A stretch of DNA of 64,000 nucleotides from Paracoccaceae bacterium (lineage in GTDB: Bacteria > Pseudomonadota > Alphaproteobacteria > Rhodobacterales > Rhodobacteraceae): the NCBI GenBank assembly GCA_014879735.1, contig JACSRN010000011.1, forward strand, positions 1 to 64,000, in the 5' to 3' direction. How positions within the stretch are numbered: position 1 is the stretch's first letter; the number at the start of each line of letters is the position of its first letter. The position numbers and the translations under genes are program-made. Positions 1 through 64,000 of the stretch are shown one piece after another. Under the pieces are notes generated by a model, which had not been told where the DNA came from, did not search any database, and was given only the letters and a program-made list of their open reading frames with translations.

Positions 1-69
1 GGCGGCGATATCGCCGCCACGCTGGCCGATCTGACGCTGACCTGCGCCCCCGATCCACCCTGTCCGTGA
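1..69 (+). CDS. 3' end of an unidentified gene (partial)
   Basis: Frame 1 is open from the window edge to a TGA at 67-69 and would encode a 22-residue C-terminus ending in CAPDPPCP. The product cannot be recognised from so little. It ends about 190 bases before the BMP-type binding protein and is probably a separate transcription unit. The call rests only on the open frame and GC-rich codon use reaching the edge. Confidence 0.4.
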   Translation, partial: GGDIAATLADLTLTCAPDPPCP

Positions 70-255
70 CGGGAAGATCCCCATCCGGCCACGGCGATTC
101 ACGACACACAGCCCCGGGGTGGATGGGATCTGGGCATCGCGCCAGCCAAACAGATGTTACGAATTCTCGTAAAAGGTACTTATTGATATTAACAATTCCA
201 TGATGATCCCAATCGTGCCTTACTGACCCCACAAAATGCGAACGGGAGGAAGGCA

Positions 256-1281
256 ATGGACAATCTTTCACGGATGACCCTCAATCGCCGGCTCATGCTG
301 AAGGGCGCCGGTGCCGGCCTGGGGCTTGCGCTATGCCCCAGCCAGATCCTGGCGGCAAACACCGCCCGCATCGCGCTGATCATGGGCGGCACGATTTCCG
401 ATGGCGGCTGGAACCAGTTGGCCTTCGAAGGGCTGGGCGATCTGAAGGCCGAAGGTTTCGATACCGCCTATGTCGAGAACGTCACCCAGGCCCGCATCCA
501 GGAGGTTGCGCAGGGCTATGCCGACGACGGCTATGACCTGCTGATCGGCCACAGCTACGCCTTTGGCAGCGCCTTCCTCGAGATTGCGCCCGACTATCCC
601 GATCAGAACTTCTTCGTCACCACCTTCGCCCCCGACGAACAGATGCTGCCCAATCTGCAGTTCGTGGACTTTGCCTATGAAGGCGCAGCCTATGCCGCGG
701 GCGCGCTGGCCGCGCTGATTTCCGACAATCGCAAGGCAGTGGGCTTCGTTGGCGGCGGCGACAATCCCACCCAGCAGGCGATGAACCGCGCCTTCGTGGC
801 CGGTGCCGAGACGGCCGTGCCCGGAATCAAGGGGCTGGGCGTCGTGACCGGCGACTACAACAACGCGGCCAAGGGCAAGGAAGCGGCATTGACCATGATC
901 GGCAATGGCGCCGATGTGATCTGGCATGCGGCTGACGTGACCGGGCTTGGCGCCATCCAGGGCGCGGCCAGCGCCGGGGCCAAGGTGTTGGGCTGCTATG
1001 CCAACCAGACGTCGCTGGCACCCGACCGCATGGCAACCAGCTTCGTCACCAATCTGCGCTGGATGGTCCGCGAGGTTTCCCACAGCGTGGCCGACAAGGC
1101 CTTCAAGGGCGGCACCGAATGGCGGCCCACGATCAAGGAGGTCTGGGTGCCGTCCTACGGCGAGACCGAACCTCTGCAGGACTTCAATCCCGCACTGGTC
1201 AGCGAGGAGGCCAAGGCCGCCTTTGCAGCAGTGGTCGAAGAGGTCTCGACCGGCCAGATCGACATCAACCAGTTCAAGTAA
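256..1281 (+). CDS. BMP-family ABC transporter substrate-binding protein
   Basis: This is a periplasmic binding protein of the BMP/PnrA family (341 aa), which captures nucleosides or related small molecules for an ABC importer. The start at 256 follows a GGGAGGAAGG ribosome site. Twin arginines at residues 11-12, a hydrophobic stretch and a cleavage-like region near 33 suggest Tat export. The mature protein opens with the RIALIMGG strand and the DGGWNQ segment typical of the family. It heads a same-strand cluster with the matching ATPase and two permeases (3698-7290), separated from them by two enzyme genes. A stem-loop follows the stop codon. The family call is firm; the ligand is unknown, with a nucleobase-like compound inferred from the deaminase downstream. 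Confidence 0.9.
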   Translation: MDNLSRMTLNRRLMLKGAGAGLGLALCPSQILAANTARIALIMGGTISDGGWNQLAFEGLGDLKAEGFDTAYVENVTQARIQEVAQGYADDGYDLLIGHSYAFGSAFLEIAPDYPDQNFFVTTFAPDEQMLPNLQFVDFAYEGAAYAAGALAALISDNRKAVGFVGGGDNPTQQAMNRAFVAGAETAVPGIKGLGVVTGDYNNAAKGKEAALTMIGNGADVIWHAADVTGLGAIQGAASAGAKVLGCYANQTSLAPDRMATSFVTNLRWMVREVSHSVADKAFKGGTEWRPTIKEVWVPSYGETEPLQDFNPALVSEEAKAAFAAVVEEVSTGQIDINQFK

Positions 1282-1282
1282 A

Positions 1283-1301
1283 CCCTGCCCCCGCGGCAGG
1301 G
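1283..1301 (+). terminator. Stem-loop after the BMP binding-protein gene
   Basis: A 7-bp perfect stem (CCCTGCC / GGCAGGG) with a 5-base loop starts one base after the stop codon. No T-run follows, so it is more likely an mRNA-stabilising or attenuating hairpin that keeps binding-protein mRNA abundant than a strict terminator. Confidence 0.4.
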
Positions 1302-1367
1302 CACGAACGATCGGGCGACGCGCCTCTGGCGCGCCGCATCCGCTCGGCCTGCCAAAACGAGGATCCC

Positions 1368-2909
1368 ATGCTTATCCATAAACTGCTTTCCGACGGCGCG
1401 GCCCGCCGGCCGGACCGTGTTGCCTTTCACTGGGTCGACCGGAACAAATCGCTCACCTATGCCGGCGCCTTCGACGCCGTCGAGGATGCCGCTGCGGTGC
1501 TGCATCATCTGGGGGTGCGCAAGGGCGACCGTGTGACGATCTTCGCGCATAACGGAATGGACTATCTGCTGGCCATGTTCGGTTGCTTCCGGATCGGCGC
1601 GATTGCAGCGCTGGTCAACGTGAAATTCGCCGATGAACTGGCCTATTATATGGGCAACCACAAACCCTCGGTCGTCATCTACACCCATGACATGCGCGAG
1701 GCGGTGTTTGCCGCCAGCAAGGCTGTCGGAACCGTGCGGCATCTGGTCTGCATGGACGGCCCGCAGGAGGGCGCGCTTGCCTGGCCCGAACTGATGGGCG
1801 CAGGTTTCCCCGCGCCGCCCGACCCGGGCGACGAAGATGCGATCGCGCATCTGTCCTATACCTCGGGGACATCGGGCAAGCCGAAGGGCGCCTGCCTTGC
1901 GCACGAACCCGTGGTCCGCGCCACCCGCTGCATCGCCGAGCGTTTGCGCCTTACGCCCGACGACATCTCGTTCGGCCCCACCGCGCTGTCGAGTTCATAT
2001 CAGCTGGTCAGCAACCTTCTGCCGGCGCTGCACAACCAATGCACCGTGAACGTGATGCGGTTCTGGGACCAGAAGGCAGGCTATGACGCGCTGGTCGCTG
2101 CCGGCGCCACGGTCTTCGCCGCCAATCCCACCTTCCTGGCCGAAGTGCTGGAAGAAAGCCGGGCTCGGGGCCGGACGCCGCCTGCCCTGCGCATGGGTCT
2201 GTCCGGCGGCGGTCCGGTGCCGCCCACGCTGAAGACCGCCTGGCGCGACGAGCTTTCGCTGCCGCTGATCGAGAGCTACGGCCAAAGCGAGCTGGGCGGC
2301 TTTGTCGCCCTGGGCGGGCCGGATCTGCCCGGCAATGACGAAATCGGCGCCATCGGCCGCACGCTCTGCGACAAGGAAGTGCGCATCTTCGACCATGCCG
2401 ACCGCGAGGTCGCGCCGGGCGAAGTGGGTGAAATCGTGTTGCGCGGCGGGTACATGAAGGGCTACTGGGAAATGCCCGAAAAGACCGCCGAGGCCTTGCG
2501 CAACGACTGGCTGCATACCGGCGATCTGGGCTTCATCGACCTTTCCGGCCGGCTGACCATGCGTGGCCGGCGTTCGGAGTTGATCGTGGTGGACGGAGAA
2601 TCGTGGTTTCCGCGCGATGTGGAAGAGGCGCTCATGCAGGACCGCCGCGTGTTGCAGGCAGCCCTGATCGGCCTGCCCGACAAGGCCCTGGGCCAGCGGC
2701 CGGCCGCCTTTATCGTCGCATCAGGCGGGGCCAATGGGGCCGGGATCGATACCGAAGCCCTGCGCAGCTTTGCGGCCGGGCTTTGCGGGCGCGATCTGGC
2801 GCAGATGACGCTGACCTTCATGGAAACGCTGCCGATGACGCCAACCGGCAAGATCTCGAAGGCCCAGCTTGCCGAACTCGCCATGGAGAAGACCGATGTC
2901 AAAGCGTGA
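1368..2909 (+). CDS. AMP-forming acyl-CoA synthetase/ligase
   Basis: This is a member of the ANL (AMP-binding) superfamily, which activates a carboxylic acid with ATP and transfers it to CoA. The ATG at 1368 gives 513 aa, the usual family length. The phosphate loop (SYTSGTSGKPKG) lies near residues 161-173, a YGQSELGG motif near 302, the HTGDLG hinge near 382, and the C-terminal catalytic lysine in PTGKISK near 496. It lies between the BMP binding protein and a creatininase-family gene and overlaps the latter by 14 bp, so the two are translationally coupled. The neighbours suggest the acid comes from hydrolysis of an imported heterocycle; this is inference. The substrate cannot be read from the sequence. 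Confidence 0.85.
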   Translation: MLIHKLLSDGAARRPDRVAFHWVDRNKSLTYAGAFDAVEDAAAVLHHLGVRKGDRVTIFAHNGMDYLLAMFGCFRIGAIAALVNVKFADELAYYMGNHKPSVVIYTHDMREAVFAASKAVGTVRHLVCMDGPQEGALAWPELMGAGFPAPPDPGDEDAIAHLSYTSGTSGKPKGACLAHEPVVRATRCIAERLRLTPDDISFGPTALSSSYQLVSNLLPALHNQCTVNVMRFWDQKAGYDALVAAGATVFAANPTFLAEVLEESRARGRTPPALRMGLSGGGPVPPTLKTAWRDELSLPLIESYGQSELGGFVALGGPDLPGNDEIGAIGRTLCDKEVRIFDHADREVAPGEVGEIVLRGGYMKGYWEMPEKTAEALRNDWLHTGDLGFIDLSGRLTMRGRRSELIVVDGESWFPRDVEEALMQDRRVLQAALIGLPDKALGQRPAAFIVASGGANGAGIDTEALRSFAAGLCGRDLAQMTLTFMETLPMTPTGKISKAQLAELAMEKTDVKA

Positions 2910-3675
2910 TCTGGCAAAACTGACCTGGATGGAGATCCGCGACCTGCCCAAGGATGACGGCGTGGTGGTCGTGCCCTTCGGCTCGCTGGAACAGCACGGG
3001 CCGCATATGTCGATCGACACCGATCTCTACTTTGCCGACCGCTTTCTCGACCTTGCGCTCGAAAAGCTGCCGGAGGAGGTCGCCTGCTGGCGGCTTCCGA
3101 TCCTGCCCGTCTCGCGCAGCGTCGAACATGTGGGCTTTCCCGGTTCGCTCTGGCTGACCAGCGAGACGCTCTTGAAGGTGATCGAGGAGATGACGGCGGG
3201 GCTTGCCGCCTCGGGGTTCCGCCGGGTGGTGTTCCTGAACTGCCACGGCGGCAATCTTGCCATTCTCGAGGTCGCCGCCCGCGATGTGCGGATCCGCACC
3301 GGCATGATGGTCTTTACCGTCTTCCCCCCGGCGCTGATGCCCGATCCGGTCGAGATCGATGACCGCGAGCGTGTCTATGGCATCCATGCGAACGACTGGG
3401 AAACCAGCGTCATGCTGGCCCTGTCGCCCGAACGGGTGCGCAAGGATCTGCTGGATGTGTCCTATCCGTCGTTCCAGTCCGACACCCTGCGGCTGGAGCA
3501 ATCGGCCGCCAATGTCGCCTGGACATCGCGGGACCTGTCGAAGACCGGCACCTTCGGCGACGCGCGTGGCGCCACCGCCGAACGCGGCTGGCAACGGATC
3601 GGTCCGATGATCGACCGGCTGGCCGGCGCCCTGACCGAAATCAGCACCTTCGAACTTTCACCCCCCCAGGGATAG
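2896..3675 (+). CDS. Creatininase-family metallohydrolase
   Basis: The family (creatinine amidohydrolases and relatives acting on cyclic or formyl amides) uses two divalent metals. The ATG at 2896 gives 259 aa, the normal length, and overlaps the ligase gene by 14 bp; a longer frame upstream lacks family residues. Metal-binding residues are visible as E32 and H34 in the GSLEQHGPH segment, D43, H117 in NCHGGN and E169 in the HANDWETS segment. It is cytoplasmic, with no signal peptide. The presence of a cytosine-deaminase-like gene in the cluster suggests a ring-opening hydrolase for a nucleobase-, hydantoin- or creatinine-like compound. Family call high, substrate unknown. Confidence 0.87.
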   Translation: MSKRDLAKLTWMEIRDLPKDDGVVVVPFGSLEQHGPHMSIDTDLYFADRFLDLALEKLPEEVACWRLPILPVSRSVEHVGFPGSLWLTSETLLKVIEEMTAGLAASGFRRVVFLNCHGGNLAILEVAARDVRIRTGMMVFTVFPPALMPDPVEIDDRERVYGIHANDWETSVMLALSPERVRKDLLDVSYPSFQSDTLRLEQSAANVAWTSRDLSKTGTFGDARGATAERGWQRIGPMIDRLAGALTEISTFELSPPQG

Positions 3676-3697
3676 ATCCCCCGGAAGGAGAACCGCC

Positions 3698-5248
3698 ATG
3701 CTGCCCGCCGTCGAGCTTCGCGGCATCGTCAAGCGCTTTGCCAATGTCCTTGCCAATGATCATGCCTCGCTTTCCGTCCTTCCCGGTGAGGTTCACGCGC
3801 TTCTGGGCGAGAATGGCGCCGGCAAGAGCACGCTGATGCAGGTCTTGTACGGATCCTATCATGCCGACGGCGGCGAGATCCTGCTTGACGGATCCCCGGT
3901 CCATTTCGCCAACCAGCGGGCGGCAATCCATGCCGGGATCGGCATGATCCACCAGGATTTCATGCTGGTGCGGCCCTTTACCGTGGCCGAGAATGTCGTG
4001 CTGGGCCTGGACGGAGAACTGCAGCTCTACGAGGAAAAGCGCGGCATCCTCGATCTGGCCGGCGCCTCGCGGCGGATCGAGGAATTGTCGACGCACCACG
4101 GCCTGCAGGTCGATGCCGGCGCGCGGATCGAACACCTGCCGGTCGGCGTGCAGCAGCGGGTAGAGATCCTGAAGCTGCTCTACCGCAATGCCCGCATCCT
4201 GATCCTGGACGAACCCACCGCGGTCCTGACGCCGCAGGAAACGGCGAAGCTGCTCGAAACCCTGCGTTCGCTGGCAGCCGAGGGCCGCTCGATCATCATC
4301 GTCACCCACAAGCTGCATGAGATCATCGAAGTTGCCGACCGCGTGACCATCATGCGCGACGGCAAGACGGTGGCGACGGTGGCCAAGGAAGACACGACCG
4401 AGGCGGAACTGGCGCGGCTGATGGTGGGGCGCGATGTCCTGCTGAGGGTGCGCAAGTCACCACTGAAGCGCGGCGCCACCCTGCTGACGACGCAGGGGCT
4501 GAAGGTGAATGATGACCGCGGCGAAGAGGCGGTCAGCGGCATCGATCTTTCGGTGAATGCCGGCGAAATCGTCGGCATCGCCGGGGTCGACGGCAACGGC
4601 CAGTCGCAGCTTGTCGAGGCGCTGGCCGGCCTCCGGCCGGTGATGGGCGGGCAGATCAGCATGGAAGGCACCGACATTACCCACGGCACCCCGGCCTGCC
4701 GCAAGGCCTGCGGCATCGCCTATGTTCCCGCCGACCGGCGCGGCGTCGGCTCTGTTGGCACGCTGTCGATCGAAGACAATTCGGTCCTGTGCAATCTGGG
4801 CGCCTTCACCGGAAAATTCGGCGTGTTCCGCGATCGCGCCCGGTCGCGCAGCCATGCCCGAGATCTGGTCGCGCGCTTTGGCGTCAAGGCGCCGGACATC
4901 CGCTTCCCCGCGGGCAAGCTATCCGGCGGCAACTTGCAGAAAATGATCCTCGGGCGAGAGATCATGCAGCAACCCAAGCTGCTGATCGTCGAGCAACCGA
5001 CCCGGGGACTGGACGTCGGGGCCATCGAGGGCGTCTGGGCCGAACTGCTCAAGGTGCGCGACAGCGGCCAGGGCATCCTTCTCGTCTCGGCCGAACTCGA
5101 GGAGATCCGCAATCTTGCCGACCGGATCCTTGTGATCTTCGAAGGGCGTTTCATGGGAGAGCTGCGTCCCGAGGACGCCGATGACGAGACGATCGGCCTG
5201 ATGATGGCCGGCAGGTCAGGCAAGACAAGGACAATGACCCATGTTTAA
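3698..5248 (+). CDS. Nucleoside-type ABC importer, double ATPase subunit
   Basis: This fused two-domain ATPase (516 aa) powers the BMP-type importer (NupA/YufO type). Domain 1 has an intact Walker A, GENGAGKST, at residues 37-45, a QQR signature region and Walker B LILDEPTAVLT. Domain 2 has the degenerate nucleotide loop (GVDGNGQSQL) usual in this class, LSGGNLQK and an IVEQPTRGLDV segment in which Q replaces the Walker B glutamate. The ATG at 3698 follows GGAAGGAG. It overlaps the next permease by 8 bp. The single usable site per chain is normal for carbohydrate/nucleoside uptake transporter ATPases. Confidence 0.92.
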   Translation: MLPAVELRGIVKRFANVLANDHASLSVLPGEVHALLGENGAGKSTLMQVLYGSYHADGGEILLDGSPVHFANQRAAIHAGIGMIHQDFMLVRPFTVAENVVLGLDGELQLYEEKRGILDLAGASRRIEELSTHHGLQVDAGARIEHLPVGVQQRVEILKLLYRNARILILDEPTAVLTPQETAKLLETLRSLAAEGRSIIIVTHKLHEIIEVADRVTIMRDGKTVATVAKEDTTEAELARLMVGRDVLLRVRKSPLKRGATLLTTQGLKVNDDRGEEAVSGIDLSVNAGEIVGIAGVDGNGQSQLVEALAGLRPVMGGQISMEGTDITHGTPACRKACGIAYVPADRRGVGSVGTLSIEDNSVLCNLGAFTGKFGVFRDRARSRSHARDLVARFGVKAPDIRFPAGKLSGGNLQKMILGREIMQQPKLLIVEQPTRGLDVGAIEGVWAELLKVRDSGQGILLVSAELEEIRNLADRILVIFEGRFMGELRPEDADDETIGLMMAGRSGKTRTMTHV

Positions 5249-6350
5249 CCTATTCGAGCGCCGGCTCGCGCCGCTTGACTCGCCTTCGGTCGTGATCGCC
5301 AGCACGCTGGGCTCGATCGTGCTGGCCTTGGCCATCGGTGCCTTTCTCTTCATTCCTTTCGGTACCAACCCGCTGCTGGCCTATTTCTCGCTGTTCGAAT
5401 CCAGCCTCGGCTCGCTGCGCGGCTTTGGCATGACGCTGAACCGGGCCGCGCCGCTGATCCTGGTGGCCCTGGGCACCTGTGTCGCCTGGCGTGCGGGCTT
5501 CGGCTTTCTGGGGTTCGAGGGCTGCATGACCATCGGCGCCGCTGCCGCCGCCTGGTTCGCGCTTGTTGGCGTGAGCGAGGACGGACAGGGCATCCTCCTG
5601 CCGGCGCTGCTGTTCTGGCCGGCGATGCTGGCCGTGGCCTTCGCTGCGGGCGGGATCTGGGCCGGATCGGTGGGGGTCTTGCGCACGCGCTATGGCGGCA
5701 ACGAGGTGCTGATCTCGCTGATGATGAACTATGTCGCGATCTTTCTGGTGCAATACCTGGTCTCGGGGCCGATGCGCGCCTCGGGCAGCCTGCCCCAGAC
5801 CGACCGCTTTCCGACCGAATCCTGGCTGGCGACGATCATCCCCGGAACCCGCGCGCATGCCGGCATCCTGATCGCCGTCGGCGCCGCGTTTCTGGTCTGG
5901 CTGCTGATATCGCGGATGCGGGTGGGGTTCGAGCTGGTCGTGACCGGGCTGAGCCCGCTGGCCGCGCGCTATTCCGGCATTGACGTCGGCCGCCGCTATC
6001 TGCTGGCCGCCGTGGGCGCTGGCGGCCTGGGCGCACTGGCCGGGCTGGTCGAGGTGCTGGGCACCCAGCACCGGCTGATGGACGGGCTTAGCGGCGGGCT
6101 TGGCTTCATCGGCATCGTCGTGGCGCTGCTGGCCAAGCTGAACCCCCTTCTGATTGTGCCGGTCGCCCTTCTCTACGCGGCATTGTCAGTGGGCGCGGAT
6201 GCGCTGCAGCGCAGCACCGGCGTGCCATCCTCGATCATCTTCATCCTGCAAAGCCTGATCGTGCTGTTCGTTATGGCCAGCGACTTCATCCGCTACTGGA
6301 GGCCGCGCCTGCCCCGGTTCGGCGCCGCAATCGTCCAGGAGGAACGTTGA
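5241..6350 (+). CDS. Nucleoside-type ABC importer permease 1
   Basis: This integral membrane subunit (369 aa) of the BPD_transp_2 family corresponds to YufP/NupB. It has about nine to ten hydrophobic segments beginning near residue 20, a GAAAAAWFAL-type stretch and the conserved YGGNEVLISLMMNYVA segment near 155 that contacts the ATPase in this family. It starts inside the 3' end of the ATPase gene and is separated from the second permease by one base, so the pair is co-translated and forms a heterodimeric pore. Confidence 0.9.
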   Translation: MFNLFERRLAPLDSPSVVIASTLGSIVLALAIGAFLFIPFGTNPLLAYFSLFESSLGSLRGFGMTLNRAAPLILVALGTCVAWRAGFGFLGFEGCMTIGAAAAAWFALVGVSEDGQGILLPALLFWPAMLAVAFAAGGIWAGSVGVLRTRYGGNEVLISLMMNYVAIFLVQYLVSGPMRASGSLPQTDRFPTESWLATIIPGTRAHAGILIAVGAAFLVWLLISRMRVGFELVVTGLSPLAARYSGIDVGRRYLLAAVGAGGLGALAGLVEVLGTQHRLMDGLSGGLGFIGIVVALLAKLNPLLIVPVALLYAALSVGADALQRSTGVPSSIIFILQSLIVLFVMASDFIRYWRPRLPRFGAAIVQEER

Positions 6351-6351
6351 G

Positions 6352-7290
6352 ATGTTTGACGATTTCGCGTTCAGCGCCTTTGTCGTCACCTGGCTTGCAG
6401 CCGGAATCCGGCTGGCCGGCCCGCTTCTGCTGGCCGCGCTGGGAGAGATCTATGCCGAACGCTCGGGCGTCTTGAACGTCGGGATCGAAGGCACGATCCT
6501 ACTTGGCGCGCTGGGGGCCTATCTCGTGACTTATGCCACCGGATCGCCCTGGCTTGGCGTCTTCGGCGCGGTTGCCGCCGGGGTGATCAGCAATCTGTTC
6601 CTGGCCTGGATGTATGTCACCGTAATGGCCAACCAGGTCGTCGTGGGCGTGGTCTTCAACATCTTCGCGCTTGGGTTGGCCAGCTATTTCTACCGTATCG
6701 TCCTTGGCACCTCGGGCAACCCCGAGCTGATCCCGATGATTGGCAGCATCTCGATCCCCGGGCTTTCGGATCTGCCGATCCTGGGGCCGATCCTGTTTTC
6801 CCAGTCCGCCCTGTTCTACGTCTCGATCGTGATCGTGCTCATCGCCGAATTCGTGCTGTTGCGCACCCGCTTCGGCCTGAACGTGCGCGCGGTCGGAGAG
6901 AACCCGCGCGCCGCGGCAAATGCCGGGATCTCGGTCGTCGGCATCCGCTACATCTGCGTCCTGCTGTCGGGCGCCGGTGCCGGCGCGGCGGGGGGCTATC
7001 TGGTGCTGGCGCAGATCGGACTGTTCCGCGACACCATGGTCGTGGGTCAGGGCTTCATCGCGCTGGCCATCGTGATCTTCGGCCGCTGGCGCCCGATCTA
7101 TGCCGCCCTGGCCGCCTTCGCCTTTGGCGCCACCGATGCGCTGCAACTTTCGCTGCAACTCTTCTCGTTCGATGTGGCGCCGCAGCTTCTGCTGTCGCTG
7201 CCCTATGTCTTCACCGTCATCGCAGTCTCGGGGCTGATCGGCAAGACCGCCCAGCCAGCCGCGCTGATGGAACCCTATCGCGACCGCTGA
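6352..7290 (+). CDS. Nucleoside-type ABC importer permease 2
   Basis: This is the second BPD_transp_2 permease (312 aa; YufQ/NupC type). The N-terminal half has the AALGEIYAERSGVLNVGIEG sequence that is near-diagnostic for BMP-system permeases, and the C-terminal half contains the FGRWRPIYAALAAFAFGATDAL stretch. Its ATG at 6352 follows the preceding TGA directly. Together with 256-1281, 3698-5248 and 5241-6350 it completes the importer. The deaminase gene follows after a 29-bp gap with its own AAGGAGG site. Confidence 0.92.
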   Translation: MFDDFAFSAFVVTWLAAGIRLAGPLLLAALGEIYAERSGVLNVGIEGTILLGALGAYLVTYATGSPWLGVFGAVAAGVISNLFLAWMYVTVMANQVVVGVVFNIFALGLASYFYRIVLGTSGNPELIPMIGSISIPGLSDLPILGPILFSQSALFYVSIVIVLIAEFVLLRTRFGLNVRAVGENPRAAANAGISVVGIRYICVLLSGAGAGAAGGYLVLAQIGLFRDTMVVGQGFIALAIVIFGRWRPIYAALAAFAFGATDALQLSLQLFSFDVAPQLLLSLPYVFTVIAVSGLIGKTAQPAALMEPYRDR

Positions 7291-7319
7291 GGCCGCCCGA
7301 CACCAAGGAGGAACCACAT

Positions 7320-7802
7320 ATGCTGACCGAACTCGACCAAAGAATGCTGAAGGAAGCCTATGCCGAGGCGGTCGCCGGCTACAACCAGGGCGGCCTGCCC
7401 ATCGGCGCCATCCTTGCCCGCGGAGAAGAGATCATCGGCCGGGGACACAACCAGCGCGTGCAAAAGGGCAGCCCGATCCTGCATGCCGAGATGGACTGCT
7501 ACCAGGAAGCCGGTCGCCTGCATCCCTCGGTCTACAAGCAGTGCACGCTCTACACCACGCTGTCGCCCTGTTACATGTGTGGCGGCACCACGCTCTTGTT
7601 CGGCGTGCCGCGCATGGTGGTGGGCGAGATGCGCACCATCGAGGCCGCCGACGACTGGCTGAAATCCCAGGGCGTTGAGGTGATTCTGGCCGACGATCCC
7701 GACTGCTATGCGCTGATGCAGAAATTCATCTCCGAACATCCCGACATCTGGGCCGAAGACATCGGCAATGCCGGAATAGAGGGCACCTATCACAGCCACT
7801 GA
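7320..7802 (+). CDS. Yeast Fcy1-like cytosine deaminase
   Basis: This zinc-dependent cytidine-deaminase-fold enzyme (160 aa) should deaminate a free base such as cytosine. The zinc site is clear: H55-A-E57 with E57 as proton shuttle, and C84-Y-M-C87 in SPCYMC. Overall it resembles the yeast cytosine deaminase Fcy1 rather than the unrelated bacterial CodA: GGLPIG near the N-terminus, GRGHNQR with the base-contacting asparagine, TLYTTLSPC, and the C-terminal W144-A-E-D147-IG matching the Fcy1 active-site lid. The start follows AAGGAGG. Its place after a nucleoside-type importer fits base salvage, but creatinine or isoguanine deamination is also possible because related deaminases can be promiscuous. 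Confidence 0.85.
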   Translation: MLTELDQRMLKEAYAEAVAGYNQGGLPIGAILARGEEIIGRGHNQRVQKGSPILHAEMDCYQEAGRLHPSVYKQCTLYTTLSPCYMCGGTTLLFGVPRMVVGEMRTIEAADDWLKSQGVEVILADDPDCYALMQKFISEHPDIWAEDIGNAGIEGTYHSH

Positions 7803-7912
7803 ACCGGCGACGGCCCTGGCCCCGGCTTGGGTTGCGCCACGACCCCGGACGGTGGAAACTCCCGCCGTCCGGGCGGCCGTTCCCTATCCTGCCCTGCCAA
7901 GGAGGGCCGAAG

Positions 7913-8851
7913 ATGGAACAGGACAAGCTTGCGAACGTCAACCGCCGGCTGCTGCTGACGCTGAAGACGCTGCTCGACGAGAAGAGCATCACCCGCACGG
8001 CCAGGGTCTTGGGCCAGTCGCCGCCCGCGATCAGCCTTGCGCTGCGTCACCTGCGGGAACTGCTGGGCGACCAGCTGCTCATCCGCGATGGCGCGCGGAT
8101 GGTGCTGACCGAACGCGCCCAGGGCCTGATCAAGCCCACCTCCGAGGCCATCGCCTCGCTGGACCAGATCTTTGCCAAGAACGCGCCCTTCGATCCGAAA
8201 TGCATTTCCGTCACCTTCAACATCGCCTCCACCACCAGCATGACGACGATCCTGCTGGCGCCCTTCGCCGCGCGCATGGCCGAGGAGGCGCCGAATGCCA
8301 ATCTGCTTATCCGGTCGATCGAACCGGAGTTCGACTATGAAAGCGCGCTGGCCAACGGCGATCTGGATCTGGTGATCAGCGACTGGCCCTATCCTCCGCC
8401 TGGCATGCGGATGCTGCCGCTGGTCGAGGACCAACTGGCCTGCCTGATGCGGGCGGATCATCCGTTGGCGGTTCGGGACCGGATCTCGCTCGAGACCTAT
8501 CTCGAACAGAACCACATCTCGCCGATACCCACCTCGCTGCACTACCTTGGCCCGATCGGTGGCAGGCTGGCCGAGACCGGCCACCGCCGGCGGATTGCGG
8601 TTTCCGTGCCGGAGTTCAACCTGATCCCGTTCATCCTGCTGCAGACCGAGTTGATCTTCACATCGGCGCGGTCGTTCTGCGAGCACTGGGCGCGGATCCT
8701 CCCGCTCAGCATCGTCGATGCCCCCGACATCTTCGCACCGGCGCGCTTCTATATTCTGTGGCACGACCGATCCCACGCCAGCCCGCAGAACCGCTGGCTG
8801 CGCGCTCGCCTGCACACCGTCGCGCAGGAGGCCGTCCGCACCGCAAGATAG
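7913..8851 (+). CDS. LysR-family transcriptional regulator
   Basis: This is a DNA-binding regulator of 312 aa with an N-terminal winged helix-turn-helix (LLLTLKTLLDEKSITRTARV, then GQSPPAISLALRHLRELLG) and a C-terminal effector domain beginning near residue 90. The ATG at 7913 is chosen because AAGGAGGG precedes it and the HTH then sits about 10 residues in; an upstream in-frame ATG at 7832 would add an unrelated basic tail. It is transcribed in the same direction as, and 110 bp downstream of, the deaminase, so it likely controls the cluster that starts at 256. The stop at 8851 faces the convergent kinase gene. Confidence 0.9.
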   Translation: MEQDKLANVNRRLLLTLKTLLDEKSITRTARVLGQSPPAISLALRHLRELLGDQLLIRDGARMVLTERAQGLIKPTSEAIASLDQIFAKNAPFDPKCISVTFNIASTTSMTTILLAPFAARMAEEAPNANLLIRSIEPEFDYESALANGDLDLVISDWPYPPPGMRMLPLVEDQLACLMRADHPLAVRDRISLETYLEQNHISPIPTSLHYLGPIGGRLAETGHRRRIAVSVPEFNLIPFILLQTELIFTSARSFCEHWARILPLSIVDAPDIFAPARFYILWHDRSHASPQNRWLRARLHTVAQEAVRTAR

Positions 8852-8893
8852 CCCGTCGGGAGGTGGGTCGCGGGCGGGCCAGCGCTCAGATTG

Positions 8894-9790
8894 TCAGGGC
8901 TCGCCAACACCGGCAGGGGCAGGCGCCGGACGGGTGGTGCGATAGATCTCCTCCAGCGACATCATCGCCGAGAAATCGACAGCAAGCGGTGCCGCATGGC
9001 CGAAGGCACCCTGCATGAGGCAGGTCTCGGCCGCCGCGGTGGCGGCCCGCGCCAGGATCGTGGCCGGATCGTATCCCTGCAGCAGGCCGACCAGCACGCC
9101 TGCAATGAAAGTGTCGCCGGCGCCCAGCGTGTCAACGGCATCGACCGGCTCTATCTTCGCCTCGAACACCCCTGTGGCGCCCAGCAACAGCGCGCCCTCG
9201 CTGCCACGGGTGACAAGGCTCCAGTCCGCGCCGCCATCGCGGGCCTGTCGGGCCAGCGCCAGCGCCTCGGGTCGCGACAGCGCCCCACCCGAGAAGGACA
9301 GAAGAAAGCAGTGCGGCGCGACGCGGGCGATTCGTGCGGGATCGTGAACCGTCGCCATATCATAGGACACCCGCGTCCTTTGCCCGAACAGCGGCAGCCA
9401 GGCGTCGACATGGCTGGATCGTCCGGTATGGACTGCATCGGCATCGGCCAGTCGCGCAAGATCCTCGGCCGAGGGCGCGATGATCGAAACGCCAAGATTG
9501 GCGCCAACGAAAACGCGATCCCCGGCCTGGGTTTCGATCACGCAATAGGCCGTCGCGCCGGGCATCTGGCGCAGCAGCGAAACGTCGACACCTTCTTCGA
9601 TCAGCGCCTGCCGGATCAGATGGCCCGCCGCGTCGTCGCTGACCGCGCCGGCATAGGCGGTTTCGGCGCCAACACGTCTGGCAAAGACGGCATGGTTCAG
9701 GCAGTTTCCGCCCGGGAACATCCGTTGCTGATCGCGGTAGCAATCGACGACATTATCCCCGAAGGCGATGATTCTGACAGGTCGCGACAT
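8894..9790 (-). CDS. frlD: FrlD-like PfkB sugar-amine kinase
   Basis: This PfkB-family kinase (298 aa from the ATG at 9790; an upstream in-frame ATG at 9853 overlaps the promoter) resembles fructoselysine 6-kinase more than ribokinase or KDG kinase. Visible features are GDNVVDCY at residues 11-18, the FPGGNCLNHAVFARR segment around 26-40, and the anion-hole and catalytic motif DTLGAGD at 220-226 with D226 as base. FrlD phosphorylates the 6-OH of fructosyl-amino acids. It stands alone on the minus strand, divergent from a TRAP transporter, and the rest of an frl-like set lies about 40 kb away. The same palindrome occurs at both loci. Kinase family is certain; the Amadori substrate is a good inference. 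Confidence 0.78.
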   Translation of the reverse strand: MSRPVRIIAFGDNVVDCYRDQQRMFPGGNCLNHAVFARRVGAETAYAGAVSDDAAGHLIRQALIEEGVDVSLLRQMPGATAYCVIETQAGDRVFVGANLGVSIIAPSAEDLARLADADAVHTGRSSHVDAWLPLFGQRTRVSYDMATVHDPARIARVAPHCFLLSFSGGALSRPEALALARQARDGGADWSLVTRGSEGALLLGATGVFEAKIEPVDAVDTLGAGDTFIAGVLVGLLQGYDPATILARAATAAAETCLMQGAFGHAAPLAVDFSAMMSLEEIYRTTRPAPAPAGVGEP

Positions 9791-9815
9791 GTGCAGGTCT
9801 TCTGTTTTTTCCTGA

Positions 9816-9847
9816 GAACGTTCGCAGAGGTTTGTAACGGGTGTCAA
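9816..9847 (-). promoter_or_regulatory. Promoter and LacI-type operator of the FrlD-like gene
   Basis: On the minus strand a TTGACA (plus-strand TGTCAA, 9842-9847) is followed after 18 bp by the palindrome GAACGTTC (9816-9823), within the longer TGCGAACGTTCTCA. The palindrome occupies the position of the -10/start region, so a bound repressor would block RNA polymerase. It is the reverse complement of the copy at 9933-9946. No canonical -10 is seen. Confidence 0.65.
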
Positions 9848-9911
9848 CAGCAATATTCGCAGGATCGCTGTGCAGACCGGCGCCGTGGGGACAGATGCCG
9901 CAGATCCGGGA

Positions 9912-9946
9912 TTGACAGGCTGGGATCAGTCCTGCGAACGTTCTCT
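9912..9946 (+). promoter_or_regulatory. Promoter and LacI-type operator of the TRAP operon
   Basis: TTGACA at 9912-9917 is followed after 18 bp by GAACGTTC at 9936-9943, in the longer TGCGAACGTTCTCT (9933-9946). The layout mirrors the divergent kinase promoter. The two palindrome centres are 120 bp apart, about eleven helical turns, which would permit a looped repressor tetramer. Downstream is the dctP-like gene at 10001 with a GGGAGGA ribosome site. Confidence 0.65.
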
Positions 9947-10000
9947 TGGGCCTGACCCGCCAAGGACCGGGCCTGTGACCATTTCGGGAGGACGACAACC

Positions 10001-11002
10001 ATGCTGACCCCATCGCTGAACCGGCCCCTGCGGATTGCCGCCGCCGCTGCCCTTGCGGCAGTTGTGGCCGGCACCGCCCCTGCCCAGGATATCACCATCA
10101 AGCTGGCAACCGTCAATTCGCCGACCTCGGAGTCCTGGAAGGCCGTGGTTGCAGCGGCGCAGCGCGTCACCGAACGGACCGAAGGTCGCGTGGCTTTCCA
10201 GGAATTTCCCTCGGCCCAGCTTGGGAGCACCACCGATTCGATCGAGCAGGCCAGCCAGGGCCTGCCGGTGATGACCTTCACCTCGGCCTCGTTCCTGTCC
10301 ACCTTCGGGGTGCCGGAACTGGCGGCGGTCGAGGGGCCCTTCGTCATCTCAAACAGCGAGGAAGGCGAGAGGCTGGCCTTCTCGCCGCTGTTGCAGGGCT
10401 ATTATGACCAGCTGGCCGAGACTGCCGGGCTGCGTGTCGTGGCGCTGAACTGGTTCGATGGCCCGCGCCACATGATCGGCTCTGCCGCCTATCCGACACC
10501 CGATGCGCTGAAGGGCGTGCGGATGCGCGTGCCGCCGGTGGAAACCTGGCTCAAGACCTTCGAGCCGCTGGGCGTCATCGCCACCACGGTCGAGGCGGCC
10601 GAGGTCTATTCCGCCCTGTCTCAGGGCGTGGTGACGGCCGCCGAAAGCCCGCTGACCGGGTTGCGCGCGTCGGGCTGGCAGGAGGTCGCCAAGGAGATCA
10701 CGCTGACGGGACATTTCAACCTCTTCACCGGCTGGGTCATGAGCGAGGCCGCCTACCAGCAGATGGGCGAGGCGGACCGCGCCATTCTGATGGAAGAGTT
10801 CCGGATCGGCGGCCAGCAGCTGACGGCCACCTCGGAGGCGCTGGCAGGCGAGATCCGGGCGGAATTCGAAGCCCAGGGCGTGACCTTCCATGATGCCGAC
10901 ATCCCCGCCTATCGCGAGGCGACCGCCGGCTTCTTCACCAGCTTCCCGGACTGGCCCGAAGGGCTTTACGATCAGATCCGCGCCGCGGCGACCGGCGGCT
11001 GA
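10001..11002 (+). CDS. TRAP transporter substrate-binding protein (DctP-type)
   Basis: This periplasmic receptor (333 aa) of a TRAP transporter captures its ligand for sodium-coupled import. A signal peptide spans roughly residues 1-29, ending in ATAPAQD-like sequence before DITIKLATVN. The family helix segment PDALKGVRMRVPPVETWLK, which carries the conserved ligand-binding arginine, lies near residues 168-186. A hairpin separates it from the small membrane subunit. Known DctP ligands are usually carboxylates, including sugar acids and amino acids; a fructosyl-amino acid would also offer a carboxylate. That ligand is inferred only from the shared operator with the FrlD-like gene. Confidence 0.9.
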   Translation: MLTPSLNRPLRIAAAAALAAVVAGTAPAQDITIKLATVNSPTSESWKAVVAAAQRVTERTEGRVAFQEFPSAQLGSTTDSIEQASQGLPVMTFTSASFLSTFGVPELAAVEGPFVISNSEEGERLAFSPLLQGYYDQLAETAGLRVVALNWFDGPRHMIGSAAYPTPDALKGVRMRVPPVETWLKTFEPLGVIATTVEAAEVYSALSQGVVTAAESPLTGLRASGWQEVAKEITLTGHFNLFTGWVMSEAAYQQMGEADRAILMEEFRIGGQQLTATSEALAGEIRAEFEAQGVTFHDADIPAYREATAGFFTSFPDWPEGLYDQIRAAATGG

Positions 11003-11011
11003 TCCGGCTAT

Positions 11012-11030
11012 CCGTCCGCACCGCGGACGG
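11012..11030 (+). terminator. Hairpin between TRAP receptor and membrane genes
   Basis: A perfect 8-bp stem CCGTCCGC / GCGGACGG with a 3-base loop lies 10 bases after the dctP-like stop. There is no T-run. It probably raises receptor mRNA relative to the membrane subunits by blocking 3' decay. Confidence 0.45.
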
Positions 11031-11044
11031 AAGGGACCTCTACC

Positions 11045-11515
11045 ATGACAGCACTGCGCCACATCCTGCGGTTCTTTGGGATAACCGTTCCGGCCATTCT
11101 GGTCGGGACGCTTGTCCTGATCATGCTGGCCGACGTGATCGCGCGGAACTTCCTTGCCATGTCGATCCTCTGGTCGCATGACCTTGCGGTGATCCTGATG
11201 GCGGCGGTGGTCTGGCTTGGGCTGTCGGGGGCGGCGATGTCGGGGCAGATGTTCGGCATCTCGCTCGTGGTCGACCGGCTGCCGCCGCGGCTGGCCGATG
11301 CCGCCCGCATCCTGGCGGACCTTCTGGTCATGCTGATCGCCGCCGCGGTGATCCGGGCCGCCTGGGCGCAGATTTCCACCGCCCGGTTCACGAAATTCCT
11401 GGCGCTTGGCTGGCCGAAATGGATCGTCGCCGCCCTGCTGGCCTTCGGGATGGCACTGATCATCCTGGAACGGCTGCTTGCCATCGTCGAACGGTCCCGG
11501 GAGGCCGGGAAATGA
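11045..11515 (+). CDS. TRAP transporter small membrane subunit (DctQ-type)
   Basis: This four-helix membrane protein (156 aa) bridges the receptor and the large channel subunit. Hydrophobic segments lie around residues 10-30, 45-65, 85-105 and 125-148, and the LWSHDLAVILMAAVVWLGLSGAA segment is typical of DctQ. The stop TGA overlaps the ATG of the large subunit (ATGA), so translation is coupled. Confidence 0.88.
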   Translation: MTALRHILRFFGITVPAILVGTLVLIMLADVIARNFLAMSILWSHDLAVILMAAVVWLGLSGAAMSGQMFGISLVVDRLPPRLADAARILADLLVMLIAAAVIRAAWAQISTARFTKFLALGWPKWIVAALLAFGMALIILERLLAIVERSREAGK

Positions 11516-12786
11516 CCCTTGCCGCAATAGCCTTCTTCGTGCTTCTGGCCCTGGGCGTGCCGGTCGGGTTCGTGATGCTGGGCGCCTCGATGGCCTATTT
11601 CGCGCAGAACCCGATGATGGCCAGCATCGTGGCACAGCGTCTGTCGAGCGGGCTTGAATCCTTTCCGCTGCTGGCCATTCCGCTTTTTGTCGTCGCCGGG
11701 GCCGCCATGGCGCGCGGCGGCATCGCCGAGCGGCTTTACGGCTTTTGCGATGCGCTTGTCGGGCATTGGCGTGGCGGGCTGGCGCAAATCGCGGTGCTGA
11801 ACTCGGTCTTCATGGGGGCGATGTCGGGATCGGCCAATGCCGATGCCGCCATCGACGCACGCACCATCGTCCCGGTGATGCGCAAGCACGGCTATTCCAA
11901 CGCCTATGGTTCGGTGGTCAGCGCGGCCTCGTCGCTGATCGCGCCGGTCATGCCGCCGTCGATTGCCCTGATCGTCTTCGGCCTGCTGACAGACACCTCG
12001 ATCGGCAAGCTGTTTCTGGGCGGCGTGATCCCCGCGCTGATCATCGCCGTGACGCTGATGCTGACTGTCCGCTGGACGGCCCTGCGCCTTGACCTGACAC
12101 CCAGCCGCAGCGCCCGGGCTTCGGCGCGCGAGGTGCTGTCGCTGGGGCGGGCCGCGCTCTGGGCGGTTGCCATGCCCATCATGCTGATCTTCGGCCTGCG
12201 CGGCGGCTGGTTCACGCCAACTGAGCTGGGCGCGGTGGCGGCAGTCTATGCCTTTGCCGTCGGCGTGCTGGTCTATCGCGGCATCTCGCTGCGCGACACC
12301 TCGGAACTGCTGGCGGAATCCGCGGCAACCACCGCAGGGGTACTGTTTATCGTGGCATCGGCCTCGGTCTTCTCGCTGATCCTCAGCCTTGAGGGGGTGC
12401 CGCAGGTTCTGCTTGGCGCCGTCACCGCCATCTCGGACAACCGTTTCGTTGTGCTGCTGGTGATCAACCTGCTGCTTCTGCTGCTTGGCACCGTATTCGA
12501 GGGGCTGGCGATCATCGTGATCCTCGGCCCGCTTCTGCTGCAGCTTGCCCAATCACTGGGAATCGACCCGGTGCATCTGGGCGTGATTCTGGTCATCAAC
12601 ACCGCCATCGGTTCGTTGACGCCGCCGGTGGGCACGGTGATGTTCACCGTCTGCTCGATCACCCGGTGCAGCATCGAGGATTTCTCGCGCGCCTTTCTCC
12701 CGTTCTTCCTGGCGCTGCTGGCCGTGCTGATGCTGCTGACCTTCGTGCCCGGGCTGGTGACATTCCTGCCGAACCTGCTGTTCTGA
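11512..12786 (+). CDS. TRAP transporter large membrane subunit (DctM-type)
   Basis: This is the ion-coupled transport subunit (424 aa) with about twelve hydrophobic segments. The ATG at 11512 overlaps the DctQ stop by four bases, which fixes the start. Family marks include LGVPVGFVMLGAS near the N-terminus, MGAMSGSANADAA near residue 105 and PPVGTVMFTVCSI near 370. It ends the operon begun at 10001 and is followed by a 321-bp gap. Confidence 0.92.
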   Translation: MTLAAIAFFVLLALGVPVGFVMLGASMAYFAQNPMMASIVAQRLSSGLESFPLLAIPLFVVAGAAMARGGIAERLYGFCDALVGHWRGGLAQIAVLNSVFMGAMSGSANADAAIDARTIVPVMRKHGYSNAYGSVVSAASSLIAPVMPPSIALIVFGLLTDTSIGKLFLGGVIPALIIAVTLMLTVRWTALRLDLTPSRSARASAREVLSLGRAALWAVAMPIMLIFGLRGGWFTPTELGAVAAVYAFAVGVLVYRGISLRDTSELLAESAATTAGVLFIVASASVFSLILSLEGVPQVLLGAVTAISDNRFVVLLVINLLLLLLGTVFEGLAIIVILGPLLLQLAQSLGIDPVHLGVILVINTAIGSLTPPVGTVMFTVCSITRCSIEDFSRAFLPFFLALLAVLMLLTFVPGLVTFLPNLLF

Positions 12787-13107
12787 CGGGCATCCCGAGG
12801 CCCCAGGGCCAATCTCTGCATTGACGGGATGGGTTTCATCCAGCGCGCCGGCCCGGCCCGGAAAGCGCCGATTTCCGCACGACCGCAGCCCCAGATGGCG
12901 ATCTGGAACCGCCTAAACCGTTGCCGCCGCCGCAGTCCCTGCCTTGCATCCCATGCAGCCAGAGGCCGAGAGGTTGGTATTGCAGTCTAATGCATGATGC
13001 ATCATACTTGACTTGCTTGCGCCGACGCGACAGCACCGGACAGCCAGAGCCGGAATGGCTGCCGGAGGTCGAGCAGGCCGCCGGATGTCCGGCAAGGGGG
13101 GGATGCA
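12787..13107. other. Intergenic region before the sugar importer
   Basis: The 321-bp gap has no credible gene. Its first 200 bases are GC-rich without clear signals. The last 120 bases hold the ATGATGCATCAT palindrome (12994-13005), a TTGACT at 13008-13013 that may be a -35 element, and the GGGGGG ribosome site before the ATG at 13108. It is best read as the promoter region of the first sugar-importer operon. Confidence 0.6.
12994..13005. promoter_or_regulatory. ATGATGCATCAT palindrome, candidate GntR/FCD operator
   Basis: A perfect 12-bp palindrome lies 102 bp upstream of the first permease gene. The GATGCATC core recurs three times in the divergent region 23257-23324, which flanks the other genes of the same sugar cluster. 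The GntR/FCD regulator encoded at 18651 is the natural candidate ligand; this is inference from position. Confidence 0.6.
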
Positions 13108-14085
13108 ATGACGAGGGCCGCAACCGCGGAGCAAGGCCAGAAGATCCGTGCCCGCACGCTTGCGCTGCTGCGCGGGGCCATGGCGATTCCGGCCTGGCCC
13201 GCGTTGATCCTGCTGCTAGCAATTGCAGCGGTCGTTCAACCTCGGCTGATGTCCCTGCCCTTCCTTCTGATCGTGCTGAGGCAATCGGTGCCGCTGGCGC
13301 TGGCCGCCATCGGTCAGAGCCTGCCGATGATCGGCCGCTCGATCGATCTGTCAATCGGCGGCGTGATCGCCGTGGTCAATGTGACTCTGGCGCTGCCGGT
13401 GTTTGCCGGCGGGCCGGTCTGGATGTCGCTGGCCTTTCCGCTGGCCTTTGGCGCGGTGGTCGGGCTGTTCAACGCCGGGCTGATCGCCTTCGTCCGCGCC
13501 TCGGCCGTGGTGGTGACGCTGGGGGTCTCGGTCATGCTTGTCGGCGTCAGCTATCTGATCTCGGGCGGGGCGCCTGGCGGCAGCGTGCATCCCTTCGTGC
13601 GTGAACTGGCCACAGGCCGGTGGGGCATGCTGCCGGTCGCGGGGGGCGTGCTGGTTGTTGCCGCCCTGATGGCCGGGCTGATGTTGCGCCGCTCGACCTT
13701 CGGTCATGCGCTGCATGCCACGGGTGCCAGCTACAGTGCGGCCTGGCTGGGCGGCCTTGCCGTTCGCAAGGAGCTGGTGGTGGCCCATATGCTGAGCGGC
13801 ATCTTCGCCGGTCTCGCCGCCATCATCCTGACGGGCTACATCGGCACCGGCACGCTGAACCTTGGCGCAGATCTCGTCATGGCCTCGGTTGCCGCCGTGG
13901 TGCTGGGTGGCACCACCTTCGGCCTGGGCGCCGGCGGGGTTCTGGGCGTCGTCGCCGGTGCTTTCGCCCTGACCTTCCTGGCCAATCTGATGACCGGGCT
14001 CGGCGCGGGCAAGCCCGCCCAGCTTATCGTGCAGGGCGCGATCATCGCGGGGGCCGCAGCCCTGGCGCGGTGGCGCGAAGCCTGA
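13108..14085 (+). CDS. Ribose-type sugar ABC permease (importer A, subunit 1)
   Basis: This RbsC-type BPD_transp_2 permease (325 aa) has about nine hydrophobic segments. The family region LAAIGQSLPMIGRSIDLSIGG lies near residues 62-82 and the C-terminal VVLGGTTFGLGAGGVLG segment near 264-280. The ATG at 13108 follows a run of G six bases upstream. It is unusual in preceding the binding-protein gene. With the second permease at 16711 it probably forms a heterodimeric pore, since both are complete and differ in sequence. Confidence 0.88.
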   Translation: MTRAATAEQGQKIRARTLALLRGAMAIPAWPALILLLAIAAVVQPRLMSLPFLLIVLRQSVPLALAAIGQSLPMIGRSIDLSIGGVIAVVNVTLALPVFAGGPVWMSLAFPLAFGAVVGLFNAGLIAFVRASAVVVTLGVSVMLVGVSYLISGGAPGGSVHPFVRELATGRWGMLPVAGGVLVVAALMAGLMLRRSTFGHALHATGASYSAAWLGGLAVRKELVVAHMLSGIFAGLAAIILTGYIGTGTLNLGADLVMASVAAVVLGGTTFGLGAGGVLGVVAGAFALTFLANLMTGLGAGKPAQLIVQGAIIAGAAALARWREA

Positions 14086-14152
14086 GTATTTCCCCGCCCC
14101 CGGGCGGGATGGGCGCATGCCCCGTGAACGTGCAACTGTAAGGAGGAAACCC

Positions 14153-15214
14153 ATGACCCTGCGAAAAATCCTGCTGACCGGAACATTTCTGGCCGGCCTT
14201 GCCAGCGCCCCGGCCCTGGCCGAGGTGCCAGAACTGAATTCGGCGCTTTCCCCAGTCGAAGGCTCGCCCATGGTGGACCTGCCGGCCTCGACCAAGGACA
14301 GCTTTGTGCTTGGGTTCTCAAACATTTCGGTGGTCAACACCTGGCGCGTCCAGATGGTGGAGGAACTGAAATACGAGGCCTCGCTGCACCCCGAGATCAG
14401 CGAGATGATTGTCGCCGATGCCGGCGGTGACGTGAACCGCCAGGTTTCCGACATCGAAAGCCTGATCGCACGCGGCGTGGATGCAATCCTGGTCGCGCCG
14501 GGTTCGGAAGTGGCGCTGAACGGCGCGCTTGAAAAGGCCTATGCGGCCGGGATCCCGACGATCATCTTCTCGTCCAATGCCACGCCCGAAAACTATACCG
14601 TGAAGCTGCTGGCCGACGATGCCCAGTTCGGCCGTGACGGCGCAAAATTCCTGGCCGATGTGCTGGGCGGCAAGGGCAACATCATTTCGATCCGCGGCAT
14701 CTCGGGCAATTCCATCGACAACGACCGCTTCCGGGGCGTGGAGGAAGTGCTGGTCGATTATCCCGACATCAAGGTCATCGACGAGGGCTTTGGCGACTGG
14801 GCCTATGACAAGGGCAAGCAGGTGTGTGAATCGCTGCTGATCGCGCATCCCGATGTTCAGGGGATCTGGTCCTCGGGCGGCGCCATGACCCAGGCCTGCG
14901 CCGAGGTTCTGGAAGAAAACGGCCTGCCGATGATTCCGATGACCGGCGAGGCCAACAACGGCTTCCTGCGCATCTGGAAGGAGAAGGATCTGGAATCCGT
15001 AGGCCCGATCAGCCCGACCTGGTTCGGCCAGCAGGGTGTCATCGCAGCCCTGCGCGTGCTGGAGGGCGCGCCCATCGCCCGGGACAACCTGGTCAACCCC
15101 GCACCGATCCTGAAGGATCAGATCGACGCATTCTATCGCCCGGATCTGAACGATTCCTACTGGGTCGGGTCGACCCTGCCGGACGAGAAGCTGAAGGAAC
15201 TTTACGGCAAGTGA
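14153..15214 (+). CDS. Sugar ABC substrate-binding protein (importer A)
   Basis: This is a ribose/xylose-type periplasmic binding protein (353 aa, type I fold). The ATG at 14153 follows AAGGAGG by six bases and begins a clear signal peptide (MTLRKILL through APALAE, about 24 residues); a longer frame from 14117 lacks this. The segment DSFVLGFSNISVVNTWRVQM and the GVDAILVAPGS region match the family. The ATPase gene starts 15 bases after the stop. The ligand is not deducible; cluster enzymes suggest an unphosphorylated sugar or polyol. Confidence 0.9.
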   Translation: MTLRKILLTGTFLAGLASAPALAEVPELNSALSPVEGSPMVDLPASTKDSFVLGFSNISVVNTWRVQMVEELKYEASLHPEISEMIVADAGGDVNRQVSDIESLIARGVDAILVAPGSEVALNGALEKAYAAGIPTIIFSSNATPENYTVKLLADDAQFGRDGAKFLADVLGGKGNIISIRGISGNSIDNDRFRGVEEVLVDYPDIKVIDEGFGDWAYDKGKQVCESLLIAHPDVQGIWSSGGAMTQACAEVLEENGLPMIPMTGEANNGFLRIWKEKDLESVGPISPTWFGQQGVIAALRVLEGAPIARDNLVNPAPILKDQIDAFYRPDLNDSYWVGSTLPDEKLKELYGK

Positions 15215-15229
15215 TCGAAAGCCCGCAGA

Positions 15230-16714
15230 ATGCTTCTTGAAGTCGTCGACATCGCCAAATCCTTCGGTTCCGTGCAGGCCCTGCGCGGCGTGTCCCTTGC
15301 CCTGAAGCCGGGCAGCGTCCACGCCGTCCTGGGCGAGAACGGGGCGGGGAAATCCACCCTGATGAAGATCATCTCGGGGGTGTTTCCGGCCAGTTCGGGC
15401 ACAATCCGGGTGGAGGGCCAGATGGTCCACTGGAACCGGGCCGAACAGGCCCGCGCCGCCGGGGTGTCGACGATCTTCCAGGAGTTCATCCTGCTGCCAA
15501 ACCTTTCCGTGGCCGAGAACCTGTTTCTCGGCCGCGAACTTCGCACCCCGCTTGGCCTGGTCGACCGTCAGCGCCAGCGCGAGGAGAGCCGCCGGATCCT
15601 TGCCCGCGTCGGGCTGGATCTGGATCCGGACGTGCTGACCGGCCGCCTGCGCGTGGCCGAACAGCAGATGGTCGAGATCGCAAAGGGCGTGATGCGCGAC
15701 GCGCGGATCTTCGTCTTCGACGAGCCGACAGCGGCGCTTGGCGACCGCGAGGCGGCGCGATTGTTCGACCTGATCCGGCAGTTGCGCGCAGAGGGGAAGG
15801 GCATCCTCTACATCTCGCACCGCCTGCCAGAACTGTTCGAATTATGTGACGAGGTGACGGTCCTGAAAGATGGCCAGTTCGCCGGCCATTTCGCCATGCA
15901 GGAAACGACAGCCACGGAACTGGTCACGACGATGGTCGGCCGCACCCTGGACCAGCTTTTCCCGCCACATCGGACCGGCGGCCCCGGAGAGACCGTGCTG
16001 GAACTGCGCGACCTTCGCACCACCGGCTTTGCCGGCCCGGTCAATCTTGCCATCGGGCGCCATGAGATCGTGGGCCTTGCGGGGCTGGAAGGCCAGGGCC
16101 AGATCGGCATCACCCGGTCGATCTTCGAGGGCCATGCCCCCGAAACCGGCGAAATCCTGTTCGAAGGCCTGCCGCTTGGCCATGCCGGGCCGGCGGGCGG
16201 CGTCGCGGCAGGGATCGGCCTGATCCCCGAGGACCGCAAGGCAGAGGGGTTGTTCCTGCCGCTGTCGGTGGCGCGCAACATCGCGGTCGGGTTGCTGTCC
16301 GGCAAGGGTCTGGCGCAACCCGCGTCGGTGCCCGCGGAGGATATCGCCGCGCAGATCCAGCGCCTGCGCATCCGGCTGCGCGATGCCGCGCAGGCCATCA
16401 GCGAACTTTCCGGCGGCAACCAGCAAAAGGCGCTGCTGGCGCGCTGGCTGGTGCGGGGCGTGAAGCTCCTGATCTGCGAAGAACCGACACGCGGCGTCGA
16501 CATCGGCGCCAAGTCGGAAATCTATGCCATCCTGCGCGAACTGGCCGACAGCGGCGTGCCGGTCCTGATCACCTCACGCGAATTGCCCGAACTGATCGGG
16601 CTCTGCGACCGGATCGTTGTCGTGCGCGATGGCGCCACGGTCGGCAGTTTTCCGGGCGGAACCAGCACCGAAGAAGAGATCATGGCCGCGGCCATCGGAG
16701 GACAGCGGGCATGA
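15230..16714 (+). CDS. Sugar ABC double ATPase (RbsA/MglA-type, importer A)
   Basis: This two-domain ATPase (494 aa) for a ribose-type importer has Walker A GENGAGKST at residues 35-43, Walker B region FVFDEPTAAL and H-loop SHRL in domain 1. Domain 2 has the usual degenerate loop GLEGQGQIG, LSGGNQQK and EEPTRGVDIG. It overlaps the next permease by four bases (ATGA), so they are co-translated. Confidence 0.92.
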   Translation: MLLEVVDIAKSFGSVQALRGVSLALKPGSVHAVLGENGAGKSTLMKIISGVFPASSGTIRVEGQMVHWNRAEQARAAGVSTIFQEFILLPNLSVAENLFLGRELRTPLGLVDRQRQREESRRILARVGLDLDPDVLTGRLRVAEQQMVEIAKGVMRDARIFVFDEPTAALGDREAARLFDLIRQLRAEGKGILYISHRLPELFELCDEVTVLKDGQFAGHFAMQETTATELVTTMVGRTLDQLFPPHRTGGPGETVLELRDLRTTGFAGPVNLAIGRHEIVGLAGLEGQGQIGITRSIFEGHAPETGEILFEGLPLGHAGPAGGVAAGIGLIPEDRKAEGLFLPLSVARNIAVGLLSGKGLAQPASVPAEDIAAQIQRLRIRLRDAAQAISELSGGNQQKALLARWLVRGVKLLICEEPTRGVDIGAKSEIYAILRELADSGVPVLITSRELPELIGLCDRIVVVRDGATVGSFPGGTSTEEEIMAAAIGGQRA

Positions 16715-17646
16715 AACTTGCAGGGGCCACCACGGCCGTCCGTTTGCGCCGCCTGTCCGCCCTGCCGGTGTTCGCGCTGATCGCGGTGCTTGCCATCGTG
16801 CTGGGGGTGGCTTCGCCCCATGCCCTTTCGGCGCAGAACCTGATCAACATCCTGAACCAGCAGGTCAGCCTGATCTTGGTCACGGTGGGGCAGACCATCG
16901 TCGTCCTGACGGCGGGACTGGACCTTTCCGTCGGGTCGGTGGTTTCGCTGACCACGGCCATCGCCAGCCACGGCACCCCTTTCGCGGTGCCGCTGGCGAT
17001 CCTGGCCGCGCTTGCGGTCGGGCTGGTCAATGCCGGCGGCATCCTGCGCTTCGGCATTCATCCGATCCTGATGACGCTGTCGACCATGACGGCGGTTCAG
17101 GGCCTGGCACTTCTGGTGCGGCCAATCCCCGGCGGCACGGTCCCGGGCTGGATGAAAACCTATGCCGGGGCCGAAATCCTCGGCCTGCCGCTGCCGGTGA
17201 TCTGTGCCGCCGTCGTGGTGTTTCTGGCGGCGGTGGTCGTCTCGCGCAGCCGGTTCGGCCTGCATCTCATGGCAACCGGGGCGTCGGCGCAAAGCGCATT
17301 GCTGGGCGGCGTCAACACCGGGCGGATCATTCTCTTGGCCTATCTGCTGTCGTCGCTGTTTGCCTGCTTGGGCGGGCTTAACCTTGCAGCGCGGCTGGCC
17401 AGCGGCGACCCGCTGGTCGGGCAGCCCTTCGGGATCGATTCCATCGCTGCCACGGCGCTCGGCGGCACGCAACTCTCCGGCGGGCTTGGCGGTGTGGCCG
17501 GGCCGGTCGTCGGTGTCCTGTTTCTGGCGCTGCTCGGCAATGGTCTCAATCTGCTGAACATCTCGACCTATTACCAGATGATCATCAAGGGCGTGCTGCT
17601 GATCCTTGCCGTCAGCGCCCACCGCCGCAACCAGCCCGGACTCTGA
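16711..17646 (+). CDS. Ribose-type sugar ABC permease (importer A, subunit 2)
   Basis: This second RbsC-type permease (311 aa) begins inside the ATPase stop. The marks are TVGQTIVVLTAGLDLSVGSV near residues 55-75 and the GGTQLSGGLGGVAGPVVG segment near 252-268. Its similarity to the permease at 13108 is general rather than a recent duplication. The lactonase gene follows 33 bp later with a GGAAAGGA site, so importer and enzyme are one operon. Confidence 0.9.
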   Translation: MKLAGATTAVRLRRLSALPVFALIAVLAIVLGVASPHALSAQNLINILNQQVSLILVTVGQTIVVLTAGLDLSVGSVVSLTTAIASHGTPFAVPLAILAALAVGLVNAGGILRFGIHPILMTLSTMTAVQGLALLVRPIPGGTVPGWMKTYAGAEILGLPLPVICAAVVVFLAAVVVSRSRFGLHLMATGASAQSALLGGVNTGRIILLAYLLSSLFACLGGLNLAARLASGDPLVGQPFGIDSIAATALGGTQLSGGLGGVAGPVVGVLFLALLGNGLNLLNISTYYQMIIKGVLLILAVSAHRRNQPGL

Positions 17647-17679
17647 TCTGGCTACAGCAACTCACGGAAAGGAACCGCC

Positions 17680-18552
17680 ATGGAGATCCGCGCCATCGTC
17701 GATTGCAAGACCCTGCTGGGCGAAGGGCCGTTATGGGATGTGGCCGAGCAGAAGCTCTACTGGATCGACAGCCTCGGCAACCGGATCTTCCGCGCCGACC
17801 AGAACGGCGAAGGGATGGAGAGCTGGCCGGTCCCGGCCAATATCGGCTCGCTTGCGCTGCGCGACGGCGGCGGCGCAATCCTGTCGCTGGCCGATGGACT
17901 CTACACCTTTGACTTCGAGACCGGCCGGGCGGAACTGGTGCACAAGGTTGCACACAAGGGAGCGACGGTCCGCCTGAACGACGGCAAGGTCGATCGTCGC
18001 GGCCGTTTCGTGACCGGCAGCCTCGAGACCACCGAAACCGCGCCGCTGGCCATTCTCTACAGTGTCGGCACCGATCTGGGCGTGACGCAGATCGACGACA
18101 ATATCACCGTCTCGAACGGCCCCTGCTGGAGCCCAGACCATTCCATCTTCTACTTCGCCGACAGCCGGTCGCGGGCGATCTGGGCCTATGATTATGACAT
18201 CGAAACCGGCAAGGTCTCCAACAAGCGCAAGTTCGTCGATTTCGGCGCCGAGGACGGGCTGCCAGATGGCGCGACGGTCGATTCCGAAGGCTGCATCTGG
18301 TCGGCCGGTGTCTACAGGAGCAAGATCCACCGCTTCTCCCCGCAGGGTGAGCGGCTGCTGACCATCGACATGCCGGTGGTCTGCGTGACATCGGTGATGT
18401 TCGGCGGCCCCGACCTCGACCGGCTCTACGTCACGTCGATGGTACGGGCGCCGGTTCCGGGGGTCGAGGAAACCGGACCGCTGGCCGGCTCGCTTTTCGT
18501 GATCGACGGGCTCGGGATCAAGGGTCTGCCCGAATATCGTTTCGGTGGCTGA
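17680..18552 (+). CDS. SMP-30/gluconolactonase-family lactonase
   Basis: This six-bladed beta-propeller hydrolase (290 aa) opens sugar lactones to aldonic acids using one divalent metal. The first metal ligand is the glutamate in LLGEGPLWD near residue 15. Further marks are RLNDGKVDRRGRFVTG, the NGPCWSPD segment and LPDGATVDSEGCIW. It is cytosolic, with no signal peptide. It lies directly downstream of importer A. This implies that the imported sugar is oxidised to a lactone by a dehydrogenase, possibly the SDR or PRISE-like enzyme nearby, and then opened. Confidence 0.9.
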   Translation: MEIRAIVDCKTLLGEGPLWDVAEQKLYWIDSLGNRIFRADQNGEGMESWPVPANIGSLALRDGGGAILSLADGLYTFDFETGRAELVHKVAHKGATVRLNDGKVDRRGRFVTGSLETTETAPLAILYSVGTDLGVTQIDDNITVSNGPCWSPDHSIFYFADSRSRAIWAYDYDIETGKVSNKRKFVDFGAEDGLPDGATVDSEGCIWSAGVYRSKIHRFSPQGERLLTIDMPVVCVTSVMFGGPDLDRLYVTSMVRAPVPGVEETGPLAGSLFVIDGLGIKGLPEYRFGG

Positions 18553-18650
18553 TGATGCATGCCATGGCGCGCGGCACCGTCGCTGCGCCCCATGGCATTG
18601 CATCCCGGGTTCGTCTATCAAAGGGCATTCATACTTCGGATATAGCGGCC

Positions 18651-19334
18651 ATGCCACCAAGAGCGGTCATCAAGGAAAACCTGTCAGAGCAAATCTACCG
18701 GTCGCTTCGCCTTTCGCTGATGGATGGCGAATACCGGCCGGGCGAGCGGCTGACCATCAGTTCGGTGGCCGAGCATTACGGCACGTCGATCACGCCGGTG
18801 CGCGAGGCGATTTCCCGCCTTGCCTCGGAACAGGCGCTGGAGGTCAAGGCCGCCACCTCTGTCGTGGTCCCCGACCTGACGACCCGCAACCTGCGCGAGA
18901 TCGTCGCCATCCGCAAGAATCTGGAAGGCATCGCCGCACACCGCGTCGGCCAGATCGCAACGCCCGAGATGATCGAGGAACTTGAGGCCCAGAACGGGCT
19001 GTTCTCGAAGGCTGCGGCCGTGAACCCCCGCGAGGCGGCCCAGGCCAACCGCGATTTCCACTTCATGATCCTGCGCTTTTCGGACATGCCCTATGTCGAG
19101 GCGATCTGCGAGAACATGTGGACGCTGATGGGCCCGTTCCTGCGCACCTTCCATGAAGAAATTCCGGTCCGCCGGCTGACCGCCGACAATCATCAGCATT
19201 TCCGCTTTCTCGCCGCGCTTCGGGCCGGCGATCCGGCGGCGGCAAGCCAGGCGATGCAGGATGATGTGGCCTGGAGCGAAGAACTGATCACCCGGAGAGA
19301 AGAGACCGGCAGCCGCCCCGCCCCGCGGCCCTAG
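18651..19334 (+). CDS. GntR-family regulator with FCD domain
   Basis: This FadR-subfamily repressor (227 aa from the ATG at 18651) has an N-terminal winged HTH (LSEQIYRSLRLSLMDGEYRPG then TISSVAEHYGTSITPVREAISRL) and an all-helical FCD effector domain from about residue 85 with metal-binding histidines in NRDFHFMIL and DNHQHFRFL. An in-frame ATG at 18552 overlaps the lactonase stop and would add 33 residues with no family match; neither start has a strong ribosome site. It probably senses a sugar acid or intermediate and binds the ATGATGCATCAT sites at 12994 and 23257-23324. It is convergent with the minus-strand operon at 19428. Confidence 0.88.
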   Translation: MPPRAVIKENLSEQIYRSLRLSLMDGEYRPGERLTISSVAEHYGTSITPVREAISRLASEQALEVKAATSVVVPDLTTRNLREIVAIRKNLEGIAAHRVGQIATPEMIEELEAQNGLFSKAAAVNPREAAQANRDFHFMILRFSDMPYVEAICENMWTLMGPFLRTFHEEIPVRRLTADNHQHFRFLAALRAGDPAAASQAMQDDVAWSEELITRREETGSRPAPRP

Positions 19335-19427
19335 CGCCGGGCGCCTCCAGATCTGCCAAGGGACCGCTGGCGCGCGGGGGGTGGGCCGCGTCGGTCCCCC
19401 GCTCCCCGACCCGGCGCCGCGCCTGTG

Positions 19428-20117
19428 TCAGGCGACCGAATAGCCGCCGTCGATGGGCAGCAATGCGCCGGTGACATAGCTTGCCGCATCCGACAGCAGG
19501 AAGCCGATCACGCTGGCCACTTCGGACGGCTCGGCCCAACGACCCAGTGGAATGCGTGCGGTTATCTTCGGCTCCCGCACCGGGTCGTTCTTCGCCCCCA
19601 TGCCCATGCGGGTCATGATCCATCCAGGCGCCACCGCATTGACGCGGATGCCCTTCGGTCCCCAGGCCACGGCCATCGACCGCGTCAGCGCCACGATACC
19701 ACCTTTCGATGCGGCATAGGCCGGCGACTTGGGTGAGCCGAAATAGGCCCACATCGACGCGATATTGACCACCGCGCCTCTCGACGCCTCAAGCTTTTCA
19801 AGGGCCGCGGTCGCGGCGGCAAGGCTGGCAGTCAGGTTGACGTCAAGCACAAGCTTGAAATCCTCGACCCCCCACTCCCGTTCCTGCCGCAGGATGCCGG
19901 CGCAATTCACCACCGCGTCGATCCGGTCGGCACGGCCGGCCAGGGCCGCCAGGTCGCCCGCATCGGTCACATCAGTCCTCACGAACTCGGCGCCATCCGG
20001 CATGGGGCCTTCCTGATCAAGCCCGCCGGCAAGGACGCGCCAGCCTGAGGCGGCCAGATGGGTGCAGGTGGCAAGGCCGATGCCGGTGCCACCTCCGGTC
20101 ACGATTGCAGTTTTCAT
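19428..20117 (-). CDS. Short-chain dehydrogenase/reductase
   Basis: This is a classical SDR of 229 aa. The Rossmann nucleotide motif TGGGTGIG is at residues 7-14, NCAG at 71-74, catalytic S121, and the Y134-x3-K138 pair in YAASK. The start has a CAGGAGGAAAT ribosome site. It is the last gene of a four-gene minus-strand operon behind the split transketolase. It likely oxidises or reduces a sugar or polyol; the exact substrate is unclear. It is slightly short but complete, with an intact C-terminal FLLSDAASYVTG region. Confidence 0.9.
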   Translation of the reverse strand: MKTAIVTGGGTGIGLATCTHLAASGWRVLAGGLDQEGPMPDGAEFVRTDVTDAGDLAALAGRADRIDAVVNCAGILRQEREWGVEDFKLVLDVNLTASLAAATAALEKLEASRGAVVNIASMWAYFGSPKSPAYAASKGGIVALTRSMAVAWGPKGIRVNAVAPGWIMTRMGMGAKNDPVREPKITARIPLGRWAEPSEVASVIGFLLSDAASYVTGALLPIDGGYSVA

Positions 20118-20149
20118 CCGATTTCCTCCTGAACGGTCTGCGCGGCCCG

Positions 20150-21136
20150 TCAGCCGCGCAGAAACTCCTCGGCAACGGAACGGATGCCGGCCCCATCGAG
20201 CTTGTAATGTGCATAAAGATGTGTGGGCGGCGCGATCAGGCTGTATTCGTCATGGATGCCGTGCCGCTTCAGCCGGATGCCCTTGCCTTCGTCAGTCAGC
20301 ACCTCGGCCACTGCCGACCCAAGACCGCCGAGGATATTGTGTTCCTCTACCGTCATCATTCGTCCGGTTTTCGACCTGTCGGCCGCCTCGATGATCGCCT
20401 CTCGGTCCAGCGGCTTGATCGAGGCCATGTCGATCACCCCGACCGACCGGCCGGCCGCATTCATCGCCGCCGCCGCCTCAAGTGCGGCATGAACGGTGAT
20501 GCCGCAGGCGATAATGGTCAGATCCTCGCCGAAACCGTGGATCTGCGCCTTGCCAAAGCGGAACTCGGCCCCGGAGGCATAGACCACGGGGTCCCGGCCC
20601 CGGCCGATGCGGAAATAGATCGGCTGATCCCAGTCCGCCGAGGCGCGGATCGCGGCCTCAAGCTGGGCACCGTCGGATGGAGAGACCACGGTCAGATCGG
20701 CGATGGACCGCATGGTGCCGATATCTTCGGTCGCATGGTGCGATGTGCCGTAAAAACCCAGCGAAATGCCGGTGTGATGGCCGATAAGCCGCACCGGCTG
20801 GGCAGAATAGGCGACATCCATGCGGATCTGCTCGCAGGTCAGCAATCCCATGAATGACGCAAAGGTTGCGACAAAGGGCACGACGCCGGTCGTGGCGATC
20901 CCGGCGGCCACGGAGACCATGTTCTGTTCCGAGATGCCGAACGAAATGTAGCGGTCGGGATAGGCCGCGGCAAAGCGGTTCAACCCGTTCGAATACTGCA
21001 GGTCCGCGGAACCGGCGACAACATTGTGCCCCGCCTTCACCAGATCGATCAGCCCGTTCGACAGGTGGTCGAGACCGGGGTTGACCATGTTCAGCCCGCG
21101 GTACTGCCAGGAATTGGGGGATTTCGGTCCGCTCAT
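20150..21136 (-). CDS. Transketolase C-terminal subunit
   Basis: This is the pyrimidine-binding and C-terminal half of a two-subunit transketolase (328 aa). The catalytic glutamate that activates thiamine diphosphate is E70 in FGISEQNMV; the LGFYGTSHHATEDIGTMR segment is also typical. It follows the N-terminal subunit with a one-base gap (TGA, G, ATG), so the two are translationally coupled. Split transketolases next to ABC sugar importers often act on special ketoses, for example apulose 4-phosphate or sulfofructose, rather than serving the pentose phosphate pathway. Confidence 0.9.
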   Translation of the reverse strand: MSGPKSPNSWQYRGLNMVNPGLDHLSNGLIDLVKAGHNVVAGSADLQYSNGLNRFAAAYPDRYISFGISEQNMVSVAAGIATTGVVPFVATFASFMGLLTCEQIRMDVAYSAQPVRLIGHHTGISLGFYGTSHHATEDIGTMRSIADLTVVSPSDGAQLEAAIRASADWDQPIYFRIGRGRDPVVYASGAEFRFGKAQIHGFGEDLTIIACGITVHAALEAAAAMNAAGRSVGVIDMASIKPLDREAIIEAADRSKTGRMMTVEEHNILGGLGSAVAEVLTDEGKGIRLKRHGIHDEYSLIAPPTHLYAHYKLDGAGIRSVAEEFLRG

Positions 21137-21137
21137 C

Positions 21138-22025
21138 TCAGATCACCTGTGCCTTGATTTCGGCAATCGCCTCTTCGGCATCCGACGGATCGAGCCAGCC
21201 AAGATGCCAGCCCGGTTCGGTCTCCATGTAGGAAACACCCCGTCCCTTGACGGTTTTCGAGATCACCAGCGCCGGCTTCTCGCGGGTCTCTTCGGCGCGA
21301 AGCCGGCGAAGCAGCGCGGTCACGGCGCCGATGTCATGGCCATCGACGGTGTGAACCTCCCAGCCGAAGGCGCGCCATTTCTCGTCCAAGGGCTCGATCG
21401 CCATCACGTCATCGACACGGCCATCGAGTTGAAAACCGTTGCGGTCGATGATGGCGATCAGATTCTTCATCTTGTTCTGGGCGGCAAACAGCGCGGCCTC
21501 CCAGACCTGGCCCTCCTGCATTTCGCCATCGCCCATCATGCAGAAGACCCTGTAGTCCTTGCCCGTCCAGCGCTGCGCCAGCGCGATGCCGATGGCGTTC
21601 GACAGGGCATGACCGATGGAACCCGACGAAAAATCCACCCCGGGCACCTTGCGCATGTCCGGGTGATCGCCCAGCGGGCTGCCCAGACGGGTGTAGTCGT
21701 CAAGCCAGTCCTTGGGAAAGAACTCCAGATCGGCATAGATCGGGAACAGGCCCACCGCCGCATGGCCCTTGCCAATGGTAAAGCGGTCGCGCCCGTCCCA
21801 GGCGGGTTCGCCTTTGCGCAGGTTCATCACGTCATAATAGAGCGCCGCAAACACCTCGGCGGCCGAGAAGACCGAGGTATAATGTCCGGTCTTGGCAATA
21901 TCGATCAGGCGGATGGTCTCAAGCCGGATGAACTGCGCGCGTTCACGCAGACGCTCGATGGTTTGCGCATCGGGCTGATGGCTGTTGTGGCCCGCGGACG
22001 CGACGGCGTCCGGTTGCGAGATCAT
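21138..22025 (-). CDS. Transketolase N-terminal subunit
   Basis: This is the thiamine-diphosphate pyrophosphate-binding half of a split transketolase (295 aa). The ATG at 22025 follows GAAGGAGA; the frame extends upstream without family sequence. The ThDP motif starts at MGDGEMQEGQ and closes with IIDRN. GKGHAAVGLFPIYADL and DFSSGSIGHALS also fit. It precedes the C-terminal subunit in the operon led by the PRISE-like reductase. Confidence 0.9.
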   Translation of the reverse strand: MISQPDAVASAGHNSHQPDAQTIERLRERAQFIRLETIRLIDIAKTGHYTSVFSAAEVFAALYYDVMNLRKGEPAWDGRDRFTIGKGHAAVGLFPIYADLEFFPKDWLDDYTRLGSPLGDHPDMRKVPGVDFSSGSIGHALSNAIGIALAQRWTGKDYRVFCMMGDGEMQEGQVWEAALFAAQNKMKNLIAIIDRNGFQLDGRVDDVMAIEPLDEKWRAFGWEVHTVDGHDIGAVTALLRRLRAEETREKPALVISKTVKGRGVSYMETEPGWHLGWLDPSDAEEAIAEIKAQVI

Positions 22026-22090
22026 GTCGGTCTCCTTCGTGGGTTCGTCCCGGCCGCCTGCCCCCTTAGGGCGGTGGCGGCGGGACGGTT

Positions 22091-23176
22091 TCAATCGGCG
22101 AAGCGGGGGATGATCCGTTCCCGCTCCAGACGGTGGAACAGATCGAGGAAGGTGTCGGTCGAGGACTGGTAGTCGAGGAACCCGGCCTTGCGGGCCCGAC
22201 CCATATCCGAAATGCATTCGACCTCGCGGCCGAAGTCGGCATCCGTGTGCCACCAGGTCGCAAGGCGCGAGAGATCCGGCTCGGCCAGGTCGTATTTTTC
22301 CGCCATCGCGCGCCAGACCGGCCCGGCATCCGCCATCATCGCCGCAAGGCTGCGCTGTTCGCCGGCATAGGGCGCGACCTCGACACCGAAATGATCGGCG
22401 ATGACCTTCCAGATTCGCTTCCAGCGGAAGACGTCGCCATTGCCGGTATTGAAGGCCAGATTGGCCGCGGCCGGGCTGGTGCTGGCCCAGGCGGCCTGGC
22501 GGGCAACCAGCCTGGCATCGCTGATCTCGGTCAGCATCTCATATTGCTTCGCGATCCCGGTAAAGACGAAGGGCCGGCCGGTTTCGCGACAGATCGCGGC
22601 GTAGCAGGCCAGCGTCAGACCCTGGTTCATCAGTGCCCCGACTGCGAAACCGACCACGGCGTTGGGCCGATGGACGCTCCAGGTAAAGCCATCGCGCCGC
22701 GCGGCCTCAAACAGTACGTCCTCCTGCGCATAGTAGAAGTTCGGGATTGGCAGGCGGGGTGTATTCTCCAGAAACGGCGTGTCGGGCAGATAACGCCCGA
22801 AATCCTTGAATGGCCCGAGATAGTGTTTCACCCCGGTGATCAACACCACATGTTGCAGCGTGGGTCCGGCGACACGCAGCCCATCAAGGACGTTGCGAAA
22901 CTGCCGGGCATTGATTTCGCAGGCGTCTTCCTCGCTCTCGGCTGGCGTCCAGGCAGCCTGGAAAAGATGGGTGATCGGGCCGGCGGAGGCGATGACCCGC
23001 GCCACGCCCTCCCTGTCGTTCAGGTCGGCTGCCAGAGGATATACGCCGGCCGGCGCGCGCTCGGGCCGGCGGGCAAGGCCGTAGACCGTCCCGCCATCGG
23101 CGATCAGCCGTTCGCAGATGTTTCCGCCGACGATTCCCGTCGCGCCGACGACAAGTGCGATTTTGTCTGCAGTCAT
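22091..23176 (-). CDS. NAD-dependent epimerase/reductase, PRISE-like SDR
   Basis: This is an extended/atypical SDR (361 aa from the ATG at 23176, preceded by GGGAGGGA). The N-terminal dinucleotide fold reads VVGATGIVGGNI. Its size, the HVVLITGVKHYLG segment and the NFYYAQEDVLFEAA segment resemble the progesterone-5-beta-reductase/iridoid-synthase-like (PRISE) group annotated in bacteria as SDR family proteins of unknown substrate. In that group the YxxxK pair is replaced by a K and Y in these two motifs; both segments are present here. It heads the minus-strand operon from the divergent promoter at 23177-23357. Confidence 0.82.
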   Translation of the reverse strand: MTADKIALVVGATGIVGGNICERLIADGGTVYGLARRPERAPAGVYPLAADLNDREGVARVIASAGPITHLFQAAWTPAESEEDACEINARQFRNVLDGLRVAGPTLQHVVLITGVKHYLGPFKDFGRYLPDTPFLENTPRLPIPNFYYAQEDVLFEAARRDGFTWSVHRPNAVVGFAVGALMNQGLTLACYAAICRETGRPFVFTGIAKQYEMLTEISDARLVARQAAWASTSPAAANLAFNTGNGDVFRWKRIWKVIADHFGVEVAPYAGEQRSLAAMMADAGPVWRAMAEKYDLAEPDLSRLATWWHTDADFGREVECISDMGRARKAGFLDYQSSTDTFLDLFHRLERERIIPRFAD

Positions 23177-23256
23177 GCGATCCCTCCCCTGCGGCAGCAC
23201 CAGACCGGCAACCCCTTCGCGGTCAACCATAGCGGCATTCTGCACGGGCGACAAGT

Positions 23257-23324
23257 ATGATGCATCATGGATGATACCATAAATCGTGATGCATCGCTGA
23301 TCATGTATCTTGTATGATGCATCA
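23257..23324. promoter_or_regulatory. Three GATGCATC operator boxes in a divergent promoter
   Basis: Between the divergent reductase and dehydrogenase genes are three copies of the GATGCATC palindrome: ATGATGCATCAT at 23257-23268, GATGCATC at 23288-23295 and TGATGCATCA at 23315-23324. Their centres are 29 and 28 bp apart, close to three helical turns, so dimers would lie on nearly the same DNA face. The same palindrome precedes the importer A operon. The GntR/FCD protein encoded at 18651 is the likely binder. Confidence 0.68.
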
Positions 23325-23357
23325 ATATCGTGGTAAGAGGCGGCACGGGCTTCGACA

Positions 23358-24443
23358 ATGAGAGGCATGATGATCGTCTTTGGTTCACCATCGCGTTATG
23401 TCCAGGGACCGGGTTCGCTCTCTCATCTGGGGGTCGAGTTGGCGCGCATCGCCGATACGGCGGTTCTGGTGCTCGACCCGCTGATTCAGGACCGTTACGG
23501 CGAGATCATCGCCGCCTCCTGCCGCGATGCCGGCGTCACCGCGCAGCAACTGCGCTTTGGCGGCGAATGCACGCCGGCCGAAATTGACAGGCTGGCCGCC
23601 CTTGCGGGCAGGCCGGCAACGGTGGCGGCGGCGGGCGGCGGCAAATGCATCGACGCAGGCAAGGCACTTGCCAATCGCCATGGCGCAAGTGTCGTCACCA
23701 TCCCGACGATCGCCTCGACCGATGCGCCGACCAGCCACAACTACGTCATGTATGACGAAAGCCACCGGATGCTGGCGGTCGAGAAGCTGAACCGCAATCC
23801 AGCGCTGGTCATCGTCGATACCGAGGTGATTGCCCGCGCACCAAAGAAGCTGTTTGTCGCCGGGATCGGCGATGCGATCGGCAAGATCTATGAGGCGGAT
23901 GCCTGCTATGCAGCGGGCGGCATCAATGTCTTCGGAGGCGGTTCGTCCTATGCGGCGGTGCTGCTTGGCCGGGCCTGCCATCGGGTCTTGCAAGACGATG
24001 CCCTGGCCGCACTGGCTGCAATCGACGCCGGAACGCCGGATGCGGCACTGGAACGTGTGGTGGAGGCAACCGTGCTGATGAGCGGGCTGGCCTTCGAAAG
24101 CGGCGGCCTGTCCATCGCGCATTCCATGACCAGGGGCCTGACGGCAGTGCGCCCCTGGGCCGATGCGCTGCATGGTTTCCAGGTGGCCTATGCCAATCTT
24201 GTGCAGATCCGTCTGGAAGGACGTGCCGAGGCCGAAATCCGTGACCTTGCCGCCTTCTACAGGCAGGTCGGCCTGCCCTGCAGCCTGACGGAACTGGCCG
24301 CGCCGCCAACCGGCGAGGTGATGGATATCATCGCCAGCCGCACGATGACGGCACCCCATATCCGGCATTTTCCCCGCGTGGTCACGAGTCCTGACCTTCT
24401 GGCCGCAATGGCATGGGTCGAAGAGTCCTTCGCGCGCCTTTGA
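23358..24443 (+). CDS. GldA-like iron/zinc-containing dehydrogenase
   Basis: This metal-dependent alcohol dehydrogenase of the glycerol dehydrogenase group has 361 aa from 23358; ATGs at 23367 and 23370 are alternative starts. Marks are the nucleotide loop VAAAGGGKCIDAGKALA, the TIPTIASTDAPTSHN segment, the first metal-ligand aspartate in GIGDAIGK, and metal histidines in LSIAHSM and ALHGFQVAY. GldA oxidises glycerol to dihydroxyacetone, or the reverse. Next to a split transketolase it could act on a short ketose or polyol. It leads the plus-strand operon that contains importer B. Confidence 0.9.
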   Translation: MRGMMIVFGSPSRYVQGPGSLSHLGVELARIADTAVLVLDPLIQDRYGEIIAASCRDAGVTAQQLRFGGECTPAEIDRLAALAGRPATVAAAGGGKCIDAGKALANRHGASVVTIPTIASTDAPTSHNYVMYDESHRMLAVEKLNRNPALVIVDTEVIARAPKKLFVAGIGDAIGKIYEADACYAAGGINVFGGGSSYAAVLLGRACHRVLQDDALAALAAIDAGTPDAALERVVEATVLMSGLAFESGGLSIAHSMTRGLTAVRPWADALHGFQVAYANLVQIRLEGRAEAEIRDLAAFYRQVGLPCSLTELAAPPTGEVMDIIASRTMTAPHIRHFPRVVTSPDLLAAMAWVEESFARL

Positions 24444-24470
24444 TCGTGCGCAAAAGAGAATGTCTTAACG

Positions 24471-24484
24471 CATCATATATGATG
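24471..24484. promoter_or_regulatory. CATCATATATGATG palindrome upstream of importer B
   Basis: A perfect 14-bp palindrome lies 55 bp before the binding-protein start. Its half-sites (ATCAT then ATGAT) are the inverse order of the GATGCATC boxes. It contains a TATGAT at 24478-24483 that could serve as a -10, so a separate promoter for importer B is possible. The binding protein cannot be assigned. Confidence 0.45.
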
Positions 24485-24538
24485 TGTGATATTGCAACAC
24501 GGATCGCGCATACGATTCGTCCTGGAGGAGGAAATCAG

Positions 24539-25666
24539 ATGAAACTCGCTTCCCTGCTGGCAGGCGCCAGCATGCTTTGTCTTGCCGCCGCGGCCGCCAG
24601 TGCTGACGATCTTGCCTTTCTGAAGAACGTCGACCATGGCGACGGGCCGTTCAAGATCGGCTTCTCCAACGGGTTTATCGGCAATGCCTGGCGTGCCCAG
24701 CATGTCGAAGGCGTGGAAAAGGCGGCGGCCGAGTTGAAGGAGGCGGGCCTGGTCTCAGACGTGATCGTCGTCAATTCGACCTCGGGCGCCTCCGGCCAGA
24801 TTGCGCAGATCAACTCGCTTCTGGCGCAGGGCATCGACGCCCTGGTGATCAACCCCGTTTCGGCCGAGCCGCTGATGCCCATCGTTCAGCGCGCGGTCGA
24901 CAGCGGCGTTCTGGTCGTCGTGGCCGACAATCCGCTGCCGATGGACAACGTACTGAACGTATCACTGGATCACACGCAGTACTGGGGCATCTCGACCGAA
25001 TGGCTGATCGACGCCATTGGCGGAAAGGGCAATATCGTGGCCATCGAGGGCCTTGCCGGCAATACCGCCAATGACTGGCGGGTGCGGGCGCGCGATGCGG
25101 TGCTGGCCGAGCATCCCGATGTGACGCTTCTTTCCTCGGTGATCGGTGGCTGGGATCAGGCGCAGGCGCGCGAAGCGATGGCCGGCCTGCTGACCGCCTA
25201 TGGCGACCAGATCAACGGCGTGCTGATCCAGGAAGTCATGAACGAGGGTGCGATCCGCGCCTACAAGGCCGCGGGCGTGGCGGTGCCGCCGCTGACCGGC
25301 GACTATGTCCTGTCCTATCTGAAACTGTGGAAGGCCGACCCCGAATTGCAGAGTGTCGCGGTGGCCAACCCCCCCGGCGTCGGCTCCGATGCCCTGCGCA
25401 TCACGGTCGAACTGCTGTCGGGCGGCACGCTTGACACCGAAAAGCTGGTGGCCAACCCGCTGAATGCCGATTTCAGCAATACGATCCTGATCCCCGAGCC
25501 CTATGTCGTCGAGCGCGAAGCCAACACCACCCGCCCGTGGTGCAGTGAGCAGGTGAAATGCATCTCGCTCGACGAGGCCATCGCATTGCTCGACGGGCAG
25601 TCGGACGCTGCCTCGCTTGACAGCACGCTGACCCAGGACGAGGTCCGCGCGCTCTACTTCAAGTAG
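24539..25666 (+). CDS. Sugar ABC substrate-binding protein (importer B)
   Basis: This is a ribose-type periplasmic binding protein (375 aa). The ATG at 24539 follows GGAGGAGG and opens a signal peptide of about 20 residues ending in AAASA. The segment FKIGFSNGFIGNAWRAQH and the IDALVINPVSAEPL region identify the family. Two C-terminal cysteines (RPWCSEQVKC) may form a disulfide. It differs clearly from the importer A receptor at 14153, so the cluster probably takes up two related sugars. Confidence 0.9.
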   Translation: MKLASLLAGASMLCLAAAAASADDLAFLKNVDHGDGPFKIGFSNGFIGNAWRAQHVEGVEKAAAELKEAGLVSDVIVVNSTSGASGQIAQINSLLAQGIDALVINPVSAEPLMPIVQRAVDSGVLVVVADNPLPMDNVLNVSLDHTQYWGISTEWLIDAIGGKGNIVAIEGLAGNTANDWRVRARDAVLAEHPDVTLLSSVIGGWDQAQAREAMAGLLTAYGDQINGVLIQEVMNEGAIRAYKAAGVAVPPLTGDYVLSYLKLWKADPELQSVAVANPPGVGSDALRITVELLSGGTLDTEKLVANPLNADFSNTILIPEPYVVEREANTTRPWCSEQVKCISLDEAIALLDGQSDAASLDSTLTQDEVRALYFK

Positions 25667-25691
25667 GTCGTCATTGGCCATGCCGGACACT

Positions 25692-25715
25692 GCGCCCGCC
25701 CGGTCGGTCGGGCGC
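25692..25715 (+). terminator. Stem-loop after importer B receptor gene
   Basis: A 7-bp perfect stem GCGCCCG / CGGGCGC encloses a 10-base loop 25 bases after the stop codon. No T-run is present. The position suggests it stabilises receptor mRNA or partly terminates transcription before the ATPase gene. Confidence 0.4.
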
Positions 25716-25744
25716 GGATCCGTCCGTCAGCGGGGGAAGTGCGG

Positions 25745-27229
25745 ATGACGCTGGTTCTGCAAGGGATATCCCGGGACTTCGGCCCGGTCAGGGCACTGGA
25801 TGATGTGTCGCTGGCCATCGGGCCCGGGGAATGCCGCGCGCTCTACGGCGGCAATGGCTCGGGCAAGAGCACCATGGCCAAGATCGCCAGCGGTATCCTT
25901 TCGGCCGGTGCCGGGCGCGTGCTGGTCGACGACCGGCCACTCGCCCGCACCTCTCCGGCAGAGGCGCGGGCGCTTGGTGTCGGCATCACGTTTCAGGAAC
26001 TCAGCCTGATCGGCGAACTGACGACCGGCGAAAACCTGGTGCTGGCAGATGTTCCCCGACGCTTCGGCTTTCTGCTCGACCGGCGCGGCGCGGATGCCGC
26101 GGCACATGCGGCGCTGAAGCGGGTGGGACTGGCCGGCCTCCGCGGCCGGCGGGTCGAGCTTTTGCAGACCGGCGAGAAATATCTCGTCGAACTGGCGAAG
26201 GCGCTGCAATCGCACCCGCGCTACCTGATCATCGACGAACTTACCTCCGCCATGCATGCCTCGGAGGTCGAGATTTTTGCCGGGCTTCTGGCGGAACATC
26301 TTGCCGCCGGGGGTGGTGCGCTTTTCGTCAGCCATCGCCTGCCCGAGTTGCGCCGCTTCTGCAACACGATCTCGGTCTTGCGCAACGGCAAGCTGGTCTT
26401 CGAGGGCGCGCTTGCCGATGTGGCAGATGACGATCTGGTGAAATGGGCCGGAGGCGGCCATCGCGACGAGATGCCTGCCAGCCGCGCGCCACTGGCCGGC
26501 GAGATTCGGGTCCAAGCCACCGGGTTGCGCCCGCTGCCCGGCGCGCGGCCGATCAATCTGGCATTCCGGTCCGGCGAAATCACCGGCATCGGCGGCCTGC
26601 CCGATCAGGGGCAGAAGCATATCCAGCGACTTCTGGCCGGGCTGCAGCCAGCAGTGGCGGGCGAGCGCGTCACCCTGTCCGGCGCCGCTCTTGCGCTGGG
26701 GGATAGTGCGGCCATCGCCGCGCAGGGGATTTCCTTCGTCTCGGGCGACCGTGACGAGATGGTCTTCGCGCGCCGTACCATCCGCGAGAACATGCAGGCC
26801 CCGTTCGTTGCCATGAAGGGGCGACCCATGCCGGATGATGCCGCAATCCTGGCGGCACTGGACCGGCTGAACACCCGCCACGCCGGGATAGATCGGCCCA
26901 TCGGCGGGCTGTCGGGCGGCAATCAGCAGAAGATCCTGGTGGCGCGCTGTCTGCTGCTGAACCCGCAGGTCATTGTGGCCGAGGATTGCACCAAGGGAAT
27001 CGACGTGGCGTCGCGCAACGACGTGCATCATCTGCTGCGCGAACTGGCCCATGTCCAGGGGGCTGCGGTCATCGTCACCTCCTCCGACGATCAGGAACTG
27101 GCCGGGCTATGCGACCGGGTGCTGGTTCTGGACGGCGGCCAGGTGATCGCCGAACTGAGCAAGGTGGAGCAGACGCTCGACGCCCAGGCCATCGTCTCGG
27201 CCTATATGAAACAGGAAAGGGCGGCATGA
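25745..27229 (+). CDS. Sugar ABC double ATPase with degenerate motifs (importer B)
   Basis: This is a ribose-type two-domain ATPase (494 aa). The ATG at 25745 follows GGGGGAAG; an in-frame GTG at 25739 is an alternative. Domain 1 keeps Walker A, GGNGSGKST, at residues 35-43 but has LQTGEKYLVEL in place of the LSGGxxQ signature, and IIDELTSAMHASE where DEPTSAL is normal. Domain 2 has the expected inactive loop, GLPDQGQKH, and LSGGNQQK, but AEDCTKGIDV instead of DEPTRGIDV. These changes go beyond the usual family asymmetry. The frame is intact and the gene overlaps the permease start (ATGA), so it appears functional. Confidence 0.88.
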   Translation: MTLVLQGISRDFGPVRALDDVSLAIGPGECRALYGGNGSGKSTMAKIASGILSAGAGRVLVDDRPLARTSPAEARALGVGITFQELSLIGELTTGENLVLADVPRRFGFLLDRRGADAAAHAALKRVGLAGLRGRRVELLQTGEKYLVELAKALQSHPRYLIIDELTSAMHASEVEIFAGLLAEHLAAGGGALFVSHRLPELRRFCNTISVLRNGKLVFEGALADVADDDLVKWAGGGHRDEMPASRAPLAGEIRVQATGLRPLPGARPINLAFRSGEITGIGGLPDQGQKHIQRLLAGLQPAVAGERVTLSGAALALGDSAAIAAQGISFVSGDRDEMVFARRTIRENMQAPFVAMKGRPMPDDAAILAALDRLNTRHAGIDRPIGGLSGGNQQKILVARCLLLNPQVIVAEDCTKGIDVASRNDVHHLLRELAHVQGAAVIVTSSDDQELAGLCDRVLVLDGGQVIAELSKVEQTLDAQAIVSAYMKQERAA

Positions 27230-28218
27230 TGCTGCGGCAGGTCTGGTCACATCCAAGCTTTCCAGCAGGCGTCCTCGCGGTGCTTGCGCTGGTTTTCGCG
27301 CTGAGCGTCAATCCCGGCCTGCTGTCCACCGGATCGATGATCGGCTGGTCGACCTCGCAACTGGGGCTGTGGACGGCGGTTCTCGGCCAGACATTGGCGC
27401 TGATGGGGCGCGGGATCGACCTTTCGGTCGGCGCCGGCGTCAGCCTGGTCAATGTCGCCGCCATTGCGCTCTTCGAGGCGGGCTGGCCGACGGCCGGCGT
27501 CATCGTGGCGATGCTGATCCTTGGCCTGCTGATCGGCGCGGCGAACGGGGCGCTGATCGGCTGGCTGCGCCTGAACCCGCTGCTGGCGACCTTCGCCACC
27601 TCATTCGTTCTTCTCGGCCTGACGCTTCAGATCCGCTCTGCCCCGGGGGGCAGCGCGCCGATGGCGGCGGTCATGTTCATGAATGGCGCGACCTGGGGCA
27701 TTCCCAATGCGATGCTGGTCTTTGTGCTGGTCCTGCTGCTGTGGGGGCTGGTCGCCCGCAGCGCCTTCTGGCTTCGGCTGCGGGCGACCGGCGCCGATCC
27801 GGTCCGCGCCTGGAATTCCGGCCTGCCGACCGCGCGGATCAAGGTGATGAGCTATGTCATGGCCGGATTCTTCACCGCGCTTTCCGGGCTATTCGTCACC
27901 TTCTGCGTGGGCGCGGGCGATCCGCTTTTCGCACAACCCTATACGCTTCTGACCATCGCCGGCGCAGTGATCGGCGGTGTGTCGCTGGGTGGCGGCACCG
28001 GCAGCGGCTATGGCGCGGTGCTGGGGGCGGTCTTTGTCGGCCTGACGAGCGATATCGCGCTTGGGATCGGCGTCTCGCCGTTCTGGCAACAGCTTATCGT
28101 CGGCTGCGTATTGTTGACCGGGCTTGCAGTGGTGGTGCGCGCGGGGCGCTGGCTCAAGGCGAAAAGCGACAGCACCGTGACCCGGTCCGCGTTCGAAACC
28201 AAAGGTAAAGCGGCATGA
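27226..28218 (+). CDS. Ribose-type sugar ABC permease (importer B, subunit 1)
   Basis: This RbsC-type permease (330 aa) starts at the ATG that overlaps the ATPase stop; a second ATG follows immediately at 27229. The core motif LGQTLALMGRGIDLSVGAGV lies near residues 50-70 and the GVSLGGGTGSGYGAVLG segment near 249-265. It is followed by a second permease with a four-base overlap. The C-terminus is a basic tail on the cytosolic side. Confidence 0.88.
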   Translation: MMLRQVWSHPSFPAGVLAVLALVFALSVNPGLLSTGSMIGWSTSQLGLWTAVLGQTLALMGRGIDLSVGAGVSLVNVAAIALFEAGWPTAGVIVAMLILGLLIGAANGALIGWLRLNPLLATFATSFVLLGLTLQIRSAPGGSAPMAAVMFMNGATWGIPNAMLVFVLVLLLWGLVARSAFWLRLRATGADPVRAWNSGLPTARIKVMSYVMAGFFTALSGLFVTFCVGAGDPLFAQPYTLLTIAGAVIGGVSLGGGTGSGYGAVLGAVFVGLTSDIALGIGVSPFWQQLIVGCVLLTGLAVVVRAGRWLKAKSDSTVTRSAFETKGKAA

Positions 28219-29168
28219 CAGCCCTTGCACGCACGCATCCGCTGCGCCGTATTCCCCATGCCGGCAGTCTGGGCATGATCCTGCTTCTGCTGGTCGCGGG
28301 TCGGCTGGTCAATCCGTCCTTCCTGTCGCCGATGAACCTCTGGGCCGTTCTCTCGGTCTCGGCCCTGCTGGCCGTGGCCAGTGCGGGCCAGACCCTGGTG
28401 ATCCTTTCCGGCAATCAGGGCATCGATCTTTCCGTGGGCGCGATCATGACGCTGACGGCATTGATGGTTTCCGGCATGGCCGGCAGTTCGGACGAGGCTG
28501 TGCCGCTGACGCTGGCGGTGGTCCTGGCGCTTGGCGCGCTGATCGGGCTTGCGAATGGCATCGGCGTACGATTCCTGGCGCTCTACCCGCTGGTGGTGAC
28601 GCTGGGCGTCTCGTTCGTGATCGAAGGCCTGGCGCTGGTCTATGCCCAATCGCAGCCGCCGCAGATGCCCGGCCCGCTGATCGAAAGCATCGGCATCGGC
28701 CGTTTTTTCGGCATTCCCTGGCTGGTGGTGATCGGGGCCGTCATGACGGTGCTGATGACGCTGCTGCTGCGCTTCACCCGCTACGGGCGCCAGCTTTACC
28801 TGGTCGGCTCGAACATCCGGGCGGCGCAGATGGCGGGTGTGCCGGTCACGCGGGTCGTGCTGACCACCTATGCGGCAAGTGGGCTGCTGGCCGCAGTCGC
28901 GGGCGTCCTGCTCTACGGTTATGTCGCCTCGGCCAACCTGTCGATCGGCGCGCCCTATACGATGATGACCATCGCCGCCACGGTGATTGGCGGAACCGCA
29001 CTGAGCGGCGGATCCGGCAGCTTCATCGGCACCGTGCTTGGCGCGGTGATCTTCAGCCTGATCTCCAACCTCCTCATCATGCTCGGGCTCGGCCCGGCGC
29101 TGCGGTACGCGATCAGCGGCCTTGTCCTGATCGCCGTGCTGTTTGCAACCTCGCGTGATGCGGCCTGA
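28215..29168 (+). CDS. Ribose-type sugar ABC permease (importer B, subunit 2)
   Basis: This is the second importer B permease (317 aa), coupled by a four-base overlap to the first. The marks are SAGQTLVILSGNQGIDLSVG near residues 55-75, with GNQ inserted before GIDLSVG, and IGGTALSGGSGSFIGTVLG near 257-275. As in importer A, two different permeases imply a heterodimeric pore. Confidence 0.88.
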   Translation: MTALARTHPLRRIPHAGSLGMILLLLVAGRLVNPSFLSPMNLWAVLSVSALLAVASAGQTLVILSGNQGIDLSVGAIMTLTALMVSGMAGSSDEAVPLTLAVVLALGALIGLANGIGVRFLALYPLVVTLGVSFVIEGLALVYAQSQPPQMPGPLIESIGIGRFFGIPWLVVIGAVMTVLMTLLLRFTRYGRQLYLVGSNIRAAQMAGVPVTRVVLTTYAASGLLAAVAGVLLYGYVASANLSIGAPYTMMTIAATVIGGTALSGGSGSFIGTVLGAVIFSLISNLLIMLGLGPALRYAISGLVLIAVLFATSRDAA

Positions 29169-29180
29169 CATTCGGAAGGA

Positions 29181-30161
29181 ATGACCATGTGTGACGCCCA
29201 TGCCGGAAAGCCTGTCCCCCATATGCGGGAACTGATGGAAGGCTTACCGAAGAACTGGGGGCGCTGGGGCGACAGCGACGAGGTCGGTGCGCTGAACTTC
29301 CTCGATACCGGAGAGGTGCTGCGCGGCGTCGCCTCGGTAAAAAGCGGCAAGACCTTCACGCTTCAGGTGCAGATGGGGCATCCGATGGGCGATCCGGTCT
29401 GGCCCGGCCGTACCGGCGCGCAGAAGTTCAACGTCATGGACAAGGGCGATTTCCTCTGTGGTGCCGGCAAGGAATCCCCGGGCAACCATGAATATGCCGA
29501 TGACGTGATGATCATGTATCTGCAGGGTTCGACGCAATACGATGCGCTGGGGCACGTCTGGTACGACGACCACATCTACAACGGCTATGACGCGAAAACC
29601 ACGGCCGGCAGCATGAAGAAGGCCAGCGTCCTGCCGATTGCAGAACGCGGCGTCGTCGGGCGCGGCGTATTGATCGACATGGCCCGCCACCGCGGCAAGG
29701 AGGTTCTCGACAAGGGCGAGACCTTTGATCATCACGATCTGATGGCCGCCGCGCGCGCCCAGGGCTGCGAGATACAGAAGCACGACATCCTGCTGATCCG
29801 CACCGGCTGGATCGGATCCTACTACCGGCGCGAGAAGACCGAGTTCTATGCCGATTTCATCGAGCCGGGCCTGACCTTCTCGCGCGGGCTGGTCGAATGG
29901 TTCCACAAGATGGAACTGGCCAATCTGGTGACGGACACTATCGCCAATGAAGTGACCGCCGATCCCGAAACCGGCGTGGTGATCCCGCTGCATTGTGCGT
30001 TGATGCGCAATCTCGGGGTTGCCTTCACCGAGATTGCGGCGCTGGACGCCCTGGCGGAAGATTGCGCCGCAGACGGGCAATGGACCTTCCTCTATACCGC
30101 AGCCCCCCTAAAGGTGGTTGGCGGCTCCGGCGCGCCGGTGAACCCGGTCGTGATCAAATAG
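29181..30161 (+). CDS. Cyclase-family (kynurenine-formamidase-like) hydrolase
   Basis: This is a member of the putative cyclase family (PF04199), metal-dependent hydrolases that include kynurenine formamidase and isatin hydrolase (326 aa). The expected GTHxDxxxH metal motif appears in the variant form STQYDALGHVWYDDH near residues 114-128, as in the longer bacterial subgroup whose members read TQ(W/Y)DAxxH. A GAP-like signal peptide is absent. The start has a GGAAGGA site 12 bases after importer B, so it is the last gene of this operon. It may open a lactone or cyclic amide, in parallel with the SMP-30 lactonase. Confidence 0.85.
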   Translation: MTMCDAHAGKPVPHMRELMEGLPKNWGRWGDSDEVGALNFLDTGEVLRGVASVKSGKTFTLQVQMGHPMGDPVWPGRTGAQKFNVMDKGDFLCGAGKESPGNHEYADDVMIMYLQGSTQYDALGHVWYDDHIYNGYDAKTTAGSMKKASVLPIAERGVVGRGVLIDMARHRGKEVLDKGETFDHHDLMAAARAQGCEIQKHDILLIRTGWIGSYYRREKTEFYADFIEPGLTFSRGLVEWFHKMELANLVTDTIANEVTADPETGVVIPLHCALMRNLGVAFTEIAALDALAEDCAADGQWTFLYTAAPLKVVGGSGAPVNPVVIK

Positions 30162-30656
30162 CAATCCGCGCCAGGGCACGGCGCCGGATCGGCCCAGTCC
30201 CGCCATGCGCGACATGAGCGCGGCGCGGTGGTCGATCCCGCACCGCCGCACTGCGGGCCAGCGGGGGCCCCGGGGCAGCCCGGGGCGGCCGGCCGGATCG
30301 TGCAGCGCCGTGCAGGCTGCGCCGGTCCGGACAGGCAAGGCAGTGGTGATGTCCCCGCGCCCTGATGTGATCCGACCCGTCGCCGCCATGCAAAAGGCCC
30401 AGATCCGGCACGGTTTCGCGATCCGCAATGGCCAGAGCCGGACGATTTCAGCCGCTTTCCCCAGATCCACACCCCTGCCCGGCATCGCCAGGGCGCCTCG
30501 GGGAGGTCGATCCTTGACCCATCGCCCCTATGCCTCCGCTGCGGCTGGGCCTTGATCGCTGCAGCTTGCAACCGTTGCGACGACCCCGGATCCGCAACCG
30601 GGGACATGCCCCCAACATTGCCGCCGGCACTGCCGATGCGGCGGGATCGCAATGGT
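30162..30656. other. 495-bp convergent gap without a recognisable gene
   Basis: The space lies between the cyclase gene (plus) and the CoA-transferase B gene (minus). Open frames exist on both strands but read as arginine/proline/glycine-rich GC noise with no domain-like pattern or ribosome site. GC-rich self-complementary stretches occur near 30267-30290 and CCCCGG/CCGGGG at 30584-30603, which may serve as bidirectional terminator hairpins. I see nothing else. Confidence 0.5.
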
Positions 30657-31325
30657 TCAGAGTTCCGGAACGATCAGGTCGGCCACCGGACCATCCCGGT
30701 GCAGCTCGGCGCCTGTCAGCCGCTGAATCGCCTCGAGGCCGAGGGACGGCAGCTTTTCGCGCAGCATGAAGCGGCCGTCCGCGATGTCGATCACGGCAAG
30801 CGACGTATATACCCGCGTGACGCATCCGACACCCGTCAACGGCAGGGTGCAGCGGCGGAGCAGCTTGGGCTGGCCGTCCTTGGTCACATGGTCGGTGATG
30901 ATCGCCACCCGCTTTGCGCCATGGACGAGATCCATCGCGCCGCCAACAGCCGGCACCCCCTTGGGTCCGGTCGACCAGTTCGCCAGATCGCCGTTCTCGG
31001 CCACCTCATAGGCACCCAGGATCGCTACGTCGAGATGGCCGCCACGCACCATGGCGAAGCTGTCGGCATGATGAAAGAACGCCGCACCGGGCCGCAGAGT
31101 CACCGCCTTCTTGCCCGCGTTGATCAGATCCCAGTCCTCCTCGCCGGGGGCGGGGGCCTCGCCGAAGTTGAGGATGCCGTTTTCGGTATGGAAGATCGCA
31201 TGCCGCCCCGGCGGCTGATACTGGGCAACCTTTTCAGGAAAGCCGATCCCGAGGTTCACATAGGCGCCATCGGCAATATCCTGCGCGGCGCGCCAGGCGA
31301 TCTGGTTGTTCGAGAGTTTGTCCAT
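30657..31325 (-). CDS. 3-oxoacid CoA-transferase subunit B
   Basis: This is the beta subunit (222 aa) of a family I CoA-transferase of the acetoacetate/3-oxoadipate type. The catalytic glutamate that forms the acyl-CoA thioester intermediate is E48 in the HTENGIL motif. GIGFPEKVAQ near residue 26 and GHLDVAILGAYEV are typical. It begins three bases after the A subunit and ends the amine-catabolic array. The substrate could be succinate/3-oxoadipate or acetoacetate; sequence alone does not separate these. Confidence 0.9.
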   Translation of the reverse strand: MDKLSNNQIAWRAAQDIADGAYVNLGIGFPEKVAQYQPPGRHAIFHTENGILNFGEAPAPGEEDWDLINAGKKAVTLRPGAAFFHHADSFAMVRGGHLDVAILGAYEVAENGDLANWSTGPKGVPAVGGAMDLVHGAKRVAIITDHVTKDGQPKLLRRCTLPLTGVGCVTRVYTSLAVIDIADGRFMLREKLPSLGLEAIQRLTGAELHRDGPVADLIVPEL

Positions 31326-31328
31326 GTC

Positions 31329-32063
31329 TCAGGCCTCCAGCGGGTAGGCCGCACCAGCGCGCGCCAGATCTTCTTCCTGGACCGGCGACGCGACCTCGAC
31401 AATCTTCTGGACGAAGATGCCCGGGGTCACGACAACCTCGGGGTCTATGCCGCCTGCAGCAAGAATGCGCCTTGCCTGCACGATGGTCTGGGTCGCGGCC
31501 ATGCACATCAGCGGGCTGAAATTGCGCGCCGCCATCCGGTAGGTCAGGTTGCCCTGCGTATCGGCAAGTTCCGCCTTCACCAGGGCAACGTCGGCCTTCA
31601 GCCAACGCTCCTGTACATAGCGGCGGCCGTCGAATTCGGCGACGGGCTTGCCGCGCGCCAGATCGGTTCCGACGCTGGTCGGCGTGTAGAAGGCCGGGAT
31701 GCCGGCACCGCCGGCACGAATGCGCTCGGCCAGGGTGCCCTGCGGGACGAGTTCAAGCTCCACCGATCCGTCGCGATAGGCCGCGTTGAACACGCTGGCA
31801 TCGGCCGAGCGCGGGAAGGAGCAGATGATCTTGCGCACCATCCCGGCCTCGATCAGCGCGGCCAGCCCCAGATGGCCATTGCCCGCGTTGTTGTTCACCA
31901 GCGTCAGATCGCGGGGATGGCCTGTTGCCCGATGGCGGTCAAGCAGGGCATGGATCAGCTCGATGGGGGAACCGGCCCCACCGAAGCCGCCAATCATCAC
32001 CGTCACGCCATCTTCGATGTCGGCCACGGCTTCGGCCAGGCCCGTCACGCGCTTGTCCATCAC
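31329..32063 (-). CDS. 3-oxoacid CoA-transferase subunit A
   Basis: This is the alpha subunit (244 aa) of the same CoA-transferase. The glycine-rich CoA loop is GGFGGAGSPIELI near residues 24-36, and VNNNAGNGHLGL and the YTPTSVGTDLARGK segment are typical of PcaI/ScoA. It is directly upstream of subunit B and 34 bp downstream of the RidA-type gene. It implies that the pathway of this array ends in a free short-chain acid that must be activated. Confidence 0.9.
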   Translation of the reverse strand: MMDKRVTGLAEAVADIEDGVTVMIGGFGGAGSPIELIHALLDRHRATGHPRDLTLVNNNAGNGHLGLAALIEAGMVRKIICSFPRSADASVFNAAYRDGSVELELVPQGTLAERIRAGGAGIPAFYTPTSVGTDLARGKPVAEFDGRRYVQERWLKADVALVKAELADTQGNLTYRMAARNFSPLMCMAATQTIVQARRILAAGGIDPEVVVTPGIFVQKIVEVASPVQEEDLARAGAAYPLEA

Positions 32064-32097
32064 CCTTCCCCTTTCCTTGTTGTGACAGCGGCCCGGA

Positions 32098-32481
32098 TCA
32101 GGACGCGACGACGGCAGTCGCGGCGATCTCGACCAGCAGGTCGTCGGCGATCAGGGCGCCGGCCTGCAGCAGCGTGGTCGCCGGGCGGATGTCGCGAAAA
32201 ACCGCACCATGGGCGCGGCCGACCGCCTCCCAGTCGTCCATCCGCTTCAGGAACACCCGCGTTTCCACCACATCCTCCAGCGCGGCGCCCACCTCGGCCA
32301 GTGCCGCGGCGATGCGCGAAAGCACCTCGCGCGTCTGCCCCTCGGCATCGCCCGGGCAGACCGCACCACCCGGCCCCGCGGCCGAGGTGCCGGAAACCGC
32401 AACGAAATTCCCGGCCCGGACGGCACGCGAATAGCCGATAGCGGCGCCCCAGGCGTTCGTGACTTCGACCTTCTGTCGCAT
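32098..32481 (-). CDS. RidA/YjgF-family enamine/imine deaminase
   Basis: This small trimeric protein (127 aa) hydrolyses reactive enamines or imines made by PLP enzymes or amine oxidases. The carboxylate-binding arginine is R99 in the RPATTLLQ motif near the C-terminus; FVAVSGTSA and ETRVFLKRMDDW are also family features. It sits between a PLP-enzyme gene and the CoA-transferase genes. The local flavin amine oxidases would also release imines, so a detoxifying role is sensible. Confidence 0.9.
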   Translation of the reverse strand: MRQKVEVTNAWGAAIGYSRAVRAGNFVAVSGTSAAGPGGAVCPGDAEGQTREVLSRIAAALAEVGAALEDVVETRVFLKRMDDWEAVGRAHGAVFRDIRPATTLLQAGALIADDLLVEIAATAVVAS

Positions 32482-32495
32482 ATGGCTGTCTCCCG

Positions 32496-33803
32496 TTACG
32501 CCGGTGTTCTGGGCAGGGCCCGATCGAATGCCGCAACGATCTGCTGGATGTCCTGCTCGGTCATCGCTGTAGAAAAGGCCATGAGCCCATTCGCCGCGAT
32601 CAGCACCCCTTCGTCGAACAGGGCACGCGCCAGTGCCGCCACCCGCTTCGGGCCATCGCCTGCGGCAAAGGTCGAACGGAAATCGCTCAGTTCGACACTG
32701 CTGAGATGAACCCGGCGCAGGGAGCCAAGACCCGTCACCTGCCCATTGACGCCATGCCGGCGGAAACAGTCGCCGATGCCCGCATCAAACAACGCGCCCA
32801 GACGGTCGAGCCAAGCGAAGGCTTCGGGCGTCAGGTCTTCCAGTGCCGCGACACCCGCCACCATCGACATCGGATTGGCACTGAAGGTGCCGCCATGCGG
32901 CACCGCCGGGCTGCCGGCCGTGGGATCGAAGACCGACATCACGTCGCGCCGCCCGCCAATCGCCCCGATGGGGAAGCCGCCACCGATCACCTTGCCCAGG
33001 GTGGTCAGATCGGGTTCGACGCCGAAGCGGCCCTGCGCGCCATTGTAGCCCAGCCGGAAGGTGATGACCTCGTCCAGGATCAGCAATGCGCCGATCTCTC
33101 GGGTCACGCGGCGCAGCATCTGCAGGAACTCGGGTCGTGCCGGAACAAGACCGGCGCGGTTCGGCATCACATCGACCAGAACCGCGGCCAGCGAATTGCC
33201 CTTGGCCCGCAGGATCGCCTCGGCGACGGCTGTGTTGTTGAACGGAATGACCACGACATCGTCCAGCACCCCTTGCGGCGTACCCTTTGCCGTGGGGACC
33301 GAGACAGGGCTGTCGATCTCGCCCCAGGTGTCAGGCCGCGCTTCCTGGCTGGTTTCGGCAGGATCGTAGGTGCCGTGATAGGCCCCCTCGCATTTGGCGA
33401 ATTTCGGCCGGCCGGTGAAGGCACGCGCGACCTTGATCGCATTCATCACCGCCTCAGTGCCGGAATTTGTATAGCGCAACTGTTCGACCGTGGGCAGGCG
33501 CTCGCACAGCATCTCGGACAGCCGGATCTCGCTTTCGGTCGGCATCCCGAAGCAGAGACCATCCTCGATCTGCCGCCGCGCCGCTTCGCGGATGCGGTCG
33601 CTGCCATAGCCGTGGATCAGCGCGGTGAAGTTGCCCACGGCATCGATGCGGTCGTTGCCGTCGACATCGGTGATGCGGCAGCCGTGACCCCGCGCGGCAT
33701 AGACCTGATAGGGCTGGCGAAAGACGGTGTGACGGGTATTCCCGCCGGGCATCACCTGCCGGGCGCGGTCATAGAGGAGGGCGGATTTGGGGGTCTCGAG
33801 CAT
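32496..33803 (-). CDS. Class III aminotransferase, glutamate-semialdehyde-aminomutase-like
   Basis: This is a fold-type I PLP enzyme (435 aa). The Schiff-base lysine is K271 in TTLGKVIGGGFP and the PLP-pyridine aspartate is D244 in LILDEVI. The YTNSGTEAVMNAIKVARAFTG segment and GGTFSANPM resemble HemL-like proteins used in catabolism rather than tetrapyrrole synthesis. It probably removes or moves an amino group from an amine breakdown product. It lies 14 bp downstream of the TMADH-like gene and before RidA. Confidence 0.87.
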   Translation of the reverse strand: MLETPKSALLYDRARQVMPGGNTRHTVFRQPYQVYAARGHGCRITDVDGNDRIDAVGNFTALIHGYGSDRIREAARRQIEDGLCFGMPTESEIRLSEMLCERLPTVEQLRYTNSGTEAVMNAIKVARAFTGRPKFAKCEGAYHGTYDPAETSQEARPDTWGEIDSPVSVPTAKGTPQGVLDDVVVIPFNNTAVAEAILRAKGNSLAAVLVDVMPNRAGLVPARPEFLQMLRRVTREIGALLILDEVITFRLGYNGAQGRFGVEPDLTTLGKVIGGGFPIGAIGGRRDVMSVFDPTAGSPAVPHGGTFSANPMSMVAGVAALEDLTPEAFAWLDRLGALFDAGIGDCFRRHGVNGQVTGLGSLRRVHLSSVELSDFRSTFAAGDGPKRVAALARALFDEGVLIAANGLMAFSTAMTEQDIQQIVAAFDRALPRTPA

Positions 33804-33817
33804 GGCCGGTCAGCCTT

Positions 33818-35869
33818 TCAGGGAACAAGGTCGAAGGGGGAAGCCGCGGCGAGGTCGATCCGCTCGCGCCGGAACTGTACGCCGATCTCGAACTCCTCGG
33901 CAAAGCGGTGGCCGGAATAGACCGCCTGGAAGATTGCCGCCGGCGCCTCACAATCACCAATCCGCGCCACCGGCGGACCGCCCTCGATGGCCGCGAGTTC
34001 GGCAAACAGCCCCCCATGCGGCACCCGCGCCGTCACCAGCACCAACGCCGCGATGGCCAGCAGGGACTCCGCCCCGGTGCGGGCATCATAAAGCACTGCC
34101 CGGCCGGGTTCCGTGGCCTTCAGCCCGGTATGCGTCACCATTCGCACGCCCAGATCCTGAAGGCGCCGGGCGGTGCGCACATTCTCCAGCGTGTTCACCG
34201 TGAAGGCCGATACATCTGCAGCCGGTGTGACCAGCGTCACCTGCGATCCCAGACGGGCCAGTTTTTCCGCGATGACCGCGCCCATGTAGTAATGGTCGTC
34301 ATCATAGATCATCACCGCGCCGGGCAGCGGGCAGCGGTCGCGCAGGATGTCATCGGGCGTATAGGTTGGCAGCACGGGCGAAAGCGGCAGCGGCCGATGC
34401 GCCGCGCGGCCAAAACCATCGCTGCGCCAGGACGCCCCGGTCGCCAACACCACCTGATCGGCGCCGAATTCGACGATATCCTGCGCGGTAAGATCGCTGT
34501 CCAGATAGACGTTGACATTCGGCATCTTGCCGATCTGTGTCACCCGCCAGTCGCGGACCCGCAGCCATTCCCGCAGGCCGGGCAGTTCGCCCTCCAGCGT
34601 CACCCGCCCGCCCAGCCGGGTCTCGCGTTCGGCCAGCGTCACCTGATAGCCGCGCTGACCCAGCGCGCGCGCGCATTCCAGCCCGGCCGGACCGCCGCCG
34701 ACGACAAGGATCGATTTTTCCGATTTGGCGGGTTTGATTCGTTCGGGATGCCAGTCCCGGCGCCATTCGTCACCGATGGTCGGGTTTTGCGTGCAGCGCA
34801 GGTTCACCATTGCGAAATGGCTCGACACGCAGATGTTGCAGCCGATGCATTCGCGGATGTCCTCGTAGCGCCCTTCCTCGATCTTCTTCGGCAGGAACGG
34901 ATCGGCAATCGACGGCCGCGCGGCGCCGATCATGTCCAGAACGCCGCGGCGGACCAGACTGGCCATCGTGTCAGGCGAGGTGAAGCGGCCAACGCCGATC
35001 ACCGGCCTTGTGGTCACGCCCTTGATGCCCAGCATGAAGGGCTCGTGATCGTTCTCGGGGGCAAAGCGCGAGGTGGGCGAATCGTCCGCCCAGGTGCCGA
35101 CCACCAGATCCCAGAGGTCGGGCAGTTCGGCCAGCATCGCGATCGCCTCGATCCCCTCGTCGGCGACCCGCAGCCCCTGATCACCGAACAACTCGTCAAC
35201 GATCAGCCTGACCGAGATGGCCACGCCATCACCCGCCCCCTCGCGGGAGACCTCGATCAGTTCCTGCAGCAGCCGGACCCGGTTCTTCAGGCTGCCGCCA
35301 TATTCGTCGCTGCGCTGATTGCGCGGCGACAGGAACTGGAAGGCGATGGTGGAAAAGTTTGCATCCACATTGACGATGTCGAAACCTGCCTTGCGCGCCC
35401 GGACGGCTGCGGCCTTCCACCAGCCCAGCAGGTTGCGGATATCGGCCTTGTCCATGGCCCGGACCTGCACCGGATGATAGCCGCTGACCGGCCGGTCCAT
35501 CGGTCCCAGCGGCACCTCCCGGGTCAGCCGGTTGCCGTTGTAATAGGCGGGATAGGCCAGTTGCACCCCGGCCAGCGATCCATGCGCATGCACCGCGTCG
35601 CACATCAGCGCCAGGGGCGGGATGTCGCCGTCGTCCCAGAGCATTTGCAGCACTTCCGGCATCAGATCACCCGTGGGATGCACCGAACAATGCTCGGTAT
35701 TCACCACGGCCCAGCCGCCCTCGGCCTTGATGCCCCGCATCCGGGCATGGGCCTGCGGGCGCAGGTTGCCCATGCCGTTGCAATGCGGCGTCTGGTAAAA
35801 GCGGTTGCGGGCAGTATGTGGCCCGATCTTCACGGGCTCAAAGAGGATGTCGAAGCGGGGGTCGCGCAT
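33818..35869 (-). CDS. Trimethylamine-dehydrogenase-like FMN/4Fe-4S flavoprotein
   Basis: This 683-aa protein follows trimethylamine/dimethylamine/histamine dehydrogenases end to end: an FMN TIM barrel (about 1-335), a 4Fe-4S site (C341, C344, C347, C359) and an ADP-binding Rossmann part beginning with VVGGGPAG near 390. C30 in FYQTPHC matches the cysteine that binds FMN covalently. The start at 35869 gives the family N-terminus RDPRFDILFEP. Substrate residues differ: position 60 is His (Tyr in TMADH, Gln in DMADH), W260 matches W264, W355 is replaced by H351, and the Y169/H172 pair reads D169/F172. Oxidation of another amine is therefore likely. Electrons would pass to ETF or a similar carrier. 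Confidence 0.86.
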   Translation of the reverse strand: MRDPRFDILFEPVKIGPHTARNRFYQTPHCNGMGNLRPQAHARMRGIKAEGGWAVVNTEHCSVHPTGDLMPEVLQMLWDDGDIPPLALMCDAVHAHGSLAGVQLAYPAYYNGNRLTREVPLGPMDRPVSGYHPVQVRAMDKADIRNLLGWWKAAAVRARKAGFDIVNVDANFSTIAFQFLSPRNQRSDEYGGSLKNRVRLLQELIEVSREGAGDGVAISVRLIVDELFGDQGLRVADEGIEAIAMLAELPDLWDLVVGTWADDSPTSRFAPENDHEPFMLGIKGVTTRPVIGVGRFTSPDTMASLVRRGVLDMIGAARPSIADPFLPKKIEEGRYEDIRECIGCNICVSSHFAMVNLRCTQNPTIGDEWRRDWHPERIKPAKSEKSILVVGGGPAGLECARALGQRGYQVTLAERETRLGGRVTLEGELPGLREWLRVRDWRVTQIGKMPNVNVYLDSDLTAQDIVEFGADQVVLATGASWRSDGFGRAAHRPLPLSPVLPTYTPDDILRDRCPLPGAVMIYDDDHYYMGAVIAEKLARLGSQVTLVTPAADVSAFTVNTLENVRTARRLQDLGVRMVTHTGLKATEPGRAVLYDARTGAESLLAIAALVLVTARVPHGGLFAELAAIEGGPPVARIGDCEAPAAIFQAVYSGHRFAEEFEIGVQFRRERIDLAAASPFDLVP

Positions 35870-35882
35870 GGCTGCTCCTTTG

Positions 35883-35906
35883 CCCCCGCCGAACTGGCGG
35901 CGGGGG
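35883..35906 (-). terminator. Strong hairpin between aldehyde dehydrogenase and flavoprotein genes
   Basis: A perfect 8-bp GC stem (CCCCCGCC / GGCGGGGG) with an 8-base loop lies in the 65-bp gap within the operon. No T-run follows on the minus strand. It may act as a partial terminator or an RNase-stop hairpin that sets relative expression. Confidence 0.4.
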
Positions 35907-35934
35907 TGCGGAAAGGTGGGGTACGGGGCGCCAG

Positions 35935-37428
35935 TCAGCGCAGCTTGACCCAGGTGGCCTTCAGCTCGGTATATTTCTCGATCGCATGCAGCGACTTGTC
36001 CCGGCCGATTCCTGATTGCTTGTAGCCACCGAAGGGCATGGTGATGTTGCTTTCGTCGAAGTTGTTCACCCAGACCGACCCGGCGCGCAGCCGTCGCGCG
36101 GTGTTCAGCGCGGTGTTGATGTTGTCGGACCACACCGCCGCCGCCAGACCGTAGATCGAGTCATTGGCGATACGGACGGCATCATCGGCATCCTTGAAGG
36201 CGATCGTGGCGAGGACCGGCCCGAAGATCTCTTCCTGCGCGATGCGCATGCCGTTCTTCACGCCGTCGAAGACCGTCGGCTCGACGAAGTAGCCGCCGCT
36301 TTCGGTGCGGACGCGCTGGCCGCCGGCGATCAGCTTCGCCCCCTCGCCCTTGCCGATGTCGATGTAGTCGAGAACACGATTCATCTGATCCTCGGTGACG
36401 ATGGCACCAAGCTTGGTGGCGGGATCCAGCGGGTCGCCCGGCTCCAGCGTCTTGCCGACGGCGATCACCTTGTCGATGAACGCATCCTTGATGCTGTCCT
36501 GCACCAGCAGGCGCGAGCCGGCATTGCAGACCTCGCCCTGGTTGAAAAAGATGCCAAAGGCTGCGGCGGTCGCCGCCTCGTCCAGATTGCCGCAATCCGC
36601 CATGACGATATGCGGCGTCTTGCCGCCGCATTCCAGCGCGATGCGCTTCATGTTCGACTGCGCCGAATAGCCGAGGAAGAACTTGCCCACCTCGGTGGAG
36701 CCGGTAAAGGTCACGGCATCCACGTCCATATGCAGGCCAAGCGCGCGGCCGGCCGTCTCGCCCAGCCCCGTCACGACGTTGAACACGCCCTCGGGGATAC
36801 CGGCCTCCAGCGCCAGTTCGCCCAGCCGGATCGCCGACAGCGGCGACTGTTCGGCCGGTTTGAGAATGACCGAATTACCCGCCGCAAGCGCCGGGCCAAG
36901 CTTCCATGATGCCATCAGAAGCGGAAAGTTCCACGGCACGACGGCCGCGACGACACCAAGCGGTTCGCGGGTGATCATGGCCAGAACGTTGTCGGCGGTC
37001 GGCGCGATCTCGTCGTAAAGCTTGTCCACCGCTTCGGCATACCAGGCGATGGTATTGGCCGAGCCAGGCACGTCGACCGACAGCGCATCCGAAATCGGCT
37101 TGCCCATGTCGAGCGTTTCAAGCAGCGCGAGTTCCTCGGCATGTTCGCGCATCAGTTCGGCAAAACGTTGCAGGATCTTCTTGCGCTCGGCCGGGGCGCG
37201 GCGCGACCAGACCCCCTTGTCAAAGGCCGCCCGTGCCGAGCGGACGGCGGCATCCACATCCGCCGAGTCCAAGGACGCCACTTCGGTCAGCACCTTCCCG
37301 GTCGCCGGGTTGATGGTGCTGAATGTCTTGCCGGACAGCGCATCGACCAGCCTGCCGTCGATCAGCGATTTTCCGACAAAGCGATGGGCTGCTGCCGCGT
37401 CATGCCATTTCGTTTGGTTGATCGTCAT
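35935..37428 (-). CDS. Aldehyde dehydrogenase, PuuC-like
   Basis: This NAD(P)-dependent aldehyde dehydrogenase (497 aa) has the catalytic cysteine C301 in NQGEVCNAG, general base E266 in LECGGK, and cofactor residues N167 (PWNFPL) and K190. It matches PuuC along its length, including the AEELALLETLDMGKPI segment and the C-terminal GYKQSGIGRDKSLHAIEKYTELK. PuuC oxidises gamma-glutamyl-aminobutyraldehyde and related amino-aldehydes. The upstream gene set (spermidine-type importer, PuuB-like oxidase) supports oxidation of an amine-derived aldehyde. It has its own promoter at 37455-37496. Confidence 0.9.
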   Translation of the reverse strand: MTINQTKWHDAAAAHRFVGKSLIDGRLVDALSGKTFSTINPATGKVLTEVASLDSADVDAAVRSARAAFDKGVWSRRAPAERKKILQRFAELMREHAEELALLETLDMGKPISDALSVDVPGSANTIAWYAEAVDKLYDEIAPTADNVLAMITREPLGVVAAVVPWNFPLLMASWKLGPALAAGNSVILKPAEQSPLSAIRLGELALEAGIPEGVFNVVTGLGETAGRALGLHMDVDAVTFTGSTEVGKFFLGYSAQSNMKRIALECGGKTPHIVMADCGNLDEAATAAAFGIFFNQGEVCNAGSRLLVQDSIKDAFIDKVIAVGKTLEPGDPLDPATKLGAIVTEDQMNRVLDYIDIGKGEGAKLIAGGQRVRTESGGYFVEPTVFDGVKNGMRIAQEEIFGPVLATIAFKDADDAVRIANDSIYGLAAAVWSDNINTALNTARRLRAGSVWVNNFDESNITMPFGGYKQSGIGRDKSLHAIEKYTELKATWVKLR

Positions 37429-37454
37429 ACTTTTCTCACTTTTCGATATCTATG

Positions 37455-37496
37455 ATCATTTAATGATAATTCTGTCAGAGATTTGCACCCTGTCAA
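37455..37496 (-). promoter_or_regulatory. Promoter with palindromic operator before the aldehyde dehydrogenase
   Basis: On the minus strand TTGACA (plus-strand TGTCAA, 37491-37496) is followed after 18 bp by GAATTA (37467-37472). The palindrome ATCATT-T-AATGAT (37455-37467) begins at the -10 and extends downstream of it, an operator position suited to repression. The AT-rich stretch stands out from its GC-rich surroundings. The IclR protein encoded just upstream is a plausible binder. Confidence 0.6.
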
Positions 37497-37627
37497 TCCC
37501 CCATTTTCCGATAACACATTGTTTTAAAGTGATGTTTCTGGAAACGGCAAAGCCCCTCTGCGGCATGCGCAAAGGGCCGGATTCTGATTCAATGTTGCGA
37601 CATCGCGCCGTGCCGGGTGGTCTTTCG

Positions 37628-38437
37628 TCAACCCGGCTGCGAAAAGTTGGCCCTGTGTTCCAGAACTGTCGCCAGCCGCTGCGCCGAGTTTCGCAATTCC
37701 ACCTCGACCAGGGATATCTTCTGCTCGATCAGGGATTTTATCGTCCCCGTGACGCAGATGCTGAGCTGCACATCGAGACCGGATACGAAGATCGGTACGG
37801 CCACACCGGCAAAGCCGTCCACATCCTCGCCGATGCAGAAGGCGATGCCGGATTTGCGCACATCGGCCAGTTCGGCCAGCAGCGCATTCCGATCCGTCTT
37901 CGTCAACGCCGTGAACCGCGGCAGATCTCCCGCCAGCGCGGCCTCGACCACCGGGATATCCTGAAACGCCAGGATCGCCTTGGCCGAGGCGCCCGTATGC
38001 GGCGTGATCTCCTGGCCCGGCAGGATATAGGCGCGAAGATGGTTGTCGGGCGCAACCATCTCGACACTGCGGACCGTGACGCCGCCGAACCGCGCGACAA
38101 AGCAGGCCTCCCCCGTTCTTTCGGTCAGGTCCAGCAGGATCGGGCGGGCCACCATGCGCAGCCAGCCATCGCTTGACCCCGCAAAGAGCAGCCGTTCCAG
38201 TCGCTCGCCCAGCCGGCACGAGGCCGAGGGCGGCGCGGTCATTTCGACCAGACCAACCTCCGCCAGGCTACGGATCAGCCGATAGGCAGTAGCCTTCGGC
38301 AGACCCAGCATTTCGGCAACCACGGTCGGCGAGATCCCCTCGGGAAAGCCGGAGATTGCCTCCAGAAGGCGAACGTAGCGCTCCAGCGGCGTGTCCGCTG
38401 CTTTCCCGGGTTCACCAGATTGCTGCTGCACGCTCAT
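37628..38437 (-). CDS. IclR-family transcriptional regulator
   Basis: This is a 269-aa regulator with an N-terminal winged HTH (YVRLLEAISGFPEGISPTVVAEMLGLPKATAYRLIRSL) and a C-terminal GAF-like IclR effector domain containing GEACFVARFGG and the PHTGASAKAIL loop. It overlaps the PuuB-like gene by four bases and so is part of the importer-oxidase operon, giving autoregulation with its targets. The aldehyde dehydrogenase promoter lies 130 bp downstream of its stop. It probably senses the imported amine or its aldehyde product. Confidence 0.9.
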   Translation of the reverse strand: MSVQQQSGEPGKAADTPLERYVRLLEAISGFPEGISPTVVAEMLGLPKATAYRLIRSLAEVGLVEMTAPPSASCRLGERLERLLFAGSSDGWLRMVARPILLDLTERTGEACFVARFGGVTVRSVEMVAPDNHLRAYILPGQEITPHTGASAKAILAFQDIPVVEAALAGDLPRFTALTKTDRNALLAELADVRKSGIAFCIGEDVDGFAGVAVPIFVSGLDVQLSICVTGTIKSLIEQKISLVEVELRNSAQRLATVLEHRANFSQPG

Positions 38438-39801
38438 GTCCTCTTGGCCAGCCTTCTGTCATGGTGATCGAAATACCGCATCGCCAAGGGGGCGACCAAG
38501 CCCGTTCCGTTGAAAAACGGCAGCGTCGGAAACTTGCCCACGTCAAAGGCCGAGGTGCCGTCGCCCCTGCCCAGGATGCGCGCCGCCAGCTTGCGACCAA
38601 ACAGCGTGCCCAAGGGTACGCCGGCAAAGTTGTAACCCATGGCGTAGTGAATGCCATCCTGCGTACCAATATGCGGCATGAAATCGAACGTGCCAGCGCA
38701 ATAGCCCGTCCAGGAGCGGCTGATCCTGGCCCCCTGCAGATCCGGCATGATCTCGACCATGCGCCGGTAAAGCGCCGGCATCAGCGAGGTGGAGGTCGTG
38801 TTCAGCCGTCCCGTCATGCCGCCAAACAGAATGCGTTCGGAATCCGGGGCGGGCCGGATGAAGTCGATGTTCATCTTGGTGTCCAGGTAGGTGCGCCGCC
38901 TGGGCAGCACCTTGTCGATAAGGCCGGCCGGCAAAACCTCCGTCGCCATGACGAAGCCGCGGAACGGCACCAGTCGCCGGGCGAACCATTTCAGGTTGCG
39001 CGGCGTATAGCCATTGGTCGCGACGATCACCTGCCCCGCCGAGATTGCCCCCTTGTCGGTGCGCACCGTCTTGCGCCGGCCATCGGCGTCGATCCCGACG
39101 ACGGTGGTGGACGGAAAGAAGCGCACCCCCGCGCCTTTCGCACGCGCCACCAGCCCTGCGTGGTAGAGGCCGGGATGGATCGAGCCGAGGTCGGGGACCA
39201 CAACACCACCAAAATAGCGGTCGGAGGCGAGTTCCGACTGCTGGTCCGCCTTGCTGATGACCTCGTAGTCGAAGCCGAGGCGGCGCTTCATGTGGTCCAT
39301 ATCCTCGACCAAATCACGCAGATGCGGTTCGGAATTAGCCGAGATCAGCCGGCCGCAGCTGCGCCGGTAACACGCGATACCTTCCGCCTCGACGAAGGAT
39401 TCCACACCTTTGAGCGCTTCGTCCAGTTCACGGTAAACCCGGACGGCATAGTCTGGACCAACATGCTGTTCCAGCCACCCAACGGAACGTTTCAGTGTCC
39501 GGCCCAGAAATCCTGCGTTCATCCGGGCCGCCCCACCGCCGATTGCACCGGCATCGGCGACGACCACCTCAGCCCCGCCCCGCGCCAGGTGGATCGCGGC
39601 GGAAAGGCCGGTGATACCCCCACCGACGATCACGACCTCGGCCTTGCTCGGCAGCGGGTTGGGGTCTGCGGCATCTGCCGCCGAAGGCGGCGCCGCCATC
39701 CACCAATAGGGTTCTTCACGATAGTCGGGGGCAAATATGTCCATACTGGCGGGCCTTTCCGGCGAATGACCTTGCGCGGTCAAGAAGCTGATCGATGACA
39801 T
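38434..39801 (-). CDS. FAD-dependent amine oxidoreductase, PuuB-like (DAO fold)
   Basis: This flavin oxidase of the D-amino-acid-oxidase superfamily has 455 aa. The ATG at 39801 follows AAGGTGAGGG; a later ATG at 39744 is possible. The FAD Rossmann motif is VVIVGGGITGLSAAIHLA near residues 55-72, after a typical PuuB-like N-terminal arm (YREEPYWWMA). The SDRYFGGVVVPDLGSIHP segment and C-terminal GYNFAGVPLG also fit gamma-glutamylputrescine oxidase and relatives. It would oxidise a primary or secondary amine to an aldehyde for the PuuC-like enzyme. No glutamyl-amine synthetase (PuuA) gene is in the window, so the true substrate may be a free amine or amino acid. Confidence 0.87.
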   Translation of the reverse strand: MSSISFLTAQGHSPERPASMDIFAPDYREEPYWWMAAPPSAADAADPNPLPSKAEVVIVGGGITGLSAAIHLARGGAEVVVADAGAIGGGAARMNAGFLGRTLKRSVGWLEQHVGPDYAVRVYRELDEALKGVESFVEAEGIACYRRSCGRLISANSEPHLRDLVEDMDHMKRRLGFDYEVISKADQQSELASDRYFGGVVVPDLGSIHPGLYHAGLVARAKGAGVRFFPSTTVVGIDADGRRKTVRTDKGAISAGQVIVATNGYTPRNLKWFARRLVPFRGFVMATEVLPAGLIDKVLPRRRTYLDTKMNIDFIRPAPDSERILFGGMTGRLNTTSTSLMPALYRRMVEIMPDLQGARISRSWTGYCAGTFDFMPHIGTQDGIHYAMGYNFAGVPLGTLFGRKLAARILGRGDGTSAFDVGKFPTLPFFNGTGLVAPLAMRYFDHHDRRLAKRT

Positions 39802-39806
39802 GTCCC

Positions 39807-40610
39807 TCACCTTCTCTTTCGCGCGATGGCCAGCGCCGCAACCATCAGGACGCTGGTGATCACCACCATGGTGACAGCGGCGGCAATGATGGTGGGGTCC
39901 AGCTGTTCGCGCAGGCCGGTGAACATCTGCTTGGGCAGGGTGCGCTGTTCCGGGCCGGCAATGAACAGGACCATCACAACCTCGTCGAACGAGGTCGCGA
40001 AGGCGAAGACAGCACCGGCACCCACGCCCGGTGCGATCAAGGGGAGCATGACGCCCCTGAAGGCCGTGACCTTGCCCGCGCCCAGGCTTGCCGCCGCCCG
40101 CATCAGGGTGAAATCGAACCGGGTCAGGGTTGCGGTCACGGTGATGATGACAAAGGGCGTCGCCATGAGGGTATGGGCGACCACCACGCCCCAGAAGGTG
40201 TAGTTCAGCCCGATGGGAGAGAAGAAGACGAACAGGCCCAGGCCCAGCACGACCACCGGCATCAGCATCGGCGCGATCGCCAGCGCCATGACCAGCCGCC
40301 GCAGCGGAAAATTGGCGTTCACAAGACCGATGGAGGCCAATGTGCCAAGCGTGGTCGCAAGCACGGTCGTGGCCAGCGCGATGACGACGCTGTTCAGCAG
40401 GGCGCCAACCCAGATTTCTGAACCGAACAGCGCTTCGAACCAGCGCAACGAGATGCCGGGGAACGGATAGGTGAACCACGGCGCCGAGTTGAGCGAGATC
40501 GGCAGCGCCGCCGCAAGCGGCAGGATCAGCAGCGTCAGTGACAGGCCGACGAAGATGTAGAGCGGCAGGCGAATGCGCAGCGGCAGATCGGCATAGCGTT
40601 TCTGATGCAT
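39807..40610 (-). CDS. Spermidine/putrescine-type ABC permease (PotC-like)
   Basis: This is the second membrane subunit (267 aa) of a spermidine-type importer with six hydrophobic segments and the EAA loop RAAASLGAGKVTAFRGVMLPLIAPG near residues 171-195 that docks on the ATPase. Its stop is six bases from the oxidase start. Its ATG overlaps the preceding permease stop. The start codon lies inside the palindrome TCTGATGCATCAGA, noted separately. Confidence 0.9.
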   Translation of the reverse strand: MHQKRYADLPLRIRLPLYIFVGLSLTLLILPLAAALPISLNSAPWFTYPFPGISLRWFEALFGSEIWVGALLNSVVIALATTVLATTLGTLASIGLVNANFPLRRLVMALAIAPMLMPVVVLGLGLFVFFSPIGLNYTFWGVVVAHTLMATPFVIITVTATLTRFDFTLMRAAASLGAGKVTAFRGVMLPLIAPGVGAGAVFAFATSFDEVVMVLFIAGPEQRTLPKQMFTGLREQLDPTIIAAAVTMVVITSVLMVAALAIARKRR

Positions 40611-41872
40611 CAGAACCTCCCCGACGAATGGGTCGAGATGTAGCGGGACAACGGCAGCGCGATCACGGTCGCGCCGGCGATCAGCACCAGGCTCAGCGCC
40701 GAGGCGAGGCCCCAGTTCAACTGTTCATTGGTAAAGCGGGCAATGAAGAAGCTGACCATCTGGTCGCCCGGCCCGCCAACCAGCGCCGGTGTCAGATAGA
40801 AGCCCAGACACAGCACGAATGTCAGAAGTGCGCCTGCCGCAATTCCCGGCACGGCCTGTGGCATGAACACCGACAGATGTGCGGTCAGGGGTGAGGCACC
40901 GAGGCTGCGCGCGGCACGAACATGGCTCGGCGGGATGGCACGCATCACACTGATCATCGGCAGAACCGTGAAGGGAAGCTGGATCTGCACCATCGCCAGC
41001 ACTGTCGCGAAACGGGTGTAGAGCAGCGGCAGCGGTTCGGAAACCAGCCCGCCGGCGATCAGCAGGTCATTCATCACGCCGTTGCGCTGCAGCATGACGA
41101 TCCAGGACATCGTGCGAACCAGAAGCGAGGTCCAGAATGGCAGAAGAACAAGGAACACCAGCATCTTGCCGATGAGGCCGGACGAGGTTGCGACAACATA
41201 GGCCATCGGATAGCCGATCAGCACTGTCAGGACCGTCACGACAAGGCTGATTACGATCGTGCGCAGATAGATGGCCGGGAAATCATAGGTCCCGTCGGTG
41301 GCCGCCTGGCCATCGGCCTTGAACTTGACATCCGCACCCAGCGCCCATTTCAGGTAGAACAGCGAATAGGATGCGGATCCCGCGGCCATTGCCTGCCAAA
41401 CGCCCGGCCCGGCCCAGGCAGGGTTGCTGTCGATGACCGCCTGCCGGATTTCCGCCGCATCCCGTGTGGCCAGATCCTCGGTTGCAAGGCGCGAGGCATC
41501 CATGATCGCGGCGGAGCCGCCCTCGACCCCGTATTCCATGCGTCGCGCCAACGGCCGCAGCAGCCCGGATTTCTTTGCCGCCCTCAGTTCGTCGACCAGC
41601 GTCGCAAAGACGTCATCGCCGGGCAGCGCCGGGCTGGCAGACAGGACGATCTGTTCCACCGTCGCCGGCAGGGCGGCAGCGATCTCGCGATCCTGGAAGG
41701 CCGTCTTGACGATAATCGCCAGCGGAATGACCAGAAACATCGCCAGAAAGGCAATCAGTGGCACCGCGGGCAGCATGGCGGCCAGCTTCCGCCGGGCCGC
41801 CGCCATGCGGCGATCCGTGACGGCCTGCTCTGCCTGGGTGATCGGCATTTCAGGTGTGATCGGCATTTCCAT
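40610..41872 (-). CDS. Spermidine/putrescine-type ABC permease (PotB-like)
   Basis: This is the first membrane subunit (420 aa), longer than usual because of an extra periplasmic region of about 130 residues after the first membrane helix (near 70-200), a form common in alphaproteobacterial opine/spermidine-type permeases. The EAA loop is RAARSLGASPLTAHLSVFMPQAVPG near 332-356. The N-terminus has a short MPIT-containing repeat. A 112-bp spacer with two hairpins separates it from the receptor gene. Confidence 0.9.
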   Translation of the reverse strand: MEMPITPEMPITQAEQAVTDRRMAAARRKLAAMLPAVPLIAFLAMFLVIPLAIIVKTAFQDREIAAALPATVEQIVLSASPALPGDDVFATLVDELRAAKKSGLLRPLARRMEYGVEGGSAAIMDASRLATEDLATRDAAEIRQAVIDSNPAWAGPGVWQAMAAGSASYSLFYLKWALGADVKFKADGQAATDGTYDFPAIYLRTIVISLVVTVLTVLIGYPMAYVVATSSGLIGKMLVFLVLLPFWTSLLVRTMSWIVMLQRNGVMNDLLIAGGLVSEPLPLLYTRFATVLAMVQIQLPFTVLPMISVMRAIPPSHVRAARSLGASPLTAHLSVFMPQAVPGIAAGALLTFVLCLGFYLTPALVGGPGDQMVSFFIARFTNEQLNWGLASALSLVLIAGATVIALPLSRYISTHSSGRF

Positions 41873-41902
41873 GGGCGGGCCTTCGGACTGTCAGGAACGG
41901 GT

Positions 41903-41926
41903 GGGCGGCCGGATTCGCGGCCGCCC
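41903..41926 (-). terminator. Hairpin 2 after the spermidine-type receptor gene
   Basis: A perfect 8-bp stem GGGCGGCC / GGCCGCCC has an 8-base loop. It lies between the receptor stop and the PotB-like start and follows a second hairpin at 41957-41979. The tandem arrangement suggests strong differential expression of the receptor. Confidence 0.45.
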
Positions 41927-41956
41927 GGCGGCGCAGAGGAGGGTCAGGGGCACGAT

Positions 41957-41979
41957 GCCCTGCCCGCCTCTGGCAGGGC
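41957..41979 (-). terminator. Hairpin 1 after the spermidine-type receptor gene
   Basis: A perfect 8-bp stem GCCCTGCC / GGCAGGGC with a 7-base loop lies five bases from the receptor stop codon on the minus strand. No T-run follows. It is probably an mRNA-protecting or attenuating hairpin. Confidence 0.45.
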
Positions 41980-41984
41980 CTTCG

Positions 41985-43022
41985 CTACTGTGCGACCCAG
42001 GCCGAGAACTTTGCGTTCAGCGCATCGCTGTTCTTGGCCCAGAAGGCGCCATCCTGGGCAAGCGCCCCCTCGCTGTTCTGCGGCGCCGAGGGAAGGTTTG
42101 CCAGCGTATTCGCGTCGATCGATCCGGCCGCCTCGGCTACCGTGGGGCCATAGGCGATGTACTTGCTCAGCTCGGCATTGGCAGCAGGCTGGATCGTCGA
42201 GACGATGAAGGCACGCGCGGCCTCGCCATTCCTGGTCCCCATCGGAATGGTCCACATGTCGAAGCCGCGAACCTGATCCGACCAGGCGATGCCCAGATCG
42301 GCGTTTTCGTTGGTGTTCGCATCGGCAATCCGGCCATTCCACGCCAGCGACATGACGACCTCGCCCGACATCAGCAGCTGTGCCGGCTGGGCGCCCGCCT
42401 CCCACCAGACGATATCGCCCTTGATCGTGTCGAGCTTGGCAAAGGCGCGATCCACGCCTTCCGGCGTCGACAGCATTGCATAGACATCACCCGCGGCCAC
42501 CCCATCCGCGAGCAGCGCGACCTCAAGGGTGTCGACCGGGCTCTTGCGGAACGACCGTTTGCCGGGGAAGGCTGTGGTATCGAAAATGTCGACGACGCTG
42601 TCGGGGCCGGCGGCGAAGGCATCCTTCTTGTAGGCGAGGATCGTCGCATAGGTGCTGGTGCCCACCGCGCAATCGAGAAGCGCGCCGTCGACCAGGCTTG
42701 CCGAGGCAAATATCTCTTCCGAGCCGATCGGTTCCAGCAGACCCTGCTCGCAGGCTGTTGCGGCCGTCTGCGGGTCCATGTCCACCACGTCCCAGACCAC
42801 GTTTCCGCTGTCGACCATGGCGCGTAGCTTGGCGAGTTCGCCGCTCCAGCTGTCCTGCACGATCCTGGTGCCGGTCGCCGCGGCATAGGGGTCCATGAAG
42901 GCCTTGGTCTGGGCCTCCTGCAGCGCGCCGCCCCAGGACACGACCGTCAGTTCCTGGGCCGAGACCGTCCCGGCGAGCAATGTCGAGGCCGAGGCCGTGA
43001 CCAGTGCGCGTATCATCTTCAT
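41985..43022 (-). CDS. Spermidine/putrescine-type ABC substrate-binding protein
   Basis: This is a PotD/PotF-class periplasmic receptor (345 aa). The start is set at the ATG at 43022, seven bases from an AGGGAGA site; an ATG two codons upstream (43028) is nearly as good. A signal peptide of about 20 residues ends in AGTVSAQE. The mature protein begins LTVVSWGGALQEAQ, typical of the family. Conserved tryptophans and aspartates around VVWDVVDMDPQT fit amine or betaine binding, but the ligand is unknown. It is the second gene of the minus-strand operon. Confidence 0.9.
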   Translation of the reverse strand: MKMIRALVTASASTLLAGTVSAQELTVVSWGGALQEAQTKAFMDPYAAATGTRIVQDSWSGELAKLRAMVDSGNVVWDVVDMDPQTAATACEQGLLEPIGSEEIFASASLVDGALLDCAVGTSTYATILAYKKDAFAAGPDSVVDIFDTTAFPGKRSFRKSPVDTLEVALLADGVAAGDVYAMLSTPEGVDRAFAKLDTIKGDIVWWEAGAQPAQLLMSGEVVMSLAWNGRIADANTNENADLGIAWSDQVRGFDMWTIPMGTRNGEAARAFIVSTIQPAANAELSKYIAYGPTVAEAAGSIDANTLANLPSAPQNSEGALAQDGAFWAKNSDALNAKFSAWVAQ

Positions 43023-43047
43023 TCCCATTCTCCCTGTTGCATGTATT

Positions 43048-44142
43048 TCAGGCATCCAGCGCCCAGGCGTCTTCCCACGCCCAGCCCACATGGACCGTCT
43101 GACCCTTGACCGGGTGGATCGCCGCCGAATGCGCGGCACTTTTCACCACCAGGCTTTCCTTCCCGGCCAGTTCCACAACCGTGCGGATCTGGTCGCCGCA
43201 GAAGATCGAATCCGACACCTTTGCAGCCAGCGAGCCTTCGAACGGCTGGCCGGACATGCGCAGCGCCTCGGGCCGGATGGCGGCGGTGGACAGGCCGCCT
43301 GTCACGACATGGCCGGTCGTGCGGGCCGCAACCTGGGTTCCATCCGCCAGCCGCAGGGTGGTTCTTTCACCCCGGGTTTCGGTTACGCGGCCTTTGAGGC
43401 AGTTGTTGTCGCCCACAAACTCGGCCACGAAGCGGTTTTCGGGCCTGGCATAGATGTCTTCGGCCGAGCCGAGTTGCTGGACCTTGCCATCGTTGAAGAT
43501 GGCAATCCGGTCCGACATGGTCAGCGCCTCGTACTGGTCGTGCGTCACGTAGACGACAGTCAGGTTGAAGCGCTGCGCGATCTGGCGAATCTCGAACTGC
43601 AGATGCTCGCGCAGCTTCTTGTCCAATGCGCCAAGCGGCTCGTCCATCAGGACGATGCTTGGTTCGAACACCAGCGCCCGCGCCAGCGCCACGCGCTGCT
43701 GCTGACCGCCCGACAGCATTCCCGGACGGCGGTCTGCCAGTTGCGCCAGATGCACGGTTTCCAGAACGGCGCGAACCCTGCGATCGATCTCGGCCCGGGG
43801 CAGGCGGCGGACCTTCAGCCCATAGCCCACGTTCTCGGCCACCGTCATATGCGGAAACAGCGCATAGTTCTGGAAAACCATGCCAATGTTGCGCTTTTCG
43901 GGCGGCATCATGTGCACCGGCGCGCCGTCGATCCTGATTTCACCGGTTGTCGGATATTCGAACCCGGCAAGCATCATCAGTGTCGTCGTCTTGCCGGATC
44001 CTGACGGGCCCAGCAGCGTCAGGAACTCGCCCCTGCGGATCGAAAGATTGAGATCGCGCACGACGAGATGGCGTCCGTCATAGGTCTTGGTAATGGCTGA
44101 GAGCACCACATGGCCGTGATCGCTCGGCGCGGCGTCGAGCAT
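43048..44142 (-). CDS. Spermidine/putrescine-type ABC ATPase (PotA-like)
   Basis: This is the ATPase subunit (364 aa) of the importer. Walker A GPSGSGKTT is at residues 45-53, signature [15 protein letters not shown] near 140, Walker B IVLMDEPLGALD near 160, and a C-terminal TOBE domain from about 280. The ATG at 44142 follows TGGAGGAG. It is the first gene of the amine array, with its promoter and operator at 44162-44187. Confidence 0.92.
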   Translation of the reverse strand: MLDAAPSDHGHVVLSAITKTYDGRHLVVRDLNLSIRRGEFLTLLGPSGSGKTTTLMMLAGFEYPTTGEIRIDGAPVHMMPPEKRNIGMVFQNYALFPHMTVAENVGYGLKVRRLPRAEIDRRVRAVLETVHLAQLADRRPGMLSGGQQQRVALARALVFEPSIVLMDEPLGALDKKLREHLQFEIRQIAQRFNLTVVYVTHDQYEALTMSDRIAIFNDGKVQQLGSAEDIYARPENRFVAEFVGDNNCLKGRVTETRGERTTLRLADGTQVAARTTGHVVTGGLSTAAIRPEALRMSGQPFEGSLAAKVSDSIFCGDQIRTVVELAGKESLVVKSAAHSAAIHPVKGQTVHVGWAWEDAWALDA

Positions 44143-44161
44143 TGCGACTCCTCCATTTTTT

Positions 44162-44187
44162 CTCGATTATCGAGATTGCTTATTATA
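44162..44187 (-). promoter_or_regulatory. Promoter -10 and operator of the amine-uptake operon
   Basis: On the minus strand a perfect TATAAT (plus-strand ATTATA, 44182-44187) is followed by the palindrome CTCGAT-T-ATCGAG (44162-44174), which lies between the start site and the PotA-like ribosome site. No good -35 is found at the usual distance, which suggests an activator is needed. The IclR protein of this operon is a candidate. Confidence 0.55.
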
Positions 44188-44211
44188 TATTGAGAATAAT
44201 GTGGAGGAGGG

Positions 44212-44322
44212 ATGGCCTGTGTCAAGCCTTTCGTTCCCGGCAAAAGTGTCTTTTGCCGAAAGCCGAAGCATCATAGGCAAGCGATTGTTTTAACGTTATA
44301 TTGTAGACCGAACGGCGAATAA
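44212..44322 (+). CDS. Possible 36-aa small protein
   Basis: An ATG at 44212 sits four bases after GGAGGAGG, one of the better ribosome sites in the window, and opens a 36-residue frame ending at TAA 44322. The product would be basic and cysteine-containing (MACVKPFVPGK at the start). No family is recognised, and a 21-bp palindrome lies within the frame. It may equally be a chance match in regulatory DNA. Confidence 0.2.
   Translation: MACVKPFVPGKSVFCRKPKHHRQAIVLTLYCRPNGE
44238..44258. repeat. 21-bp perfect palindrome CGGCAAAAG-TGT-CTTTTGCCG
   Basis: Nine-base arms flank a three-base centre. It could be a regulator binding site or an RNA hairpin; no T-run follows on either strand. It lies 96 bp upstream of the PotA-like start and about 50 bp behind that promoter. 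Confidence 0.5.
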
Positions 44323-44553
44323 ATCCCGGCTTGACACCGTTCCGGGGGCCAGACTTTTTCAGGATGCCCCTTCACCGGACGATTCGTGATACCCGCTTTG
44401 GCCGATGATTCCGCCCCTGCCAATGGGCCGGGCGGCAGCGGGCCTCGCCACTGCGCAGCGGTCCCCTGGCCCGGGAAAGCCATCAACGGATGTGAAGGAG
44501 ATGCACCGGCACCGCAGGGTCGGCTGCGCCGCCGGATGCCCGGGCGCGCGCCG

Positions 44554-45657
44554 TCAGACCGCGGGATCGAGCACCCGGCGCAGGACCGACCCGCGACTGA
44601 TCAGTTCGGCCGGCAGCAGTACGGTTCGCGGCGGACAATTCTCGCCCTGGATCCGCTCCAAAAGCATGCGGGCCGCAGCCTCGCCCATGGCCAGACGGGG
44701 TTGCGACATCGTGCTGATCCCCGGCTGCATGAAGCTCATCCAGTCCAGATCGTCGAAGCAGACCAGCGACAGGTCGCGCGGGATCGAGAGGTTCAGCGCA
44801 GTGATCGCCCGCATCGCCCCTTCCGACATCGTGCCGTCGGTGGTGAACAGGGCCGTCGGCGGATCGGACAGGCCGAGCAGAAGCGGCACCCCGACCTGCG
44901 CCGCCTCGGCGGAATAGCTGCCAGCACGAAACACCAGCCGGGGGTCGACCGCGACACCGGCAATGCGATGCGCCCGGACATAGCCCAGAAGGCGCTGCCA
45001 ACTGGGGTAAAGCGCCTCGGCCTCCATCGGATCGCCCGAGGCGGCGCGGGCCAGAAAGGCCGCAAGGCCATCGCCCTCGTCCTCAACCAGTTCGGCGATG
45101 ATGCCGATGCGGCGGTGTCCCGCCTCGAACAGGTGGCGCACCGCCTGTTCGCCGGCCGCGATATTGTCGGCGGCAACCCGGTCGACTGACAGGCCCGCCA
45201 CCGCACGGTCGATCAGGACCAGCGGTATTTCCATGGACAGCAGGTTGTGCAGATGCCTGGCCTTGCGCGTGTCGCTGGGGGTGACGATCAGCCCGTCGAC
45301 CTGCTTTTGCGCCAGCAGTTCGACCGACTGGACTTCCTTCGACCGGCTTTCGTCGCTGTTGGTGATCAAGAGGCCAAAACCATCGGCCTCCGCGACATTC
45401 GAGATACCGCGCAGCACCGAGGCATAGAACGGATTCTGGATATCACCGGCGACGACACCCAGCGTCCGGGTCTTGCCGGTGATCAGGCCGCGGGCCAGCG
45501 CATTCGGACGATAGCCCAGCTGTCGCGCCGCCTTCTGGACCTGGTCCTTCATCTCGTCGCTGGTATAGCCATACCCGCCCAGCACCCGCCCGGCCGTGGC
45601 CGTGGACACGCCCGCCACCCGCGCGACATCGGCAATCGTTGCCTTGTTCCGTACCAC
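44554..45657 (-). CDS. LacI-family transcriptional regulator
   Basis: This repressor (about 367 aa) has the LacI HTH-hinge (ATIADVARVAGVSTATAGRVL then YRPNALARGLITGKTRTLGVV) and a periplasmic-binding-protein-like sensor domain. The longer open frame has no fitting ATG; GTG at 45657 or TTG at 45660, behind a GAGAGGGA site, puts the HTH at the extreme N-terminus as expected. It is divergent from the polar-amino-acid importer, whose promoter contains the palindrome GAGAACGTTCTC. That operator type recurs at the FrlD-like, TRAP and FAD-oxidoreductase promoters, so this protein is the likely master repressor of the proposed Amadori-compound regulon. Confidence 0.9.
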   Translation of the reverse strand: MVRNKATIADVARVAGVSTATAGRVLGGYGYTSDEMKDQVQKAARQLGYRPNALARGLITGKTRTLGVVAGDIQNPFYASVLRGISNVAEADGFGLLITNSDESRSKEVQSVELLAQKQVDGLIVTPSDTRKARHLHNLLSMEIPLVLIDRAVAGLSVDRVAADNIAAGEQAVRHLFEAGHRRIGIIAELVEDEGDGLAAFLARAASGDPMEAEALYPSWQRLLGYVRAHRIAGVAVDPRLVFRAGSYSAEAAQVGVPLLLGLSDPPTALFTTDGTMSEGAMRAITALNLSIPRDLSLVCFDDLDWMSFMQPGISTMSQPRLAMGEAAARMLLERIQGENCPPRTVLLPAELISRGSVLRRVLDPAV

Positions 45658-45808
45658 CAATTGCCATTCCCTCTCACATCTGCGGGCACACCGCGCAGAA
45701 TCACCTTGCGGTATTTCTGCCGGCCGACAGGGCGTCCGCGACGCAGATCTGTCATTTCCGCCGCCATTTTCAACGAAAATCAACGCAGTAGCAACGGATC
45801 GAAAACTC

Positions 45809-45853
45809 TTGACGCAGGGGCCGCAACGATATCAGATATATGAGAACGTTCTC
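45809..45853 (+). promoter_or_regulatory. Promoter and perfect GAGAACGTTCTC operator of the amino-acid importer
   Basis: TTGACG at 45809-45814 and an AT-rich stretch ending in GATATA (45835-45840) form a likely promoter. The perfect 12-bp palindrome GAGAACGTTCTC at 45842-45853 follows directly, in the start-site region. It is the most symmetric of the four GAACGTTC copies in the window and the one beside the LacI gene, as expected for the cognate operator. Confidence 0.7.
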
Positions 45854-45926
45854 TGTTCATTGCTGTCAATGGGATACAGGGGAACGGAATCGCGGGCGGC
45901 CTGCCCGCCCGAAGAGGAGGATACCC

Positions 45927-46769
45927 ATGCTGAGAACTGTTCTGACCGGTCCCATTCTCGCCATGGTGCTGGCAATGCCCGCCATGGCCGACGTCATTCC
46001 CGCGCTGCACGACGCGCTGCCGCAGGAATACAAGGACAACGGCATCAAGGCGGCTGTGTTCAACGACTGGGCACCCGATGAATATCTCGATTCCGATGGC
46101 CAGCTGAAGGGCTGGAGCGTGGATATCGCCAAGGAGATGGAGGAGCGCCTCGGCGTGCCGTTCACCTTCGAGGGCACCAGCTTCGACGCGATCATTCCCG
46201 GCATCCAGTCCAAGCGGTTCGACGCGGGCTTCTCCTCCTTCGGCACCACCGAAGAACGACTGAAGACGATGGATTTCGTGGCACAGCGCAAGATCGGCAC
46301 CTCCTTCGGCTATCCGATGGACAGCAAGCTGGACATCAAGACCGCGACCGACGCCTGCGGCATTACCGTCGCGGTGCTGAACGGCTCGTGGGACGTCGGG
46401 CTGCTGGAAAAGCTGAACGCCAATGAATGCAAGGACAACCTGATCGTCCTGCAGACCCATGGCACACAGGCGCAGGCCGAGCTGGCCGTGCGTTCCGGCC
46501 GGGCCGAGGCCACCGTGGCCGCTTCGGTCAAACTGTCCTACATGGCCAGCCAGACCGGCGACCTGAAGGTCTCGGAACTGGTGCTCGATCCGGTGAACAG
46601 CTGCATCGGCCTGCGCAAGGGCGATCCGCTGGGCCAGGTGATGGCCGATACGATCCAGAGCATGATCGACGACGGCACCTACAAGGAAATCATGGCGAAA
46701 TGGGGCATTGACGATTCCGGCATGCTGACCAAGGCGCTTCTCATCACCGAGAAGAACCCCGACCTCTGA
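45927..46769 (+). CDS. Polar-amino-acid-type ABC substrate-binding protein
   Basis: This is a family 3 solute-binding protein (280 aa). The ATG at 45927 follows AAGAGGAGG; the reading frame extends upstream into the operator, which rules out the earlier ATG. The signal peptide runs to about residue 21 (AMPAMAD). Family features are GWSVDIAKEMEERLGVPFTFEG and FDAGFSSFGTTEERLKTMDFV. The ligand is unknown; control by the LacI operator shared with frl-like genes suggests a fructosyl-amino acid or similar conjugate. Confidence 0.9.
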   Translation: MLRTVLTGPILAMVLAMPAMADVIPALHDALPQEYKDNGIKAAVFNDWAPDEYLDSDGQLKGWSVDIAKEMEERLGVPFTFEGTSFDAIIPGIQSKRFDAGFSSFGTTEERLKTMDFVAQRKIGTSFGYPMDSKLDIKTATDACGITVAVLNGSWDVGLLEKLNANECKDNLIVLQTHGTQAQAELAVRSGRAEATVAASVKLSYMASQTGDLKVSELVLDPVNSCIGLRKGDPLGQVMADTIQSMIDDGTYKEIMAKWGIDDSGMLTKALLITEKNPDL

Positions 46770-46777
46770 TTTCCTGT

Positions 46778-46814
46778 CCCGGCCCGGATGCTCCCCCGGG
46801 TCGGGGCTCTTTTG
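46778..46814 (+). terminator. Terminator-like hairpin between receptor and permease
   Basis: CCCGGCCCGG (46778-46787) pairs with CCGGGTCGGG (46796-46805), ten pairs including one G-T, across an 8-base loop, followed by GCTCTTTT. This is the best rho-independent-like signal in the window and would give high receptor and lower permease expression. Confidence 0.65.
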
Positions 46815-46836
46815 TGACCGTTCAGAAGGACAGCAC

Positions 46837-47775
46837 ATGTCGCAGGACCCCGCCCATCGCCCGTCGATCCATGACGTCAAGCCGATTGCCGTGCCCAAGA
46901 TCGGGCATTGGATCGGCGGGACGTTCCTGACGCTCATGGGGGTGGTCTTCCTGCAGGTCCTGATCACCAACAAGAACATGCAATGGACGGTCGTTGCCGA
47001 ATACCTGTTCAACGGCGCGATCCTGCGCGGGCTTGGCATGACGCTGGTGCTGACCGTGCTGGCCATGGTGCTGGGCCTGGCCATCGGTATCGTCCTTGCG
47101 ATCATGCGCCTGTCCGGCAGCCAGGTTTTCCGGGCCGCAAGCTGGGGCTGGATCTGGTTCTTCCGCGGTGTCCCGCCGCTGGTGCAGATGATCTTCTGGT
47201 ACAACCTGGCCCTGCTGCTGCCCGAGATTTCCATCGGCATCCCCTTTGACGGGCCGAAGCTGTTTTCCTGGCCGACGAATGACCTGATCACCCCGTTCAG
47301 CGCCGCAATCATGGGCCTTGCCTTCACCGAAAGCGCCTATGCCGCCGAAATGATCCGGGCGGGTATCCAGGCCGTCAGCACCGGCCAGACCGAAGCCTCG
47401 GCAACCCTGGGAATGACGCGCGGGCAGTCCCTGCGCCGGATCGTGCTGCCGCAGGCATTGCGCATCGTTATCCCGCCGATCGGCAACGACACGATCTCGA
47501 TGCTGAAATTCACCTCGCTGGTCTCGGTGCTAGCGCTGCCCGACCTGCTCTACTCGGCGCAGATGGTCTATGCCCGGACCTACCAGACCGTTCCGCTGCT
47601 GGTGGTGGCCACGATCTGGTATCTGGTGCTGACCACGATCCTGACCGTGCTGGAGCATTCGGTCGAGCATCGTCTCAAATCCGATTTTCGCGGCACGAAG
47701 CCCCACAAGACGCGCAAGGCCGCAGGCCTTCTGCCCCGTCGGCTGTTTGCCGCCCAGAACGAGGGCGCGAAATGA
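46837..47775 (+). CDS. Polar-amino-acid-type ABC permease
   Basis: This is a HisM/GlnP-type permease (312 aa). It is longer than the usual 220-250 aa because of about 40 extra N-terminal residues and a basic C-terminal tail of about 35 residues. The EAA loop [24 protein letters not shown] lies near residues 188-211. A single permease gene implies a homodimer. It overlaps the ATPase gene by four bases. Confidence 0.9.
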
Positions 47776-48548
47776 CTGAAGCTCCGCTGCTGAAAGTCGA
47801 GCGACTGCACAAGAGTTTTGCCGCGCATGAGGTGCTTGCCGGCATTGACCTGGCCGTGAACCGCGGCGATGTCACCTGCATCGTCGGCCCCTCCGGCTCT
47901 GGCAAGAGCACATTGCTGCGCTGCCTCAACTATCTTGAAAAGCCAACCAGCGGCGCGGTCTACCTGAACGGCGAGCCGGTCGGCGTTCGCTGGAAGGGCA
48001 ACAAGCTCTATGAGATGACCTTCAACGAACTGGCGCGGCAGCGGCAGAAAATGGGAATGGTGTTCCAGGGTTTTCACCTGTTTCCGCACAAGACCGCGCT
48101 GGAAAACATCATCGAGGCGCCGATCGTGGTCAAGCGATGCCCGCGCGCGCAGGCCGTCGAAGAGGCTATGCATCTGTTGGAACGGGTCGGGATGCAGGAC
48201 CGCGCCGACTATTATCCGGCGCAGTTGTCAGGCGGCCAGCAGCAGCGCGCCGCCATCGCCCGGTCTCTGGCGATGAAGCCGGATGTGATGCTGTTCGACG
48301 AGCCGACCTCCGCACTCGACCCCGAACTGGTGGGCGAGGTGCTGGCCGTCATGCGCCAGCTTGCAAACGACGGCATGACCATGGTGGTGGTCACGCATGA
48401 GATGGGTTTTGCCCGCGACGTCGCCGATCACCTGATCTTCATGGATGGCGGCGTGATCGTTGAGCAGGGCCCCCCGCGCGAGGTGCTGACGCGACCGCAG
48501 CACGACCGCACCCGGGCCTTCCTTGCCCGCGTGCTGGCCGAGGGCTGA
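47772..48548 (+). CDS. Polar-amino-acid-type ABC ATPase
   Basis: This is a GlnQ/HisP-type ATPase (258 aa) with Walker [10 protein letters not shown] at residues 39-47, signature [16 protein letters not shown] near 155 and Walker [15 protein letters not shown] near 175. It ends the importer operon and meets the convergent ornithine-cyclodeaminase homologue two bases later. Confidence 0.93.
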
Positions 48549-48550
48549 GG

Positions 48551-49501
48551 TCAGGCGGAGATCAGAGCGGGCGCCGCCATGAGCGCGGCGGCGGTGAACA
48601 GGTCAAGATGCGCGCCACCGTTGTTCTTGAACACGGTGATCTGCTCGTCCGAACTGCGCCCCGGCACCCTGCCCTGCACCAGATCGAAAAGATCGGCCCG
48701 CACCGCATCCCAGGTGATCGCGCCCGAGGCGACGGCCTGCGAAAGATCGCCGCCGTTCTTCATGTTGTCGCGGCTGTCGACAAAGATCGCCCCCCGCGCC
48801 AGCGCCGCATCATCGGCCTCCCGCAGGCTGGGCAGGTAGGCTCCGACAAGGTCGAGGTGGCTGCCTGGCCGCAGCAGGGCACCCTTGACCAGCGCACGGT
48901 CCGACATGGTGACGCAGGACACGATGTCGGCCTGCGCAACAGCGGCGTCCAAATCATCGGCGACGGCGGCGTCGAACCCCTGGCGCCGCAGGGTTTCCAC
49001 CACCGCCTGCGCACGCGCCGCGGTCCGGTTCCAGATTCTGACGCGCCGCAGCGAGGGCCGCGCGGCCAGATGCGCCGCCGCGAAATGCGGTGACAATGCG
49101 CCGGCGCCAAGGATCAGCAGATCCTCGACATCCGGCCGCGCCAGGATTGCGGCGCCAAGCGCGGAATCGCCGGCCGTCTTGCGCGCAGTCATCGCCGCGC
49201 CATCCGCCACCAGCCTCGGCGCGCCGGTCTGCCCGTCAAACAGCGCCACCAGGCCCTGCACCGCCGGCTGCGACGGGTCAAGCGCGGCGTTGCCGGGGAA
49301 CACGCCCACCATCTTGACCACGACAGGCCCCCCCGGCGCCCAGCCGGGAAGCGTGACAAACTGTCCCCCGCCGCCCGCCGGATCCGATTGCAGCACCACG
49401 TCTGAGACCGGCATCGCCCCCAGATGCGCCTTGCGCAGCGCCTCGATCAGATAGGGCCAGGGCAGGGCGGCGTGAACTTCGGCGGCATCGAACAGGCGCA
49501 T
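48551..49501 (-). CDS. Ornithine cyclodeaminase / mu-crystallin family protein
   Basis: This NAD(P)-dependent enzyme (316 aa) belongs to the family of ornithine and lysine cyclodeaminases, alanine dehydrogenases and cyclic-imine reductases. The dinucleotide fold starts near residue 128 (DLLILGAGALSPHFAAAH) and the substrate-side lysine lies in the VVVKMVGVFPGN segment near 62; TARKTAGDSALGA is also conserved. It is the last gene of the deglycase-GntR operon. If the pathway releases lysine or ornithine from a fructosyl conjugate, this enzyme could cyclise it, or reduce a cyclic imine; this is inference. Confidence 0.87.
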   Translation of the reverse strand: MRLFDAAEVHAALPWPYLIEALRKAHLGAMPVSDVVLQSDPAGGGGQFVTLPGWAPGGPVVVKMVGVFPGNAALDPSQPAVQGLVALFDGQTGAPRLVADGAAMTARKTAGDSALGAAILARPDVEDLLILGAGALSPHFAAAHLAARPSLRRVRIWNRTAARAQAVVETLRRQGFDAAVADDLDAAVAQADIVSCVTMSDRALVKGALLRPGSHLDLVGAYLPSLREADDAALARGAIFVDSRDNMKNGGDLSQAVASGAITWDAVRADLFDLVQGRVPGRSSDEQITVFKNNGGAHLDLFTAAALMAAPALISA

Positions 49502-49511
49502 GGCGGATCCT

Positions 49512-50222
49512 TCAGGTCTTGACCGTATAGGTCACAAGGTTGCCGGGTGTGACGAGATGCGACAGGGCCAGCGGTTGACCGGCCATGTCCGAGACAATCT
49601 TTTCGATCCGGTAGACCGGCTCGGCAGCCGAGATCCCCAAAACCGCGCGTTCGGTCGCCGTGGCGAAGCCCACGTCGATCTGCCGCTCTGCATGGGCCGG
49701 AACGATCCCGGACAGTTCGCGCAGCGCGGCAAAGAAAGAGGCCCCGGTCGAGACGCGCTCGATCACCGGCGCAAAGCGCACCGCATCGAACCAGAGCGCC
49801 TCAAGCGTCATCGGCCTGCCGTCGTCCTCGAGCAGGCGGTCGAACCGGATCAGCGATGCGGCATTCAGCCGGGCCGCGATGTCAGGCGCCACGACGGTGT
49901 CATCCCGCGCCAGGATGCGATGCCCGGCCCGGCGCCCCAGCCCCTCCAACGTTTCGGAAAATCCCGAAAGCGAGACGAGCGTCTGCTGCACCTTGCGCGC
50001 CAGCACCAGGGTGCCGCGGCCCTGCTGGCGCTGCAGCCTGCCCTCGGCGCAAAGTTCCGAGATGGCGCGGCGCAGGGTGATCCGGCTGACCTGGAACTGC
50101 GCCATCAGTTCCGGTTCGCCCGGCAGAAAGCTGCCCGGCGAGAACCGGCCCGATTCGATATCCGCCAGGATCGTCCGGCGAACCCGTTCGTAAAGCGGCA
50201 AGACGTCCAGCCGATCCTCCAT
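49512..50222 (-). CDS. GntR-family regulator with UTRA domain (HutC/FrlR-like)
   Basis: This is a 236-aa regulator with an N-terminal winged HTH (LYERVRRTILADIESGRFSPGSFLPGEPELMAQFQVSRITLRRAISEL) and a C-terminal UTRA ligand domain. HutC-subfamily members often sense sugar phosphates or amino-acid catabolites; FrlR in the fructoselysine operon is one. It lies between the FrlB-like deglycase and the ornithine-cyclodeaminase homologue. The direct repeats TATGACGT at 51268-51285 in front of the operon are a candidate binding site. Confidence 0.9.
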   Translation of the reverse strand: MEDRLDVLPLYERVRRTILADIESGRFSPGSFLPGEPELMAQFQVSRITLRRAISELCAEGRLQRQQGRGTLVLARKVQQTLVSLSGFSETLEGLGRRAGHRILARDDTVVAPDIAARLNAASLIRFDRLLEDDGRPMTLEALWFDAVRFAPVIERVSTGASFFAALRELSGIVPAHAERQIDVGFATATERAVLGISAAEPVYRIEKIVSDMAGQPLALSHLVTPGNLVTYTVKT

Positions 50223-50241
50223 CCGCCGCCCCGTCCCTTTC

Positions 50242-51243
50242 CTAGTAGCTGATCTTCTTCATGTAGCGCCGTGCCGTCAGCATCTCGTGCTGGCGCAGAT
50301 CGGCGATCTTGTAGGCGAAACGCCAGAGCGTGTCGAAGAAGATCAGCGGCGCCACATTGCCCTGGAAGCGCGGATCGATCCCGCTCATGTCCAGGGTCGC
50401 GGCATCGAGGACAAGAATGTTCTCGGCCGATCCGAAGCGGTGCAGGAAGGTGTCCGCACGCTCTTCCAGCGGACGGGTGCTGTCCAGCCCCTTCATCAGG
50501 ATGAAGGCACGATCCTTGTCCAGCACCTCGAAGGGGCCATGGAAGAATTCGTTGGCATGGATCGCCTGGCTGTTGATCCATTGCATTTCCATCAGGACGC
50601 AGATGGCGAAGGAATAGGCCGCACCATAGCTTGCGCCGCTGGCCACCGTATAGATCACGTCTTCCTTGGCAAAACGCGGCGCGTAATCCGCAAAGAGCGG
50701 CGCAAAGGCAACATGGGCCCGGTCGATGGCCGGCTGCAGCGCATGGAGACTGTCGATCAGCGGCTGCGTCAGGTTCTCGCCGCCGGTCCGGGCAACAAGG
50801 CCGAGGACAACCTGATAGATGCGGGAATAGTTGCTGTCCTTGGCATCGATCGGAACGCCGGTGGTATAGGGCGCCTCGAAGCCGACCACATGATCGACGG
50901 CGCGGCCCAGCGGCGAGGCCGGCTCGACCGTCAACCCGATGGTCTTTGCGCCGCGCGACCGGGCGAATTCGGCCGCGGCGGTGGTTTCCTTCGTGGTGCC
51001 GGTCATCGAGCACAGGATCACCAGCGACCGTTCGTCCAGCGACCTGGGCGCGCGCGCCACGAATTCGGCCCCGTTATAGACGTCGGAAGGCAGGGGCGAA
51101 TGCTGGTCGAGCAGGAATTTCGCCGGATGCATGATCGACAGCGAACCGCCGCAGGCAACGAAAAAGACATGGCGGATCGCCCCCGCATCGAGCGCGTCAA
51201 GCGCCGCAACGACGCCGGGATCGAAAGTGGACGGAAGGTTCAT
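50242..51243 (-). CDS. frlB: SIS-domain deglycase, FrlB-like
   Basis: This is a double-SIS protein (333 aa) related to fructoselysine-6-phosphate deglycase and glucosamine-6-phosphate synthase isomerase domains, without the glutaminase part. The first SIS phosphate loop is FVACGGSLS (28-36), with CSMTGTTKET (78-87) closing it. The segment HANEFFHGPFEVL (229-241) carries E232 and H235, matching the GEFRHGP catalytic region of FrlB. The reaction would split a 6-phospho-fructosyl-amino acid to glucose 6-phosphate and amino acid. It leads a minus-strand operon with the UTRA regulator. Assignment to this substrate class depends on the FrlC- and FrlD-like partners. Confidence 0.82.
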   Translation of the reverse strand: MNLPSTFDPGVVAALDALDAGAIRHVFFVACGGSLSIMHPAKFLLDQHSPLPSDVYNGAEFVARAPRSLDERSLVILCSMTGTTKETTAAAEFARSRGAKTIGLTVEPASPLGRAVDHVVGFEAPYTTGVPIDAKDSNYSRIYQVVLGLVARTGGENLTQPLIDSLHALQPAIDRAHVAFAPLFADYAPRFAKEDVIYTVASGASYGAAYSFAICVLMEMQWINSQAIHANEFFHGPFEVLDKDRAFILMKGLDSTRPLEERADTFLHRFGSAENILVLDAATLDMSGIDPRFQGNVAPLIFFDTLWRFAYKIADLRQHEMLTARRYMKKISY

Positions 51244-51267
51244 GGGCTTACCTGGGCTTGCTGGTTA

Positions 51268-51291
51268 TATGACGTCCTATGACGTATTATA
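51268..51291 (-). promoter_or_regulatory. -10 element and direct-repeat operator of the deglycase operon
   Basis: On the minus strand a perfect TATAAT (plus-strand ATTATA, 51286-51291) is followed immediately by two copies of ACGTCATA (plus-strand TATGACGT at 51268-51275 and 51278-51285) exactly 10 bp apart. One helical turn of spacing and a start-site position suit a repressor site, most likely for the UTRA-type GntR protein of the operon. The LacI-type operator lies 50 bp further on, on the divergent side. Confidence 0.6.
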
Positions 51292-51316
51292 AGATCATGC
51301 TCCGGTCAAGCGAGAG

Positions 51317-51350
51317 TTGACAGGCCGGAGTGAAATTGCGAACGTTCTCA
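51317..51350 (+). promoter_or_regulatory. Promoter and LacI-type operator of the FAD oxidoreductase-FrlC-OYE operon
   Basis: TTGACA at 51317-51322 is followed after 17 bp by GAACGTTC (51340-51347) in TGCGAACGTTCTCA (51337-51350). The sequence is the same 14-mer, read in the direction of transcription, as at the FrlD-like promoter and differs by one base from the TRAP one. The gene start follows at 51407. Confidence 0.67.
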
Positions 51351-51406
51351 CATTGCGGCGACAGACGTAGCCTGCGGCAGCTGCCGGCAGGATGCAGGAA
51401 AGAGCC

Positions 51407-52930
51407 ATGGAGCAGATCTACGACATCGCCATCATCGGCGGCGGCATCATCGCGGCGGCGGCGGGACAGCATCTTGCCGCCGCCGGATACAGCACCATCC
51501 TGGCCGAGCGGGTCGATTACGGGGCGGGGACCTCCAGCCGGACCTCGCGGCTGCAGCATTGCGGGCTGGGCTATCTGTCCGCGGCAAGCGGCTCGCTCCT
51601 GCGGTTCATGTCCCGGCCGCGCGAGGCGCTGGAATGCCTGGATCTGATGCGCCGGTCGATGCGCGGTCGGGCCGAATTCGTCCAGACCTCGCCCGAGCGA
51701 GTGCGGCCCGTGCCCTTCATTGTTCCGCTGACACCCGAGAACGCCATTCCCCGCTGGAAGGCGCGGCTGGCATTTTCGCTGATGACGGCCAGTGACGGCG
51801 GCAAGGTGCCGCTGGATCTGAAGCTGCTGTCGGCCGCCGAGGCCCGCGCCCACCCGGCCCTGCAGGGACTTGCCGGTCTGCAGCGGATTCACGGTGCAAT
51901 CCTCTTCACCGAATACCAGTATCACTGGCCCGAGCGCATCGTGGTCGACACGATCGTGAAGGCACGGCAGGCCGGGCTCGAGGCGCTGAACCACACGCCG
52001 GTGACGGGGCTGCGGCATGATGGCGGGCTGTGGCATGTGACGCTTGCCACGCCTGGCGGCCCGCGCGAGGTGTTGGCGCGGGGCATCGTGAATTGTGCCG
52101 GCGTCTGGGTCGACGAGATCAGCACCCTGGCCGGCGCCCCGCATCTGCGGCGGAACACCGGCGAAAAGGGTACGAATGTCGTGGTCCGGCTGCCCCAGAC
52201 CATGCGGGGGCTGGGGCTGGAGACCGTGACGGGCACTGGCGCGCCATTCTACCTGATCCCCTGGGGCGATCTGCATTATGTCGGCCCCTGGGATTCGGCG
52301 TCGGACGGCCGGCCGCAGGGCTTTCGCGCGACCGAGGCCGAAATTGCCGCCATCCTGGACCAGCTTGCCCGTCTCTTCCCCGGCTTCGCCTTGCAACGCG
52401 AGGATGTGATCTATTCCTGGGCCGGCGTTCGCCCCCGCAGCCTTGCCGCGGATGGCGCGCATGCCTCTCCCGCGGTGCGGGAACATGATCTGACCGGCGG
52501 CGGCCTGCCAAACTACTTCGTCTTTACCGGCGGCCTGCTGATGACCCATCGCGAGGCCGGGCGGCGGCTGACCCGGGCGGTCGGGCGGCGACAAGTGCCC
52601 TCCGGCCCGGCCCGGCCGCTGGATCTGTCCACCCCCCCCGGTCCCGATCCCGATCGCGTGACCGAGGCCTCGGTGGCGCATGCGGTGCTGCGTGAACAGG
52701 CCCGCACGCTGTCTGACATCCTGCGCCGGCGGTTGTCGGTCGGCTGGGGGCCGGATCTCGGGCTCGGCCAAGCCGAACAGGCCGCGCGGCTGGCCGCGCC
52801 GCATCTTGGCTGGTCGCCCGCCGAGACGGCGCAATGCCTGGCTGACTTCACCGCAGAGACCGAAGCCGATTTCGCGCCGCGCCCGGCGGTGCACAGGGCT
52901 GCGGTGGCCGCGGCGGCGGCGCCCGCCTGA
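51407..52930 (+). CDS. FAD-dependent oxidoreductase (GlpD-like DAO superfamily)
   Basis: This 507-aa flavoprotein starts at the ATG at 51407 behind AGGAAAGAG; an ATG at 51392 would place that site inside the gene. The FAD motif IAIIGGGIIAAAAGQHLAAAG is at residues 8-28, and GTSSRTSRLQHCGLGYLS near 46-63 resembles the glycerol-3-phosphate dehydrogenase sequence around TSSxS(T/R)xLxHGGLRYL. The C-terminal part is compatible with a GlpD-type cap. It is the first gene of an operon with the FrlC-like epimerase under a LacI-type operator. It may oxidise a sugar-amine or a polyol phosphate; canonical frl operons do not contain such an enzyme. Confidence 0.82.
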   Translation: MEQIYDIAIIGGGIIAAAAGQHLAAAGYSTILAERVDYGAGTSSRTSRLQHCGLGYLSAASGSLLRFMSRPREALECLDLMRRSMRGRAEFVQTSPERVRPVPFIVPLTPENAIPRWKARLAFSLMTASDGGKVPLDLKLLSAAEARAHPALQGLAGLQRIHGAILFTEYQYHWPERIVVDTIVKARQAGLEALNHTPVTGLRHDGGLWHVTLATPGGPREVLARGIVNCAGVWVDEISTLAGAPHLRRNTGEKGTNVVVRLPQTMRGLGLETVTGTGAPFYLIPWGDLHYVGPWDSASDGRPQGFRATEAEIAAILDQLARLFPGFALQREDVIYSWAGVRPRSLAADGAHASPAVREHDLTGGGLPNYFVFTGGLLMTHREAGRRLTRAVGRRQVPSGPARPLDLSTPPGPDPDRVTEASVAHAVLREQARTLSDILRRRLSVGWGPDLGLGQAEQAARLAAPHLGWSPAETAQCLADFTAETEADFAPRPAVHRAAVAAAAAPA

Positions 52931-52984
52931 TCGTCGACAAGGATACCAACATGCGGATGAACCACTCGAGAAAGCGGAAAAGTG

Positions 52985-53860
52985 ATGCCCCTTTGTGAAG
53001 ACAGCATCGGCGTGATGAACTTTCACTACATCCGCCACACCTTCGATCGCTTCCTTGACGATGCCGGCGGGGCCGGCGTGTCGCGGGTCGAACTCTGGGC
53101 GGCGGCGCCGCATTTCTACATCGGGGACAAGACGCTGGCCGATGCGCGCGCCCTCGGGCGCGACCTGCGCGGGCGCGGACTGCGGCTGGTGGCCTTTACC
53201 CCCGAACAATGCGTCTATCCCATCAATATTTCCGCAAAAGAGCAGGAGCTTCGCACCCGGTCTCTGCGCTATTTCCTTGATTCCATGGAATTTGCCATCG
53301 AAAGCGGCGCGCCGGCCGTCGTGGTCACGGCGGGCGGCGGCTACCGCGACGAGCCCGCGGCCGAAGCGCTGAACCGCTGCGTCGATTCCATGGGCATCCT
53401 GTGCGACCGGGCAGAGGAACTGGGCCTGGATCTGTGGATGGAGGCCCTGCCCGATGCCTTCGCCAATATCGTCCGCTCGGCGCAAGAGATGCGGCACCTG
53501 TTCGACATTCTCGACCGGCGCGTCCTTCATGCCATCTGTGACGTGGCCGGCACGGTGATGTGCCACGAGACGCCGGAAGACTATTTCACCCATCTGGGCG
53601 ACCGGGTGGCGCATGTGCATTTCACCGATACCGATGCCCAGGGCAGCCATCTCGCCTGGGGCGAGGGCATGATCGACCTGGACCGGCTGATCGCCTTGCT
53701 GCGGGCGCAAGGCTACGACGGCACGCTGACGGTCGAACTGACAAACTGGAAATACAACGTCGATCCCGGGCCGCCGCTGAGGCAATGCGTGGCCGCCATG
53801 CGAAAGGCGCTTGGCAAAGCCCCGGCTCAGGCTTCGCGGGAGGTGCGGCGCAATGGATGA
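52985..53860 (+). CDS. frlC: FrlC-like sugar-amine 3-epimerase (AP endonuclease 2 fold)
   Basis: This is a TIM-barrel isomerase/epimerase of 291 aa (ATG at 52985; the GTG just before it is an alternative). It aligns well with fructoselysine 3-epimerase: VELWAAAPHFYIGD for the FrlC IEIWGGRPHAF segment, AFTPEQCVYPINIS for GYTPETNGYPYNM, and GYDGTLTVELTNWKYN for GYEGYCTVEL. The metal quartet is E153, D186, H212 and E251. FrlC interconverts psicosyl- and fructosyl-lysine, feeding the FrlD/FrlB route. The gene overlaps the downstream oxidoreductase start by eight bases. Family sure; the Amadori role is strongly suggested by FrlB- and FrlD-like genes sharing operators. Confidence 0.83.
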   Translation: MPLCEDSIGVMNFHYIRHTFDRFLDDAGGAGVSRVELWAAAPHFYIGDKTLADARALGRDLRGRGLRLVAFTPEQCVYPINISAKEQELRTRSLRYFLDSMEFAIESGAPAVVVTAGGGYRDEPAAEALNRCVDSMGILCDRAEELGLDLWMEALPDAFANIVRSAQEMRHLFDILDRRVLHAICDVAGTVMCHETPEDYFTHLGDRVAHVHFTDTDAQGSHLAWGEGMIDLDRLIALLRAQGYDGTLTVELTNWKYNVDPGPPLRQCVAAMRKALGKAPAQASREVRRNG

Positions 53861-55895
53861 CAGAGATCACAGCCCTGCCGCGAACGACCCACTGCTGCAG
53901 CCCCTGCACCTTGGTCCCCTTGTCCTGCGCAACCGGATCATGAGCACCAGCCACGAGGCCCATATCGACGTCGACGGCCTTCCGCTGGAAGCCTACCAGC
54001 GCTATCACGAGGAAAAGGCCAGGGGCGGGCTGGCGTTGACGATGTTCGGCGGATCGGGCCGGGTCTCGGCGGATTCAACCTGGGGCGGATCGCAGCTCGA
54101 CTACACCACGGATGCGATCATCCCGGTCTTTCAGGACTTTGCCGCCCGTGTCCATCGCCATGGCGCCGCCGTCATGTGCCAGCTGTCGCATGTCGGCCGG
54201 CGCGCGGATGCAACCGCCGGCGACTGGCTGCCCGTCCTCGGACCGTCGCATTCGCGCGAGGATTACAACCGCAATTTCGCGCGCGAGATGGACCAGACCG
54301 ACATTGCCCGCATCGTTACCGATTTCGGCCTTGCCGCCCGGCGCGCCCGCGACGGCGGCCTGGACGGGCTGGAAACGATGACAGGCGGCCATCTGATCGG
54401 GCAGTTCCTCTCGCCCCTGGTCAACCGCCGCAACGACGCCTTCGGCGGTACGCTGGAAAACCGCATGCGTTTCCTGCGCATGGTGCATGAGCGGATCCGC
54501 GAGGAGGTCGGCCCCGGCTTTCCGGTCGGCATCCGCTACACGATCGACGAGGATCACCCCGACGGGCTGGGCTTCGCCGAGGCGATCACCGTGGCCAATA
54601 TGCTGGAACGCGAGGGCCTGGTCGATTTCTTCAACTGCATCTTCGGCCGGTTCGACACCCGGCTGAACCTGCTGGTCTACAACATCCCCGATATCACCGC
54701 CCGCGCCGCGCCCTGGCTGCGCCAGGTTGGCGCCTTCCGCGCGGAAACCGATCTGCCGGTGTTTCACGCCGCGAAGATCGCCGATGTCGCCACCGCCCGT
54801 TTCGCCGTCTCTGCCGGCCTGGTGGACATGGTCGGCATGACCCGCGCCCATATTGCCGACCCGCAGATCGTCAACAAGCTGCAGGCCGGGCACGAGGCGC
54901 GGATCCGGCCCTGCGTCGGCGCCTCGCATTGTCTCTACCGGCCGCTGCACTGCATCCACAATGCCGCGACCGGCCGCGAGACCTGGCTGCCGCAGGTGAT
55001 CGGACCCTCGTCCCAGGCCGGGCGGAAGGCCGTGGTCGTCGGCGGCGGGCCGGCGGGGCTGGAGGCGGCACGGGTTCTTGCCGCCCGCGGCCATCGGGTC
55101 GTGCTGTTCGAAGCGGCCGATAGGCTGGGCGGGCAGTTGCTGCTGGCGGTACGGGCCGACCAGCGCCGCGACCTGATCGGCATTGTCGACTGGCGCGCGG
55201 CCGAGCTTGACCGCCTGGGGGTTCGCGTGCAGATGAACAGCTATGCCGGCACCGCCGAAGTTCTGGCCGAGACGCCCGATCTTGTCATCATAGCCGCCGG
55301 CGGAATCCCTGATCTCGGGCCGGTGCAGGGCAGCGACCTGTGCCAGCCGGTCTGGGATGCGCTGGCCGCACCGGCGCAGGTTGCGCAGGATGTGCTGATC
55401 TACGATGCCACCGGGCGCCACCCGGCCCCCTCGGCCGCGGTCCAGATCGCGACGACCGGCAGGTTGGTGACGCTGGTCTGCCGCGATCCTGCCATCGCAC
55501 CCGAGATGGAACACCATTCCAGCATCGTCTACCGCCGGTCGCTGGCCCAACACGGCGTGCGGGTCCTTCTGGAGCACGAGGTGGTCTCGGTCACGGGGCC
55601 GGCCGGCCTGCGCGAGGTCGTGCTGCGCCACCTGCTGACCGGGCAGGAAACCAGGTCGGTGCATGCCCAGATCCTGATCGAACACGGCACCCTGCCCGTG
55701 ACCGACCTCTTCGATGCCTTGCGCGGGCAATCGGTGAACGACGGGGTGACATCGATCGAGACGATGCGCGGCATCGGTGGCTTGCGGCCGCCACCTGCCA
55801 CGGGATTCGAGCTGCACCGGATCGGCGATGCGGTCAGCAGCCGCTCAGTCCATGCCGCGATGCTCGACGCGCTGCGGCTTGGCGTGACGTTCTGA
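53853..55895 (+). CDS. NADH:flavin oxidoreductase / OYE-type fusion (N-methylproline-demethylase-like)
   Basis: This is a multidomain flavoprotein (680 aa): an FMN Old-Yellow-Enzyme barrel (about 1-345), a short cysteine segment and an NAD/FAD Rossmann half starting with VVVGGGPAGLEAARVL near 392. The ATG at 53853 follows GGGAGGTG. Catalytic-barrel marks include MCQLSHVGRRAD and LVNRRNDAFGG. The cysteine motif is C354-VGASH-C360-LYRPLH-C367, not the usual CxxCxxxC; a CVGAxxC form followed by CIHNxATGRE is found in the subgroup often named N-methylproline demethylase. It may reduce or demethylate a substrate linked to the upstream epimerase, but the actual role is unknown. Confidence 0.83.
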   Translation: MDDRDHSPAANDPLLQPLHLGPLVLRNRIMSTSHEAHIDVDGLPLEAYQRYHEEKARGGLALTMFGGSGRVSADSTWGGSQLDYTTDAIIPVFQDFAARVHRHGAAVMCQLSHVGRRADATAGDWLPVLGPSHSREDYNRNFAREMDQTDIARIVTDFGLAARRARDGGLDGLETMTGGHLIGQFLSPLVNRRNDAFGGTLENRMRFLRMVHERIREEVGPGFPVGIRYTIDEDHPDGLGFAEAITVANMLEREGLVDFFNCIFGRFDTRLNLLVYNIPDITARAAPWLRQVGAFRAETDLPVFHAAKIADVATARFAVSAGLVDMVGMTRAHIADPQIVNKLQAGHEARIRPCVGASHCLYRPLHCIHNAATGRETWLPQVIGPSSQAGRKAVVVGGGPAGLEAARVLAARGHRVVLFEAADRLGGQLLLAVRADQRRDLIGIVDWRAAELDRLGVRVQMNSYAGTAEVLAETPDLVIIAAGGIPDLGPVQGSDLCQPVWDALAAPAQVAQDVLIYDATGRHPAPSAAVQIATTGRLVTLVCRDPAIAPEMEHHSSIVYRRSLAQHGVRVLLEHEVVSVTGPAGLREVVLRHLLTGQETRSVHAQILIEHGTLPVTDLFDALRGQSVNDGVTSIETMRGIGGLRPPPATGFELHRIGDAVSSRSVHAAMLDALRLGVTF

Positions 55896-55934
55896 CCCGG
55901 CCGGCTGCCGCGGGGCCTGGCACCGCACCGCCGG

Positions 55935-57440
55935 TCAGGCGCCCGGGGGAAACCCGTCGCGGTCCAGCGGCCAGACCGGGCGGCGGACCCGGATGTAGGG
56001 CCGCAGATGCGCCTGGGGCGTGGCCAGCGCCCCGGTGTCGCAGACGATGACGCGGCCGGCAATGGGTTCGTAGGCGGCGCGGAAATGCTGCATCGACTTG
56101 ACCACGACGAAACGCTGCCGCGACGGCTCGATCCCGAAGGCACGAATCTGCTGCAGATCCAGGATCTGATCGGACAGGGTGACAACCAGGATATCGATGC
56201 CCCCGGTGCGGAACACCGCGGTCGGGCCGAAGCTGTGGGTGATGCCACCGAGAATGGGCCCGTCTCCGGTGAAGGCGCCGTCCGACAGCAGGACAACCTC
56301 GCCCGTCAGCCGAAGCGGCCCGCCGCCGAATGCCGGATCGCATTTGCCGCCGAGATCCAGCGTGACCGTGTCGCCCACCCGATGACGATGCAGGACAGCC
56401 GCCGCCCCAGGATCGATCATCGGCGCGAAGGCCCCGCCCGTGGCCCCGGCGGCCAGCAGCGCGGCAAGAAGCGCCGTGGCATCGCCATAGGCCCCGGCAC
56501 CGGGATTGTCGGCATAATCCGCGATCACCAACGGGCCGTCGACTGCATCGAAATCCCGGGCCTGCGCGGCGGCGGCAGCCGGCGCGAGGAAGGTGTTCGA
56601 CACCATTCCCCGCCCCTCCCAGATGCTCTGCGCCAGCCCCTCGGCAATCTCGCGCGCCCGCGACTCGGCCCCGGCATCGCATGTCACCAGAACGGTCGGC
56701 CCCATTTCGGCGATATCGGCCTCGGAAAACCCGGCGTTCACTGAAACGGCAAGGATACCGGGCTCTGCCTCATGCGCCGTCGCGCGGGCATAGAGCGCGG
56801 CGGTTTCCGGCACGTCCGTGCGGCCGGCATTCGCCTCGTCCAGCATCGGCCGATGGGCACGCAGGGTGCGCGGGCGGATCTGCCCCCGCATTGCCGCATC
56901 CAGAAGCCGGCCGGCATGCCGGCCGGTCTCCCGCATGTCGACATGCGGATAGGTCTTGTAGCTGACGAAAATCTGCGCCCCCTCGACCATCGCCGGCGTC
57001 GCCATCGCATGCAGATCCAGCGTGACCGCAATCGGCAGGCCGGGACCCGTGATCTCGCGCAGCCGGCGCAGCAACTCGCCCTCGCCATCCTCGCAGAAGC
57101 TGGGAACCATCGAGCCGTGCAGCGACAGCAGGATGCCGTCCAGCGTGGCCAGGTGATCGCGCGCCGCATCGCAGATCAGCCCAGCGATATGGTCGAACGC
57201 AACACGCGAAACCCTGGCCCCGGGGTTGGCATGGGCCGAGACGCTGTGGGTGACGCGCCAGCCCGCCGCCCGCCCCGCATCCAGAAATCCCGCCAGCTCG
57301 TCGTTCACGTCGCCGAAGCGGTCGATGGCCACCTGCCCGATGTCCAGCGCCTCGTCGCGGAATTCCTGAAGCGTGGTCTCGCCCATCTTGAAGGTGTTGC
57401 TTTCATGGACGAAGGCGCCGGTGAGGACATGAAACGGCAT
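55935..57440 (-). CDS. M81-family metallohydrolase (MlrC/microcystinase C type)
   Basis: This is a 501-aa protein with the two-part MlrC architecture: an N-terminal DUF1485 domain (GAFVHESNTF, then DGILLSLHGSMVP and TLDLHAMATPAMV with likely metal ligands in D/H pairs) and the C-terminal MlrC domain with VIADYADNPGAGAYGDAT near residue 310. MlrC itself cleaves a linear microcystin fragment; most homologues sit beside oligopeptide importers, as here, where the Dpp-type operon begins 12 bp away on the same strand. It likely hydrolyses the imported peptide or amide. Confidence 0.9.
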   Translation of the reverse strand: MPFHVLTGAFVHESNTFKMGETTLQEFRDEALDIGQVAIDRFGDVNDELAGFLDAGRAAGWRVTHSVSAHANPGARVSRVAFDHIAGLICDAARDHLATLDGILLSLHGSMVPSFCEDGEGELLRRLREITGPGLPIAVTLDLHAMATPAMVEGAQIFVSYKTYPHVDMRETGRHAGRLLDAAMRGQIRPRTLRAHRPMLDEANAGRTDVPETAALYARATAHEAEPGILAVSVNAGFSEADIAEMGPTVLVTCDAGAESRAREIAEGLAQSIWEGRGMVSNTFLAPAAAAAQARDFDAVDGPLVIADYADNPGAGAYGDATALLAALLAAGATGGAFAPMIDPGAAAVLHRHRVGDTVTLDLGGKCDPAFGGGPLRLTGEVVLLSDGAFTGDGPILGGITHSFGPTAVFRTGGIDILVVTLSDQILDLQQIRAFGIEPSRQRFVVVKSMQHFRAAYEPIAGRVIVCDTGALATPQAHLRPYIRVRRPVWPLDRDGFPPGA

Positions 57441-57452
57441 GGGCAGGTCCTT

Positions 57453-58403
57453 TCAGAGCGGGTGGAAACAGGCGACCGGATGGCCGCCATCGCCCGACAG
57501 CAGCGGGCGCTCGGCGCGGCAGCGGTCCGTGACGCGGGGGCAACGGCCGGCGAAGGCACATCCGGGCGGCAGGGCAAAGGGGCTGGGGATCTCGCCCGTC
57601 AGGGGTACGACACTGCGGCGGCGGCCCGGGTCCGGGGCAAAGCCCGATTGCATCAGCGCCTCGGTATAGGGATGGCGGGGCGCGGCCGCGGTATCGGGCA
57701 GCACCTCGACCACCGCGCCCAGATACATCACCACAATCCGCTGGCAGAAATAGCGTACCAGGCCCAGGTCGTGACTGATGAACAGATAGGTCAGCCCCAT
57801 CCGGTCGCGCAGATCGGCCAACAGCGCGATGATCTGCGCCTGGATCGACACGTCCAGCGAGGCGGTGGGTTCGTCCAGCACCACGAATTCCGGGTGCAGC
57901 GCCAGGGCACGGGCGATGCCGACGCGCTGGCGCTGGCCGCCGGATAACTGGTGCGGGTGACTTTCCGCCAGCGCGTCCGGCAGGCCGACCGAGGCCAGAA
58001 GCGCCGCTATGGCGCCGGCGGGCAAGGGCTGGCGCTGGATGCGGAACGGTTCGGCCAGAACCTGCGTCACCGTGTAGCGCGGATCAAGGCTGGAATAGGG
58101 ATCCTGGAACACCATCGCCATGCGGCGGCGCATCCGGCGCAGCGCAGCGGGCGACAGCGCAGTGATCTCGGTGCCGTCGAAGATGATGCGGCCTGCGGTC
58201 GGTTCGATCAGCCGCAGGACAAGACGGGCCAGCGTGGACTTGCCGCAGCCGCTTTCGCCCACCACGCCCAGGGCCTCGCCTCGGCCGATGGCCAGCGACA
58301 GGTCGCGGACCGCCCACATCTTGCGTTCCGGCGCGAAAAGGCCGCCACCGGACTGAAAGCGTTTCGACAGGCCCTCGATGCGGATCAACGGCGGCGGGGT
58401 CAC
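57453..58403 (-). CDS. Dipeptide/oligopeptide ABC ATPase (DppF-like)
   Basis: This is a 316-aa ATPase with Walker [10 protein letters not shown] at residues 49-57, signature [15 protein letters not shown] near 160 and Walker [15 protein letters not shown] near 180. The C-terminal oligopeptide-transporter extension contains the FeS-type cysteine region (C278-AFAGRC284 approximately, then DRC). The start overlaps the DppD-like stop by four bases. Confidence 0.92.
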
Positions 58404-59371
58404 GGCTGGCCCTCCGGCGGTGGGCTGGCGTGGTGACAGGCGACGCGGCCCTCAGCGCGGGGGGTCGGCAGCGGCGCGATCCGGTGGCAGAGATCGCTGG
58501 CGCGGGGGCAGCGAGGGTGAAAGCGGCAGCCCGGCGGAAAAGCCAGCGCCGAAGGCACCGCGCCGGGAATGCCGCGCAGCGCACCCTTCGCCATGCCGTC
58601 CTGCGGGATGCAGCCGATCAGGGCGGCGGTATAGGGATGGGCGGGGGCGGCAAAGATCGGGCCAACCGGCCCCTCTTCGGCCAGCCGGCCGGCATAGAGT
58701 ACCGCCACCCGGTCGCAGACCTGGGCGACCACGCCCATGTCATGGGTGATGAGCAGCAGCGCCAACCCGCGGTCGCGGACCAATGCGCCGAGGATCTGGA
58801 TGATCTGCGCCTGCACCGTCACATCCAGCGCCGTGGTGGGTTCGTCGGCGATGATCAGTTCCGGCTCGCCCGCCAGCGCCATGGCGATGACGATGCGCTG
58901 CTTCATTCCGCCCGACAGCTGGTGCGGCCAGGCCTCGGCCACCGCCTCGGCCTCGGGGATGCGCAGCCGGGTCAGCAGTTCCAGCGTGCGGGCGCGGGCG
59001 GCGCGGTGCGACAGGCCCAGATGCAGCCGCGAGACAACATCGACCTGCTCGCCGATCCTCTGCACCGGATCCAGCGCCGTCATCGGATTCTGCGTGACAA
59101 AGCCGATGCGGCCGCCGCGCAGGGCGCGGCGCTGTGCGTCGGTCATCGCGCCGATGTCCTGCCCATCGAACCGGACGGCGCCCCCCGTCACCCGGCCACC
59201 GATCAGCGGCAGCAGTCCCATCGCCGCCATGGCGGTCAGCGACTTGCCCGAGCCGCTTTCGCCAACCAGGCCCAGGATCCTGCCGCGCTCCAGCGACAGG
59301 CCGATTCCATCCAGCAGCGGCACTGTCCCGATAGCGACGCTGACCGCTTCAAGCTGCAGAAGCGCGGTCAT
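58400..59371 (-). CDS. Dipeptide/oligopeptide ABC ATPase (DppD-like)
   Basis: This 323-aa ATPase starts at the ATG at 59371, which overlaps the upstream permease; the open frame continues far upstream in error. Walker A is GESGSGKS at residues 37-44, signature LSGGMKQRIVIAMALA near 154, and Walker B LIIADEPTTALDVT near 174. The C-terminal extension has the RFHPRCPRASDLC cysteine motif. It pairs with the DppF-like ATPase. Confidence 0.92.
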   Translation of the reverse strand: MTALLQLEAVSVAIGTVPLLDGIGLSLERGRILGLVGESGSGKSLTAMAAMGLLPLIGGRVTGGAVRFDGQDIGAMTDAQRRALRGGRIGFVTQNPMTALDPVQRIGEQVDVVSRLHLGLSHRAARARTLELLTRLRIPEAEAVAEAWPHQLSGGMKQRIVIAMALAGEPELIIADEPTTALDVTVQAQIIQILGALVRDRGLALLLITHDMGVVAQVCDRVAVLYAGRLAEEGPVGPIFAAPAHPYTAALIGCIPQDGMAKGALRGIPGAVPSALAFPPGCRFHPRCPRASDLCHRIAPLPTPRAEGRVACHHASPPPEGQP

Positions 59372-60216
59372 GCCGTCCTCCGCAGTTTCTGGCGGATGTC
59401 CAGTTCCGCAATCAGCGCATCGCCGTAGAGGTTTATGGCAACGACGGTGATCGCCACCGCGAGGCCCGGGAAGATGATCACCCAGGGCGCCTTGAACACC
59501 AGTGCCGAGCCTGCCGACATCATCCCGCCCCAGGACGGCACCGGCGGCTGCGCGCCCAGGCCGAAAAAGCCCAGCGTGGCCTCCAGGATGATCGCGTCGC
59601 CGGTGGCCAGCATGGCCGAGACCAGGACCGGCGCCAACGCATTGGGCAACAGGTGGCGGAACAGGATATGGCCGGTGCCCGCACCCAGGCAGCGGGCGGC
59701 CTCGACGAAGGTCTCGCCCTTCAACGTCATGATCTGGGCCCGGGTCAGGCGGGTGAACTGCGCCAGATAGGCCACCGCGATGGCCACCATCACCCCGGTC
59801 GTGCCCGGGCCGATGATTGCGACAAGGATCAGCGCGATCAGGATTTCGGGGAAGGACCAGGTCAGATCGACCGCCACGGTCACGGCGCGGTCGGGCCAGC
59901 CGCCGAACCAGGCCGCGGCCGCGCCCAGCACCATCCCGCACAGGACGGAGACTGCGATGGCCGCCGCGCTGACTGACAGCGACGTGCGCGCGCCGTAGAT
60001 CAGGCGGGTCAGCAGATCGCGCCCGAATTCGTCGGTTCCCAGCCAATGCGCGGCCGAGGCCGGCTGATAGGCCTGCGGCAGATCCTGCACGTCATAGGCA
60101 TAGGGCGTCAGAAACGGTGCAAGAACGGCCGCGGCGGCGACCAGCAGCAGCCAGCCGCCGGCAAGGCCGCCCATCGGATGGCCAAGCGCGCGCAGGGGGG
60201 CGGGCCACGCCATCAT
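59368..60216 (-). CDS. Dipeptide/oligopeptide ABC permease (DppC-like)
   Basis: This is a 282-aa permease with six hydrophobic segments and the DppC-type EAA loop EAARCLGAGTGHILFRHLLPNALAP near residues 188-212. The N-terminal OppC motif HWLGTDEFGRDLLTRLIYGARTSL lies near 57-80. Four-base overlaps at both ends show tight coupling in the Dpp operon. Confidence 0.92.
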   Translation of the reverse strand: MMAWPAPLRALGHPMGGLAGGWLLLVAAAAVLAPFLTPYAYDVQDLPQAYQPASAAHWLGTDEFGRDLLTRLIYGARTSLSVSAAAIAVSVLCGMVLGAAAAWFGGWPDRAVTVAVDLTWSFPEILIALILVAIIGPGTTGVMVAIAVAYLAQFTRLTRAQIMTLKGETFVEAARCLGAGTGHILFRHLLPNALAPVLVSAMLATGDAIILEATLGFFGLGAQPPVPSWGGMMSAGSALVFKAPWVIIFPGLAVAITVVAINLYGDALIAELDIRQKLRRTA

Positions 60217-61139
60217 GCCAGCGCGGCCCTTACCCGCGGATCCATCACGGCCTGAAGGATATCGCCCAGCAGCGTTCCCAGCATGACCGCCATGGCCAGC
60301 ATCAGAAGGCAGGCCTGCACCACCGGGTAGTCATGCTGGCTCAGCGACTTGATCAGCAGCGTGCCGAGTCCGGGCCGGGCGAAGACCACCTCGACCGTGA
60401 CCGCGCCACCCAGGATCCAGCCGATGCGCAGGGCAAGGATCGTCACCACCGGGATCAGTGCATGGCGCAGGACATGGCCGAGCTGGATGCGCAGCGGCGA
60501 CAGGCCCTTGGCGTGCAGCAGCGTCACGAAATCCCGCCCCGAGGCTTCGATCATCGACACCCGGGTGATGCGGGCAACCAGCGCCGTGCCGCCCAGCCCG
60601 ATGGTCAGGACCGGCAGCACCAGCGCGGTCCAGCTGCGCGCGCCCGACACCGGCAGCCAGCCCAGCCATACCGAGAAGACCAGCATCAGGATCAGCCCCA
60701 GCCAGAAGCTGGGCATGGTGGAGCCAAGAAGCACCCCCCCCATGATCGCCCGGTCAGGCCAGCGGTCGCGGTTCAGCGCGGCGATGACACCAAGCCCCAC
60801 CCCCGCCACGGTGGAGAACAGCAGCGCCAGCCCGCCAAGCGCCAGCGAATGCGGCAGCGCCTGGGCAATCAGGTCGGCCACCGGGCGGCGGGCGACAATG
60901 GCCGTGCCAAGATCGCCCCGCAGGACATTCGACAGCCAGATGCCGTATTGCACCGGCAGCGGCCGGTCCAGGCCGTAGCGCACCTCCATCTCGGCGCGCG
61001 CTTCCGGCGAAGATCCGATCTTCAGCAGATTGTCGATCGGATCGCCGGGTATGAAGTGGAGGATCGAGAAGATCACCACCGAGACGGCCAGAAATACCGG
61101 CACCAGCATCAGGATCCTGCGGACCAGATAGGCGATCAT
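60213..61139 (-). CDS. Dipeptide/oligopeptide ABC permease (DppB-like)
   Basis: This is a 308-aa permease. The ATG at 61139 gives the DppB-type N-terminus MIAYLVRRILMLVPVFLAVS; the longer frame is spurious. The FIPGDPIDNLL segment near 34-44 and the EAA loop LLHAKGLSPLRIQLGHVLRHALIP near residues 200-223 are typical. It follows the receptor gene after a 43-bp gap. Confidence 0.92.
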   Translation of the reverse strand: MIAYLVRRILMLVPVFLAVSVVIFSILHFIPGDPIDNLLKIGSSPEARAEMEVRYGLDRPLPVQYGIWLSNVLRGDLGTAIVARRPVADLIAQALPHSLALGGLALLFSTVAGVGLGVIAALNRDRWPDRAIMGGVLLGSTMPSFWLGLILMLVFSVWLGWLPVSGARSWTALVLPVLTIGLGGTALVARITRVSMIEASGRDFVTLLHAKGLSPLRIQLGHVLRHALIPVVTILALRIGWILGGAVTVEVVFARPGLGTLLIKSLSQHDYPVVQACLLMLAMAVMLGTLLGDILQAVMDPRVRAALA

Positions 61140-61182
61140 GCCGATGCTCCCGCCGCTGTCGATGCCGGTGCCGGTGCCACGA

Positions 61183-62766
61183 CTATTCCTTGACCTCCAG
61201 ATCCAGGAAGGCGGCCGCGCCAAAGGCCGGGGCGTCTATGGCCGGCGGCATGGCCAGGCGGTCGGCGTTATAGGCCATCACCTGCAGCGGCTGATAGATC
61301 GGGGCCATCGGGAACTGGGTCAGCACATATTCGTGGTAGGCGGTGAAATTCGCTACCCGCTCGTCCGAGTTCTTCGCGCCGGTCATCGCAGCGGTGCGCA
61401 ATTCTTCCGCCTTCGGATCGTTGAACATCGAGACATTGGGATAGCCCAGCCTGTCGCCGCCGAAGAACCAGTCGACGATATCGGCATTGTCCCAGTTGTA
61501 GGACCGCACCGCCAGTTGCTGCTCGCCCGTCTTGTACTGGTCGCGGATCATCGAACTGTCGAAAGTGGTAATCTCGGCCTCGATCCCCACCGCCTTCAGC
61601 TGGGCTTGCACCACCTCGGTCAGCCGGCGGAAGATGCTGTCGCTTTGCGTCCACAGGCTGACCTTCAGCGGCTGGCCGTCCTTCAGGCGCACGCCATCAG
61701 GGCCCATGGTCCAGCCCGCCTCGTCCAGCAGGGCATTGGCGCGGGCCGGGTCATAGGCAATCCTCGCGCTTTCGGCGACATGGCTTTCCGGCAGGGCCGA
61801 GATGAGGAAGGTGTCGGCCACCGCCCCCGCGCCGCCGAAGACGGCGGCAAGGATCTCATCCTGGTTGATGGCCTTTGCCGCAGCTTCGCGCAGCCGGATG
61901 TCGTCGAAAGGCGCCTTGGTCACATTGATCGGCATGTACCAGAGTTCCTGGCCGGGCAATGTCAGAATCGCGAGATTGGGCTCCTTCTCGACTTCGCCGA
62001 TCAGATCGGCCGGCACCGAAAGCAGGAAATCCACCCCGCCGGTCTTCAACTCCAGAAAGGCGGTCGAATCCTCGGGGATTTCGCGGAAGGTCAGCCGCGC
62101 CACCTTGGCCGGCCCATGGTTTGCCGCCTCTGCCGGGCCCCAGACATAGTCTTCGTTGCGCAGCAGGATCGTTTCCTGCCCGATGGTGAAGCTGTCCAGC
62201 CTGAAGGCCCCGGTTCCATAGACCTCGGTCACGCCGTAGTTGTCGCCAAGGGCCACATAGGATTTCGGCTCGACGACGCCCATGAAGGTTGAGGACAGGT
62301 TGTAGAGCAGGTTCGGCTCGGGCCGCGACATGACGAATCTGACGGTATGATCGTCCACCACCTCGACCGAGGCGATGGCCTCGGCCATATAGGCGTTCTC
62401 GCCCTGGGCGGCCTTGAACAGTTCGATCCAGGCCTTCACGGCCGCGGCGTTGAACGGCTCGCCGTTGTGGTAGGTCACGCCCTGCTTCAGCCTGAAGGTC
62501 CAGGACATGCCGTCGGGGGCCTCTTCCCAGCTTTCCGCCAGCCAGGGGCGATAGGACAGGTCGGCCGCCTGGCTGACCAGGCGATCGAAGATCAGCCCGG
62601 TCGCCGTGTTCAGCATCGTGGCCTTGATCGGGTTGTAGGTCGGGGCGCCCACCTCGTTCGTGGCCATCACGAAGACGGCCTCCTGGGCGGCCGCGGCCTG
62701 GGCAACCATAAGCGCGGCCAGGCTGACCGAGGCGGACAGCAGGGTCTTGCGGAAGGGGAAGGTCAT
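61183..62766 (-). CDS. Dipeptide/oligopeptide ABC substrate-binding protein (family 5)
   Basis: This is a DppA-class periplasmic receptor (527 aa). The signal peptide runs through about residue 27 (LMVAQAAAAQE). The family marker is WTFRLKQGVTYHNGEPFNAAAVKAW near residues 90-114. It is the first gene of the Dpp operon, 25 bp downstream of the RpiR regulator, so the two are probably co-transcribed. The ligand could be a dipeptide, muropeptide or peptide-like amide; the M81 hydrolase in the same operon supports a peptide bond. Confidence 0.92.
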   Translation of the reverse strand: MTFPFRKTLLSASVSLAALMVAQAAAAQEAVFVMATNEVGAPTYNPIKATMLNTATGLIFDRLVSQAADLSYRPWLAESWEEAPDGMSWTFRLKQGVTYHNGEPFNAAAVKAWIELFKAAQGENAYMAEAIASVEVVDDHTVRFVMSRPEPNLLYNLSSTFMGVVEPKSYVALGDNYGVTEVYGTGAFRLDSFTIGQETILLRNEDYVWGPAEAANHGPAKVARLTFREIPEDSTAFLELKTGGVDFLLSVPADLIGEVEKEPNLAILTLPGQELWYMPINVTKAPFDDIRLREAAAKAINQDEILAAVFGGAGAVADTFLISALPESHVAESARIAYDPARANALLDEAGWTMGPDGVRLKDGQPLKVSLWTQSDSIFRRLTEVVQAQLKAVGIEAEITTFDSSMIRDQYKTGEQQLAVRSYNWDNADIVDWFFGGDRLGYPNVSMFNDPKAEELRTAAMTGAKNSDERVANFTAYHEYVLTQFPMAPIYQPLQVMAYNADRLAMPPAIDAPAFGAAAFLDLEVKE

Positions 62767-62791
62767 GATGGTTCTCTCTGTTGGGTCGGGG

Positions 62792-63718
62792 TCAGGATCT
62801 GCCCGGGTTTCGTCCCGGGGCGGTATGTCCGATGAAATCGCCGTAAAGCGCCGAGACGCGGGCCATGCGATCCTCCACCTCGGCGCCCAGTTCCCGGAAG
62901 ACGCCGTTGACCATCAGCCCGATCAGCGAAGACATGGCGCTGGTCGTGTCCCAGAAATGATTGAGCTCGGTCGGGACCGCGAACAGCTCCGTCACCGCGC
63001 CGGGCGCCCAGTCGCAATAGGGATCGGTGATCAGGGTCACGGGAATGCCTTCGTCCCGGGCGGCCAGGGCCAGATCCCGCGTCAGTCGCGAATAGCGGCG
63101 GCCGTCGACCAGCACCAGCGTGGTCTCTTCGGGATTTGACAGCAGGACCTCGGCGAAATGGCCGCCGGCTACATCGGCCAGATGCACGCCGGCACGCAGA
63201 TACTGCAGGTTGTGCACCAGTTCGGCGGCATGGCCGCGCTCGGTCTGGAAGCCGGCGACCCAGACCATGCGGCGGTGCGACAGCCGCTGCACCGCCGCCT
63301 CGAAGGCCGGCGTCGCGGCAAGTTCATAGACGGCGACCAGCGCCGCGATCTCCAGCTCCAGCGCGCGGGACAGCTCCAGCCTGCCCTGCCGGCTGCGACG
63401 ATGGAAGTCCCGCAGCCGGTCGCCGATCAGCCAGGCCTTCTGGCCCAGATCGACCTGCAGGCTGGATTTCAGATCCTTGAGGTGCCGGTAGCCGATGGTA
63501 CGGCAGAACCTGCCGACCGAAGCCTCAGAGACGCCGACCTTCGCAGCCACCGTCGCAGCCGTCTCGAACGGCAACGAGGACAGGTTTGTCAGAAGGTAAT
63601 GCGCCAGCGCGCGTTCGCCCGGGGTGCCGCCTTCGGCCGCCGCAGCCAGCCTTTGCCGCAGATCGCCCGGCACGGCATCGCGCGCATCCTCCGATCCGCC
63701 GGCTTCGACCCGATCCAA
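62792..63718 (-). CDS. RpiR/MurR-family transcriptional regulator
   Basis: This is a 308-aa regulator with an N-terminal HTH (FETAATVAAKVGVSEASVGRFCRTIGYRHLKDLK) and a C-terminal SIS domain (about 130-260), which binds sugar phosphates or amino-sugar ligands in this family. It is divergent from the enolase-superfamily gene at 63842 and directly upstream of the Dpp operon. MurR-like members control muropeptide use, which fits a dipeptide importer with an epimerase-like gene, but the ligand is unproven. Confidence 0.9.
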   Translation of the reverse strand: MDRVEAGGSEDARDAVPGDLRQRLAAAAEGGTPGERALAHYLLTNLSSLPFETAATVAAKVGVSEASVGRFCRTIGYRHLKDLKSSLQVDLGQKAWLIGDRLRDFHRRSRQGRLELSRALELEIAALVAVYELAATPAFEAAVQRLSHRRMVWVAGFQTERGHAAELVHNLQYLRAGVHLADVAGGHFAEVLLSNPEETTLVLVDGRRYSRLTRDLALAARDEGIPVTLITDPYCDWAPGAVTELFAVPTELNHFWDTTSAMSSLIGLMVNGVFRELGAEVEDRMARVSALYGDFIGHTAPGRNPGRS

Positions 63719-63841
63719 TCGCCCGCCCTCCCCTGATCGGAACAGCGTGTCAGAAATCTTTCATCTGGTCAATGTTGCAAGTAAGCTGATATTCTTGACT
63801 CAGGCACCCACCCCGCGGCTGCCATCCACCGGAGAACCGCG

Positions 63842-64000
63842 ATGCCCGATCCCGCACCGACCCGTGCCCCGCTGCGCATCGACGGGGCAACCTTGCGGCT
63901 GGTACGCCTGCCGCTGGTGACACCCTTCACCATCGCAACCGGCACCATGACCGAGAAGGTCTTTCCCCTGCTGACATTGCGGGCCGACGGGCTGGAGGGC
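63842..64000 (+). CDS. Enolase-superfamily gene, N-terminus only (racemase/epimerase-like)
   Basis: Only the first 53 codons are inside the window. The ATG at 63842 follows CGGAGAACC. The sequence LRLVRLPLVTPFTIATGT resembles the N-terminal capping domain of o-succinylbenzoate synthase, N-acylamino-acid racemase and dipeptide epimerase subgroups (RLPLxxPFxxSxGT). The neighbouring Dpp importer, M81 hydrolase and RpiR regulator favour a dipeptide or N-acyl-amino-acid epimerase. The catalytic barrel lies outside the window, so the call is provisional. Confidence 0.7.
   Translation, partial: MPDPAPTRAPLRIDGATLRLVRLPLVTPFTIATGTMTEKVFPLLTLRADGLEG

Follow-up and report, generated by a model that had tools for sequence, protein, structure and literature searches.

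A divergent relative of trimethylamine and histamine dehydrogenases within a conserved gene block of Alphaproteobacteria

In amine dehydrogenases of the trimethylamine dehydrogenase/histamine dehydrogenase (TMADH/HADH) family, a cysteine (C30) carries 6-S-cysteinyl FMN and Y169, H172 and D267 form the catalytic triad, while Y60, W264 and W355 make up the aromatic bowl of TMADH. HADH has Gln or Glu at position 60 and Asp at position 355, and the 6-hydroxypseudooxynicotine amine oxidase HisD of Pseudomonas geniculata (6l6j) has A30, E60, Y169, H172 and Val at the 355 position. Pno of Agrobacterium S33, which belongs to the family and is related to HisD, is reported to release methylamine from 6-hydroxypseudooxynicotine (PMC5500553), and the family therefore reaches beyond trimethylamine (TMA) and histamine. 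Here we compare with these systems a flavoprotein gene found in a stretch of 64,000 nucleotides from a Paracoccaceae bacterium (the window).

Fold and active site of the flavoprotein

33818-35869, minus strand: TMADH/HADH-family flavoprotein, 683 aa, with H60, Q103, D169, F172, W260, D263 and H351; C30 and the 4Fe-4S cysteines retained

The coordinates given for the gene in the first-pass annotation are correct and its coding strand is the minus strand, with an ATG at 35869 behind aaaggagcagcc as the start codon; a plus-strand frame over the same positions was rejected as a mirror ORF. Phyllobacterium zundukense carries an orthologue of the protein (WP_100003350.1). The structure of the product was predicted with a mean pLDDT of 92.4 and has the full-length TMADH/HADH fold (an old-yellow-enzyme (OYE) barrel with nucleotide-binding domains), matching PF00724 and the Pyr_redox domains. 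It superposes on the histamine dehydrogenases of Nocardioides simplex (3k30; Z 62.5, rmsd 1.1 Å over 671 residues, 50% identity) and Rhizobium sp. 4-9 (6de6; Z 61.6, 51% identity), on the TMADH of Methylophilus (1djn/2tmd; Z 59.6 for 2tmd with 678 residues aligned, 40% identity) and on HisD (Z 59.3, 46% identity). The choice of TMADH and dimethylamine dehydrogenase (DMADH) as the baseline, made in the first-pass annotation, was thus wrong: the enzyme groups with proteins of the histamine dehydrogenase type, which themselves lack Y60 and W355.

The individual residues named at that stage were nevertheless read correctly. C30 is retained, and so are the four cluster cysteines (C345/348/351/364 of TMADH, C341/344/347/359 of the window protein) and W264 (as W260), all of which are shared with both HADH and TMADH, as is R222 (R221 in the window protein). 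The third triad residue of TMADH, D267, which had escaped notice, is also kept (as D263). If the protein behaves like its relatives, its FMN would be covalently bound through C30. Position 60 is His, where TMADH has Tyr and the histamine dehydrogenases have Gln, and careful alignment places neither Tyr nor Gln there. The exchanges of Y169 for D169 and H172 for F172, relative to both HADH and TMADH, are firm, because residues 162-183 can be aligned gap-free with TMADH (1djn), and this stretch of the window protein contains no Tyr or His. H351 takes the place of W355 of TMADH and of the corresponding Asp of HADH if residues are counted from the third cluster cysteine without gaps, the MAFFT alignment having left position 355 gapped in all rows except TMADH; in addition, E103 of TMADH is Q103. 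The bowl thus reads H60, W260 and H351, which is neither the TMADH bowl nor the pair of Gln60 and Asp at position 355 found in HADH, and the triad reads D169, F172 and D263. Since only D263 of the triad is retained, we regard the product as a divergent relative of the TMADH/HADH family and not as an established amine dehydrogenase.

The H60 subfamily

The same residues recur throughout a subfamily of 19 distinct members: H60, F172 and H351 are found in all of them, position 169 is Asp in 17 and Ser in two, and neither C30 nor any of the four cluster cysteines varies. Members found later (L146, L161 and L162) carry the signature too, and all 19 were checked together. Loci from the same place, recognised by comparing either their coordinates or a 100-base stretch, were counted once (L160 and L157 as L009, L156 as L010, L159 as L013, L155 as L161, L158 as L162 and L145 as L146). 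In an alignment of 134 rows, all 16 subfamily rows had H60, F172, H351 and D/S169, whose occurrences among the 118 aligned relatives outside the subfamily numbered 0, 0, 1 and 0, respectively, a co-occurrence that, going by the alignment, is not due to chance. Further changes are confined or nearly confined to the subfamily, namely E72, Q103, W151, I223, V256 and H275 (0, 7, 0, 0, 1 and 3 occurrences in the 118 outside rows). Outside the subfamily, too, the triad shows some variation, Y169 being present in 117 and H172 in 114 of these rows. We rejected the idea that position 355 is special owing to the Trp of TMADH, as Asp (97/118) and Asn (17/118) dominate outside and it is His that marks the subfamily. 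Equally rejected was a [Tyr/His]-x-x-His pair as a universal feature of the OYE superfamily: it is shown by one of seven distant paralogues in the window's own genome, in a gapped stretch that leaves the second position of the pair uncertain.

Phylogenetically the H60 proteins form a monophyletic group (16 members, SH-aLRT 100; two of the 134 rows were left out because more than one of their residues is unknown), and the clade persists when the signature columns are removed (17 members, SH-aLRT 99; 54 of 135 rows used). Y60 was found in five rows (TMADH, L068, L083, L103 and L106), all outside this clade. The structure alignment covered 48 of 81 sequences (the window and 80 loci). The earlier description of a rebuilt active site is thereby borne out, since the changes do not vary within the subfamily, which still groups together without the columns that define it.

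A conserved gene block around the flavoprotein gene

The flavoprotein gene lies in a run of minus-strand genes, which spacing and conserved order suggest are co-transcribed:

43048-44142, minus strand: ABC transporter ATPase with TOBE domain
41985-43079, minus strand: substrate-binding protein, closest among solved structures to GABA-binding proteins, with 5 of the 8 residues of the GABA site retained
40610-41872, minus strand: ABC transporter permease (name from the annotated Phyllobacterium orthologue)
39807-40610, minus strand: ABC transporter permease (name from the annotated Phyllobacterium orthologue)
38434-39804, minus strand: FAD amine/amino-acid oxidoreductase of the DAO family; scores best with the NCBIfam model for L-pipecolate oxidase AmaA (158 bits, below the cut-off of 600)
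37628-38437, minus strand: IclR-family regulator; BhcR (best, 81.5 bits) and PcaR/PcaU/PobR family (64.6 bits), both below cut-off
35935-37428, minus strand: PuuC-like aldehyde dehydrogenase (ALDH), 641 bits, below the family cut-off of 850; present in 10/10 operon loci
32496-33803, minus strand: class III aminotransferase (AT3), beta-transaminase-like; best solved relative 6k8h, 447 bits
32098-32481, minus strand: RidA-family protein (imine/enamine deaminase family)
31329-32063, minus strand: 3-oxoacid CoA-transferase subunit A, pcaI/scoA family (TIGR02429, 341 bits, above the cut-off of 128.5), starting 34 bases after the RidA gene
30657-31325, minus strand: 3-oxoacid CoA-transferase subunit B, pcaJ/scoB family (TIGR02428, 300 bits, above the cut-off of 243.55)

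The reading of AT3 as an enzyme for beta-amino acids rests on the activity that we take 6k8h to have, the entry being deposited merely as 'Aminotransferase class-III'. The binding protein keeps W9, W202, R205, D228 and Y264 of the GABA site, all five identical in the window and the seven orthologues compared, and is changed at T13, F100 and F102 (site residues as listed in PMC12999171).

A block of ten genes (GABA-type ABC importer, DAO-family flavoenzyme, IclR, aldehyde dehydrogenase, flavoprotein, AT3 and RidA) has an identical order in 10 loci (window, L009-L013, L017, L137, L161 and L162). The slot after RidA is occupied by a beta-keto-acid cleavage enzyme (BKACE) in eight of them (L009-L013, L017, L161 and L162) and by the CoA-transferase in the window, and the flanks of L137 hold neither. 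A differently arranged cluster in L146 reads ALDH, flavoprotein, DAO, a second aminotransferase, AT3, CoA-transferase A, B and PcaF, the last (3-oxoadipyl-CoA thiolase) scoring 663 bits over a cut-off of 597. The CoA-transferase was absent from the six operon loci first compared and had been set aside; because L146 carries it beside AT3, we take the CoA-transferase genes as part of the proposed pathway. BKACE also adjoins the flavoprotein gene in L138 and L015, which share only this gene with the block (L138 the IclR gene in addition), and in L014, L016 and L139-L142 the subfamily gene has other neighbours, with a DOPA-dioxygenase-family gene in the vicinity in L014. The operon is present in just part of the subfamily, so that its members need not all share one substrate.

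The association was assessed by comparing 17 clade loci with 71 control loci around other members of the family, counting matches of at least 35% identity and at least 100 bits. AT3 (9/17 vs 1/71), DAO (9/17 vs 1/71), IclR (10/17 vs 1/71), RidA (8/17 vs 0/71), BKACE (8/17 vs 0/71) and CoA-transferase A (2/17 vs 0/71) were more frequent in the clade loci, which are mutually related, so that these counts are not independent events. No enrichment by count was seen for PcaF (1/17 vs 1/71) or the second aminotransferase (1/17 vs 2/71), and control loci also carry the ABC ATPase (9/71) and ALDH (3/71). Where annotation was missing, ORFs were picked by codon GC and some genes were named by reading only.

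Possible substrate and the link to 3-oxo acids

From the gene order, its conservation, the residues and the predicted fold we infer the substrate class, the reactions and the electron acceptor. With moderate confidence, we propose that the flavoprotein dehydrogenates an amine group of a zwitterionic beta- or omega-amino acid, as one step of a pathway that would end at a 3-oxo acid, probably 3-oxoadipate. The pocket would have been rebuilt once, in the ancestor of the subfamily, from one for a simple cationic amine to one for a zwitterionic, carboxylate-bearing amino acid. The compound would be taken up by the GABA-type importer and its amine groups oxidised by the flavoprotein and the DAO-family flavoenzyme, the former converting a C-N bond to an imine (either by N-demethylation or by deaminating a terminal amine) and passing electrons via FMN and 4Fe-4S presumably to ETF, which is present in the window genome. 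The aldehyde dehydrogenase would oxidise the freed aldehyde, AT3 convert the remaining beta-amino group to give the 3-oxo acid, RidA clear imine and enamine by-products, and the CoA-transferase activate the 3-oxo acid ahead of thiolysis. If the 3-oxo acid is 3-oxoadipate, the substrate would have six carbons and be of the beta-lysine or (N-methyl)homoproline (pyrrolidine-2-acetate) type. More tentatively, and on the unlikely side in our estimate, the operon could encode an undescribed pathway from a C6 beta-amino acid (beta-lysine, homoproline or an N-methyl form) via 3-aminoadipate and 3-oxoadipate to the TCA cycle, in which a TMADH-family enzyme would read a zwitterion with a His/His/Asp pocket that has replaced the Tyr/His catalytic pair and the cation bowl. 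Against the favoured reading of the flavoprotein as an amine dehydrogenase, the loss of Y169 and H172 could impair the oxidation of amines.

The four BKACE proteins scanned (of 10 such neighbours; L009, L011, L138 and L015) score below every curated cut-off, with 179, 172, 200 and 187 bits against the 3-oxoadipate model NF053568 (cut-off 350) and higher, 236-259 bits, against the 3-keto-5-aminohexanoate model (cut-off 382), and 3-oxoadipate is therefore not proven as their substrate. The window genome has five BKACE matches elsewhere and none in the operon. It also has two PcaF genes over the cut-off, whose loci (contigs C4 and C143) gave no match to a core operon gene except one of 31% identity to ALDH on C4. 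Literature searches at survey level returned no described operon with such a gene make-up, and no paper in the open-access library covered was found to pair any two of 3-oxoadipate, 3-aminoadipate, beta-lysine, homoproline and pyrrolidine-2-acetic acid. Homarine (N-methylpicolinate) catabolism, supported by nothing in the data, and proline-betaine or N-methylproline operons were rejected as candidates, no matching operon having turned up for either in this literature survey.

A standard trimethylamine or dimethylamine dehydrogenase in which the substitutions are tolerated is highly improbable: the fold and cofactor residues are the same and W264 and D267 are kept, but none of the 19 members retains Y60, W355, Y169 or H172, the five Y60 rows fall outside the clade and no methylamine gene was recognised among the operon genes. 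Amine oxidation could instead have been lost in favour of a reductive role, as in other Fe-S members of the OYE family. The wider family does include 2,4-dienoyl-CoA reductase and 2-naphthoyl-CoA reductase, and six of the seven distant paralogues also lack a [Tyr/His]-x-x-His pair in the stretch concerned; we consider this very unlikely, however, as C30, which carries FMN in the amine dehydrogenases, is retained in 19/19 and the other operon enzymes are of oxidative kinds.

Less improbable, though still unlikely, is an enzyme of HADH type for another cationic amine (a diamine or aromatic amine), whose pocket histidines tune size and whose beta-keto-acid genes are unrelated neighbours. PuuC-like ALDH and transporters of the polyamine-binding-protein kind occur in polyamine operons, both match their families by profile here, and among characterised proteins the histamine dehydrogenases are the closest relatives. 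In the window protein, however, His stands in place of both the Gln/Glu60 and the Asp355 of HADH-type proteins, BKACE or CoA-transferase recurs beside the subfamily in differing arrangements, and the binding protein retains the Arg and Asp of the GABA site. An N-demethylase of betaine type could also feed a carnitine-like route with BKACE cleaving 3-dehydrocarnitine, for which we see a rather small chance. Relatives demethylating N-methylproline or dimethylglycine exist, BKACE enzymes include members of the carnitine pathway, and BKACE adjoins the flavoprotein gene in 8 of 17 loci. The methylamine release reported for Pno (PMC5500553) would fit as well. Against this, neither a Rieske demethylase nor a carnitine dehydrogenase was seen among the scanned or annotated neighbours, which are part of all neighbours. 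Furthermore, the operon transaminase, the DAO enzyme and PcaF are foreign to the carnitine route, which to our knowledge includes none of them. We retain the zwitterionic amino acid as the favoured substrate class. The importer and the downstream genes point to a carboxylate-bearing compound over the mostly simple cations suggested in the first-pass annotation (methylated amines, histamine, agmatine, polyamines and choline derivatives), whose expectation of a new amine substrate finds indirect support in the residues and the operon, its TMADH/DMADH framing excepted.

If the pocket works in this way, nature can do without the Tyr169/His172 pair, treated as catalytic machinery of TMADH, and zwitterionic amino acids would have come within reach of a family known to act on cationic amines. 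New here is the conserved ten-gene block around the flavoprotein gene, seemingly for the degradation of an amino-acid-like compound, in Alphaproteobacteria such as Mesorhizobium, Phyllobacterium, Rhizobium and Xinfangfangia; it opens a concrete, testable way into a catabolic pathway that would link the oxidation of amines with the 3-oxo-acid end of metabolism. The known system closest to that end is the 3-oxoadipate route (pcaI-pcaJ-pcaF), with which the window shares the pcaI/pcaJ-family CoA-transferase and L146 both the CoA-transferase and a PcaF over the cut-off. Unlike in that route, no aromatic ring-cleavage gene was recognised in the window operon or in L146, pcaF does not adjoin the window operon (the two copies lie elsewhere), and in both loci the CoA-transferase is linked to amine-oxidising genes and a transaminase.

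Gene, fold and active site

33818-35869, minus strand: intact flavoprotein gene of 683 codons, with an AAAGGAG-type ribosome site preceding its ATG at 35869

The plus-strand reading frame over this gene is a mirror ORF and not the coding frame. By sequence, the closest solved relatives of the protein are histamine dehydrogenases (HADHs; 6de6, 698 bits; 3k30, 692 bits), followed by 6l6j (615 bits), titled 6-hydroxypseudooxynicotine amine oxidase, and only then by trimethylamine dehydrogenase (TMADH; 1djn, 520 bits). An AlphaFold2 model with a mean pLDDT of 92.4, for which 48 related sequences were used, superposes on HADH 3k30 with a Z of 62.5 and an rmsd of 1.1 Å over 671 residues, and on TMADH 2tmd, the comparison proposed in the first-pass annotation, with a Z of 59.6 and 1.8 Å. 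That annotation had described a TMADH-like enzyme with a rebuilt active site and a likely new amine substrate; the direction was right, but the reference family was wrong, as HADHs score above TMADH, and the interpretation was incomplete.

In an alignment with TMADH and relatives (TMADH numbering), C30, R222, W264 (W260 in the window protein), D267 (D263), R322 and all four cluster cysteines are kept. In contrast, Y60 of TMADH is replaced by His, Y169 by Asp, H172 by Phe and, four positions past the third cysteine of the cluster, W355 by His (H351). Across 162-183 the window protein, which can be aligned to TMADH there without gaps, has neither Tyr nor His, making the loss of the Tyr169/His172 pair firm. 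We take Y60/W264/W355 to be the TMADH bowl and Y169/H172/D267 its triad, of which D263 alone is left. Careful alignment thus places neither Tyr nor Gln at position 60 and bears out the earlier residue assignments: retained C30 and 4Fe-4S cysteines, His60, His351, Asp169/Phe172 and W260.

Subfamily signature, phylogeny and distribution

The changed residues mark a subfamily, not an oddity. The best 80 of at least 579 confirmed relatives were taken from a scan of genome contigs, and plasmid and genome searches added others; the 134 aligned rows comprise 16 of the subfamily (window, L009-L017, L108-L112 and L137, a Phyllobacterium locus) and 118 outside it.

Residues at the altered positions in subfamily (n=16) and outside rows (n=118); the latter came from queries with the window protein and sample near relatives, not the wider old yellow enzyme (OYE) superfamily.
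Position; subfamily; outside
60; H 16; E 65, Q 40, M 5, Y 5, V 3
169; D 14, S 2; Y 117, A 1
172; F 16; H 114, A 2, K 2
355; H 16; D 97, N 17, T, W, V and H one each

Eleven more positions have a residue shared by 15 or 16 of the 16 subfamily rows and by no more than 7 of the 118 others, eight in the barrel half (N57, E72, Q103, W151, S173, I223, V256, H275) and three in the last third (M577, H580, A645). With loci L146, L161 and L162 added there are 19 distinct members, not all independent (closest pairs 98.4, 97.1, 95.3 and 93.2% identical), and all carry C30, H60, Q103, F172, W260, D263, H351 and the four cluster cysteines, with Asp (17) or Ser (2) at position 169. Phylogeny, suggested earlier for the His60 subgroup, recovers a single clade with SH-aLRT 100 (132-row tree, 16 members), and 99 with the signature columns removed (54-row tree, 17 members).

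Striking as the loss of the Tyr/His pair is within the TMADH/HADH family, the OYE superfamily offers precedents, since only one of seven distant paralogues of the same genome shows a [Tyr/His]-x-x-His pair in this stretch. The window itself encodes a second OYE-type flavoprotein (53811-57440 region, 31% identical), which has no such pair in the motif stretch; an M81/MlrC-family metallopeptidase gene adjoins it on the opposite strand. Relatives with other pocket changes (Ala or Lys at 172, Met or Val at 60) form small groups (L049 and L069; L051 and L082; L022, L063, L071, L078 and L084; L028, L044 and L047), possibly reflecting further substrate switches.

Searches with strict cut-offs recover the subfamily in few genomes. 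Among same-family genomes 1 of 394 was positive at E≤1e-250, the window's own; at E≤1e-262 it was found in 2 of 398 genomes phylum-wide and in 5 of 384 of another family, and a class-wide search at ≥59% identity gave 6 of 385, the window's included.

The operon and its relatives

44142 down to 30657, minus strand: twelve consecutive genes, namely ABC ATPase, binding protein, two permeases (named from the annotated Phyllobacterium operon), DAO-family flavoenzyme (DAO), IclR regulator, aldehyde dehydrogenase (ALDH), the flavoprotein gene, class III aminotransferase (AT3), RidA, and 3-oxoacid CoA-transferase A and B

The operon is well supported, its first ten genes occurring in identical order at ten loci (window, L009-L013, L017, L137, L161, L162). 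Directly after RidA, eight of these (L009-L013, L017, L161, L162) have a beta-keto-acid cleavage enzyme (BKACE) and the window has the CoA-transferase; at L137 neither was found after RidA or in the flanks. BKACE also adjoins the subfamily gene in L138 and L015. The more distant L146 reads IclR (divergent), ALDH, subfamily enzyme, DAO, a second class III aminotransferase, AT3 and CoA-transferase A and B, and ends with a thiolase scoring 663 bits, above the equivalog cut-off of 597 for PcaF. Given these arrangements, three solutions for a 3-oxo acid recur around the subfamily: CoA-transferase, CoA-transferase with PcaF, and BKACE.

Neighbours (≥35% identity, ≥100 bits) were counted at 17 subfamily loci, related to each other, and 71 control loci of other family members, with mostly window proteins as queries, which biases towards near relatives, and with somewhat shorter control flanks (mean about 16.6 vs 19.4 kb): IclR 10/17 vs 1/71, AT3 and DAO each 9/17 vs 1/71, BKACE and RidA each 8/17 vs 0/71, M19 peptidase 4/17 vs 0/71 and CoA-transferase A 2/17 vs 0/71. 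Less telling were ABC ATPase (9/17 vs 9/71), ALDH (9/17 vs 3/71), PcaF (1/17 vs 1/71) and the second aminotransferase (1/17 vs 2/71). Branches of the subfamily without the operon have different neighbours. The M19 (membrane-dipeptidase) genes lie in L139, L140, L142 and L015. By Pfam, L139 has SDR, AstE/AspA-type deacylase and arginase-family genes and L140 has an amidase; further SDR-like genes in L139-L142 were named by reading alone, and L014 has MaoC-like, alcohol-dehydrogenase and DOPA-dioxygenase-family neighbours.

Elsewhere, a putative cyclase gene (PF04199; 29181-30161, plus strand) is convergent with the CoA-transferase genes, and a creatininase-family amidohydrolase gene lies at 2869-3675. 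On contig C4 of the same genome (L152, 10216-13191) a PcaF-type thiolase gene directly adjoins an ETF gene pair; a Baeyer-Villiger-like flavoprotein and an SDR upstream were named by reading alone.

Candidate substrate and pocket

The binding protein best matches GABA-binding proteins (6dgv, 200 bits; 4eq7, 192), with agropine and mannopine binders scoring lower. R205 of the GABA site presumably holds the carboxylate. PMC12999171 gives eight GABA-site side chains and has D228 holding the amine; five are kept (W9, W202, R205, D228, Y264), the other three differ (T13 to L, F100 to S, F102 to Y), and the pattern is identical in the window and seven orthologues. This fits an amino acid with carboxylate and amine some carbons apart, not exactly GABA.

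AT3 best matches 6k8h (447 bits), which we take to act on beta-amino acids, followed by ForI, glutamate-semialdehyde aminomutases and beta-phenylalanine aminotransferase; DAO is nearest to L-pipecolate oxidase, though far under the cut-off, and ALDH to PuuC. Together the operon's enzymes would perform two amine oxidations, aldehyde oxidation, beta-transamination and 3-oxo-acid activation, a set that fits a C6 compound such as N-methylhomoproline, homoproline or a beta-lysine derivative. From (N-methyl)homoproline, N-demethylation, ring oxidation and ALDH would yield 3-aminoadipate, and AT3 3-oxoadipate; a beta-lysine derivative would undergo end-amine oxidation and then meet ALDH and AT3. 3-Oxoadipate is a candidate for the 3-oxo acid: the BKACE proteins scanned score higher with the 3-keto-5-aminohexanoate than with the 3-oxoadipate model and miss both cut-offs.

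As C30, R221 (TMADH R222), W260 and D263 are kept, amine oxidation by FMN with electrons passing through 4Fe-4S to ETF, which the genome encodes, is the economical reading. Judging from residue positions, D169 could hold the substrate amine, and F172 would take away the Tyr-His relay. Whereas the HADH-type pocket has Gln/Glu at 60 and Asp at 355, the subfamily has His at both, and by the same reasoning H60 and H351 might convert a pocket that reads cations to one able to accommodate a carboxylate.
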